DNA from: a virus
Virus record (IMG/VR): IMGVR_UViG_3300042516_001497
Coordinates: 1 to 37,476 of that record
Direction: 5' to 3' (one strand)
Length of the DNA stretch: 37,476 bases
Below are positions 1 to 37,476 of the stretch, in pieces. Within the stretch, counting starts at the first letter, position 1. Every line of letters begins with the position of its first letter. The notes under the pieces were generated by a model. The model saw nothing but the letters and a program-made list of their open reading frames with translations, did not search any database and was not told where the DNA came from. The translations under genes and the position numbers were made by a program.

Positions 1-139
1 ATTCTATAACTTTGTAGCCGCTCCTCAGTTGCGAATTACTTTATCTAACCCTCCAGCTTCTGCTACAGCAACTGGTTCGGCTGGAGTAATTCGATGGGAT
101 GCAAATTACATTTATGTTTGCACTGCAACGGACACTTGG
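1..139. repeat. Terminal direct repeat, left copy
   Basis: These 139 bases recur at 37338-37476. The only difference is base 127 (A) against 37464 (T), which changes an alanine codon GCA to GCT without changing the protein. The tail-fibre reading frame runs through both copies in the same phase. This is what an end overlap of a circular or circularly permuted genome looks like. Confidence 0.95.
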
Positions 140-169
140 AAACGAGTGGCGATTGCGACATGGGTATAA
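2..169 (+). CDS. Tail fibre protein, C-terminal part (continues from 36355 across the junction)
   Basis: The frame is open from base 2 and stops with TAA at 167-169. It matches the C-terminus of the frame that begins at 36355 and adds nine residues beyond the right end (KRVAIATWV). The full protein would be about 383 residues. The ending, in which a short strand 'TDTWKRVAIATWV' follows 'GVIRWDANYIYVCTA', is a common C-terminal closure of phage tail fibres that carry repeated beta modules. The role as a fibre is inferred from position and composition, and the receptor is unknown. Confidence 0.8.
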   Translation, partial: FYNFVAAPQLRITLSNPPASATATGSAGVIRWDANYIYVCTATDTWKRVAIATWV

Positions 170-185
170 AGTGTAAACTAAAAAC

Positions 186-374
186 ATGGTTGTATTGGAA
201 TTAACAACAGAAGAGGCAAACCTATTAAAGATGGCACTGGAATCAGCACCATTCAATGGCACGATTGGGCAGGCAGGACAGGTGTTTGAAGTAGTGCAAA
301 GACTGCATGACATCATGGCACGATTGGTGCCAGCACAAACAGAAGAGGCAAAAGAAGATGGCATTACAAATTAA
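186..374 (+). CDS. Small hypothetical protein (62 aa)
   Basis: This short acidic, helical protein starts at ATG 186, 16 nt after the fibre stop codon. It overlaps the next gene by 17 nt. The N-terminal MVVLELTTEEANLLKMALES looks like one amphipathic helix, and no domain is recognised. No strong Shine-Dalgarno site is seen before it. The position right after the tail fibre suggests a late gene, possibly a chaperone or accessory tail factor, but this is only context. Confidence 0.6.
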   Translation: MVVLELTTEEANLLKMALESAPFNGTIGQAGQVFEVVQRLHDIMARLVPAQTEEAKEDGITN

Positions 375-618
375 CTTACCAACAGCATTTGGTATCGAAG
401 CGACATATCACCGATTGATGGAAGTCGTTTATGACTTTCGATCAAAGGCAGGCAATGCCACACTTGCCTGCTACGTCAACCAAAAGGCACGTCTGGATGA
501 CAATGCACCACTCACCAATTACATGGTGCCACTGCCTGAAATGGTAGATTTGGATGTCAAGGCAGTGTATGATGCCATCAAACAGCATGATGCCTTTGCC
601 AAGGCAAAAGACGTTTAA
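358..618 (+). CDS. Hypothetical protein downstream of tail fibre (86 aa)
   Basis: The start is put at ATG 358 (MALQINLP), preceded by a purine-rich AGAAGAGGCAAAAGAAG. A GTG or ATG further upstream would overlap the previous gene much more. The protein reads as mixed alpha/beta, with 'GIEATYHRLMEVVYDF' followed by 'LACYVNQKARLDDNAPLTNYMVPLPE'. It resembles short proteins often found behind phage tail fibres, but no function is known to me. Its stop codon overlaps the stop codon of the converging minus-strand gene (615-618). Confidence 0.65.
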   Translation: MALQINLPTAFGIEATYHRLMEVVYDFRSKAGNATLACYVNQKARLDDNAPLTNYMVPLPEMVDLDVKAVYDAIKQHDAFAKAKDV

Positions 619-1082
619 CGCAACACCAGCATGGTGGACAATGACACATAGGCATTCTGCCTGTCTGCCTGTCCACCATTGCAGGTTGCCTGTGTGCGTG
701 TCAGATCAGATTTCCAAGACACCAAACGTTCACCTTCTGCGTTGCAGATTTTGATGAAGATGTCTGCGTCTTTCAGGTTGATAATCAGTGCAAATGGTGC
801 ACGGAAGTATTTGGCAATTTCGATGCCTGCCAACAGTTTTTCTTCAGTCACCAAGTAGGTGCCCATTGTGCGTAGTTGATCCAATTTCAGATCACGTGAT
901 TTGATTTCCGCAATGCCCACAATTACATTGTCTTTTGTGAATATACAATCAACCTTGGCATCTGTGTCAGGTGTGAAGATTACGTCATGCCCAAATCTTT
1001 CCGCCACACGATGTGCAATTTCATTCTGCTTTTCAATCCACTGCCTGCCTTTGGGTGTATGGCAATCAAGATTCTTCTTCAT
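615..1082 (-). CDS. PD-(D/E)XK-like nuclease (155 aa)
   Basis: The start is ATG 1082 (MKKNLDCHTPKGRQW), inside the end of the preceding small membrane gene. The sequence carries a PD-(D/E)XK core: D45 in 'DAKVD', a short strand-loop, then E59-x-K61 in 'GIAEIKSRD', with a preceding helix rich in E and R. This fits the restriction-endonuclease-like fold used by phage and restriction nucleases for Mg2+-dependent DNA cleavage. No partner specificity domain is seen, so the target (host DNA, recombination intermediates) is unknown. It is the last gene of the minus-strand unit that starts at 3071. Confidence 0.65.
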   Translation of the reverse strand: MKKNLDCHTPKGRQWIEKQNEIAHRVAERFGHDVIFTPDTDAKVDCIFTKDNVIVGIAEIKSRDLKLDQLRTMGTYLVTEEKLLAGIEIAKYFRAPFALIINLKDADIFIKICNAEGERLVSWKSDLTRTQATCNGGQADRQNAYVSLSTMLVLR

Positions 1083-1188
1083 CACGGAATTCAATGTCGG
1101 ACAGCAGTGCCCACGCATACAGCAAGGCACCCACAAAGGTGAGTGCCAAAACCAGCAGAAGAATGCCAAGTGCCTTCAGTGCCATCAT
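1066..1188 (-). CDS. Small single-pass membrane protein (40 aa)
   Basis: Minus-strand ATG 1188 overlaps the previous stop as ATGA (1185-1188), and the TGA stop is at 1066-1068, inside the next gene's start. The product begins MMALKALGILLLVLALTFVG and is one hydrophobic segment (about residues 4-29) followed by an acidic tail, DIEFRDEEES. The coupled overlaps at both ends argue that it is translated. It could be a holin-like or membrane-targeting accessory peptide; nothing more can be said. Confidence 0.65.
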   Translation of the reverse strand: MMALKALGILLLVLALTFVGALLYAWALLSDIEFRDEEES

Positions 1189-1418
1189 TTCAAATCCACC
1201 CATGTCCATCCAAGAAAGACACGTGCCATCAAACGATGAAACCATTTTGGTTTTTGCCCATCATAGAATTTCAATTCAATGTGGTCATTGTTGCCAATCT
1301 TCCAGACACCTGTAACTTTCATTTCAACCACTTCAACATCCATGTCATAAAGCATATAGTTCACTGTGGCACCTTTATCGGACATGCCAACGGCATCGGT
1401 GTATTCACTCATGCTCAT
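1185..1418 (-). CDS. Hypothetical protein (77 aa)
   Basis: It starts at ATG 1418 in the sequence ATGAGCATGAGTGAA, which is also the start of the preceding gene. It overlaps that gene's stop codon by 4 nt and is probably translationally coupled. The product is beta-rich ('ATVNYMLYDMDVEVVEMKVTG', then a tryptophan-rich C-terminus, 'WFHRLMARVFLGWTWVDLK'). No family is recognised. Confidence 0.65.
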   Translation of the reverse strand: MSMSEYTDAVGMSDKGATVNYMLYDMDVEVVEMKVTGVWKIGNNDHIELKFYDGQKPKWFHRLMARVFLGWTWVDLK

Positions 1419-1708
1419 TTTGCAAACCTCCCCGTTTGATTATCCCATTCGTCCCAATGAGCGTTTACCACTTTGCCACCATCCGAGCATTTATAGTCTC
1501 CAGTGATGTAATCCAAGTCTGTGATGTTAGGTGCTTTCCTGCGGCATTCATTCGAGCAAACTTTGAACTGTCTTGCCCCAATATCTTGATGCCCTATCGA
1601 CCCCCAAAGATGAGATTCTTCGCCCCATTCAAACGATTGTTGGCATACATCACACTTATAAATCTTGATAGTTCGTGGTGTAAACTTGATGATTTCACTC
1701 ATGCTCAT
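1415..1708 (-). CDS. Small zinc-binding protein (97 aa)
   Basis: The start is ATG 1708, sharing ATGA with the previous gene's stop. It has two cysteine pairs: CDVC near residue 19 and CSNEC near residue 50, with aromatic spacing between them. This is typical of a zinc ribbon or treble-clef finger. Such small phage proteins may bind nucleic acid or host proteins, but the partner is unknown. The C-terminal half ('YKCSDGGKVVNAHWDEW') is acidic and tryptophan-containing. Confidence 0.65.
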   Translation of the reverse strand: MSMSEIIKFTPRTIKIYKCDVCQQSFEWGEESHLWGSIGHQDIGARQFKVCSNECRRKAPNITDLDYITGDYKCSDGGKVVNAHWDEWDNQTGRFAK

Positions 1709-1995
1709 TTCAGCACCACACCCACAAAGATGGCAATGGCAATCAGTGCCAGCATTGTGAACCCATCTGCCCATGTCATGTCATGGGTGCGTGGACGTCT
1801 GCGTGGTTTGCCATAAGACATCAGTGTGCCACTGTCAATCATCTGCTGAATGATTTCTGCACGTTTCGGATTGCCACGAAGTGATGCCCACGCATTGTCA
1901 AATGCTTCAATTTCTTTGATGCGTTCTGGTGAAGGCATGATGGTCTGTGACATGGTTTGGTTGGTCATTTGGTTGTTGTTAGTTTGTTCTTTCAT
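1705..1995 (-). CDS. C-terminally membrane-anchored hypothetical protein (96 aa)
   Basis: The start is ATG 1995, preceded by CAAGGAACAGTACT. The N-terminus is polar (Q, N and T rich) and the middle is helical with a basic patch (KPRRRPRTHD). The last 20 or so residues (FTMLALIAIAIFVGVVLK) form one transmembrane segment ending in lysine. This suggests a cytoplasmic domain anchored at the inner membrane, as in superinfection or membrane-associated early proteins; that role is inference. It is followed by a 4-nt overlap with the zinc-binding gene. Confidence 0.65.
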   Translation of the reverse strand: MKEQTNNNQMTNQTMSQTIMPSPERIKEIEAFDNAWASLRGNPKRAEIIQQMIDSGTLMSYGKPRRRPRTHDMTWADGFTMLALIAIAIFVGVVLK

Positions 1996-2005
1996 AGTAC
2001 TGTTC

Positions 2006-2061
2006 CTTGTTGACTGTTGATGATGTTATCAATCTTGTTGACTGTTGATGATGCTATCAAT
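2006..2061. repeat. 28-bp tandem duplication at a gene boundary
   Basis: Bases 2006-2033 and 2034-2061 are the same 28-mer with one difference (2026 T, 2054 C). On the minus strand, one copy encodes the C-terminus of the 2029-2415 gene and the other runs into the ribosome-binding region of the next gene. The stop codon lies at the seam. Confidence 0.85.
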
Positions 2062-2415
2062 TTGACCCTGCAAGAATGTTTCGATGTAGTTGACTACGTA
2101 TTGGGCAATCTCAGGTTCTTTGACTTGATCTCCTCGGCGAAGCGTATCCATTGCGTTGACACACTCTTCCATCCACTCAAGAACGTTCTTGATCGGAATA
2201 CACCTCACCTGAAATCTTACAGTAATTCTTGCTGGGAATTTATTGTTGAGGTCACCCATAATGTCAATGAATTGCACACGCAATCCGTAGGCACACCATT
2301 CAATCTTGCCGTAGTTGATCGTGAACACTTCGGCATCAGAATGCTCTTGATGACATGATGCTTTCACGTCTACGATAGTGTTGAATTCGTCTCGGCGAAC
2401 CACTGCGTAAATCAT
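2029..2415 (-). CDS. Hypothetical protein (128 aa)
   Basis: It starts at ATG 2415 with a 4-nt ATGA overlap on the preceding gene. It is predicted mixed alpha/beta: the N-terminal half is stranded ('MIYAVVRRDEFNTIVDVKAS') and the C-terminal half helical ('VLEWMEECVNAMDTLRR'). No domain is recognised. The last residues, SIINSQQD, are encoded by one copy of a 28-bp tandem repeat, so the present C-terminus may be recent. Confidence 0.65.
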   Translation of the reverse strand: MIYAVVRRDEFNTIVDVKASCHQEHSDAEVFTINYGKIEWCAYGLRVQFIDIMGDLNNKFPARITVRFQVRCIPIKNVLEWMEECVNAMDTLRRGDQVKEPEIAQYVVNYIETFLQGQIDSIINSQQD

Positions 2416-2765
2416 GAGAGTTCTCCTTGCATGATAGGCAGAAGAGCGTAAGCGAAGAGCACAGCTAGAGCCTGCTGGGGCAAATTGTGTTCTTTCATGT
2501 CCTCAGTATAGTCCTTAAACCATTCCCTGATCGTGTGCGAATCGTAGACATCAGGCTCCTCTACAGATTGATCGGAGAACTGTTGTTCTGTCTTCTGAAT
2601 CCATTGCTTGAGTTGATCTAATTCAACGTCGTGCCAGCAACACTCACACTGCTCTGGAGGATTCTGGAAGTCTCCTTCAAAGCATTGGCAGTTTGCCTCT
2701 GCGTTAGCGATAGTGCGAGTTTCTTGAATGCTCGCAATCATACGTTCGATGAGTTCTTGTTTCAT
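2412..2765 (-). CDS. Hypothetical cysteine-containing protein (117 aa)
   Basis: It starts at ATG 2765 behind the recurrent leader AGGAAACAGAACA. The N-terminal third holds 'CQCFEGDF' and 'QCECCWHD' cysteine clusters (about residues 26-43), suggesting metal binding. A long acidic helical region follows. It is preceded by a GNRA-capped intergenic hairpin and is the second gene after promoter A. No family is recognised. Confidence 0.65.
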   Translation of the reverse strand: MKQELIERMIASIQETRTIANAEANCQCFEGDFQNPPEQCECCWHDVELDQLKQWIQKTEQQFSDQSVEEPDVYDSHTIREWFKDYTEDMKEHNLPQQALAVLFAYALLPIMQGELS

Positions 2766-2787
2766 TGTTCTGTTTCCTGTTGTTGGT

Positions 2788-2805
2788 GGGGAGGTTCCCC
2801 TCCCC
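2788..2805 (-). promoter_or_regulatory. Intergenic RNA hairpin with GNRA loop (GGAA)
   Basis: On the transcribed minus strand this is a 7-bp stem, GGGGAGG/CCTCCCC, with the tetraloop GGAA. It begins 8 nt after the stop codon of 2814-3071 and ends 22 nt before ATG 2765. No U-tract follows, so it does not look like an ordinary terminator. Confidence 0.75.
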
Positions 2806-2813
2806 GAGAGTGT

Positions 2814-3071
2814 CTAAAATCGTCGCACGATTTGGTCGTTCGCTCCTCCCCAGAAGTCGAAGATTTCGGCTTCGATGAACGATTCGGTTAGATAGTATCC
2901 AAAGATAGTTTCGATGAATCTTCTGCAACAAGTAAGCTGAGAACCATTGTCTGGTAAGTGTCGCTTCCATGCTCGCTGAACGAGTTTCTCTAACTCTTCG
3001 TAGTTGCAGGTCATGATTGCAAAGTTCATCTGTTGTCTTACTGGTTCGCTGATCGGTTTGATGTTTGTCAT
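2814..3071 (-). CDS. Hypothetical protein, first gene after promoter A (85 aa)
   Basis: It starts at ATG 3071 with ACGGGAACAAACGAA upstream. It is the promoter-proximal gene of the leftward unit. The protein is helical, with 'MNFAIMTCNYEELEKLVQRAWKR' and an aromatic C-terminal half, 'FIETIFGYYLTESFIEAEIF'. No domain is recognised. Probably expressed early, judging from its promoter; this is inference. Confidence 0.65.
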   Translation of the reverse strand: MTNIKPISEPVRQQMNFAIMTCNYEELEKLVQRAWKRHLPDNGSQLTCCRRFIETIFGYYLTESFIEAEIFDFWGGANDQIVRRF

Positions 3072-3086
3072 TTCGTTTGTTCCCGT

Positions 3087-3113
3087 GCCGTGCTCGGCGT
3101 TAATAATATTATA
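3087..3113 (-). promoter_or_regulatory. Phage promoter A (leftward) with leader hairpin
   Basis: On the minus strand the core TATAATATTATT covers 3113-3102, with the -10-like TATAAT at 3113-3108. It is followed by the hairpin GCCG-agca-CGGC (3098-3087) and then ATG 3071. The same 12-base core occurs at three other places at the same distance from a start codon. Upstream (towards 3170) lie A-tracts. No canonical -35 box is clear. Confidence 0.7.
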
Positions 3114-3202
3114 TACGGCTTAATTCAAAAAAAGTTTACACTTTTTGAATATTTTATAAAAAAAAAGTAAAATCCACAAACTTTGACGCTAAACTTTATC
3201 TC

Positions 3203-3385
3203 ATGGAAAACAATCCATACATCGAAGAAGCAGTCAACTGGTTGCTAAAGAAGGCATCTATGCGTGATTTCCACGAAATAGCAAGAGATGCAGGCATAGC
3301 ACCTCAGACTCTGAAGTACCAAGCACTTCAGATTATCGCAGGTAAGACAAGAGGCAAGCGAGGCAGACCTCGCAAGGACATATAA
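3203..3385 (+). CDS. Small HTH / AT-hook DNA-binding protein (60 aa)
   Basis: This is the first rightward gene, divergent from promoter A. Residues 20-47 ('MRDFHEIARDAGIAPQTL...') look like a helix-turn-helix, and the C-terminus GKRGRPRK (51-58) is an AT-hook with the G-R-P core that inserts into AT-rich minor groove. Such a protein could bind the A-tract regions between the divergent units and control them; this is inference from location. It is followed 13 nt later by the Gam-like gene, in the same orientation. Confidence 0.75.
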   Translation: MENNPYIEEAVNWLLKKASMRDFHEIARDAGIAPQTLKYQALQIIAGKTRGKRGRPRKDI

Positions 3386-3398
3386 AAGGAACAGAACA

Positions 3399-3944
3399 AT
3401 GGAACGAACGTACCAGATTATCAACAATCAAGTAGTAGAAGTTGCGACAGGAGAAATCCTTTGTGATGCAATCAGCGACGAAGGCATCAACAACATGATG
3501 GCATTAGAGGCAGTTCTTGAACGAATCGGAAAGGCAGAGGCAGTCTTGGCAGGCAAGAAGGCTCATCACGATTCAATCAGAGCCAACATGGCAAAGCTAG
3601 AACAACGAGAGCAAGCAAAGGTTCAGTACCTGAGAGACTTGTATGAACAACACGTTGAACGATTTGCCAAGGATTGGTTGAAGAACAGCAAATCGAAAAC
3701 ATTGACAACTCCCTATGGAAGCATCTCATTCCGCACTACGGCTGGCGGAGTCAAAGTTTCAGACAAGTCTTTGGCTCTTGCAACAGCACACAAGTTCGGC
3801 TGGGTTGAGTGCATTAAGACCACGGAGGAGTTTCAGATCAGCAAAGTCTCGGCGGATCAACGGCAACTTCTTTTAGAGAACGTGCCTGAAGGATTCGAAA
3901 TAGTGCCAGACCGAGAAGTGATGAGTATCAAGGTGATGGCATGA
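3399..3944 (+). CDS. Gam / Gp157-like protein, host-nuclease inhibitor type (181 aa)
   Basis: It starts at ATG 3399 with the leader AAGGAACAGAACA. The first half is a charged coiled coil (residues 33-95), then 'SKTLTTPYGSISFRTTAGG' and 'WVECIKTTEEFQISK', the layout seen in Mu-Gam and siphovirus Gp157 families. Gam proteins protect linear DNA ends by blocking exonucleases. Position directly before an ERF gene, with SSB and RusA behind, fits a recombination module. Overlap with ERF is 4 nt. Family placement is by pattern, not by alignment. Confidence 0.65.
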   Translation: MERTYQIINNQVVEVATGEILCDAISDEGINNMMALEAVLERIGKAEAVLAGKKAHHDSIRANMAKLEQREQAKVQYLRDLYEQHVERFAKDWLKNSKSKTLTTPYGSISFRTTAGGVKVSDKSLALATAHKFGWVECIKTTEEFQISKVSADQRQLLLENVPEGFEIVPDREVMSIKVMA

Positions 3945-4651
3945 CCAATAAACCCATTTCGCTGGCAAAGAAGATTCTCGCAGTCTCGCAGTCTATTGGT
4001 TGCGTGGAAAAGAACGGACTCAACCAGCACTTCAAGTTCCGCTATCAGGCTTGGGACGATGTGTTACCCGCAGTTCGGAATGCTTGCGTCGAAGTCGGAG
4101 TTCAAATTACTCCGACGATCACTTCCGTTAAGCACGATGGAACACACGTCTTGGTGGAAATGAAGTTCATAGTAAAGGATTCAGAGACCCAAGAATCAGA
4201 CGAGTTTCATTGGTACGGAGAATCGAAAGGGAATGATGACAAACTCATTCAGAAGGCTATTACGTCTTGCACGAAATACGCTCTACTGAAATTCTTCATG
4301 ATTCCAATTATGGACGATACGGACACCGATGCTGACGCTCCGGAACCTATTGCCAAGACGCAAAAGAACCAGCCGAAAACGGCAAAAGAGGAGCCAAAGA
4401 AGGTAGATGCCGAAGTTGCTCGGTCAGTGTTCGTGAAGCAGGTATATGCGGAATGGACGCAAGTCGGAGGAACCATTACTCAGTTCGAACAACTCAAGGT
4501 GAAACTCGCCAGTGTGAACTTCCCGATCAAAGCCACGGACATGATTCACGAGGCTCTCAGGGAAGGTTGCACAACTGTTGCCGATGTTCACCATTGGATA
4601 ACTTCGAAGCACCCAGAACTTCCTCATCCATTCAAACTTGAAGACGTGTGA
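3941..4651 (+). CDS. erf: ERF-family single-strand annealing protein (236 aa)
   Basis: ERF proteins form rings that anneal complementary single strands in phage recombination and genome circularisation. The N-terminal 130 residues fit: 'GLNQHFKFRYQAWDDVLPAVRNACVEVGV' and 'GNDDKLIQKAITSCTKYALLKFFMIP', including the aromatic-rich annealing core. An acidic linker (DDTDTDADAPEP) and a helical C-terminal region follow. It is coupled to the Gam-like gene by a 4-nt overlap and lies upstream of SSB. Confidence 0.88.
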   Translation: MTNKPISLAKKILAVSQSIGCVEKNGLNQHFKFRYQAWDDVLPAVRNACVEVGVQITPTITSVKHDGTHVLVEMKFIVKDSETQESDEFHWYGESKGNDDKLIQKAITSCTKYALLKFFMIPIMDDTDTDADAPEPIAKTQKNQPKTAKEEPKKVDAEVARSVFVKQVYAEWTQVGGTITQFEQLKVKLASVNFPIKATDMIHEALREGCTTVADVHHWITSKHPELPHPFKLEDV

Positions 4652-4895
4652 AGTTCGATTAGTAGACGTGGTTCCTGACGAAGGCATGATGTTTATTGTC
4701 AGGAGCCAACGAAATTGGTGGACGTGGTACGAAGTTTATGTCAATCCTCACGGACAAGTTTCTTGCGATTGCAAGGACAGTATTTATAGGCGGAAACAAC
4801 CACACCTCGTAGATTTGCTGAATGGCACTAACCACCATGCCTGCAAGCACATGAGAGCAGTTAAAAGAGAAGTATACAGATGCTTAACAGGATAA
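4638..4895 (+). CDS. SWIM-type zinc-finger protein (85 aa)
   Basis: The CxCx(n)CxH signature of SWIM fingers is complete: C43-x-C45 in 'VSCDCKDS', then C69-x-H71 in 'HACKHM'. SWIM domains bind DNA or proteins and occur in recombination factors. The start is uncertain: TTG 4638 gives 85 residues and overlaps ERF by 14 nt, while ATG 4686 would give about 69 residues and keep the finger intact. It overlaps the SSB start by 16 nt. Confidence 0.7.
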   Translation: MKTCEVRLVDVVPDEGMMFIVRSQRNWWTWYEVYVNPHGQVSCDCKDSIYRRKQPHLVDLLNGTNHHACKHMRAVKREVYRCLTG

Positions 4896-5278
4896 CCATT
4901 ATCGGACGGATTACTAAGGAACCAGAACTTAGAACGACAAACACAGGCAAAGATGTCTGCGAGATCAGTATCGCAGTCAACAAGAAGATCAAGCCCAAAG
5001 ATGGATCAGCGGACGCTGATTTCTTCAGAGTCACTGCATGGGAGCATAGTGCTCGGTACATTTGCGACTACCTCGGTAAAGGGAGGCTCGTCTCCATAGA
5101 CGGACGTCTTGAGACTCGTAAATACATTGACAAAGAGGGCAATAATCGGGAGCAAGTTTACATTGTTGCGGACAATGTTTATTCCCTTGATCGTCCTCGT
5201 GAAGATGCTCCGGAACCTCGTGAAACTTACTCTAAGAAGCAAGAGGAAGTGCCTTACGACCCATTTAGTGATGAATGA
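4880..5278 (+). CDS. ssb: Single-stranded DNA-binding protein (132 aa)
   Basis: This is a classical OB-fold SSB. 'MLNRITIIGRITKEPELR' opens strand 1, 'DADFFRVTAWEHSARYICDYLGKGRLVSIDGRL' covers the core, and the protein ends in an acidic tip, DPFSDE, the usual site for recruiting replication and repair partners. It is shorter than bacterial SSB because the linker is short. It sits between the recombination genes and the RusA resolvase. Confidence 0.93.
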   Translation: MLNRITIIGRITKEPELRTTNTGKDVCEISIAVNKKIKPKDGSADADFFRVTAWEHSARYICDYLGKGRLVSIDGRLETRKYIDKEGNNREQVYIVADNVYSLDRPREDAPEPRETYSKKQEEVPYDPFSDE

Positions 5279-5293
5279 TGCCAGCGAGTATTG

Positions 5294-5764
5294 ATGCTTA
5301 ATAAATTCATTCAGAATCAGATTATTGTGAAAAAGTCTAGTACAGCTACAATAACGATGCCACCTTCCCTGAACACGATGTATGTCAACGTTCCGGGGAA
5401 GGGACGAGTCAAGAATGGCAAGTATGACTTATGGGGAAACTCAGTCATTCCTTACCTTGCTCTCGCTCTTTATCGGGTAGAAGGTGAAGTCCATATTCAC
5501 TATCAATTCCACTTAGGCAGTGCGTTTCGAGGCGACATCTCTAATCGGATTAAGCCAGTGGAAGATGCTCTCGTAAAAGCTGGCATCATTACTGATGACA
5601 ATCACAAGGTAGTTAAAGCATTCAGCGTCGGACTTGATTACGAGAAAGATCAAGGAAGCAGTGTCACTGTCACTGTCACTTCGCTTAAAAAGAATTCGGC
5701 TATCGCAATCTATGAAATCATTGAGAGATTCAAGAGTGCTCTCAGCAATCTTCACAAGGACTGA
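5294..5764 (+). CDS. rusA: RusA-family Holliday junction resolvase (156 aa)
   Basis: RusA dimers cut four-way junctions using aspartates. Here 'MPPSLNTMYVNVPGKGR' is the family opening, and 'RGDISNRIKPVEDALVKAGIITDD' supplies D81, D91 and D101/D102 with the N-R-I-K signature. The start is ATG 5294; an upstream TTG at 5291 is possible. The protein has an extra C-terminal helix ('AIYEIIERFKSALSNLHKD'). Expected to resolve replication or recombination intermediates before packaging. Confidence 0.9.
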   Translation: MLNKFIQNQIIVKKSSTATITMPPSLNTMYVNVPGKGRVKNGKYDLWGNSVIPYLALALYRVEGEVHIHYQFHLGSAFRGDISNRIKPVEDALVKAGIITDDNHKVVKAFSVGLDYEKDQGSSVTVTVTSLKKNSAIAIYEIIERFKSALSNLHKD

Positions 5765-5798
5765 ATAAGGTTTAATGAACTTCTTCCAAAGGAACGAA

Positions 5799-6656
5799 AT
5801 GGAAACAGAAACAATCAAATCATCAGGGACTCCACTGGGTTGGTACCCTTGGTTCCCCAGAGACTTCGCCACTTCTATTGCCGTAAGATCAATGTCTTTT
5901 ACGGCACGATCAATCTATAGAGAACTGCTGGATGTCCAGTGGGAGAACGGACGTTTAACGAGCGTTGAACGTCTGTTGAACATCATCGGAGTAAGTGCTG
6001 AACAATGGTCAGAATTTGCTCCTTACTTGGATGAATTATTTCCGAATGGAGTCAATCCTAAGATGGATGAACTCCGAAATGATGCCATCTCTCGGCAGGA
6101 ACAGAAGCGTATAGCAGGTGAAAAGAGTGCTGAGAAACGTCGTTCTCAGATTCAAAATAATCAACAGCAAAGCAACAGTTCAACGAGCGTTGAACGAGCG
6201 TTAAACGAGTGCTCAACCAAACATAAAAACAAACATCTAGTATCTTCTAACGAAGATATTAAAGGGAAGGCGAAATCGTTTGGCTCAGATCAAGCTATTG
6301 AAGTTGCAAAGTCCGCTGGCATCGAAGATCACGTTCTTTTGAGTGCTATGGAGGAGTTCGTGTTGCATCGTAGAGAGATCAAACATCCACTTACCGAGCG
6401 TGCTTGGAGCAAGATAGTTGAGAAGCTGAAATCTGTTTCTGTGAACGTCGCAATAGAGTCTATCAATCGAAGCATTTCGAGTGGCTGGAGAGATGTATTC
6501 CCTGAAGTTGCCATCAAGGGAGCAGAACGTCCTTCTCCGGCACGGATCAAGGCTGGTGCGATAAATTGGCTTAATGAACGTGAAGAACGGCAGAGAGGGC
6601 AAATGAGGCAAGCAGAAGATGAAATGAGAATCTTGGGAGTAGTTGCAGATGAGTAA
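5799..6656 (+). CDS. DUF1376 replication initiator / replisome organiser (285 aa)
   Basis: The N-terminus ('GWYPWFPRDFATSIAVRSMS', 'ARSIYRELLDVQWENG') is the DUF1376 winged-helix domain found in phage replication proteins encoded near helicase loaders. The start is ATG 5799 behind AAAGGAACGAA; an earlier ATG (5775) lacks such a site. A low-complexity linker (about residues 95-150, rich in Q, N, S and K) separates it from a C-terminal helical domain. Two sets of 11-bp repeats lie inside the gene (5953-5985, 6178-6218), as expected if the origin is inside its own initiator gene. Confidence 0.82.
   Translation: METETIKSSGTPLGWYPWFPRDFATSIAVRSMSFTARSIYRELLDVQWENGRLTSVERLLNIIGVSAEQWSEFAPYLDELFPNGVNPKMDELRNDAISRQEQKRIAGEKSAEKRRSQIQNNQQQSNSSTSVERALNECSTKHKNKHLVSSNEDIKGKAKSFGSDQAIEVAKSAGIEDHVLLSAMEEFVLHRREIKHPLTERAWSKIVEKLKSVSVNVAIESINRSISSGWRDVFPEVAIKGAERPSPARIKAGAINWLNEREERQRGQMRQAEDEMRILGVVADE
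5953..5985. repeat. Iteron-like 11-bp repeats, cluster 1
   Basis: Three head-to-tail 11-bp units starting at 5953, 5964 and 5975: GTTTAACGAGC, GTTGAACGTCT, GTTGAACATCA. They match the better-conserved cluster at 6178-6218. They lie inside the DUF1376 gene and encode a TSVERLLN-type peptide. Confidence 0.75.
6178..6218. repeat. Iteron-like 11-bp repeats, cluster 2, with AT-rich flank
   Basis: Tandem units GTTCAACGAGC (6178), GTTGAACGAGC (6189), GTTAAACGAGT (6200) and a partial GCTCAACC (6211). The next 50 bases (6219-6270) are A/T-rich. Iterons followed by an AT-rich stretch within the initiator gene are the arrangement of the lambda origin inside gene O. The origin function is inferred. Confidence 0.7.
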
Positions 6657-7173
6657 GTCCTTGCAAGAAGATGTTCTACGCTCTATGGCTATCTTGATTG
6701 ATTGTGGTTATGCCACGTACGGAGGCTACACCGAGGATCAACTCGTCAGCAAGGCTGAGGTGTATGCCTTCTTGTGCTCCGAGCATACGCAGATAACTCC
6801 TGAAATCATTAAGGAGACAACGATGAGGTACGCCAGAGGGAAGGTTACGAGGTGGAAAGATGGATGCCACCTTCCTGTGCCTTACATCTTCCCGACTGCA
6901 CCTGAATACGTTGATGCTTGCTTGCAAACTCATCATGGTCTCTATAAGATGATTTGCATAGGAGAGATGCTTAATCCTGAAGGTTACATCACGAGCCATT
7001 GCATCACAGTTCGAAGGAACATTCCGCAGGAGGAACTTGACGCTCTCATTCACTCTGAAAGGATCAGGCGAGGACTTCCTGTACCAGAGCCATCTACTCC
7101 TCTCACTGATGCTCAAAGGCACAAGGCAAAGGAGTTGATTCGTAGGACGTTTGGTGATGACGTTGATCTATAA
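6649..7173 (+). CDS. Possible helicase loader / replication P-like protein (174 aa)
   Basis: ATG 6649 overlaps the DUF1376 stop by 8 nt and has GGGAG upstream; a TTG at 6643 is less likely. The helical N-terminal half ends in 'RYARGKVTRWKDGCHLPVPYIFPTAPEYVDAC', which recalls the 'fPt.pe' region of lambda P-type helicase-loader proteins. There is no P-loop, so it is not a DnaC-type ATPase. Its position directly after the initiator supports a replication role; identity is tentative. Confidence 0.5.
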   Translation: MSKSLQEDVLRSMAILIDCGYATYGGYTEDQLVSKAEVYAFLCSEHTQITPEIIKETTMRYARGKVTRWKDGCHLPVPYIFPTAPEYVDACLQTHHGLYKMICIGEMLNPEGYITSHCITVRRNIPQEELDALIHSERIRRGLPVPEPSTPLTDAQRHKAKELIRRTFGDDVDL

Positions 7174-7372
7174 GCCAGCAACAGGGAAGCCGATTACAGC
7201 TAATGCTGACATGGGAGAGAGATGGTGGTTAAACGTAGAGGCAGGCTTCCTACGTCCTGAAACGATTGATTCTCTCATGGAGCATAACGTGGAGAAGATC
7301 AAAGCAAGAGTCGTGGTGCCTCAGCACTGGCTCGTGTTTGAAGACGCAAAAGAAAACACCTCCCGAGAGTGA
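7157..7372 (+). CDS. Hypothetical protein, last gene of replication unit (71 aa)
   Basis: ATG 7157 overlaps the previous gene by 17 nt. Earlier TTG and GTG codons directly upstream are also in frame. The product carries 'GERWWLNVEAGFLRPETIDSLMEHN', a mixed strand-helix pattern without a recognised domain. Its 3' end contains one arm of the hairpin that acts as terminator for the opposite strand. Confidence 0.6.
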   Translation: MTLIYKPATGKPITANADMGERWWLNVEAGFLRPETIDSLMEHNVEKIKARVVVPQHWLVFEDAKENTSRE

Positions 7373-7378
7373 GAGGTG
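7353..7378 (-). terminator. Intrinsic terminator for the leftward 8346-7408 unit
   Basis: Read on the minus strand: CACCTC, a 10-nt loop, GAGGTG, then TTTTCTTTTG. The stem is 6 bp with a T-rich tail on this strand only. It lies after the last leftward gene and overlaps the end of the rightward 7157-7372 gene. Confidence 0.55.
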
Positions 7379-7386
7379 CTTAATGA

Positions 7387-7413
7387 TGTTAGGCAGGCTT
7401 GTCTTGCCTAACA
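7387..7413. terminator. Hairpin between converging genes
   Basis: A perfect 9-bp stem, TGTTAGGCA/TGCCTAACA, with a 9-nt loop. It covers the stop codon of the leftward gene ending at 7408. No T-run flanks it on either side; it may block read-through or protect the 3' end. Confidence 0.5.
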
Positions 7414-7638
7414 GGTTTCAGGGAAGATCAGATTAACGTCTGAAGCCATAAACTCCCAAGTATAGTTGTCGTCCTCCGGAGTGCCGTAGAGCCTGATGAA
7501 AGAGCCATCTCGGTAGATGTCATCAATGATAATGACAGTGCCTTTGCCGAGCGTGATGATGTCTCCCATAAACTTGACGGGAACATCTTTGTTGAGAACT
7601 ACTTTGTCGCCTGTGGTGATTTCGATTTGTATTGCCAT
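7408..7638 (-). CDS. Small beta-barrel-like hypothetical protein (76 aa)
   Basis: The start is ATG 7638 (MAIQIEITTGDKVVL), preceded by AGGAAATACAACA; the longer upstream frame would run through an intergenic hairpin. 'GDKVVLNKDVPVKFMGDIITLGKGTVIIIDD' has the strand-turn pattern of SH3-like small barrels and resembles the product of 8059-8346, so the two may be paralogues. No function is known. Third gene after promoter B. Confidence 0.65.
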   Translation of the reverse strand: MAIQIEITTGDKVVLNKDVPVKFMGDIITLGKGTVIIIDDIYRDGSFIRLYGTPEDDNYTWEFMASDVNLIFPETC

Positions 7639-7663
7639 TGTTGTATTTCCTATGTCGGTCAGT

Positions 7664-7681
7664 GGGGAGGTTTCCCTCCCC
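7664..7681 (-). promoter_or_regulatory. Intergenic RNA hairpin with GNRA loop (GAAA)
   Basis: On the minus strand: stem GGGGAGG/CCTCCCC with loop GAAA. It begins 7 nt after the stop codon of 7689-8042 and ends 25 nt before ATG 7638. The geometry matches the other four hairpins of this type. Confidence 0.75.
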
Positions 7682-7688
7682 AATAGTG

Positions 7689-8042
7689 TCATTCCCAAGT
7701 AACTCTGGTGCCATCTTCGGTTTCAACGATCACCATTCTCGGTTGTCGTGGAAAGAGTTCCGGTGCTTGCTTGCGTAAGGCGTCCATCGTGCGTTGGCTT
7801 GCATAGACGTACTTGTGTGCCCACTCTTCGATTCCGTTCGTATTGTCGTAGACTCCGCAACGGCTGATGATTTCTCTGCCTTGTGCTTCTGTGATTGTGC
7901 CTACCCACAAGTTTCCTTTGATCGTGCCTTCTGGTGCTGGGCACTTTGTGGCATCTTCCCAGACATCCAGATGGTCTTCCATCCAGAGGCGAGAGAGGCG
8001 GACGTTCCATGTTCTTTCGGTGTTGTTGTTGCTTGTTGTCAT
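7689..8042 (-). CDS. Hypothetical protein (117 aa)
   Basis: It starts at ATG 8042 with the perfect recurrent leader AGGAAACAGAACA. A polar N-terminus (MTTSNNNTERTWNVRLSRLW) leads into an alpha/beta body with 'TIKGNLWVGTITEAQGREII' and a helix 'QRTMDALRKQAPELF'. No family is recognised. Second gene after promoter B; the gap to the first gene has no hairpin. Confidence 0.65.
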   Translation of the reverse strand: MTTSNNNTERTWNVRLSRLWMEDHLDVWEDATKCPAPEGTIKGNLWVGTITEAQGREIISRCGVYDNTNGIEEWAHKYVYASQRTMDALRKQAPELFPRQPRMVIVETEDGTRVTWE

Positions 8043-8058
8043 TGTTCTGTTTCCTGTG

Positions 8059-8346
8059 TTATGCGATTGTTACGTTGTTGTTGTCGAATGTCCAGCAGTA
8101 TTGTCCGATGCTTCCTTCTGAATCAGAAAGTCTGCAGACAAGATTTAATTCTTTGCCATTCATTTGTGGTCTCGAAACGATTTGAGTGCACTCTCCGAGT
8201 TCCCAAGCCCAGCCGATCACGGTAAGTTTCGTTCCTGCTTGAAGAACCTTGCTCTTCAGTGTTCGATTGATTCCTGTTCGGTAGGTGACTTTTTGCTTCT
8301 TGGTCAAAGTTACTTCGGTGCCGATTGCGATTGTTGCGTTTGTCAT
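8059..8346 (-). CDS. Small beta-barrel-like hypothetical protein, first after promoter B (95 aa)
   Basis: It starts at ATG 8346 behind AAGGAACAAACAAA, 37 nt from the TATAAT of promoter B. 'GTEVTLTKKQKVTYRTGIN', 'LQAGTKLTVIGWAW' and 'NLVCRLSDSEGSIGQYCW' form a short-strand pattern like SH3 or KOW-type barrels, similar to 7408-7638. Nucleic acid or protein binding is possible but unproven. Confidence 0.65.
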   Translation of the reverse strand: MTNATIAIGTEVTLTKKQKVTYRTGINRTLKSKVLQAGTKLTVIGWAWELGECTQIVSRPQMNGKELNLVCRLSDSEGSIGQYCWTFDNNNVTIA

Positions 8347-8360
8347 TTTGTTTGTTCCTT

Positions 8361-8389
8361 AGCCGTGCTTGGCTTACAATAATATTATA
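8361..8389 (-). promoter_or_regulatory. Phage promoter B (leftward) with leader hairpin
   Basis: On the minus strand: TATAATATTATT with TATAAT at 8389-8384, then the hairpin AGCC-aagcac-GGCT (8374-8361), then ATG 8346. Upstream lie A/T-tracts (A-runs at 8420-8429 and 8433-8440 on the plus strand). It is one of four copies. Confidence 0.7.
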
Positions 8390-8586
8390 CGGCTAAAATC
8401 AAGAAAAGGTTTCATTATCAAAAAAAAAAGTCAAAAAAAAGTTTATTTAGCTAGGAATCGGAAAGTTGTGTGCTCGGATTTGTGTACAATCGTTCTGGTT
8501 GTGTCTTGTACACGTCCATTGTTTCTGTTCCTGCTGGTGCTACTTCGGTAGACGTTACGACCATACCAGCAACACCCAAGAGTGCC

Positions 8587-9132
8587 ATGAAGATTTGTAT
8601 AGATGCTGGTCACGGAATGAGCAATAAGGCTCCCGGAATCTTTGATCCCGGAGCAGTATCGGCTGGCATCCAAGAAGCGGACATTGCTCTAGAGTGGGCA
8701 CTCGCTGGAAAGTTTATCCTGCCACAGTTCGGGATCAATCAGTTCCTCACGAGAGATGACTCTACCGACAACACTCCTGTCAGTAAACGAGATGACATGG
8801 CAAGATCAAATAAATGCACACACTTGTTATCTATTCACTGCAATGCTTTCAATGGAGTGGCTACTGGCGTCGAAGTCTTCTACCGTGATGCAACTGACAT
8901 CGTGTTCGCCACTCACGTTCTTGAGGCACTTGTTTCAGCGACAGGACTTCCGAACCGAGGACTCAAGAAGGATTCAGAATCGCAACACAGCAGGCTCGCA
9001 GTCTTAGACTTTGCACCGCCAGCTTGCTTGATGGAAATAGGTTTCATTGACAATCCACGAGACAGAGCAATCATTCGTGATAGACAAGCACGGATCAAGT
9101 TCTGGAACGAGTTAGCCAAGAGGATCAAATGA
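8587..9132 (+). CDS. N-acetylmuramoyl-L-alanine amidase, Amidase_3 type endolysin (181 aa)
   Basis: Amidase_3 enzymes use zinc to cut the bond between N-acetylmuramate and L-alanine in peptidoglycan. All ligands are visible: H9 in 'ICIDAGHG', E30, H84 in 'LLSIHCNAF', and the catalytic E150 in 'CLMEIGFIDN'. The protein is one catalytic domain with no wall-binding domain and no signal peptide, so it needs a holin. The start at ATG 8587 fits the family; GTG 8470 (preceded by GGAAAGTT) would add 39 residues rich in T, V and P. It is followed after 1 nt by a holin-like gene. Confidence 0.9.
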   Translation: MKICIDAGHGMSNKAPGIFDPGAVSAGIQEADIALEWALAGKFILPQFGINQFLTRDDSTDNTPVSKRDDMARSNKCTHLLSIHCNAFNGVATGVEVFYRDATDIVFATHVLEALVSATGLPNRGLKKDSESQHSRLAVLDFAPPACLMEIGFIDNPRDRAIIRDRQARIKFWNELAKRIK

Positions 9133-9133
9133 A

Positions 9134-9370
9134 ATGCCGACACCACCTGAGAACCACAGCAGTAATATCGAAGTCCTTACATTGATCTCCAATGCAATGT
9201 CATCTTTCTGGGCTTGGCTCCTCCCGATGCTTGGTGGCATCTGGCAAATGGGCAAGTTGTCTCAGAGGATAAATCAGATGGAACAGCAGACGTCCGCCAT
9301 CATGGACATCAAGCTAGACGTAAAAGAGTTGAAAACCAAGGTAGATATGCTTCTGAAGGACAGAAACTAA
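9134..9370 (+). CDS. Holin-like membrane protein with coiled coil (78 aa)
   Basis: One transmembrane segment (about residues 23-41, 'SFWAWLLPMLGGIWQMG') is followed by a charged coiled coil ('SQRINQMEQQTSAIMDIKLDVKELKTKVDMLL'). This layout, directly behind the endolysin, fits a small holin or another lysis protein (spanin or antiholin). A single membrane pass and C-terminal coil resemble class III-like holins. Function rests on position. Confidence 0.6.
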   Translation: MPTPPENHSSNIEVLTLISNAMSSFWAWLLPMLGGIWQMGKLSQRINQMEQQTSAIMDIKLDVKELKTKVDMLLKDRN

Positions 9371-9427
9371 GCCTAGGTAAAATCCCCAGCAAGAACTCTA
9401 CAACGGCAGAGACGGCAAGAGAGGAGC

Positions 9428-9456
9428 AAAAAAAGGCACCAGCAGTTGCCAGTGCC
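9428..9456 (-). terminator. Intrinsic terminator of the leftward 11765-9492 unit
   Basis: On the minus strand: GGCAC, a 12-nt loop, GTGCC, then TTTTTTT. This is a clear stem plus U-run, placed 36 nt after the last leftward gene and converging with the lysis genes. Confidence 0.75.
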
Positions 9457-9491
9457 CTCTACAAACGAGCTATTTCAAGGCTCTAATCGAA

Positions 9492-9761
9492 TTATGATTC
9501 GTTCTTGATCTTCATTGCCCAGTTGATCGCATCTACTTCGCCAACTACGGAAATCTCGCCATAGTAGTCAACTTTGTAGCACCTGAATCGTTTGTCAACT
9601 TCACTCTGTTCGACTTCTGCTCCAGCGTCTTGCAAGACTCCGATGGCATCTTCAATCTTAATCTCTTGATCCATTCCGCACTGACGACATCTTCCGTAGT
9701 GCGTCCAGCCCAAGGAACCGAGATAGTTCACAGTCCCCAAGCAAACATTACACTCCATCAT
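9492..9761 (-). CDS. Zinc-ribbon hypothetical protein (89 aa)
   Basis: It starts at ATG 9761 with a strong GAAGGAG site and overlaps the previous gene by 14 nt. CNVC (residues 4-7) and CRQC (25-28) form a four-cysteine zinc ribbon. A helix-rich tail ('EDAIGVLQDAGAEVEQSEV') and a stranded end follow. Possibly a nucleic acid or host factor binder. Last gene of the promoter C unit. Confidence 0.65.
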   Translation of the reverse strand: MMECNVCLGTVNYLGSLGWTHYGRCRQCGMDQEIKIEDAIGVLQDAGAEVEQSEVDKRFRCYKVDYYGEISVVGEVDAINWAMKIKNES

Positions 9762-10053
9762 TCAACTCCTTCAGAACTGCTTTTTGTGCCTTGATGTATG
9801 ACTTGTAGTAAGTTATCCAGTCCTCCAGAATCTGAATGTTGCTCTGTAATGCTTCTTGCCTGCTCGTGTAGAATGATGAATGTTCACGATCAAACCTATA
9901 GACGAAGCCTGTAGTCTGAGTAAGATCAACGACATGAAGTTTGATCCGACTAACCTTAACGATTCGGTGAGGTATCACCCAATCTCTAACATGTCCTGTC
10001 GGAGCACCAAGATAGATGATGTCTCCTGCTTTAACTGCTCCTTCTGGAATCAC
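9748..10053 (-). CDS. Hypothetical protein with small beta domain and coiled coil (101 aa)
   Basis: The start is best placed at GTG 10053, directly behind a perfect AGGAGG and overlapping the upstream stop as GTGA. An ATG at 10122 would lie deep inside the preceding gene. The N-terminus 'VIPEGAVKAGDIIYLGAPTGHVRDW' looks like a small barrel; the C-terminus is a coiled coil ('NIQILEDWITYYKSYIKAQK'). No family is recognised. Confidence 0.65.
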   Translation of the reverse strand: MIPEGAVKAGDIIYLGAPTGHVRDWVIPHRIVKVSRIKLHVVDLTQTTGFVYRFDREHSSFYTSRQEALQSNIQILEDWITYYKSYIKAQKAVLKELNDGV

Positions 10054-10217
10054 TTGACACCTCCTTTGATCGCTTGCTGTTGCAATCGGTAACGTGCTCT
10101 TGCTCTGAGCATTGCGTTCCACTCAGCATCTGTTGCTGTGGTAGTTCTCTTTTTGAGTCCTTCAATCTTCGGTCTCCCTGCTCCATCTCGTTTGCCTCCA
10201 TGTTCTTTGTTGTTCAT
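10050..10217 (-). CDS. Small basic protein with HGGKRDGAGRPK motif (55 aa)
   Basis: ATG 10217 overlaps the upstream stop as TAATG. The N-terminus 'HGGKRDGAGRPKIEGLKKRTT' is a motif common at the start of phage DNA-binding proteins (terminase small subunits and regulators), followed by a short helix, 'DAEWNAMLRARARYRLQQQA'. Ribbon-helix-helix or HTH-like DNA binding is likely. It could regulate the phage units; this is inference. Confidence 0.65.
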   Translation of the reverse strand: MNNKEHGGKRDGAGRPKIEGLKKRTTTATDAEWNAMLRARARYRLQQQAIKGGVK

Positions 10218-10558
10218 TATTCGTATCTCCCTGTTTCGACCAAACTTCCCCAATCTCCTAATCTGAATCGCACGTTCCCATTACTGCTCAGAAATGCCAA
10301 GACAGTTTGATCGTAAGTGTCTCCCATGTTTGCGTAGAAGACTATTGTGCCGTTGTATTTGTGCCTGATGAGTTCGACTCCGTGTGCCTCTTTCACTTCC
10401 AGCAAGACGTGCCAGCAGATTCGTGCATTCCAAGTGTGCTTTTCTAATGGAGTCTTCAGCATATTTGCCCATGCCAATGCTTGCTTTTTATAACGTGATC
10501 GTGCTTCCTTCAGATGATTCTCATCCAGATGAGTCCTCAAGTCTCTTCCGTAAATCAT
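10217..10558 (-). CDS. Hypothetical protein (113 aa)
   Basis: The start is ATG 10558 (MIYGRDLRTHLDENH), with GAGGAGG upstream and a 4-nt overlap with the previous stop. The N-terminal half is helical and basic ('EARSRYKKQALAWANML'); the C-terminal half is stranded ('NGTIVFYANMGDTYDQTVLAF'). No domain is recognised. Confidence 0.65.
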   Translation of the reverse strand: MIYGRDLRTHLDENHLKEARSRYKKQALAWANMLKTPLEKHTWNARICWHVLLEVKEAHGVELIRHKYNGTIVFYANMGDTYDQTVLAFLSSNGNVRFRLGDWGSLVETGRYE

Positions 10559-10788
10559 TCTCCGTCCTCCTCTTTTTCTGACTCGGTGGCATCGCACTCG
10601 TCTATTACGAGTCTTTCCGAATCCAGCCAGTCAAGGAAACAGCAACGATACGCAACAGGATCAGTTGATTTCAAGACATTGGAAGGCTCATATTTGAGTT
10701 CTCCGATTTCGACGAGTGGGAAGCATTCGTTCAACATGTCGTTGAACCTTGCTTCTGCTTTATGTTCTGGTATGTATTTGTATCCCAT
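10555..10788 (-). CDS. Hypothetical acidic protein (77 aa)
   Basis: It starts at ATG 10788 with AAGGACAGAACA upstream, a variant of the recurrent leader. The C-terminus is strongly acidic (DECDATESEKEEDGE). 'YKYIPEHKAEARFNDMLNECFP' is helical, and 'AYRCCFLDWLDSERL' resembles a short conserved motif in phage proteins of unknown function. Confidence 0.6.
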   Translation of the reverse strand: MGYKYIPEHKAEARFNDMLNECFPLVEIGELKYEPSNVLKSTDPVAYRCCFLDWLDSERLVIDECDATESEKEEDGE

Positions 10789-10798
10789 TGTTCTGTCC

Positions 10799-11170
10799 TT
10801 AGTAGTATGTTAGTTTGAAGTCTTCTGCTTCCATGATTTCACGAGTTCCGAATGAAACGGCTATCTGAGAGAGTTCTAGAGAGTGAGTTCCCCACACTTC
10901 CTTTCTGTCCCAGAATCCTGTTCCGTGCCCATTCCGAGTAAGCCAGAAGTCGTGTCCTGCTTGCTCAAGTTGATGAGGCTTAATCATGTTCATTGCCTTC
11001 AGCAAGAATGCTTTGCACTCCTGCTTCATAAATGTCTGTTCTCTTTCCGAGAAACTCTCAAGACCATAATCGTAATTCATTGAGAGAAAGTTTCCCTTGT
11101 CGTCCGTTGAAGACCAGAGTGCGACTCCTACGTACGCTTTGACAAAGATGTCTAGTATTGATCCTTCCAT
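10799..11170 (-). CDS. Conserved phage hypothetical protein (HDFWLTRNGHG family, 123 aa)
   Basis: It starts at ATG 11170 with the recurrent leader AGGAAACAGAACA. The segment 'GHDFWLTRNGHGTGFWDRK' is a hallmark I recognise from many phage proteins of unknown function. The N-terminal half, 'FLSMNYDYGLESFSEREQTF', is also typical. No catalytic role is established. It lies behind a GNRA hairpin in the promoter C unit. Confidence 0.7.
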   Translation of the reverse strand: MEGSILDIFVKAYVGVALWSSTDDKGNFLSMNYDYGLESFSEREQTFMKQECKAFLLKAMNMIKPHQLEQAGHDFWLTRNGHGTGFWDRKEVWGTHSLELSQIAVSFGTREIMEAEDFKLTYY

Positions 11171-11197
11171 TGTTCTGTTTCCTGTTCTTGGTGATTG

Positions 11198-11215
11198 GGG
11201 AGATTGCTCTCCCCA
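11198..11215 (-). promoter_or_regulatory. Intergenic RNA hairpin with GNRA loop (GCAA)
   Basis: On the minus strand: stem GGGGAGA/TCTCCCC with loop GCAA. It begins 8 nt after the stop codon of 11224-11544 and ends 27 nt before ATG 11170. Confidence 0.75.
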
Positions 11216-11223
11216 GTAAATTG

Positions 11224-11544
11224 TTAGATGCTTTCGATGTACCAGTCTCCCTCTACTTTTTGGATTTCTCTAGCGAGAAGTTTCACTGCTTCAGCCGTGT
11301 CTTTGCACTCGGCGACAGTCCATTGCACCATGTCGTGTCCATATTGTTTGTAGAGGACGACTCCCATGTGATGGCATTCCATCTTGCGGAGGCAATTCGG
11401 AATCATGTTGATCCCGAATCTCAAGGTGTATGGCGATTCGTTCAGCATGTAGTTCTCTAGTTCTCGTTGTCTGATAACGAAGACTCGGTATGTTTCGAGA
11501 GAGGCGAGGTTGATGTTTACGTGTGTTCTTGTTGCGTTTGGCAT
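11224..11544 (-). CDS. Hypothetical protein (106 aa)
   Basis: The start is ATG 11544 (MPNATRTHVNINLASLETYR) behind the perfect leader AGGAAACAGAACA; a longer frame would cross the hairpin at 11570-11587. The middle, 'CLRKMECHHMGVVLYKQYGHDMVQWTVAECKD', and a helical end (AEAVKLLAREIQKVEGDWY) give an alpha/beta protein without a recognised domain. Second gene after promoter C. Confidence 0.65.
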   Translation of the reverse strand: MPNATRTHVNINLASLETYRVFVIRQRELENYMLNESPYTLRFGINMIPNCLRKMECHHMGVVLYKQYGHDMVQWTVAECKDTAEAVKLLAREIQKVEGDWYIESI

Positions 11545-11569
11545 TGTTCTGTTTCCTGTGTTGGTCGGT

Positions 11570-11587
11570 GGGGAGATTGCTCTCCCC
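11570..11587 (-). promoter_or_regulatory. Intergenic RNA hairpin with GNRA loop (GCAA)
   Basis: On the minus strand: stem GGGGAGA/TCTCCCC with loop GCAA, identical to the hairpin at 11198-11215. It begins 7 nt after the stop codon of 11595-11765 and ends 25 nt before ATG 11544. Confidence 0.75.
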
Positions 11588-11594
11588 GAGAGTG

Positions 11595-11765
11595 TCATTT
11601 GGCAGATACTGCCCAGTAAAGATTCTGGTCAAATTTAAGACCGTTCTGAACCATGTCCTTGAATACCTTCCCTGTGACGATTCCGCCAGCAGTCTTGAAT
11701 CTGAACATGACAGTTGCGGTGTCTGAGATGTTTGCGAGTTGCTCTTTGTTGATGCCTTTTTTCAT
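11595..11765 (-). CDS. Small hypothetical protein, first gene after promoter C (56 aa)
   Basis: Minus-strand ATG 11765 stands behind CACAGGAAACAACGAC, 37 nt from TATAAT, and the frame stops at 11595. The product begins MKKGINKEQLANISDTATVM and ends 'KFDQNLYWAVSAK'. It reads as a short alpha/beta protein; no family is recognised. Promoter, ribosome site and hairpin placement all agree with it being real. Confidence 0.7.
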   Translation of the reverse strand: MKKGINKEQLANISDTATVMFRFKTAGGIVTGKVFKDMVQNGLKFDQNLYWAVSAK

Positions 11766-11780
11766 GTCGTTGTTTCCTGT

Positions 11781-11808
11781 GCCGTGATCGGCTTACAATA
11801 ATATTATA
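11781..11808 (-). promoter_or_regulatory. Phage promoter C (leftward) with leader hairpin
   Basis: On the minus strand: TATAATATTATT with TATAAT at 11808-11803, then the hairpin GCCG-atca-CGGC (11792-11781), then ATG 11765. A-runs at 11841-11848 and 11851-11858 (plus strand) lie upstream, and the rightward late region starts on their other side. Confidence 0.7.
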
Positions 11809-11901
11809 CGGCTATAATCAAGAAAAGTTTTCATTTTAATAAAAAAAAGTAAAAAAAAGTGTTTCCAGCTAAGAATTTGGTGGTGTTATAATGAGCAAGT
11901 T

Positions 11902-12087
11902 ATGGAAGTGATCGTTAAAAGAGTACTGATTTGTGCTATCGCAGGATTTGTTTCTGCCTTCAAGGTTGACTACAACAAGTGGAAGCAGACTCCTGACTTG
12001 AAGTTCGATTACAAAGTAGGCATCAATAACTGGCTCCAAGGATTCGTGCTCGGAGGATTGACTGGTCTCGGAGTAGGAGAACTTTGA
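11902..12087 (+). CDS. Small hydrophobic membrane protein (61 aa)
   Basis: First gene of the long rightward region. It has two hydrophobic stretches (about residues 5-19, 'VKRVLICAIAGFVSAF', and 44-59, 'WLQGFVLGGLTGLGVG') separated by a charged segment, which suggests a hairpin membrane protein. A TATAAT at 11886-11891 lies just ahead. Function is unknown; a second lysis or membrane factor is possible. Confidence 0.6.
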   Translation: MEVIVKRVLICAIAGFVSAFKVDYNKWKQTPDLKFDYKVGINNWLQGFVLGGLTGLGVGEL

Positions 12088-12275
12088 AGAGAGCCAACTT
12101 CAGAATCGGCTTCCGCCATCCATTTCCTTTATTGCCTAACGTCGCAATCTTTACTATCTCTATCAGTGAAGATGCAGGACACTTCATCATTGATCTTGCC
12201 GAGCAGATGAAGGCTCGTCTCCGGCAAGAACAAGCCGACAACATAGCGAATTATTTCGTGGCTGAGTTCCGGTAG
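12084..12275 (+). CDS. Hypothetical protein, TTG start (63 aa)
   Basis: TTG 12084 overlaps the previous stop (TTGA) and has AGGAG four bases upstream. The sequence 'RHPFPLLPNVAIFTISISEDAGHFIIDLAEQMKARLRQ' suggests a strand followed by an amphipathic helix. No family is recognised. The alternative is that this is non-coding, but the tight coupling with both neighbours favours a gene. Confidence 0.5.
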   Translation: MKRANFRIGFRHPFPLLPNVAIFTISISEDAGHFIIDLAEQMKARLRQEQADNIANYFVAEFR

Positions 12276-12431
12276 ATGACACGAAAAGAGTCTCGGAGAG
12301 TCAAGTTGCAGAAGCAGTTCGCAACCATGAGGGAGCGAGGCTATAAGCTGGTTTGCGGACAATGGGTGCGAGAGGATTCTGCCTACCACAAGAAGCTGAT
12401 CGCTGAATGGAAGTCACGCCAAAAGAAATAA
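12276..12431 (+). CDS. Small basic protein (51 aa)
   Basis: ATG 12276 directly follows the previous stop codon. The product, MTRKESRRVKLQKQFATMRE onward, is highly basic (14 K/R in the first 30 residues or so, and an end of KSRQKK) with 'YKLVCGQWVRE' in the middle. It could bind nucleic acid. It lies 21 nt before the ParB-like gene that opens the modification cluster. Confidence 0.55.
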   Translation: MTRKESRRVKLQKQFATMRERGYKLVCGQWVREDSAYHKKLIAEWKSRQKK

Positions 12432-12452
12432 CCTTCAGGTAAGATTCGGACA

Positions 12453-13070
12453 ATGGACATAATCAATCAAGGGAACATCGTCTCCGCCAAAGTCTCATCA
12501 CTCAAGCATCACCCAAAGAATCCTCGGAAAGGGAATGTTGATCTGATCGCAGAATCCATTCGTGTAAACGGATTTTATGGTGCCTTGATCGTTCAAAAGA
12601 GCACGAATTATGTCCTCGCTGGCAACCATAGATTGCTCGGTGCCAAGCACCTCGAAATGAAAGAGGTGCCTGTTATTTATGTAGATGTAGATGAGGTGCA
12701 AGCCACAAAGATTCTCCTCGCAGACAATCGTGTTTCCGATACTGCCATCTACAACGAAGATTTACTCTTGGAACTCTTGGAGGACTTGAATGACATGGGA
12801 GAGAACTTTGGTATTGGTTATGACATCAACACCGATTCGCTCATCAAGGACATCGAAACGAACTTAGTCGAAGCACCCAAGAGCAAAGACTTAGATGAGT
12901 TGAAGGTGAACTACGATAAGGGAATGAACGCACGGCAAGTTGTGCTCATGTACTCCGCACAAGACTACGATGCCATCGTTCTTATGCTTGAGGAACTACG
13001 TAAGAAATTCAAGATGAACTCGTATAGTGATGTAGTAAAGAAACTGCTGGAAGAAAACGAGGCGGAATGA
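12453..13070 (+). CDS. ParB-like N-terminal domain protein (205 aa)
   Basis: The ParB/sulfiredoxin-like fold is visible: 'NPRKGNVDLIAESIRVNGFYGALIV' (residues 23-47), 'VLAGNHRLLGAKHL' (GNHR at 57-60) and 'VPVIYVDVDEVQATKILLADNR'. In phages these stand-alone domains bind or cleave DNA, or hydrolyse CTP or ATP, and often sit beside base-modification genes. The C-terminal 80 residues are helical. A 4-nt overlap with the dioxygenase gene suggests coordinated expression, so a role in targeting or processing modified DNA is plausible but unproven. Confidence 0.85.
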   Translation: MDIINQGNIVSAKVSSLKHHPKNPRKGNVDLIAESIRVNGFYGALIVQKSTNYVLAGNHRLLGAKHLEMKEVPVIYVDVDEVQATKILLADNRVSDTAIYNEDLLLELLEDLNDMGENFGIGYDINTDSLIKDIETNLVEAPKSKDLDELKVNYDKGMNARQVVLMYSAQDYDAIVLMLEELRKKFKMNSYSDVVKKLLEENEAE

Positions 13071-13888
13071 TAGACATACACTTGCAGAAACGAAAAGTAG
13101 ACATAGATCAATACCGAGGTAACTACGCTTCGGCAAACCATTGCTCTATCAAGATCAAAGAACCTTGCAGAGTCTTTGTGGATGGAGCTGATACTCCTTC
13201 GGTCATCATGATGCAGATACCCGAAGAAATAGCTGGACTAGAAGACTTATTGAAGTCCATCAAGTTCAATATGAGCCATCGAACCGGAGGACTCCTGAGC
13301 AGTTCTCGGACGTTCGGTTACGCTCCTCGGCACGCAGTTAGAGGCAGGGAGGCTTGTGCTCCCGCAGTGCTCAACTATGAGCGTGAAAGTGACATAGATG
13401 TTCTAGATCAAGTTGCTGATCTTCTGAACACTATCTACAAGCAGGAGAATCCAGCACTTTACGCACAGCACGAAACGATTACTGCTGAAATCCTTGATGA
13501 ATGGAAGATCAACGGAACTGTCTTCACGTCAGGGATTATCAATAAAGACAATATGCTTCCCTATCACTTTGATCGTGGCAACTATGCTAACTGCTGGTCA
13601 AATATGGTAGTCCTCAAGAAGGCGATGACGGGAGGGCACTTGTCTTGTCCGGAACTAGATGCCTGCTTCTATTTGCGGAATAATAGCTTGCTGATGTTCG
13701 ATGGTCAGAGCATTCTGCACGGAGTAACTCCGTTCCATAAAGTAGATGAATCTGGTTATCGCTACTCAATCGTTTACTATTCGCTTCAACAGATGTGGAG
13801 ATGCTTGACCAAAGAAGAAGAACTAGAGAGAGGTAAAGTTCTACGCAGTGAACGAGAACTCAAGAAACTTAAAGCTAGAGCAGAATAG
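13067..13888 (+). CDS. TET/JBP-family 2-oxoglutarate/Fe(II) DNA base dioxygenase (273 aa)
   Basis: TET/JBP enzymes oxidise the 5-methyl group of thymine or 5-methylcytosine in DNA. The double-stranded beta-helix residues are present: Fe(II) ligands H167-x-D169 in 'MLPYHFDRGN' and H218 in 'FDGQSILHGVTPF', and the 2-oxoglutarate arginine R232 in 'YRYSIVYYS'. 'SSSRTFGYAPRHAVRGREAC' (78-97) is the N-terminal signature of the phage members. With no cytosine methyltransferase in the genome, thymine is the likely substrate (JBP-like), giving 5-hydroxymethyluracil in DNA. The substrate is inference; the family call is strong. Confidence 0.85.
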   Translation: MIDIHLQKRKVDIDQYRGNYASANHCSIKIKEPCRVFVDGADTPSVIMMQIPEEIAGLEDLLKSIKFNMSHRTGGLLSSSRTFGYAPRHAVRGREACAPAVLNYERESDIDVLDQVADLLNTIYKQENPALYAQHETITAEILDEWKINGTVFTSGIINKDNMLPYHFDRGNYANCWSNMVVLKKAMTGGHLSCPELDACFYLRNNSLLMFDGQSILHGVTPFHKVDESGYRYSIVYYSLQQMWRCLTKEEELERGKVLRSERELKKLKARAE

Positions 13889-14858
13889 GTTCGACTTCTT
13901 TGTTGACTTCTACAGGTTTCACACTGAGTTCAAACTTCATCCCGGAATGGTCTATTTGTGGCTTCCCGCACTAGCGGAGCACTTTAATCTTGATCGTGAG
14001 GGGAAGGCATGGTTAACGTGGCTCAATGGGAACACTCAGAATCCAGTCACGACTTATTTACTCTTAGAGCAAGCACCACGACTAGCCGATTACGAGAAGG
14101 CGATCAAGTTCTATGAGTCTTACGCTCCGATGCTCTCATGGGACACTGATCGTCGGCACCAGAAATTCAAGTTTGTAGAGGCGACACGGACTTGGGTGGC
14201 GAACTATGCCGATGATTGCGGAGAGGCATGGAGAAAGGCAGAGAGGCACGGCTGGAGGACATTGTGGGATTACTCTTATGGGCAACCATTCATGGGCAGA
14301 TTGTCGGCATGGAGTATGGCGGAGTACGCATTCATTCTCGGACTCCATAAAGGTGAGCCAGATGATTTGCTCTTGGAGGACAAGAACTCTTTGTCTCATC
14401 GAAACGGATTGCGTATTCTGAATGGCGGAGAAATAGATACTGTTCCTTGGCACAAGGATTCGTCCTCGAAAGTTGAAGCACGTGCTCTGAATGACTTAGG
14501 GAATCTCGTTCTAAATCAAGATAAGAAGTTCCATCGTTGGACTCTCGAAAGTGCACTATGTGCATACAAATCGTTTCACAAGCCAAACAGGAGGTATCCC
14601 GGAGTTTATGCTGATATGGCATATTATCGGATACAGTATGCCGAGGAACGTTTCGGTAAGCAGTTCAGCGTCCTCTGGAATGCTTTACGAACCTTGCCAG
14701 ATTACTTGCAACTTGAACGTTCTCCGCTTGATCCCGGACTATGTTCAGCCAAGCAGAATCATTATCTGAAGTACGGAGAAACAGTAACTATGGGACGATG
14801 GATTCCCAAGTATTTCTCTGAGTTTGATCGGAACGTAGACAAAGGTTATTATGTATAG
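13848..14858 (+). CDS. Amino acid:DNA transferase (alpha-glutamyl/putrescinyl thymine pyrophosphorylase family, 336 aa)
   Basis: This all-helical protein matches the phage family first named alpha-glutamyl/putrescinyl thymine pyrophosphorylases and later shown to transfer amino acids to activated hydroxymethyluracil. Typical features are the opening 'NRFDFFVDFYRFHTEFKL', the core 'PFMGRLSAWSMAEYAFILG' (147-165), and 'LLLEDKNSLSHRNGLRILNGG' around 174-194. The start is GTG 13848, overlapping the dioxygenase by 41 nt; no better start is seen before the conserved opening. The substrate amino acid cannot be read from sequence. Position between dioxygenase, PLP enzyme and kinase supports the call. 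Confidence 0.75.
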   Translation: MNENSRNLKLEQNRFDFFVDFYRFHTEFKLHPGMVYLWLPALAEHFNLDREGKAWLTWLNGNTQNPVTTYLLLEQAPRLADYEKAIKFYESYAPMLSWDTDRRHQKFKFVEATRTWVANYADDCGEAWRKAERHGWRTLWDYSYGQPFMGRLSAWSMAEYAFILGLHKGEPDDLLLEDKNSLSHRNGLRILNGGEIDTVPWHKDSSSKVEARALNDLGNLVLNQDKKFHRWTLESALCAYKSFHKPNRRYPGVYADMAYYRIQYAEERFGKQFSVLWNALRTLPDYLQLERSPLDPGLCSAKQNHYLKYGETVTMGRWIPKYFSEFDRNVDKGYYV

Positions 14859-15705
14859 TCCTATTCATTCTGTTGAGGGAATCTTGTTTAAAAGAGATGA
14901 CCTCTATCGTTTGCCGAATGGCGTAAATGGAAGCAAGCTCAGAGCCTGCGAATACTTGATTGATCGTGCCATTAAGAATGGTTATCGAAGCATCACTTCT
15001 GGTTCGGCTTGCATCTCTCCTCAACACGCAATCGTTTCCTCTGTGTGCCGGAAGAGAAACATTCCCCTGACGACAGTCATAGGAGGAACCACCTTAGGGA
15101 AAGCCGTAAAGACGCACAAGTCCGTGCAGATTGCTTACCACAATGGTGCTAAGTTCGATGAGATTGCAGTAGGCTACAATCCTGCTCTGCAGAAACGAGC
15201 CAAAGAACTTGCACAGAAGCAGATGGCATATTATCTCACCTACGGAATAGCTATCGAAGATGAAGCGTCAACGCAAGACTTGATCGCATTCCATAGCAAG
15301 GTTGCAGTTCAGTGTCGTAACATTCATTGCGAGCACTTAATCCTTCCATTCGGATCAGGGAATACTGGCATCGGAGTTCTCTATGGACTCTCTCTCTTGC
15401 CGTCTCCTCCCCGGAAAGTCTCTATTATGCAAATCGGCGTAAATAGATTTGCATGGGCTTCTCAGCGTCTCGAAAGGCTCGGAATCGTGAATGGTTTGGA
15501 CGGCTTGCCTTTCGAAGTAGACATTCACGTCCTCCACAATAATTACGCCACTTACGGAGATAAGAAGAAGGCTCGTATCGGAAGCATTAACTTCCATCCA
15601 ACGTACGAGGGGAAGGTGGTTTCTTACTTGAATGAACAGATGCCTGAGTTCTGGCAGAAACGAGACAATACTGTCGGCTTCTGGATTGTCGGAGGACAGA
15701 TTTGA
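14851..15705 (+). CDS. PLP-dependent enzyme, fold type II (ACC deaminase / beta-synthase-like, 284 aa)
   Basis: Fold type II PLP enzymes hold the cofactor by a lysine near the N-terminus and bind its phosphate with a glycine-rich loop. Here K29 in 'NGVNGSKLRACEYL' is the Schiff-base lysine, and 'LPFGSGNTGIGVLYG' (165-179) is the phosphate loop. 'SACISPQHAIVSSVCRK' covers the substrate region. It resembles the ACC-deaminase/cysteate lyase branch. In this cluster it probably remodels the amino acid attached to thymine (elimination, deamination or decarboxylation). 8-nt overlap with the transferase. Confidence 0.82.
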   Translation: MYSPIHSVEGILFKRDDLYRLPNGVNGSKLRACEYLIDRAIKNGYRSITSGSACISPQHAIVSSVCRKRNIPLTTVIGGTTLGKAVKTHKSVQIAYHNGAKFDEIAVGYNPALQKRAKELAQKQMAYYLTYGIAIEDEASTQDLIAFHSKVAVQCRNIHCEHLILPFGSGNTGIGVLYGLSLLPSPPRKVSIMQIGVNRFAWASQRLERLGIVNGLDGLPFEVDIHVLHNNYATYGDKKKARIGSINFHPTYEGKVVSYLNEQMPEFWQKRDNTVGFWIVGGQI

Positions 15706-16262
15706 TCTCCAAGAAATATGCCATCTATATAGTCGGTTCTCCCGGAGTCGGTAAGAGCACGCTGATGAAATCGTTGATCGCTAATCTGACGTTCTCAGAG
15801 AAAGTTTCTTTAGAGGGAACCTTCTACGGACATGAATTCGATAATGGTGTTTATCTTGGTTTATTCAGGGACGAGTATCCCGGAACAGATGGTTTAGTGC
15901 TGACTTGTGCACCAGACGCAGAGAAGTACGTCTCCAGCACGGAAGCACCAATCTTAATCGGAGAAGGCTCCAAGTTTACCTACGCACGATTCTTTCAGTC
16001 CATGACGGTAAACAGGACGCTCATTATCATTAAGCTGATCGCATCAAGGCAAGAACTAGAGGCTAGGCGTAAGCAACGGAACAGTAACCAGAATCCAAGC
16101 TGGCTTAAAGCTACTGACACAAGAATCTTCAAGGCTCTAAATAATGTCAACAATGTACAAGTTCTGACGTTAGACACGAACAAATTGTCTCCTGCGATGG
16201 TAAGTAAAATGGTCATTCGCAAGCTACCTGATGACGTGAAATCCTTACTGAATGTGCAATAG
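15702..16262 (+). CDS. P-loop kinase, probable 5-hydroxymethyl-dU DNA kinase (186 aa)
   Basis: Walker A is 'GSPGVGKST' (G12-K18-S19-T20). The helical lid 'FRDEYPGTDGLVLTCAPDAEKYV' and the arginine-rich 'SRQELEARRKQRNS' fit the phage kinases that phosphorylate hydroxymethyluracil in DNA before amino acid transfer. The start is TTG 15702 with GGAGG eight bases upstream, overlapping the PLP stop as TTGA. Kinase before transferase in chemistry but after it in gene order is common. Family by motif and context; a nucleotide kinase role cannot be excluded. Confidence 0.75.
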   Translation: MISKKYAIYIVGSPGVGKSTLMKSLIANLTFSEKVSLEGTFYGHEFDNGVYLGLFRDEYPGTDGLVLTCAPDAEKYVSSTEAPILIGEGSKFTYARFFQSMTVNRTLIIIKLIASRQELEARRKQRNSNQNPSWLKATDTRIFKALNNVNNVQVLTLDTNKLSPAMVSKMVIRKLPDDVKSLLNVQ

Positions 16263-16271
16263 TTATAAGGC

Positions 16272-16670
16272 ATGAATAGAAGAGGACGCAAGACTAAATA
16301 CAAGCAGGAGATTGTTGATAACATCTGCAAGTGGTTATCGGCTGGCAACACAAGACGAACAGCATTCACTTTAGCTGGCATCGGAGAGTCAACGTTCTAC
16401 GATTATTTGAACAATTATCCGGAATTCTCGGAGGCTATAAAAAGAGCAGAAGAGCAGGCTATTGCTCGAAACGTTCAGATAATCAACAAGGCAGGACAAA
16501 CATCTTGGCAGGCTTCAGCGTGGTGGCTAGAGCGTCGGTGCAAAGAGGATTTCGGCAAGCAAGACAGAATAGACTTGACTACGAACGGTAAAGATATTCG
16601 TACTATGTCATTGAGCGAACTGGAAGCTGAAATTGAACGACTCAAGATTATTACAGCAGAAGCGTCTTGA
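16272..16670 (+). CDS. terS: Terminase small subunit (132 aa)
   Basis: It recognises phage DNA and directs the large subunit to start packaging. The N-terminal helix-turn-helix reads 'QEIVDNICKWLSAGNTRRTAFTLAGIGESTFYDYLNNYPEFSEAIKRAEE', followed by a helical oligomerisation part ('WQASAWWLERRCKEDFGKQD') and a C-terminal coil. Usual length for the family. It overlaps the large subunit start by 38 nt. Confidence 0.87.
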   Translation: MNRRGRKTKYKQEIVDNICKWLSAGNTRRTAFTLAGIGESTFYDYLNNYPEFSEAIKRAEEQAIARNVQIINKAGQTSWQASAWWLERRCKEDFGKQDRIDLTTNGKDIRTMSLSELEAEIERLKIITAEAS

Positions 16671-18000
16671 ATGGCAGAGGCAGTACCAACTGCTTCCGTT
16701 CTCGGCTTGGTGGAAATACCATAAGCCAGCACACTACGATATGCCTCCGCACGTGATCTTCCTTTGTAAGTTGGTTGATGACGTTCTCTCAGGCAAGTTG
16801 CAGAATGTAGCCATTTCATTGCCTCCCGGACACGGCAAGAGCGACACAATTACTCGCAGATTGCCAGTCTATTGGGCTGAACGAAATCCATTGGATGCAG
16901 TAGTATTTACAGGCTACAATCAGACGTTCGCAGAGAAGCAGTTATCGAAGCCAGCACGAGAGTTCGCCGAGGAGTTAAAGATTGTAGACGACTCTAGCAA
17001 TGCTATGGCTGAATGGCAGTTGCTGAATGGAGCAAGGCTCGTAGCAAGAGGAGTAGGTTCTGCTCCTACAGGCATCAACCCGATTTCGCTACTTGTGTGC
17101 GACGACCCAATCAAGGACAGGCAACAAGCTGAGTCAGAAATAGAGAGAGATAACATCTGGGACTGGTGGCAAGGCTCTATCGTACAAAGATTCTTCCCGA
17201 GAACGAAAGCATTTGTTATCTGCACTCGCTGGCATCATGATGACTTGATCGGCAGGTTGAAGAAGCATAATGACGGAAGTTGGACGTTCATTAACCTTCC
17301 TGCTATAGCCGAGGAGAACGACCCACTAGGACGATCAGTCGGCACAGCATTATGGGAAGATGTAAAGCCACTAGAGTTCCTTGAGGAAGTACGGAAGCAA
17401 ATGGGTGAGTACAACTTCCAAGCATTATTCCAAGGACGTCCGACGCCAAGAGAGGGAGCAATGTTCAAAGTAGGGAAATTGGTTCACCTTGATGAATCAG
17501 AACTTCCGCTGATCGTCCACAAAGTGCGGAAATGGGACGTAGCGTCTACGAGTGGGAAAGGAGACTACACCGCAGGTGTTCTCTTAGGAAAAGATGAATC
17601 GAATCGTTGGTACGTTCTTGATGTCGTGAGAGGACAATACGCTACCGACGAACGTAACGAAATCATGCTTCAGACTGCTAGGAGAGACGGATCAGGAGTG
17701 AGGATAGTTGTTCCCCAAGACCCCGGAAGTGCTGGTAAAGATCAGTCGTTGGCATTCACACGTCTTCTTTCTGGATACAATGTAAAAGCAGTTAGAGAAA
17801 CCGGAAGCAAAGAAGTCCGAGCAGATGGATTTGCTTCACAAGTCAATGCAGGGAATGTCGCACTTGTACGTGCTACTTGGAATACGGCTTGGATAGAGGA
17901 GCATAGACAGTTTCCTGTTTCCACAAATGATGACCAAGTTGACGCTACAGCGGGAGCATTCAATGAGTTGGCTAACGTGAGTAACGTTTGGGATTGGTAA
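16633..18000 (+). CDS. terL: Terminase large subunit (455 aa)
   Basis: Packaging ATPase plus headful or site nuclease. Walker A is 'LPPGHGKSDT' (G68-K69-S70); Walker B-like 'ISLLVCDDPIKD' follows; 'RWHHDDLIGRL' is the coupling region. The RNase H-like nuclease has acidic residues in 'KWDVASTSGKGDYT', 'VVPQDPGSAGKDQ' and the final 'NDDQVDATAGAF'. The start is TTG 16633 inside terS with GGAAG upstream; no other start precedes the conserved 'QYQLLPFSAWWKYHKP'. Full length for a compact TerL. Confidence 0.92.
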   Translation: MNDSRLLQQKRLEWQRQYQLLPFSAWWKYHKPAHYDMPPHVIFLCKLVDDVLSGKLQNVAISLPPGHGKSDTITRRLPVYWAERNPLDAVVFTGYNQTFAEKQLSKPAREFAEELKIVDDSSNAMAEWQLLNGARLVARGVGSAPTGINPISLLVCDDPIKDRQQAESEIERDNIWDWWQGSIVQRFFPRTKAFVICTRWHHDDLIGRLKKHNDGSWTFINLPAIAEENDPLGRSVGTALWEDVKPLEFLEEVRKQMGEYNFQALFQGRPTPREGAMFKVGKLVHLDESELPLIVHKVRKWDVASTSGKGDYTAGVLLGKDESNRWYVLDVVRGQYATDERNEIMLQTARRDGSGVRIVVPQDPGSAGKDQSLAFTRLLSGYNVKAVRETGSKEVRADGFASQVNAGNVALVRATWNTAWIEEHRQFPVSTNDDQVDATAGAFNELANVSNVWDW

Positions 18001-18002
18001 AC

Positions 18003-19358
18003 ATGAAGATATTCGGACTAGAAATTCGTGCTATAGACAGGCAGAAACGTTCGCCTATTCCCATTGCGGGAGATGCCTTCGTTGGACATACAACCATATT
18101 GGGAGGTTACTTGCGATATGGTGCAACTGATCGTAACTGGCGGACAGAGGCAGGACAGTTAGAGACTAACAGTACTGTGGCTATTGCACTGTCTAAAATC
18201 GCACAGAAAGTAGCTCAAGCCAAATTGTCGGTTAAGACGCATAATCCTGACGGAAGCGTCACTTACGCTCCGAATAATAATCTTTATCCTTGGACGAATC
18301 CGATTCCTCAACTGGATGCTCAAACACTTCAGAAAGCTATTGCCTGTTCCCTGAAAGTCTATGGGAACGCCTATCTGCTGAAGCGTCGAAGTAAGACAGG
18401 TTTCCTCATCGGACTTGCTCCAATTATGCCTTGGCAGATAACACCTAAGACAGACATGCATATAGATGGGACTCCCAATAACGGAAACGAATTGATTACT
18501 CGTTATCAAGTCATTCCCTACGGAGGAGGAGAGATGTTCTATGTTGCTTGTTCAGAGATTGTGCATTTCAGAGACGGCATGGTTGACCCAAATAACCCAG
18601 CACTCGGAATGTCCGCACTACTGGCTTGTTTACGACAAGTTGTTACCGACAATGAAGCGTCTAACTACTGTGCGACACTGATGACGAATATGGGTATTCC
18701 CGGAGTGATCGTCTCGCCCAAGGACAGTAATGCCAGCGAGCCTACCACTGAACAGCGTAAGGGAATGAGGGAGCGTTGGCAATCGTTTACTCGTGACCGA
18801 AGAGGGCAGATGCTTGATCTTCCCGGAGCATTTGAGATTCAGAAAGTGGCTATGAGTCCTACTGACATAAAGGCTATCGAAAGCAAGGTTCATGTAATGA
18901 CAGAACTGCTCGGAGCGTTAGGTGTTGACCCAATGATTCTTGGATTGCCGAGCGATAGCAAGACTTACAATAACATGAGTGAAGCCAAGGAATCGTTTAT
19001 CGAAGACACAATCCTTCCTCTCCTAAGTATCATTGCAACTACTCTGGATAAGATGTTCTTTGAAGAAGGAGTCTTAACTCTTTCCAAGGATCAAATGCTC
19101 TGGTTTGATCACTCGTGCTACCGTGAACTGGACGAAGATATTACAGCTAAATACGAACGAGCAGAGAAGGCATTCCGAGCAGGAGCAACAACTCGTGGCG
19201 AGTATCGAAAGGCTCTGGGATTCGATACTGAATTGAATGACCCAAGGACGTGGTTCGACATGAATGCTCTTGCTTCTCCTGTCGCTTCTCAGCAGACGAA
19301 ACGATATTCTTTAGATCAAGTTCGCATTGCTGAAGACATCCAACTTATGAATAACTGA
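18003..19358 (+). CDS. Portal protein, HK97-like (451 aa)
   Basis: The portal forms the dodecameric ring at the packaging vertex. 'NSTVAIALSKIAQKVAQAKLSVKT', 'GNAYLLKRRSKTGFLIGLAPIMPWQITP', 'EIVHFRDGMVDPNNPALGMSALLA' and the 'NMSEAKESFIEDTILPLLSIIATTL' helix are typical of Phage_portal proteins. ATG 18003 is chosen over TTG 17988 because it follows the TerL stop by 2 nt. The C-terminus has the usual helical barrel region. Confidence 0.9.
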   Translation: MKIFGLEIRAIDRQKRSPIPIAGDAFVGHTTILGGYLRYGATDRNWRTEAGQLETNSTVAIALSKIAQKVAQAKLSVKTHNPDGSVTYAPNNNLYPWTNPIPQLDAQTLQKAIACSLKVYGNAYLLKRRSKTGFLIGLAPIMPWQITPKTDMHIDGTPNNGNELITRYQVIPYGGGEMFYVACSEIVHFRDGMVDPNNPALGMSALLACLRQVVTDNEASNYCATLMTNMGIPGVIVSPKDSNASEPTTEQRKGMRERWQSFTRDRRGQMLDLPGAFEIQKVAMSPTDIKAIESKVHVMTELLGALGVDPMILGLPSDSKTYNNMSEAKESFIEDTILPLLSIIATTLDKMFFEEGVLTLSKDQMLWFDHSCYRELDEDITAKYERAEKAFRAGATTRGEYRKALGFDTELNDPRTWFDMNALASPVASQQTKRYSLDQVRIAEDIQLMNN

Positions 19359-19359
19359 G

Positions 19360-20076
19360 ATGCCACATCACTGCAGTCATATAATCGAAAGCAAGCACAC
19401 AAGAATCACTGTGTTCAAGCCAACGTATAGGGAGATTCGTGCCGTTCCTAGTGCCTTCGCCAATGCTGGAAATAGCCATCAGCAATGGTTCGAAGAGATG
19501 CTGAACTATAACTGGAGAACTGCCAAGTCTGCTACTGAGAAACTCATTGCGGATCAGATAGCATTGCAACGTTGGGCAGACGACTTCTTTGATGCCGTTC
19601 TGCAAGCCAACGCAAATGCTCATTGGATAGGCAGAGACTTAATTCAAGGCAATACGAAGTTCTCTACTTCCGACATGCTGAAAGCGAGAGCCATTGCTGA
19701 CGTTGATGCCGATTACCTGCAAGGATTCATTGACGACATAGAAGCAGGACGCTACACAGACGATGAGGGGAATCTCATCGAATCGCAAATCCTCAATAGG
19801 CAGAAGCTATACATGGGAAAAGTCCGAGGTATAGCAGGACAGGCGACAGTAGATAATCTCGGTAGCGACAATAAGATTTACTGGACGCTCGGAGGCAATG
19901 AACAGCATTGTGCGGATTGTCCTATTCTCGCTGGCATCTCTCCGTTTCTGAAAGATGATTTATACACAACTCCCGGAGCCTGCGGAACTCCTTGTCTGGG
20001 TAACTGCAAGTGTCATCTGCGTATCGAAATAAACAGTACAATAGTTGAAACTATCAAGCCAGTGGGATTATTGTAA
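19360..20076 (+). CDS. Head morphogenesis protein, SPP1 gp7-like (238 aa)
   Basis: Minor head protein that accompanies portal and capsid. Most of it is helical. The C-terminal end is the diagnostic cysteine region: 'WTLGGNEQHCADCPILAGIS' followed by 'LYTTPGACGTPCLGNCKCHL', where about six cysteines could hold a zinc ion. This end matches Phage_Mu_F/SPP1 gp7-type proteins. It starts 1 nt after the portal stop and overlaps the protease gene by one base. Confidence 0.82.
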   Translation: MPHHCSHIIESKHTRITVFKPTYREIRAVPSAFANAGNSHQQWFEEMLNYNWRTAKSATEKLIADQIALQRWADDFFDAVLQANANAHWIGRDLIQGNTKFSTSDMLKARAIADVDADYLQGFIDDIEAGRYTDDEGNLIESQILNRQKLYMGKVRGIAGQATVDNLGSDNKIYWTLGGNEQHCADCPILAGISPFLKDDLYTTPGACGTPCLGNCKCHLRIEINSTIVETIKPVGLL

Positions 20077-21227
20077 TGGCGATCAACTTCACTCCTCCAG
20101 AATCAGTTCGAAATGCTTGCAAACGTGGTCTTGCTCTTTATGAGGAAGGCAAAGGTGGCAGTGGATTAGAAGGTGCAACGATTAAGGAAGCAAGATCAAT
20201 GGCACGAGGCGAAGCACAGACCGAAGCAAAGATACGCAAAGGGAATAGGTGGTGGGGACGAAATGAGCGTTTCCTAGATGAGCCATCTGATTCGCCTGCT
20301 ATGGTTTCCGCCTTGCTTTGGGGAGGTGCTCCCGGAAGGGATTGGTTCCGTAAGGTATACAAGCAACTAACTCAAGAAGAGAAAAGTGACAGTATGAATA
20401 TAGACACGAGACAACAAAGAACATTTAATCTCCGAATGGAAGGAGCGGACTCAACTAACTCTGGGCTGAAAGGTATGGCTCTCAAGTACGGCAGATTAGA
20501 CACTTACGGCACAGTCTTTGCTCCCGGAAGTGCTACTGGTTCTCTTCCTGAGTTCGTGGCTACTGGTGCGTTCCTCGGTAATCACGACGCAGATGATTTG
20601 GCAATAGGCTACATCAGAAGTGCCGTAGACACAGGAGACGGCATCGAAGTAGAAGTTGAATACCACACAACGGGAGAAGCACAAGATGCCCGAACTGTGG
20701 CTATAGAACGATTGAAAGCAGGCAAACGAGTTGGTCTTTCGATTGGCTTCAACATTGGCGATTACATTCAATTTGAGAATGGCGAATCCTTGCTTATGGG
20801 AGCACAGAACCTTGGCATGGACATGCAGAGGTTCGACATGGAAGCTATTAGTAGATGCAATCGTTCTTGTTACTTAATTACTCGCCTCGCAAAGATGTAC
20901 GAGGTAAGTCAAGTAAACTTCCCTGCAGTTCCTGAATCCGAGGCAACTGCGGTAAGGAACGATCACGATTTGGGTGATGCTCTTGCTGGCAGAACTCTTG
21001 CGGATCAACTCGCTGACGCTCTTGGTGCTCTGCGAATGGTCACTAAGCGTGCTGTTGAAGTCCTAGAACTTCGCAGTGCGGACAATAAGACACTAGGCAA
21101 ATCAACTTGGGACTCTATTCATTCATTGCGTTCAGAATTGGACGAACTGATAGCGAAGGCAGAAATGCCTACGGCACTGGAGAAACAAGAAGCACGATTT
21201 GCTGAGATAGGAGAACTACTGAAATGA
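20076..21227 (+). CDS. Prohead maturation protease with N-terminal phage domain (383 aa)
   Basis: Two parts. Residues 1-95 ('PPESVRNACKRGLALYEEG', 'RWWGRNERF', 'ALLWGGAPGRDWFRKVYKQL') are a small domain often fused to phage head proteases. Residues 115-230 are the S78 prohead protease: 'LKGMALKYGRLDTYGTVFAPGS', H170 in 'FLGNHDADD' and S222 in 'GKRVGLSIGF'. It should trim scaffold and the capsid delta domain. The C-terminal 100 residues are helical and may be scaffold. Overlaps the capsid gene by 4 nt. Confidence 0.87.
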   Translation: MAINFTPPESVRNACKRGLALYEEGKGGSGLEGATIKEARSMARGEAQTEAKIRKGNRWWGRNERFLDEPSDSPAMVSALLWGGAPGRDWFRKVYKQLTQEEKSDSMNIDTRQQRTFNLRMEGADSTNSGLKGMALKYGRLDTYGTVFAPGSATGSLPEFVATGAFLGNHDADDLAIGYIRSAVDTGDGIEVEVEYHTTGEAQDARTVAIERLKAGKRVGLSIGFNIGDYIQFENGESLLMGAQNLGMDMQRFDMEAISRCNRSCYLITRLAKMYEVSQVNFPAVPESEATAVRNDHDLGDALAGRTLADQLADALGALRMVTKRAVEVLELRSADNKTLGKSTWDSIHSLRSELDELIAKAEMPTALEKQEARFAEIGELLK

Positions 21228-22438
21228 AATCCAAAGAACAACTAAACAGACAGTTGGCTGAGGCTATCGCATTTGTAGATCAAACTCGTTCTGAATACGC
21301 TGGCAAGGGAGTTATGATGCCAGCCGACGTTGAAGCACGATTTGATACTGCAGTGGCTGATATGTTAGATGCCAAGAAGCAACTAGAGACTCTTGCAAAT
21401 GTAGAGTCTGCTCGTTCATTCATCACCGCAGAAGGCGACAATCCTTCCATCATGGGAGGGAAAGGCGACTCACCGAAGACTGAAGACGCTCACGTCCGAG
21501 CCTTCCGACAGTATCTCCGAGGAGACATGTCGGCGATCAAGGAAATAAGAGCTAATCAACAAGTGAATCCGAACGTTCAAGGTGGCTTCCTCGTTCCTAC
21601 TGCTCTAGCGAATGAAATCATTAAGCCGATTGACAACCCGATATTCTTGCGACAGATTGCTAACGTTCAAGCGATCAACGCAAATGTTGCGATTCCTAAG
21701 CAGGTGAATCGTGCAACTGCGTACTGGCAGGGTGAAACCGAGAATGCTATCGCAAGTGCGGTTGCAGTTGGTCAAAGAGAGTTCAGACCGAACCGATGTT
21801 CTGTCAAGACAGCTAACTCACGTTTGTTGATTGAGCAATCAATTATCAATGTAGAGGCTTGGCTCGCAGGCGAACTAGATTACGTCACGAGACTCAAAGA
21901 GGAAGAAGCTGGAATGACCGGAAACGGTACTGGGCAGTGGCTCGGAATCTTCACTGCAAGTGCTGATGGAATCAGTACTGCAAGAGACGTTCAGACTGCT
22001 GGAGCAAGCATTGCTTCTGACGACATTCTGAGCGTGATGATGAACTGTAAAGCAACAGTTCGAAACCGAGCAGTATGGGTTGCTTCTCGGCAGTTCGTTA
22101 CAGCCGTTATGAAGCTGAAAGATACTGCTGGTCAATATATCTTCACCGACGGTGCAGGTGTGGGCAATGCCTTGGCTATCGGCACTCCGATGACGCTCAA
22201 AGGACGTCCTCTTTATGAAAGTGAATCGGCACCTACAGCATTGACTGCAGGAACCTACGCTTGCGTATTCGGAGACTTCCAGTATTACAGGATTTATGAC
22301 TTCATGAATCTTACAATTCAAGTGCTAGATCAAGACCCATACGCTACTGCTGGCGAGGTGGGTTATGTGATGCACAAATACACGGACGGAGCACCAGTGC
22401 TTGAAGAAGCATTTGCTCGTTTGCAGGTGAAACCATAA
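21224..22438 (+). CDS. Major capsid protein, HK97 fold (404 aa)
   Basis: The helical N-terminus (residues 1-90) is the delta or scaffold domain expected to be removed. 'NVQGGFLVPTALANEIIKPIDNPIFLRQIANVQ' begins the mature HK97 fold, followed by the E-loop and spine region ('AYWQGETENAIASAVAVGQREF') and A-domain ('RAVWVASRQFVTAVMKLKD'). The end 'GAPVLEEAFARLQVKP' is typical of this capsid family. Directly follows the protease gene. Confidence 0.93.
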   Translation: MKSKEQLNRQLAEAIAFVDQTRSEYAGKGVMMPADVEARFDTAVADMLDAKKQLETLANVESARSFITAEGDNPSIMGGKGDSPKTEDAHVRAFRQYLRGDMSAIKEIRANQQVNPNVQGGFLVPTALANEIIKPIDNPIFLRQIANVQAINANVAIPKQVNRATAYWQGETENAIASAVAVGQREFRPNRCSVKTANSRLLIEQSIINVEAWLAGELDYVTRLKEEEAGMTGNGTGQWLGIFTASADGISTARDVQTAGASIASDDILSVMMNCKATVRNRAVWVASRQFVTAVMKLKDTAGQYIFTDGAGVGNALAIGTPMTLKGRPLYESESAPTALTAGTYACVFGDFQYYRIYDFMNLTIQVLDQDPYATAGEVGYVMHKYTDGAPVLEEAFARLQVKP

Positions 22439-22439
22439 C

Positions 22440-22895
22440 ATGGCACAATTAAACCAATTCCAAATCGTCACAGTGTTTCCTGATGCGACAGCACCAACAA
22501 CCAAGGCACTGTCTGCTGGCACCACAGATGTTAACAGCAGTGCGATTGATCTGTTGTCGGACATGCAGTTGAACATCATCATTGATCTTGGTGTTGTTAC
22601 CGCAACAGGAACTGGTACATTCCAGCTCCAGCGAAGCGACAACGGAAGCACTTGGACGAACATCACTGGAGCATCGTTTGCGTGGACAGATGCAAACACC
22701 TTGCAGAAGGTGGCATTCGTCGTTTCGCAATGCACTCACAGATACGTGCGGATTGCGATAGACAGAAACACTGCAAATACTGCAATTAGTGGTATTGTCG
22801 CATTGGCTCTGCCGAGAAACCAAGCCGTCACTCAGGTGACAACTGCAAACCAGAATGCCGGACAACCAGTAGTTGTCGCTGGCACATGGGCATAA
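22440..22895 (+). CDS. Probable capsid decoration / beta-sandwich virion protein (151 aa)
   Basis: It starts 1 nt after the capsid stop codon. The sequence is beta-rich and polar: 'LNIIIDLGVVTATGTGTFQLQRSDNGSTWTNITG' and 'HRYVRIAIDRNTANTAISGIVALAL'. This pattern resembles small virion proteins that follow the capsid gene in many phages and can decorate the shell. The base and codon style (GGCACC, low CpG) is closer to the tail-fibre region than to its neighbours. The function is inferred. Confidence 0.65.
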   Translation: MAQLNQFQIVTVFPDATAPTTKALSAGTTDVNSSAIDLLSDMQLNIIIDLGVVTATGTGTFQLQRSDNGSTWTNITGASFAWTDANTLQKVAFVVSQCTHRYVRIAIDRNTANTAISGIVALALPRNQAVTQVTTANQNAGQPVVVAGTWA

Positions 22896-22901
22896 ACTAA
22901 C

Positions 22902-23504
22902 ATGGCATATCTCACTCCTGCTGAACTGTCGGCTTACCTATTGGATAATGGGTTTGTTGAAGAGGAAATCACGACTGCTACGGCAACGAGATTACTAAAC
23001 AGTTCTATACAGGAGTGGGAACGTTTAGTGGGTGTCGTTCCGTTCCTAGCGACATCCACAATGAACACCTTCGACGTACGGGACGTGCAGGCTGATAGGC
23101 GTGGATGGATTCTTGATCTTCCTACTCCTCTCTCTGCCGTTCCTACGCTCGTAACATCTGGCGTAGGCACAAATAACTCAGGCATGACGTTGACTCTATG
23201 GGAGGAATATGAGATGCCTGTCGGCAAGGCTCCTTGGACTCAGATAATCTTTCGCACTAAGCCACAAACACGTTTAGAGATAACTGGTTTATTCGGCTAT
23301 ACGAACTCCGCTGGCATCAATGAACTCGTCAACGAAGCTATCTGTTTAATTGCCTCAGCACAAGTTATTGAGGAAGGTAGTGGTAAGACCGGAGTCATCT
23401 CTCGGTACAAGACGGGAATGATTGAGATTAGCACTCCTGATAATCCTGTTACCGAACTACGCAAACGTGCCGTCAAGATAGCATCTTATTACAGACTTCC
23501 ATAA
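22902..23504 (+). CDS. Head-tail connector (adaptor) protein (200 aa)
   Basis: It follows the capsid block and has the gp6-like adaptor look: 'LTPAELSAYLLDNGFVEEEITTATATRLLNSSIQEWERLVG' (helical N-terminus) and a stranded middle with 'TKPQTRLEITGLFGY', then helices 'ELVNEAICLIASAQVIEEG' and 'TELRKRAVKIASYYRLP'. Such adaptors bind under the portal and take part in closing the head. It overlaps the next gene by one base. Assigned by position and overall pattern. Confidence 0.72.
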   Translation: MAYLTPAELSAYLLDNGFVEEEITTATATRLLNSSIQEWERLVGVVPFLATSTMNTFDVRDVQADRRGWILDLPTPLSAVPTLVTSGVGTNNSGMTLTLWEEYEMPVGKAPWTQIIFRTKPQTRLEITGLFGYTNSAGINELVNEAICLIASAQVIEEGSGKTGVISRYKTGMIEISTPDNPVTELRKRAVKIASYYRLP

Positions 23505-23845
23505 TGGTTCACTTCAAGCCACACGAATTCAGAGTCTTCTCACAATCTGCTCGGATTGATTCTGGAAACGTAGTTGAAGGATTCTCTCCCGACGTTCCCG
23601 GAATCCTGATTAGAGGTTGTGGTCAGCAACTTACTCCTAGTGCCTCTTACGATGTCTTTGGACGAGAGGTGAGCAATGGATTTGCTTTTTACGTTGATCC
23701 TACACAGCTTAACTTATCTACCTTTGAAGTGGGCGGAACGATTGAGTGGAATGGTGTTCTGCACTTGATTGAAAAAGTCCAAACGAATCAGCAAGGAATA
23801 GCCACAGACCATATTGCCATTTATGCCGTACAATCTAGGCACTGA
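23504..23845 (+). CDS. Probable head closure (stopper) protein (113 aa)
   Basis: A small all-beta protein: 'PGILIRGCGQQLTPSASYDVFGREVSNGFAFYVDP' and 'VGGTIEWNGVLHLIEKVQTNQQ'. This length and fold pattern, between the adaptor and tail-completion genes, fit SPP1 gp16/lambda FII-type stoppers. ATG 23504 overlaps the upstream stop by one base. No motif is unique to the family. Confidence 0.62.
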   Translation: MVHFKPHEFRVFSQSARIDSGNVVEGFSPDVPGILIRGCGQQLTPSASYDVFGREVSNGFAFYVDPTQLNLSTFEVGGTIEWNGVLHLIEKVQTNQQGIATDHIAIYAVQSRH

Positions 23846-24288
23846 TGGCACACTACAATCTTCTTTTTAATCAAATTGCTACTCATGTAAAATCGGCATG
23901 GAACGCAACCACGATCACTCCCGGACGATCAAATAAACCATTACCTCAGTTGCCTCGTGCAGTCATTGCTTTAGAATCTTGCTCTAGAGAGTTTGCAGGG
24001 AGAAGTGTTGAGCAGACTTGGACGTGGACGATAGCAGGACAGTTTCCGATGCCAGCGATAAATGGTCTTGATCCTCAAGAACTTATGTCACAGAAAGCAG
24101 AAGCATTAATTGATCTACTTACGCCATTTAGCGAGAATAGTGGCTCTCTTCCCGTCTCTCCTTCCCCATTCGGAACTGTGGGATATTCGCCACAAGTCAC
24201 TGAATGGACTCCTGTTCCGCTGGATGACGAAGACAATGCCGTCGCAATCACAATGTCATTTACCGTGAGGACAACTGTATGGCAGTGA
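23845..24288 (+). CDS. Probable tail terminator protein (147 aa)
   Basis: Order and size match tail terminators that cap the tail tube: an N-terminal helix ('YNLLFNQIATHVKSAWNA'), then strands with 'TWTWTIAGQFPMPAINGLDPQELMSQKAEALIDLLTPF' and a last strand 'AITMSFTVRTTVWQ'. It overlaps the next gene by 10 nt. The assignment could be exchanged with the next gene (tail completion). Confidence 0.6.
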   Translation: MAHYNLLFNQIATHVKSAWNATTITPGRSNKPLPQLPRAVIALESCSREFAGRSVEQTWTWTIAGQFPMPAINGLDPQELMSQKAEALIDLLTPFSENSGSLPVSPSPFGTVGYSPQVTEWTPVPLDDEDNAVAITMSFTVRTTVWQ

Positions 24289-24842
24289 AGAGAACCGAGA
24301 CTCAGTCGTACCTTGCCTTAATCAAGAAGTTCAAGATGATTAACGCAAACATGGACGAAGGAGCCGAAATGATTCGCCAGAATATCTTCAACGACTTGAA
24401 AGAGTTTACTGAGGGAGCACAACCACAAGGTAAGGCTCGTCTGAATTGGTTAGCTCGTTTAGGGCATCCATACGGTAGAGGTGCAAGTGCTTCTGAGTCA
24501 ACTCCTTACGGACGTAAACGAGGTTCTTCAAAGTACAAGAGAGGAGCAAGAGCAGGGAAATATAAAGGACAGGCACCTCGGCTTCCTATCGGAAACATCA
24601 GCGGAGACCTTCAGCGATCAAAGTTCGTGAAGAAAGAGAAACGTATCAGTAGCTACTACATCACGGCTGGATTCGACAGTTCAGCGAAAGGTGCATTATT
24701 TGCAGTCATGCCCGGAGGAACCAAGAAGATGGTAGGAAGAGATTTGTGGGGCAAAGGAGAAAAAGGTGCACTTGGAAAACGTGTCAGAATGTATCGTAAG
24801 GCATTCAGAGACCAGTTCATTAAATGGAACTTTTTGCCATAG
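24279..24842 (+). CDS. Tail completion / HK97 gp10-like protein (187 aa)
   Basis: A very basic protein: 'YGRKRGSSKYKRGARAGK' in the middle and basic ends. The N-terminal helix 'LIKKFKMINANMDEGAEMIRQNIFNDLKEF' and the 'PYGRGASASESTPYGRKRG' loop fit HK97-gp10-type minor tail proteins that sit at the head-tail joint. Position between terminator and tail tube agrees. Confidence 0.6.
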   Translation: MAVKRTETQSYLALIKKFKMINANMDEGAEMIRQNIFNDLKEFTEGAQPQGKARLNWLARLGHPYGRGASASESTPYGRKRGSSKYKRGARAGKYKGQAPRLPIGNISGDLQRSKFVKKEKRISSYYITAGFDSSAKGALFAVMPGGTKKMVGRDLWGKGEKGALGKRVRMYRKAFRDQFIKWNFLP

Positions 24843-24853
24843 GATAGATAAAT

Positions 24854-25615
24854 ATGAAATACGCAGGTGATTTAACTGTTTACACTCTCGGTGGCACGGC
24901 TTACTTGGCTGACTTCACCAACGTGAGTTTCAAAGTTTCTAACAAGACAGAAGAAGGCAAAGGAGGAGCCGACAGACACTCTACCGCAGTACCAGTCAAA
25001 CGAAGTTTCGAGGCTCGCACGGAAATCATGAGAACTGTAACGGGAGTCAGGCAGACTGCTCTTACGCTCTCTCTTGCCTCTGTAGGAGCAACACCTTACT
25101 TGGCTAAGGTTCGTTCCCTTACGATCAATGTCAATACAACTCAACAAGAATGTTCTGGTCGTGCAGACGAGTTTGAAACTTATCAGGCTACGGGAACGAA
25201 GATCACGGGAAGCGGAACGATGCAGATTGCTGATGCAGATACTTCTACTATCATGGAAGTAGCGAATGGCTCACTCGCTGGATTATCTACTACGATGTCT
25301 ATTACTGCCGGAGGGATGACTTTAGTGTTCCCTTGCGTCATCACGAGTGCGGACTTGAAGGTTGAGCGAGACAACTTGATTCTGGTTGACTTTGATTGGG
25401 AGCAGAGAGGAGCACCTACTACAATGACTGGCAACACGTTGCTGACACTTGTGGCTACCGGAACTACTCTCGTGCAAATCATCAGTACTATTACAACCTA
25501 TGGAACGTTGACTGGAAGCACAAGCATCGAAAGTGCTACTATTACAATTCCAGAGAGTGGTTTGATAACAGAGCAGTACAACTTCAAAGGTTTGGGTACT
25601 CTGGTCAAGTCATAA
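24854..25615 (+). CDS. Major tail (tube) protein (253 aa)
   Basis: A beta-rich protein with many T, S and G residues: 'TVYTLGGTAYLADFTNVSFKVSNKTEEGKGG', 'SLASVGATPYLAKVRSLTINVNT', and a C-terminal part 'TLTGSTSIESATITIPESGLI'. Size and place (before the tail chaperone and tape measure) are those of tail tube subunits. The internal pattern with 'RDNLILVDFDWEQRGAPTTM' is typical of non-contractile tube proteins. Confidence 0.77.
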   Translation: MKYAGDLTVYTLGGTAYLADFTNVSFKVSNKTEEGKGGADRHSTAVPVKRSFEARTEIMRTVTGVRQTALTLSLASVGATPYLAKVRSLTINVNTTQQECSGRADEFETYQATGTKITGSGTMQIADADTSTIMEVANGSLAGLSTTMSITAGGMTLVFPCVITSADLKVERDNLILVDFDWEQRGAPTTMTGNTLLTLVATGTTLVQIISTITTYGTLTGSTSIESATITIPESGLITEQYNFKGLGTLVKS

Positions 25616-25626
25616 GGAGAAGATCA

Positions 25627-25749
25627 ATGGCAAAGAAAGAACCACAAGTTGAAGGAGGATTTCGTCCTCATCAGTGCGAAGAATCGAAGGAACCAGTCAA
25701 ACCAGTTACACCAGTTGAAGAAGCTGATGCACAAGAAGGACACGCATGA
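25627..25749 (+). CDS. Small acidic proline-rich protein (40 aa)
   Basis: ATG 25627 has AAGGAGA upstream, and the TGA stop overlaps the chaperone start (ATGA). The product, MAKKEPQVEGGFRPHQCEES onward, is disordered in style, with 'VKPVTPVEEADAQEGHA' at the end. It may be a tail-assembly accessory peptide. Good ribosome site and coupling support translation. Confidence 0.65.
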   Translation: MAKKEPQVEGGFRPHQCEESKEPVKPVTPVEEADAQEGHA

Positions 25750-26162
25750 TAGGAGACTTAGTCAACAAGATTCTGCAAGAGTCTGCTCCACCTTCCGATG
25801 TCGCTGAAGTCAAGATTATAGAAGGAGTCACAGCTCGGTTCCGAATCTTGGTAGACATGGAAGAACGAACGAAGACCGAAGAGCAGGCTCTCTTATGGGC
25901 TAGGGATTATCAAAAAGTAGTGCAGGGAGGCAGATGCCTTCCTGCATGGAAAGACGTTGCTACGGATAATCTGGGCATTCTTGCTCAAGTTAAGATGTTG
26001 TCGCTACTTGCGATGGATGAGGATTTCCAGTCAGAACTAGCGTGGCTAACGATTGCTAAGAAGGCTTGTCCTATCTTTGCAGGAGTAGTCCGAGCGTTAG
26101 ATGAACTCGCTAGCAACAAGACTAGCGATTATGCCGTTTACGTCGAACAAAAAAAAGACTAG
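25746..26162 (+). CDS. Tail assembly chaperone, G-like protein (138 aa)
   Basis: It sits directly before the tape measure, where lambda gpG homologues lie. Helical, with 'ERTKTEEQALLWARDYQKVV' and 'AWLTIAKKACPIFAGVVRALDELASNK'. It ends in 'YVEQKKD', encoded by a run of eight A residues that is a slippery site. Frame 0 stops at 26160-26162, while a -1 slip adds a 55-residue T domain. G-type proteins bind the tape measure during tail assembly. Confidence 0.77.
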   Translation: MIGDLVNKILQESAPPSDVAEVKIIEGVTARFRILVDMEERTKTEEQALLWARDYQKVVQGGRCLPAWKDVATDNLGILAQVKMLSLLAMDEDFQSELAWLTIAKKACPIFAGVVRALDELASNKTSDYAVYVEQKKD

Positions 26163-26323
26163 AGCAAGATCAAGATTATGCCGTGAAGTGTCGTGTGGCG
26201 ATAGACGTTTACGGTGAGTGGTTTGATGACTTGCCACCAATCAAGCAATACAGAGTCTTGCAGATTATTGCTCTAAACGAAGTCTGCCCACAACCAGCTA
26301 GGCAAGTCATAATGGTTGGGTAG
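26150..26323 (+). other. -1 programmed frameshift site and T-domain extension of tail chaperone
   Basis: Zero-frame codons CAA-AAA-AAA-GAC contain the slippery heptamer A-AAA-AAA at 26150-26156. A -1 slip continues at AGA (26156) with 'RLEQDQDYAVKCRVAIDVYG' and stays open for 55 codons to TAG 26321-26323, ten bases before the tape measure start. The G-T fusion would be 192 residues. The region has no good start of its own, which favours frameshifting. Confidence 0.82.
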
Positions 26324-26332
26324 GAGTGAATT

Positions 26333-28306
26333 ATGGCAAGCGTAGTCGTAGAGAAAGTTATTACCGAGTACATACTTAACGCCGATAGGTATAAGGCAGG
26401 AGCAGATCAAGTTCTTAGTGCTGGTAAGAAACTCGTTGCCAATGCTGGAAAGGTTAACGATACGCTCGGCAAAGGAGTAAATGCAGTCAAGGGACTGGCA
26501 ATCGGTGCGACTGTTGCATCGTTACCGATGATTGGTCTCGCAAAGACTGCATTAGACTCCGCAGTTGCCTACGAGACGCTTCAACTTTCGTTGAATGCCA
26601 TTACCAATAGTGCTCAGAGAACAGGACAGATTCTATCATTCGTTCAGAAGCTGGCATTACCTTCTATTTATACACAGGCTCAACTCGGAGAAGCATCCAA
26701 GACGCTTGAAGCATTCGGTTTAACGACTGAAAGGTTCCTGCCGATAGCCGAGAAACTAGGCACTGTCTTCGGAGGCTCTGAAGAGTCTTTGACCTCATTC
26801 ATTGGAGCACTCGGCTACTTAAAGAATCAGCGATTCGGAGAAGCGTTTGAGTCACTTGCACGAGGTGGCATCTCTCGTCAAGCACTCATGGGAGAAGGAC
26901 TGAAGTTCGATAAGGGAGGCAGTTATCTCGGCAGTGTGGATCAAGCACTAACTGCTGTAGAGAAACTCGTGAATCAGAAGTTCGGGAAACTCTCTGAAGA
27001 GATGGCGAAAGGTGCAGGTGCTGGGCTTGCTTCATTCCAAGACGCATGGAACATTGCTATGATTAAGATAGGAGGAGTCATGCTGAAGTACGTGATTCCA
27101 ATCGTTACTCAGTTAGCAAATGCACTTAATAATCTCTCCTCTTCTGGAATCTTAGAGCGTCTAACGGCTGGATTGATGGAAATGTTCAACACCAAGAATA
27201 TTGGCGATCAGTTGATTAGCGTCATAGCAGGAATGATTGCTGGCTTAGAGCAAATCCCTAAGTTTGTGAAGGACGTATCAACGATGTTTGTTACTGCTTT
27301 TACGAACATGAAGATTGTTGTTTCCGTAGTTGGTGGTGTTCTCGCTGGCATCTTCTTAACGTCGCATATCGTTAACGGCATTAAGTTTGCCACTGGTGCA
27401 GTCGTTGGCTTGTATAGAGCAATGGTGAGTGCCGGAACTGCAACGGCTATCTTTCAGTTGATCCTTACGGGAGGACTCTCGGCACTTAAAGAGTTCGCAG
27501 TAACATTGCCCGGAATCGCAGTAGCACTTACTGCAGGAATGGGAATCAACTACGCATTAGACAAGATGTCAGAAGGCGTACAGGAACTCGGCAACTTGCC
27601 AAGTGTCGAAGAGTTTAGTAGACGTCAGCAAGAAATAGAGAAGATGATGAGAGGAGGCGTAGGAGCCACTGCACCAGCCGTTGCTGGAGCAGGTGGAACT
27701 CCTGCTTCGACTTCCACAGGGATTAAGGAACTTCATGATGCTCAACTTCAAGCAAACTTGCGAGTAAATGCTTCAGAAAAAGAAGTAGCACGAAAACAAA
27801 GGTTATATAATCAAGCATTCGCAGATGCTAAGTTGTATCCTGATCGTGAAGAACTGCAAGGGAAATTAGAAGAGGCTCATAAACTTTTAATGGTTGCAAA
27901 GAAGGACTTAGCTGACGCTAAAGAGCAACGATTGAAGGCGGATCAAGCAGTTAGAGACTTCAAGCCGACAACGGGAGCAGGAGAAGCAGGAGGAGCACTC
28001 TCAGAGGCAGGACAAGCGGACGCTGGCGGATTCCGAGACTCGTTGATGAAGATTGCTACAGCAAGCAGAGAGACGGCAGACAACACTAAAAAGCAACTGG
28101 ACATCAATAATAAAGTTCTTGGCGGAGGCACGCTGGCATCTCGTGGACTCAGTAGGCAAGAGATGGCGGACATGGCAGGAAGCCGACGATCAGGGACGAA
28201 AGAGATAAAGTCTATTCTCGTGGAACTCGGCTATGCTATTGAGCGGAATATGTCTCGAAACACAGCGACAGCATTCGGTAATCAGGTTAGCAGGAGAGAA
28301 GTCTAG
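26333..28306 (+). CDS. Tape measure protein (657 aa)
   Basis: A long helical protein with hydrophobic segments ('VKGLAIGATVASLPMIGLAK' near the start, 'IVVSVVGGVLAGIFLTSHIV' near the middle) and a coiled-coil C-terminal third ('ASEKEVARKQRLYNQAFADA', 'DLADAKEQRLKADQAVRDFK'). It has GGAG eight bases before ATG 26333. At 657 residues it is short; the usual relation between tape measure length and tail length points to a tail of about 100 nm. The C-terminus is coupled to the next gene. Confidence 0.88.
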   Translation: MASVVVEKVITEYILNADRYKAGADQVLSAGKKLVANAGKVNDTLGKGVNAVKGLAIGATVASLPMIGLAKTALDSAVAYETLQLSLNAITNSAQRTGQILSFVQKLALPSIYTQAQLGEASKTLEAFGLTTERFLPIAEKLGTVFGGSEESLTSFIGALGYLKNQRFGEAFESLARGGISRQALMGEGLKFDKGGSYLGSVDQALTAVEKLVNQKFGKLSEEMAKGAGAGLASFQDAWNIAMIKIGGVMLKYVIPIVTQLANALNNLSSSGILERLTAGLMEMFNTKNIGDQLISVIAGMIAGLEQIPKFVKDVSTMFVTAFTNMKIVVSVVGGVLAGIFLTSHIVNGIKFATGAVVGLYRAMVSAGTATAIFQLILTGGLSALKEFAVTLPGIAVALTAGMGINYALDKMSEGVQELGNLPSVEEFSRRQQEIEKMMRGGVGATAPAVAGAGGTPASTSTGIKELHDAQLQANLRVNASEKEVARKQRLYNQAFADAKLYPDREELQGKLEEAHKLLMVAKKDLADAKEQRLKADQAVRDFKPTTGAGEAGGALSEAGQADAGGFRDSLMKIATASRETADNTKKQLDINNKVLGGGTLASRGLSRQEMADMAGSRRSGTKEIKSILVELGYAIERNMSRNTATAFGNQVSRREV

Positions 28307-30660
28307 TGCCTCGTCCTGAGTTCGATTTTACTATTGATGGCGATCAATGGCGACAGAGTGCCGACAGAATCGGATTCTGCGTAGGCGGAGACGACTTTAA
28401 TACAGGACAGTTCTTTTCTGATACTTACATTGACCCGATTACGAGCACGCTCATGCTTCGTCCTCGGTGCTTCTATACTGCTTGGTACACAAGCAATACT
28501 GCTCCGTACGACAAGTTGGGCTTAACCTCATTCGGATTGTCTGCTCCTTGGAAGGAAGTTGATCTTACGGGAGTAGGCGGAAGTAAGTACTTGCAGGCTC
28601 CAACAAGTGCGAAAGGTGTAGGTGTTTTAACGACGAGTTCGTATAGTAAAAACACTGGCTTCTACGTTTCCTTCTTTGGCTACTCTGAAGGCAGTAGAAC
28701 GATTGTCGCAGAGTTTGGCTGGAACTCTTCAGCAACTCTTTCGGGAGGAACTGGTTGCAGGCTCTACTCCGATGGATTACTAGAGGTATGGCGGAATGGA
28801 GTAAAGATAGAAGAGGGACAAGTGAGTGGCTCGAAAGGTTCTGCGAGCAATCAGAATGCTCTCATTGAACTTGCGATGATACCTTGCAGGCACAGGGAAC
28901 TGTTGATTATTTCGAGTGCTGGCAATGGTGTTCGTGCAGTGATGGAGGACATCTTAGAAACTGATGCCTCGCCGACGATCACTCCCGCCACTAAGTTCTG
29001 GGTTATGATGCCCGGAACAGTTCTCTTTCAGGTTGCTCCTTTGAAGTTTGCGACCAGTGGTTATGCTTGTTCCGAACTGATTGATCTTGCTGAAGCACCA
29101 CCGACGACAGCGACGCTCGAAACCTATAGCAATCCTGCTTGGGCTACTCCGAATACGGCACGAGTTTATGGCGATCAGTCTTATCGGACAGGCAACACAG
29201 ACGCAGTTGTTACATCACTGACACTCGCAGACGGCACAACATCATTCGTCCCCGATGGAGTCAACATTCAACTGCGAGTAAAGGCGACATTGACTGGTAA
29301 CGGATTCAGCACTCCTGTTGTTTATGGGATCAATGGAGGTTACGAAAGGTTAACTGCAAATACAGATGACAGCGAAGTAGCGAATCTTGATCCTGCTTGG
29401 CAACGAATGTCTTTCGACGTTCCGGAAACCGGAGGAAGCACGATCAGTTGGGACATGTTTAACCCTGCTCGGTGCGGAATCGTAGGACTTTATGCTCACG
29501 CAAATAAACCTACGCTGGCATATCTCGGAGACACAATCTTCCACGAGGGAATGAGCGAGCCTGTAGAGTACGTTGAGGGAACGAATCCTGATAATGATAG
29601 GATTACTCTCAAGTCACAGCCACACATCACTCAACTCCTCAAAGATTACTGCTTCAGAGAGAGAATGGTGTTCGACGGAATGCTTATTTGTCACGCTTCG
29701 CAAGATTGCATAGTCCGTAGGCTCGTGCACTTGGTTGGCGGAAGTGACTTCGACTTGAACCTTGAGACGTCTACGATTCGTGCCGGAGAAATAGCTCCAG
29801 CAGTGTGCGGAGATTTTAATGAGGTAGCCGATATTGGCGAGAATGCTTGGGACTATCTGTGCCGTGTGATGCAGGATTACCTCGGTGGATGGTGGTACGG
29901 AGAGGTGCCTGTCGTAGACACCGGAGCACCCAATACACAAATCAAATTTACAACTAAGTCGCCTGCCACGATCAACGGAGGAGCAGTCAAGTATGTTTGG
30001 TATGCAACCATAGATGATGCCATTACTGCTGGCATCTCCTCCTCTGATGCTTGGAGGCACGTTTACAGGCAACATCGTTGGCACTACATTAAACCAGAAG
30101 CAAATGAGATTGTCGTGACAGGATTTGATTCACGAATTCAGAAACCAGTCCAGACGATCAAGTCAGACTTCGCTTCGATTGATCCTTCTCTGGCTCCTTC
30201 ATTACGTCCATCGAATTGGTTAGGGCAAGTCAAACGATTGGCTCTGATTAACAAGGGAATAGCATCTCAAGACTTAGCAGACAGTGGTGCTCAGATTCTT
30301 TACGACAGATGCACTCCTTACCGAGAAATCAGAGAGATAGAAGTCGAACTTCCTATCATAAATGATGCTACTGGTTTGCCTGTATGGGTAACAGATAAAG
30401 TGACTCTCGGTGACGCTGGAGATTTCATTGTCGTTAGTATTTCAGGTGCTGTTGAAAAAGACCCAGATGGTGCGGATCAATGGATGTGGCGACCATGTAC
30501 TTACGTTCTCGCCAACATTGTCGGCTATAGCAATAGCAGTAAATTCGACGATATAGTTGCGTTCAGCACCATGAACGGAATCCGTAACACGCTGGCTCGG
30601 AGAGGATTCGTGGAAGGATCAATCACCAGACTTCCGATTTATACTCGCAACGTTCTTTAG
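28306..30660 (+). CDS. Tail-tip / distal tail structural protein (784 aa)
   Basis: GTG 28306 overlaps the tape measure stop by one base and has AGGAG upstream. The N-terminal 250 residues are beta-rich and glycine-rich; the middle has 'FRERMVFDGMLICHASQDCIVRRLVHLVGG' and 'WDYLCRVMQDYLGGWWYGE', and the end is an alpha/beta region with 'QILYDRCTPYREIREIEVELP'. Position directly after the tape measure indicates a distal tail or hub protein; the exact role is not recognised. Confidence 0.65.
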   Translation: MPRPEFDFTIDGDQWRQSADRIGFCVGGDDFNTGQFFSDTYIDPITSTLMLRPRCFYTAWYTSNTAPYDKLGLTSFGLSAPWKEVDLTGVGGSKYLQAPTSAKGVGVLTTSSYSKNTGFYVSFFGYSEGSRTIVAEFGWNSSATLSGGTGCRLYSDGLLEVWRNGVKIEEGQVSGSKGSASNQNALIELAMIPCRHRELLIISSAGNGVRAVMEDILETDASPTITPATKFWVMMPGTVLFQVAPLKFATSGYACSELIDLAEAPPTTATLETYSNPAWATPNTARVYGDQSYRTGNTDAVVTSLTLADGTTSFVPDGVNIQLRVKATLTGNGFSTPVVYGINGGYERLTANTDDSEVANLDPAWQRMSFDVPETGGSTISWDMFNPARCGIVGLYAHANKPTLAYLGDTIFHEGMSEPVEYVEGTNPDNDRITLKSQPHITQLLKDYCFRERMVFDGMLICHASQDCIVRRLVHLVGGSDFDLNLETSTIRAGEIAPAVCGDFNEVADIGENAWDYLCRVMQDYLGGWWYGEVPVVDTGAPNTQIKFTTKSPATINGGAVKYVWYATIDDAITAGISSSDAWRHVYRQHRWHYIKPEANEIVVTGFDSRIQKPVQTIKSDFASIDPSLAPSLRPSNWLGQVKRLALINKGIASQDLADSGAQILYDRCTPYREIREIEVELPIINDATGLPVWVTDKVTLGDAGDFIVVSISGAVEKDPDGADQWMWRPCTYVLANIVGYSNSSKFDDIVAFSTMNGIRNTLARRGFVEGSITRLPIYTRNVL

Positions 30661-30765
30661 TATAAATTTATAAATTTATAAAAAAAGTAAAAAAAAGTAA
30701 GTCTTTTTTTGATTTTATCCGTATAATATTATTGTAGCCACGAGGCAACACACAGGAACAACGAC
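30661..30765 (+). promoter_or_regulatory. Phage promoter D (rightward) with A-tracts and leader hairpin
   Basis: After the tail gene come A-tracts (A-runs 30680-30686 and 30689-30696), then TATAATATTATT with TATAAT at 30722-30727, the mini-hairpin GCC-acga-GGC (30737-30746), ACAGGAACAACGAC, and ATG 30766. It is the only rightward copy of this promoter and the only one not placed between divergent genes. Confidence 0.75.
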
Positions 30766-31086
30766 ATGGAATCAAATAACATAGCAACCTCAGCATTCAA
30801 CCTCCTTACCGCAGAAGCAAAGAAGTTCATGATTGAACTCATGGAATGGGCAGGAAACGGATACCACACGGCAACCGACATGGAGTACTACTTAGAAGAC
30901 CTCTACACAGACTTTGAACCTTCTGACATGATGGATTCTTACAGCAAGGAAGCTATCGGTGGCTTCATGAAATCATTGCGAGAGAAAGGCTTGGTAGTGA
31001 AATCTGAAGGCTTCTACGTAACTCGGCTTGGCGTACAAGTAGCCATCTTGATCGCTAAAGAACTTGAAGCAACAGGAACTCTCTAA
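30766..31086 (+). CDS. Winged-helix-like hypothetical protein, first gene after promoter D (106 aa)
   Basis: 'SAFNLLTAEAKKFMIELMEWAGNG' and 'EAIGGFMKSLREKGLVVKSEGFYVTRLGVQVA' look like helices followed by the recognition helix and wing of a small winged-helix domain. DNA binding is therefore possible. It is transcribed alone with the next gene from promoter D, apart from the surrounding structural genes, so it is likely expressed on the early schedule. Confidence 0.65.
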   Translation: MESNNIATSAFNLLTAEAKKFMIELMEWAGNGYHTATDMEYYLEDLYTDFEPSDMMDSYSKEAIGGFMKSLREKGLVVKSEGFYVTRLGVQVAILIAKELEATGTL

Positions 31087-31094
31087 GATAAATC

Positions 31095-31114
31095 GGGTGG
31101 GAGAAATCCCACCC
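31095..31114 (+). promoter_or_regulatory. Intergenic RNA hairpin with GNRA loop (GAAA)
   Basis: Stem GGGTGGGA/TCCCACCC (8 bp) with tetraloop GAAA. It begins 8 nt after the stop codon of 30766-31086 and ends 31 nt before ATG 31146. Same geometry as the four leftward hairpins, though on the plus strand and with a different stem sequence. Confidence 0.8.
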
Positions 31115-31145
31115 ACAGACCCACAAGAACAAAGGAAACAGAACA

Positions 31146-31811
31146 ATGAAACAGCAACAAGAAATTAAGCACTACGTAGTCAGAATTCTCCGACACACTG
31201 TAAAGGATGGCGACATTTGCCCGCACTGTGGTGCTACAGGCAAGTACGTGACCTACGTTCTCTGCTCTGACGGAATCGTGCGTGGTGCTATGCGTGGGTG
31301 TCTTGAGAATGCTTTCTTTATGGGTTGGCAAGCGAAAGAGATTGAAAAGTTAGACGAAGCTATCGCTAGAATTCGTAAAGGAGGTGGCGAATGGAAAGGC
31401 GGAATAGCTAAGCGAGAATCCCTTGAAGAACTACTCTGGGAGAACGCACGACGGCATAACGAGAAATACGGAATTACAGGATTGCCAGAACAACTTTATC
31501 CCAGACAAAAAGTAGAGCGAGCAGAACGAACGGGAGAGTGTGTTGAAGGCAGAGAAGTCATTACAGGCACTATCGTAGCGATTAAAGGTTACGAGACAGA
31601 TTTCGGATACGTCACCAAAATGATGGTGCTAGATGATAGAGATTTCGCCGTCTGGGGAACGATGCCTTCCGGTTTAGATGCAAATAGAGGAGACAGAGTA
31701 GAGTTCTCCGCTGGGATCAGCAAGTCTAATGATGACAAGACGTTTGGCTTCTTCAAGCGTCCTGCGAAGGCAAAGCTGTTGCAGAAAGCACAAGTTTGCG
31801 AAGTGGCATAA
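31146..31811 (+). CDS. Hypothetical protein with zinc-finger N-terminus and OB-like C-terminus (221 aa)
   Basis: ATG 31146 is behind the perfect leader AGGAAACAGAACA. The N-terminal 'GDICPHCGATGKYVTYVLC' has a CxxC pair and a following cysteine. The C-terminal part, 'EVITGTIVAIKGYETDFGYVTKMMVL' and 'AVWGTMPSGLDANRGDRVEFSAGI', has the strand order of OB-fold domains seen in phage proteins of unknown function. A nucleic acid-binding role is inferred. Confidence 0.65.
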   Translation: MKQQQEIKHYVVRILRHTVKDGDICPHCGATGKYVTYVLCSDGIVRGAMRGCLENAFFMGWQAKEIEKLDEAIARIRKGGGEWKGGIAKRESLEELLWENARRHNEKYGITGLPEQLYPRQKVERAERTGECVEGREVITGTIVAIKGYETDFGYVTKMMVLDDRDFAVWGTMPSGLDANRGDRVEFSAGISKSNDDKTFGFFKRPAKAKLLQKAQVCEVA

Positions 31812-31818
31812 TCAAGAA

Positions 31819-32025
31819 GTGCCACCAGAAACTTTCATCAAAATAGACATAGGCGGAAGCGGACAGGAGACAATCCTGTCCGTTTCTATTGTTGGTTGTG
31901 AGTGCCGTGTTCCTGATTATTTAATGGCACTGGTGCGATTCACGAACGATTGGAAACGTTTAGCCGATCAAGATTCCACAGAGTCCTCTGTTGCCGTGAA
32001 ACCATGTGGGTGCAACGATGCCTAA
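31819..32025 (+). CDS. Cysteine-containing hypothetical protein (68 aa)
   Basis: GTG 31819 gives 'VPPETFIKIDIGGSGQETIL', 'VGCECRVPDYLMALVRFTNDW' and a terminal 'KPCGCNDA'. The two cysteine pairs could bind zinc. The stop overlaps the start of the large tail gene. A strong hairpin (31860-31882) lies inside the frame, so an alternative is that this stretch is a leader with a terminator and no gene, or that translation starts later. Confidence 0.45.
   Translation: MPPETFIKIDIGGSGQETILSVSIVGCECRVPDYLMALVRFTNDWKRLADQDSTESSVAVKPCGCNDA
31860..31882 (+). terminator. Strong hairpin, possible terminator of the promoter D unit
   Basis: A perfect 9-bp stem, CGGACAGGA/TCCTGTCCG, with loop GACAA, followed by TTTCTATTG. 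The T-content is modest, so partial termination is more likely than a full stop. It lies 49 nt after the stop of 31146-31811. Confidence 0.5.
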
Positions 32026-35000
32026 CAACGGATTGATCTTCCAGACTTCTGCTATCGAATGGCACGTCAAGAGCACCATTAATAGTGCAACAGGAGGAGG
32101 ATCAGGAACTCTTGCTAAGTCTCATCAGGCTACTGCAATCACTCAGTGGATTCCGAATGCCATCAATGTAAACACAGGGATTTATCTAGAAGTCTCATCG
32201 TCAGATGATGGTCTCGGTACGACTACATGGCAGGCTAAATACGATGGTGCTGGTGCTCCAGCAGGTGGCTACATAGTCGGAGGAGCCACCTTCAGAAACG
32301 ATGTGGAGATTAGAGTTAGAGCCACTGGTCTAAAGATTTACTGCAAGTTAACAGGTTCATTGCTTAGAGTTAAATGGGACACTCTCATGGTGTTCGTGAA
32401 CGGAACTCTTTACACTACTCTGAGCGGAGTAGATTACACCAGCAATGGAACTGGTGCAAACTACGTCAATGATATAGGTATTCCTCTTTACGCTACTGGC
32501 TCTTGTTCGGCTTCAAAAGTCTTCACTCCTCCAACCTATGACCCATGCAATCCAAGTGCATCTGCGTACATGACAGAGGCGACTGCAACGTCTACAATCA
32601 ATGCTGGCTGGCGATTCCAAGATCAAGATAACAACTGGACGACGCTTCCTTGTGCTTTGTGGACTGCTAGTATTCCGACATCAGGTAGTTGCCCATACAA
32701 CCTTTCATTTCACAATGAGGTAACAGTAACCGACACAGATAGCATTGAGATTCATTGTCGTTCTTATGGGAAGACTCAAGTTACTTACGATGGTAGACGG
32801 GCACTGACTCAACACGTCGTAGGAGAGTGCGTAGGAGAGGACGGAGGAACGATAGTTTACGATGAGTACGTTACAGGTTATTGCGTTGATCCTTGCACGG
32901 AAGAGTACGATGATGGATACGTGGATGCTTACTACACCGAAACATGGAGCGAGAGTCACGGAGGCACAGCACGAGCTATCCCCAATCTTGAGCGATCAAT
33001 CGTGCGATTAAATAATGATTACAAGGCTCTCTGGCGTCGCTTCGATTTCCCTGAGGTGCGAGGCAGTGCTACAAGAAGTTGCACAAACGGTGCAGTCACT
33101 GTCAACGTTGGCGGAGAAACCACTGTATTTAACGATTTGGGGAGCGATTTCCTTGAACTGGTATCAAACGCCACGAGTAACGTAGAGCAATCGTTTCCGG
33201 CAAATATTTACACTCAGCACGGAATGAGTAAGACCAAGTCATACAGCAAGCAGTGGTTCTATGAGGGATCAACTGTCTGCTTGTGTCCTCCTCCTTCAGT
33301 TCCGATTCCATCTTGTCCTCCGGGAACTGTTATCTCGTGGACGTGCACGAACGTTCCGCAATCAGATGCAGGGATCAATCAATCAGAATCTATCAATACG
33401 CACTTTCCTTCTTACGTTGGCTCATTATCTGGCTATCAGGGACACGCTGATATGCTTTGTCGCTATACAGGTTCTTGGGTAAATCCTCACTGGCAACTTG
33501 CGTATCATAGGCAAGATTGGGAGGTTGATGGAGCACCAGTAGATAATGACCTCTACTGGTCTACGATCAAGGAACAATACCTCTATAATAGTGCACTTCC
33601 CGTTTCGCCGAGAACTCGAAATAGCATGATAGCTTCGCCACTGTATATTGACAACGGGAACCAGCCGTTTCAAGACGCTTTTTTCGGAAAGTTTCGATGG
33701 ATAGGAGTCAGCCGTTGGAAGACACTTGATACGAGCCAGCCTACTCACCTAACGTTAACCCAATCCCGAAGCGGAAGCTGGTCAGGAACCAACTGCACGG
33801 CAACTGTAGGTGCAGGTGGAATTACCGTTTCTGCCTTCTCCGGGAGTTCTAGCTACGTTGAGATGGAAATGGGAAGTTGGGTTAGCGACCCATATTTGCT
33901 CCTTCTGAAGGCAAAAGAGGTGGCTATAAATTGGGTTTCCACAAACGTGAGCAGTATCCAAGTGTCATTTATTGGCACTGACAATGCTTCTAGTTATTTT
34001 GCGAATGCTCCGGGAACCTACGCATTGCCGACGGGAATCCAGATTAAGTATGCCGGAACTTGGGCAGTAGATCAAGGAGCCAGTTTAGTCACCGACACAG
34101 GCTCCGACACCTTGCCTGCTGGCATCTCAGCAACTCTTATGTCCGACCCTGAGAAGGCAGTTAACTTCCAACTCGGTAAAGGCAGACAGTTTGCTCGGCT
34201 ACGATTCACGATAGTTCCGGTGAATCCAGCGAACTCGGTCACGATCAACTTCCCTACGTTTACATTGGAGCACACTCACCCGATGCTCTATTGGGAGAAT
34301 AGCAAGTACCTCTCTATGCTTTGGCACAATACAGTCAACATAAGGTGGGGAAACTTGCAGTGGTATTCGCCTATTCTCGGCTTCATGAATCCTCCGATAA
34401 CGGCTGGCATGGATACTCCGAGCACTGTGATAGATGCTCTTGCATTCAACTACCGAGTCTTGAACGGCACTGGCGGAACGAACCTAGCGAGCACGATCAC
34501 TTCCGATTTATCTACTCTTTACGATGCTTACGAGGGACAATCCATTTCGGTCGTAGACAAGTTCTCGTTGTCCTTCGTTCTCCCGAAAGGGAATGGTCAT
34601 GATTTGCGAATAGCACTCGTCAACTCATTTAGTGAGATACCGCCATTCGCTTGTTTCCCTACTCGGAAACGCAATACCAATACATGGAATCCTACAGGAA
34701 GTTACGCTCAAGTTGTCTATGATTGGTGTCAAGACGGACGTTACTTAATCAGCAATCCGAGTGCAAGTGCAAAGTTGCAGACTGATGGAGGAGTAGATTC
34801 AGGATCAACTCTAACTCCGGGAGAAGCTGGATGGCATATTTGGAAGTTTAATCCTACTCTCTACAACAATGAGGTGGATTGGAGGATTGTTTCGAACGGT
34901 AAGATTTACGCTCATGTTCGTCCTTGGCACGGCTGGTATTGCCTATTAAGATCAACGAGTTGCAGAACTTCGATGGATATTGATTTCGCCAGCAACCAAC

Positions 35001-35503
35001 ACCTCTCGGCTTACGTCTTGAACAACGGCAATGTGCTCATAAGACAAGCTGACAATTCTCTTACTTGGGGAACTGTCAATACACTTGCAATAAATGCACA
35101 GTCCGCTTGCATTAAGATAGACAGACAATCCATAGACCAGAAGATTTACATGGTTGCGGAAGTCAATGGACAGATTAAGTTATACACGGCAGAGAAGGCA
35201 GATGAGGCGTTTACAATGGCAAGAACAATAGCTAATGGAGTGAAACCATTTATCGTCATAGGACGTGATGGAACTCGGTACATTTACTGGGTGGATGGAG
35301 TAGCGATCAAAGGCGAACGAACTGATCGTGCCGATACGATTCTAGACACTAATAACATTGTCGTGGCATCAGGAGTTGATGACGAGTGCATCTCAGCCGA
35401 CGAAGATGTTTACAATGGAGGCAACCGACGCTTGATCTTGATTGACGTGGAAAGCGGAAGTCTCGTGGAGAGGAAATCAGATGATGGCATCACCTTTGTA
35501 TAG
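32018..35503 (+). CDS. Large cysteine-rich tail protein, probable central fibre or host-contact protein (1162 aa)
   Basis: ATG 32018 (MPNNGLIFQTSAIEWH) is preferred; GTG 32006 would add four residues. The protein is beta-rich with about 22 cysteines, most in the first 500 residues (for example 'GECVGEDGG', 'GYCVDPCTEEYDD', 'VCLCPPPSVPIPSCPPG'). The last 250 residues ('SAYVLNNGNVLIRQADNSLTWGT' and similar) show repeated short strands like a beta-propeller. Being the largest late protein before the fibres, it probably forms the tail tip that meets the host. No enzyme motif is recognised. Confidence 0.6.
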   Translation: MPNNGLIFQTSAIEWHVKSTINSATGGGSGTLAKSHQATAITQWIPNAINVNTGIYLEVSSSDDGLGTTTWQAKYDGAGAPAGGYIVGGATFRNDVEIRVRATGLKIYCKLTGSLLRVKWDTLMVFVNGTLYTTLSGVDYTSNGTGANYVNDIGIPLYATGSCSASKVFTPPTYDPCNPSASAYMTEATATSTINAGWRFQDQDNNWTTLPCALWTASIPTSGSCPYNLSFHNEVTVTDTDSIEIHCRSYGKTQVTYDGRRALTQHVVGECVGEDGGTIVYDEYVTGYCVDPCTEEYDDGYVDAYYTETWSESHGGTARAIPNLERSIVRLNNDYKALWRRFDFPEVRGSATRSCTNGAVTVNVGGETTVFNDLGSDFLELVSNATSNVEQSFPANIYTQHGMSKTKSYSKQWFYEGSTVCLCPPPSVPIPSCPPGTVISWTCTNVPQSDAGINQSESINTHFPSYVGSLSGYQGHADMLCRYTGSWVNPHWQLAYHRQDWEVDGAPVDNDLYWSTIKEQYLYNSALPVSPRTRNSMIASPLYIDNGNQPFQDAFFGKFRWIGVSRWKTLDTSQPTHLTLTQSRSGSWSGTNCTATVGAGGITVSAFSGSSSYVEMEMGSWVSDPYLLLLKAKEVAINWVSTNVSSIQVSFIGTDNASSYFANAPGTYALPTGIQIKYAGTWAVDQGASLVTDTGSDTLPAGISATLMSDPEKAVNFQLGKGRQFARLRFTIVPVNPANSVTINFPTFTLEHTHPMLYWENSKYLSMLWHNTVNIRWGNLQWYSPILGFMNPPITAGMDTPSTVIDALAFNYRVLNGTGGTNLASTITSDLSTLYDAYEGQSISVVDKFSLSFVLPKGNGHDLRIALVNSFSEIPPFACFPTRKRNTNTWNPTGSYAQVVYDWCQDGRYLISNPSASAKLQTDGGVDSGSTLTPGEAGWHIWKFNPTLYNNEVDWRIVSNGKIYAHVRPWHGWYCLLRSTSCRTSMDIDFASNQHLSAYVLNNGNVLIRQADNSLTWGTVNTLAINAQSACIKIDRQSIDQKIYMVAEVNGQIKLYTAEKADEAFTMARTIANGVKPFIVIGRDGTRYIYWVDGVAIKGERTDRADTILDTNNIVVASGVDDECISADEDVYNGGNRRLILIDVESGSLVERKSDDGITFV

Positions 35504-35521
35504 ATAGTAAACTGGTGGCAA

Positions 35522-35998
35522 ATGGCAATACAAACAAACAGATCAATTGATGGTGGATTCACGCAGGTGTCCAAGACAGGCACCACACCTGCCTTTGCAG
35601 AAGGTGCCTTCACACCCACACTGGTTGCCTATGGTGGAAGCCCAACCACCCAACCTGAATTTTCATTTGAAACTGCGTTTGGCAGGTATCAAAGGATTGG
35701 CAACAAAGTCATTGTGGACGTGGATTTTTATGGTGATAACTGCAACGTTCAAGGTGTTGGCAATCTTGCCATTGGCAACCTTCCATTTGTTGCTGATGCA
35801 TCCACCATCACCATTGGTCTGGCAACACCGGGATCAGGACAGACAGCACCCACTGGTTGCCAATTTGACAATGACCAAGGCACACTGCTGAAATTGACAG
35901 ACATGGCATTGGGCAGTTTTGCATACACCAGTGCTGATTACTTCAACACAGGTGACAATTTCAAAGTTCAGGCACACATTGAATATTGGATTGATTAA
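35522..35998 (+). CDS. Tail fibre or receptor-binding protein (158 aa)
   Basis: The central 'GAFTPTLVAYGGSPTTQPEF' followed by 'FGRYQRIGNKVIVDVDFYG' is the C-terminal 'GxFTPxL...GxYxxIGNxV' module of phage tail fibres that end in a trimeric beta tip. Here it stands as a small separate protein. The gene belongs to a stretch with low CpG and many TGGCA/TGCCA words, unlike the central genome. Confidence 0.72.
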   Translation: MAIQTNRSIDGGFTQVSKTGTTPAFAEGAFTPTLVAYGGSPTTQPEFSFETAFGRYQRIGNKVIVDVDFYGDNCNVQGVGNLAIGNLPFVADASTITIGLATPGSGQTAPTGCQFDNDQGTLLKLTDMALGSFAYTSADYFNTGDNFKVQAHIEYWID

Positions 35999-36026
35999 GT
36001 TATACTAACCACAGAAGGCAAAAGAA

Positions 36027-36350
36027 ATGGCATACAACAACGTACAACTGCGGAATTCAGTCACAGTGGACAGCACAACACCTGTGAAATTATTTGATTC
36101 AAACACTGCCACCCGGATTGGTTGGCGGGTTGTGATTCCAACATCATTGGGTGCTGGCATTGGTGTTCGATTCCAAGTGCAGACAGCAGGTGCCACAGCA
36201 CCATCCAAGGCAAATATGCTGTTGGGTTGCAGTGCACGTGGTGAGGCAGGTGCATTGGTGGTGGATGGTGCAAGTGCATCTTTGGACATTTATGCTGTTC
36301 TGGAAAGTGGTGCCAGCATCACATTGAAGGCAGAAGAAATTTTGAGTTAA
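36027..36350 (+). CDS. Small virion/tail-associated protein (107 aa)
   Basis: ATG 36027 follows AGAAGGCAAAAGAA. It is beta-rich, 'VTVDSTTPVKLFDSNTATRIGWRVVIPTS' and 'ASLDIYAVLESGASITLKAEEIL', the pattern of small phage proteins co-encoded with fibres. Function unknown; a fibre cap or attachment role is possible. Confidence 0.6.
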   Translation: MAYNNVQLRNSVTVDSTTPVKLFDSNTATRIGWRVVIPTSLGAGIGVRFQVQTAGATAPSKANMLLGCSARGEAGALVVDGASASLDIYAVLESGASITLKAEEILS

Positions 36351-36354
36351 CATC

Positions 36355-37476
36355 ATGGCATTTAATAACGAATTCACACAGGTAGAAAACACTTGGTTGC
36401 CAGCAGGTGCTAATAGACCAAATACGTTTACTGCACAGCAGATATTCAAATCACCCACCACGATTGATGCTGGTGCTATCTTCCAAGGCACAGGCACCAT
36501 TTCTGCTATTCCCACAGTTGATGCCAATGCCATTGCTGTCTTTCAAGGCACTGAAGCAGTGGTGTCGCACGTTTTATACGCTTCTTCTGGACAACCAAAT
36601 CACGTCTACTTCAGACGGAACAATGGCACCTACGCATCACCTACTGCCATTGTTAACAATGACGTGCTTGGAAGTCTTCAATGGCAAGGCAGGGGTGCAA
36701 CCACTTTTGGTTCAACCGTGCAGGCACAAATTCGTGCAGTAGCATCTGAGAATTTTACGGATGCATTAAAAGGCACAAGACTTGAATTTTATACGACTAC
36801 AGTAGGAACAAACTCACCAACTTTGTCACTATCAATGATTGGTGGATTTGCTTCATTCACTGGACAATGCGTTGCGACAAGCTATCAAATAGATAATACT
36901 GTTGGAAACACAAGAACAATCTTCTTCAGAACATCTGGTTCTACACGTTGGACTTTAGTCGCAAATGCAAATGCAGAAAGTGGAAGCAATGCCGGGAGCA
37001 ACTTTGAAATAAGCAGATGGTCTGACGCACAAGTTAATCTTGGACATATCATGCAAGCCACACGTTCAAGTGGTGACATTACCTTTAACGGTGGTGGTGG
37101 AACGTCTACGTTTACAAACGACATCATTGCACCATTTGTTCAGGTTAACAGACCAGCAGGCAATGTCAGACCGATTCTATATCGAAGTGCAGGCGTCACC
37201 CGTTGGGCAATGCAAGCTACAGCAACGGCAGAAAGCGGTAGCAATGCAGGTTCAGATTGGGCATTGGATGCTCATACCGATGCTGGTGGATACAATTTTA
37301 CAGCATTAACAATTTCTAGAAGTGGTGGCAATGCAACATTCTATAACTTTGTAGCCGCTCCTCAGTTGCGAATTACTTTATCTAACCCTCCAGCTTCTGC
37401 TACAGCAACTGGTTCGGCTGGAGTAATTCGATGGGATGCAAATTACATTTATGTTTGCACTGCTACGGACACTTGG
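36355..37476 (+). CDS. Tail fibre protein, N-terminal part (continues at base 2)
   Basis: ATG 36355 opens a frame of 374 codons that is still open at the right end; the remaining codons are at 141-169. It contains at least two repeated beta modules of about 85 residues around 'ANAESGSNAGSNFEISRWSD' and 'ATAESGSNAGSDWALDAHTD', each preceded by an 'RxxGxTRWxxxA' strand. Such modular repeats are typical of trimeric fibre shafts. Recombination between modules could change length. Confidence 0.8.
   Translation, partial: MAFNNEFTQVENTWLPAGANRPNTFTAQQIFKSPTTIDAGAIFQGTGTISAIPTVDANAIAVFQGTEAVVSHVLYASSGQPNHVYFRRNNGTYASPTAIVNNDVLGSLQWQGRGATTFGSTVQAQIRAVASENFTDALKGTRLEFYTTTVGTNSPTLSLSMIGGFASFTGQCVATSYQIDNTVGNTRTIFFRTSGSTRWTLVANANAESGSNAGSNFEISRWSDAQVNLGHIMQATRSSGDITFNGGGGTSTFTNDIIAPFVQVNRPAGNVRPILYRSAGVTRWAMQATATAESGSNAGSDWALDAHTDAGGYNFTALTISRSGGNATFYNFVAAPQLRITLSNPPASATATGSAGVIRWDANYIYVCTATDTW
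37338..37476. repeat. Terminal direct repeat, right copy
   Basis: The same 139 bases as 1-139, differing only at 37464 (T against A at 127). The two copies give the same protein sequence. See the left copy. Confidence 0.95.

Follow-up and report, generated by a model that had tools for sequence, protein, structure and literature searches.

The five overlapping genes at positions 12453-16262 of the window, i.e. the whole linear IMG/VR record of 37476 bases that was analyzed here and may be incomplete, very probably encode a post-replicative hypermodification of thymine, in which a TET/JBP dioxygenase, a P-loop kinase and an amino acid:DNA transferase (ADDT) carry out three steps on this base. 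We propose that the TET/JBP enzyme would oxidize the methyl group of thymine in the phage DNA to 5-hydroxymethyluracil (hmU). The P-loop kinase would then phosphorylate the hydroxymethyl group to 5-phosphomethyl-dU and the ADDT, for which family and fold were tested, would exchange the phosphate for an amino acid. A PLP enzyme may then modify the coupled amino acid. Decarboxylation as in ViI-type phages is the likeliest form of this tailoring and would leave an aminoalkyl group, for instance that of 5-(2-aminoethoxy)methyl-dU. The remaining protein, which is ParB-like, would help the TET enzyme to load on the DNA or to choose its sites. Thymine oxidation, phosphorylation, amino acid coupling and remodelling by PLP chemistry had already been suggested by a sequence-only reading of this DNA. 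This order of events is now supported by structure models, by the missing C5-methyltransferase, by the mutual exclusion with a hydroxymethylase and by the homology of ADDT and PLP enzyme to proteins of phage ViI.

All five genes are located on the plus strand of what is a virus of bacteria, just upstream of the terminase genes, and consecutive reading frames overlap by 4, 41, 8 and 4 nt (Table 1). The downstream series comprises genes for the small and large terminase subunits, portal, protease and capsid. The nearest terminase was found in Microcystis phages (46%), which is too distant for naming a host. The domains ParB_N, Tet_JBP, ADDT and Ploopntkinase3 all score above the curated Pfam cut-offs, ParB_N just above. 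Thus the arrangement of five overlapping genes described in the sequence-only reading was recovered, and its ParB-like and P-loop kinase calls, based on the motifs GNHR and GSPGVGKST, agree with the profile matches.

Table 1. Genes of the predicted thymine hypermodification cluster and its downstream border in the window.
Feature	Position	Strand	Profile matches
ParB-like protein, ParB_N domain, GNHR motif, 205 aa	12453..13070	+	PF02195 4.4e-6, phrog_620 1.9e-34
TET/JBP-type Fe(II)/2-oxoglutarate dioxygenase, 273 aa, H167 D169 H218 R232	13067..13888	+	PF12851 1.6e-17
Amino acid:DNA transferase (ADDT, aGPT-Pplase2 type), 336 aa, GTG start	13848..14858	+	PF18724 8.5e-10
Fold-type-II PLP enzyme, 284 aa, K29, GSGNTG loop 168-173, HPTYEGK 249-255	14851..15705	+	phrog_3650 1.5e-54
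P-loop kinase (Ploopntkinase3), 186 aa, TTG start, Walker A GSPGVGKST	15702..16262	+	PF18751 7e-11
Terminase small subunit, downstream cluster border	16272..16670	+	PF20901 9.1e-8, phrog_4102 5.8e-31

For comparison, loci were gathered by searching IMG/VR with alignments of TET and of PLP proteins and by local profile searches. TET, ADDT, PLP and kinase genes occur together in 52 loci, the window and 51 other viral loci, and always on one strand. This recurrence is therefore far beyond chance. A ParB-like gene is also present in 49 of the 52 loci. The commonest gene orders are ParB-ADDT-PLP-kinase-TET and ParB-TET-ADDT-PLP-kinase. The latter is the order of the window and was also found in contig L168, which belongs to the bin of an Actinomycetota metagenome-assembled genome. 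Among isolated phages, TET matches 95 records of the collection and PLP 347. Among the genera listed in both tallies only Mycobacterium is shared, and the PLP-bearing phage Vincenzo is without TET, so that no isolated phage with the full set was found among the genera listed. A DNA-level search for the cluster among isolated phages and a scan of viral contigs with the single ADDT sequence gave no match.

The third gene had been assigned to the alpha-glutamyl/putrescinyl thymine pyrophosphorylase family, and this assignment is well founded. The protein scores 39.2 bits against a Pfam cut-off of 26.2, and its AlphaFold2 model (pLDDT 93.5) has the helical glycosylase-like fold of PUGT; a helical fold had been expected of the transferase in the sequence-only reading. 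The best structural match is 8z2m, the 5-PmdU glycinyltransferase of phage PaMx11 (Z 17.9, 247 residues aligned), followed by DNA glycosylases at Z 9.5 and below. PaMx11 gp46 (8z2m, 8z2n) shares the fold and, in a profile alignment, the RRH and E..LC..KS motifs with the window ADDT, but the two proteins are only ~10% identical.

The P-loop kinase accompanies the ADDT in loci with TET and in loci with a hydroxymethylase alike. It matches PF18751, and the 5-hmdU DNA kinase family HMUDK_HMUD1 (PF18748) gave no match among the best 25 of 36 families. The protein is thus proposed as a candidate hydroxymethyluracil DNA kinase.

The fourth gene had been read as a fold type II PLP enzyme from K29 and the GSGNTG loop. 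Both hold in a comparison of 37 PLP sequences, in which K29 is invariant and the loop is mostly kept (G168 invariant, S169 and N171 nearly so). Although the match to PALP (PF00291; 9.7e-5, 22.3 bits) stays below the cut-off of 35, the fold is still supported by a profile search against the PDB, in which ACC deaminase and D-cysteine desulfhydrase were matched at ~1e-11 to 1e-12 (best 1.2e-12). These solved relatives use free amino acids. Moreover, the core may run without PLP, because 19 loci carry TET, ADDT and kinase genes but no PLP gene. Both observations would fit a variant of the same route to aminoacyl thymine in which the PLP enzyme acts on the free amino acid and supplies the ADDT. We regard this variant as unlikely, since the PLP gene nearly always accompanies ADDT and kinase in the loci studied and since its ViI homologue (Vi01_182, 30% identity, E 1e-33) belongs to a pathway which, according to work of Lee et al. 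in 2021/22, reportedly sculpts DNA-bound amino acids with PLP decarboxylases. With tailoring of the DNA-bound amino acid as the preferred reading, the product may resemble that of ViI. Salmonella phage ViI contains 5-(2-aminoethoxy)methyl-dU (5-NeOmdU) in its DNA (PMC6449724) and encodes homologues of the window PLP enzyme and of the window ADDT (Vi01_199; 24%, 4e-12). For this reason a ViI-like base of the 5-(2-aminoethoxy)methyl-dU type is our best guess for the final base, although a tentative one.

Loci with PLP, ADDT and kinase genes differ in the gene that could provide the hydroxymethyl group. TET only was found in 44 of them, a thymidylate-synthase-family gene only in 16, both in none and neither in 14, which are mostly short or cut contigs (Fisher p 2e-8). 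The exclusion persists after dereplication at 70% (TET 17, hydroxymethylase 11, both 0, neither 8; p 1e-4) and at 55% identity (8, 5, 0 and 0; p 8e-4). In whole records, a hydroxymethylase was detected in 0 of 43 records with TET and ADDT versus 7 of 7 controls. No thymidylate synthase/hydroxymethylase gene (PF00303) was found in the window record, which is linear and may be incomplete, so that such a gene could lie outside. The proteins of the hydroxymethylase route align with CMP hydroxymethylase and thymidylate synthase. All 16 readable sequences keep the catalytic Cys and a uracil-type Asn at a position where CMP hydroxymethylase has Asp; in thymidylate synthase this residue is the uracil-binding Asn which reads the base. 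Judged by these residues, the hydroxymethylases of the sister route are therefore most likely of the dUMP type. The hydroxymethyl handle thus seems to be provided by either of two enzymes, TET or dUMP hydroxymethylase.

The phylogeny of the ADDT points in the same direction. In the ADDT tree the window groups with 13 hydroxymethylase-route ADDTs (100/100). Forcing it together with the TET-route rows costs 48 log-likelihood units and is rejected (p-AU 0.0033, for a group that was defined once a first ADDT tree had been seen, and with a long window branch); a constraint that unites only the TET-route rows is compatible with the data (p 0.32). The TETs closest to that of the window lie next to other tailoring genes, and the closest relatives of the window ParB adjoin TET. 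In the PLP and kinase trees the window branches are long. The PLP enzyme comes out closest to TET-route loci, though not with firm support, and the kinase has no placement, so that the mosaic is clear for the ADDT only. As far as can be read from these trees, the window is a mosaic, with a hydroxymethylase-route transferase that is now located next to TET and without a hydroxymethylase. No other single observation argues as strongly for TET as the source of hmU in the window. Together with the mutual exclusion of the two genes it indicates that TET most likely stands in for nucleotide-level hydroxymethylation in this pathway. Phages ViI and M6 make hmU at the nucleotide level. The parallel drawn to such phages in the sequence-only reading is therefore valid for the ADDT and PLP enzymes, which are homologous to those of ViI, but not for the first step. 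Unlike the window, ViI carries a PF00303 gene, shows no TET match and has its modification genes unclustered.

The ParB-like gene follows the same division, being present in 41 of 44 TET loci versus 0 of 16 hydroxymethylase loci, and the best relatives of the window ParB adjoin TET genes in other viral loci. As only the TET route needs DNA for its first step, the ParB-like protein probably serves TET in loading or in the selection of sites.

The dioxygenase had been recognized as a TET/JBP enzyme by H167-x-D169, H218 and R232. These residues are invariant across 125 aligned TET sequences, and the Tet_JBP score is 63.6 bits against a cut-off of 34.9. The AlphaFold2 model (pLDDT 96.1) shows the anticipated TET/JBP core, a double-stranded beta-helix with HxD...H and the 2-oxoglutarate-binding Arg. 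Its top structural matches are TET2 (Z 20.0), CMD1 (19.7) and NgTET1 (19.5), all within Z 18-20, followed by ALKBH/FTO at ~15. TET-type enzymes are best known for their action on 5-methylcytosine (5mC). Position 240, which in TET2 and NgTET1 is occupied by the His that contacts cytosine (H1904/H297), is Leu in the window TET and Leu, Arg, Lys or Val, never His, in the 125 sequences. As a marker for thymine versus 5mC it was rejected, because TETs linked to a TET-associated glycosyltransferase (TAGT) are likewise without His. Relatedness of the TETs was also rejected as a guide to the substrate; the nearest relatives accompany glycosyltransferases, FkbM methyltransferases or ADDT. The closest TET by identity (L007, 49%) adjoins a TAGT in a record that also contains a C5-methyltransferase, and the TET phylogeny alone therefore cannot fix thymine over 5mC. 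In favour of thymine, another relative (L010, 44%) precedes genes for an ADDT, an FAD oxidoreductase and a kinase that is assigned to PF18748, the 5-hmdU DNA kinase family. Of 50 TET records, 5 contain a TAGT, and no ADDT was detected at the TET locus in these five.

It could thus be argued from L007 that the window TET acts on 5mC and that the downstream enzymes decorate hydroxymethylcytosine. Other phage TETs are reported by Burke et al. in 2021 to be active on 5mC, and a C5-methyltransferase is present in 3 of 43 records with TET and ADDT and also in L019. Nevertheless, we consider action on 5mC rather improbable. The other 40 of these 43 records have no C5-methyltransferase, nor was one (PF00145) found in the window record, although the gene could lie outside this linear and possibly incomplete record. 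In addition, the solved relative of the ADDT works on 5-phosphomethyl-dU, and in the sister route hmU comes from dUMP, a source which is replaced by TET here. The absence of the cytosine-contacting His is a weak argument in the same direction, as TAGT-linked TETs lack it too. Altogether, the genomic context favours thymine over 5mC, the TET sequence alone not being decisive. It is very improbable that the cluster is degraded or has another role, e.g., ParB and kinase in packaging, although the terminase genes adjoin it and the kinase family carries the label terminase small subunit in PHROGs and in some phage records. The actual small subunit of the terminase is encoded separately downstream, the catalytic residues are intact and ADDT, PLP and kinase genes lie together apart from the packaging genes in phage Montesquieu.

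An earlier prediction of such systems and the role of a PLP decarboxylase are reported in a set of key papers that includes Iyer 2013 and Lee 2018 and 2021/22. A further key paper, Wen 2024, is cited in PMC11946847. Thymine hypermodification genes for TET, aGPT-Pplase2 and kinase have already been annotated in Rhodococcus phage Tonitrus (PP978825; PMC11955845). As in the window, the ParB-like, TET-like, aGPT-Pplase2 (ADDT) and P-loop kinase genes of Tonitrus form a cluster at one end, ahead of the terminase. Its ADDT is 21% identical to that of the window and, unlike in the window, no PLP-family protein was detected in the cluster. A similar series is found in gp1-gp4 of Mycobacterium phage Zemanar (Coopervirus), with ParB, TET, ADDT (41% identical) and kinase followed by the terminase, but again no PLP gene was found in the cluster. 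The Zemanar genes are annotated as queuine tRNA-ribosyltransferase, hypothetical protein and terminase small subunit. In Glutamicibacter phage Montesquieu, ADDT (46-47%), PLP (34%) and P-loop kinase genes lie side by side as in the window. In contrast to the window, this phage has a thymidylate synthase/pyrimidine hydroxymethylase and a second ADDT, and no TET. The class as such has already been predicted and annotated, whereas the ViI-type PLP enzyme in this combination, the exclusion of the hydroxymethylase and the mosaic ADDT appear to be undescribed. Taken as a whole, the cluster might represent a TET-initiated, fully post-replicative route to a decarboxylated amino-acid thymine, either ViI-like or new. 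Such a route would be a mosaic in which a TET module is combined with a transferase of the hydroxymethylase route, would be common among uncultured phages and would employ a ParB-like factor that directs TET to DNA. We put this forward as a possibility that we do not hold firmly.

Judged by the sequences, one and the same amino-acid thymine chemistry is supplied by two unrelated enzymes, namely TET, which works on DNA, and a hydroxymethylase, which works on dUMP. Three predictions follow: a viral TET that is active on thymine, a modified base that is searchable by class with mass spectrometry, and a function of the ParB-like partner. TETs with activity on thymine would be of use for installing handles in DNA. 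For the phage itself, the bulky amino-acid-derived base probably protects the viral DNA against restriction and other defences that target DNA, and the modified base is relevant to how phages evade restriction and CRISPR.

The gene order of the window recurs unchanged in an Actinomycetota contig (L168), where the cluster is followed by what look like terminase genes. The L010 locus is a TET-fed variant in which a flavin enzyme occupies the place of the PLP enzyme, and its end product is perhaps 5-aminomethyl-dU. At L009 and L012, an FkbM-type methyltransferase gene comes after TET, which suggests that the hydroxymethyl group is methylated. The record carrying the TET and glycosyltransferase genes of L007 also contains a C5-methyltransferase. 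For the Vincenzo locus, neither a TET, an ADDT match nor a PF00303 gene was found, and its pathway is possibly incomplete or different.

Coordinates and gene content of the compared loci and the window terminase
Locus	Position	Genes
L168 (Actinomycetota MAG contig)	5139-9882	ParB-TET-ADDT-PLP-kinase
L010	7337-10895	ParB, TET, ADDT (PF18724), FAD oxidoreductase (PF01266), 5-hmdU DNA kinase (PF18748), then terminase-like gene
L009	668-2193	TET, then FkbM-type methyltransferase (PF05050)
L012	3135-4716	TET, then FkbM-type methyltransferase (PF05050)
L007	596-2355	TET adjoining TET-associated glycosyltransferase (PF20691)
L005 (Mycobacterium phage Vincenzo, NC_028934.1)	1-3152	ParB, PLP, kinase
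Window	16633-18000	terminase large subunit

Two families bear doubtful database labels (phrog_6059 and phrog_800; likewise the proteins gp2 and gp4 of NC_042035.1). The labels queuine tRNA-ribosyltransferase for the TET family and terminase small subunit for the P-loop kinase family look mistaken.

Since the terminase large subunit of the window is closest to those of two Microcystis phages (46% identity), its sequence hints at a cyanobacterial host for the virus.
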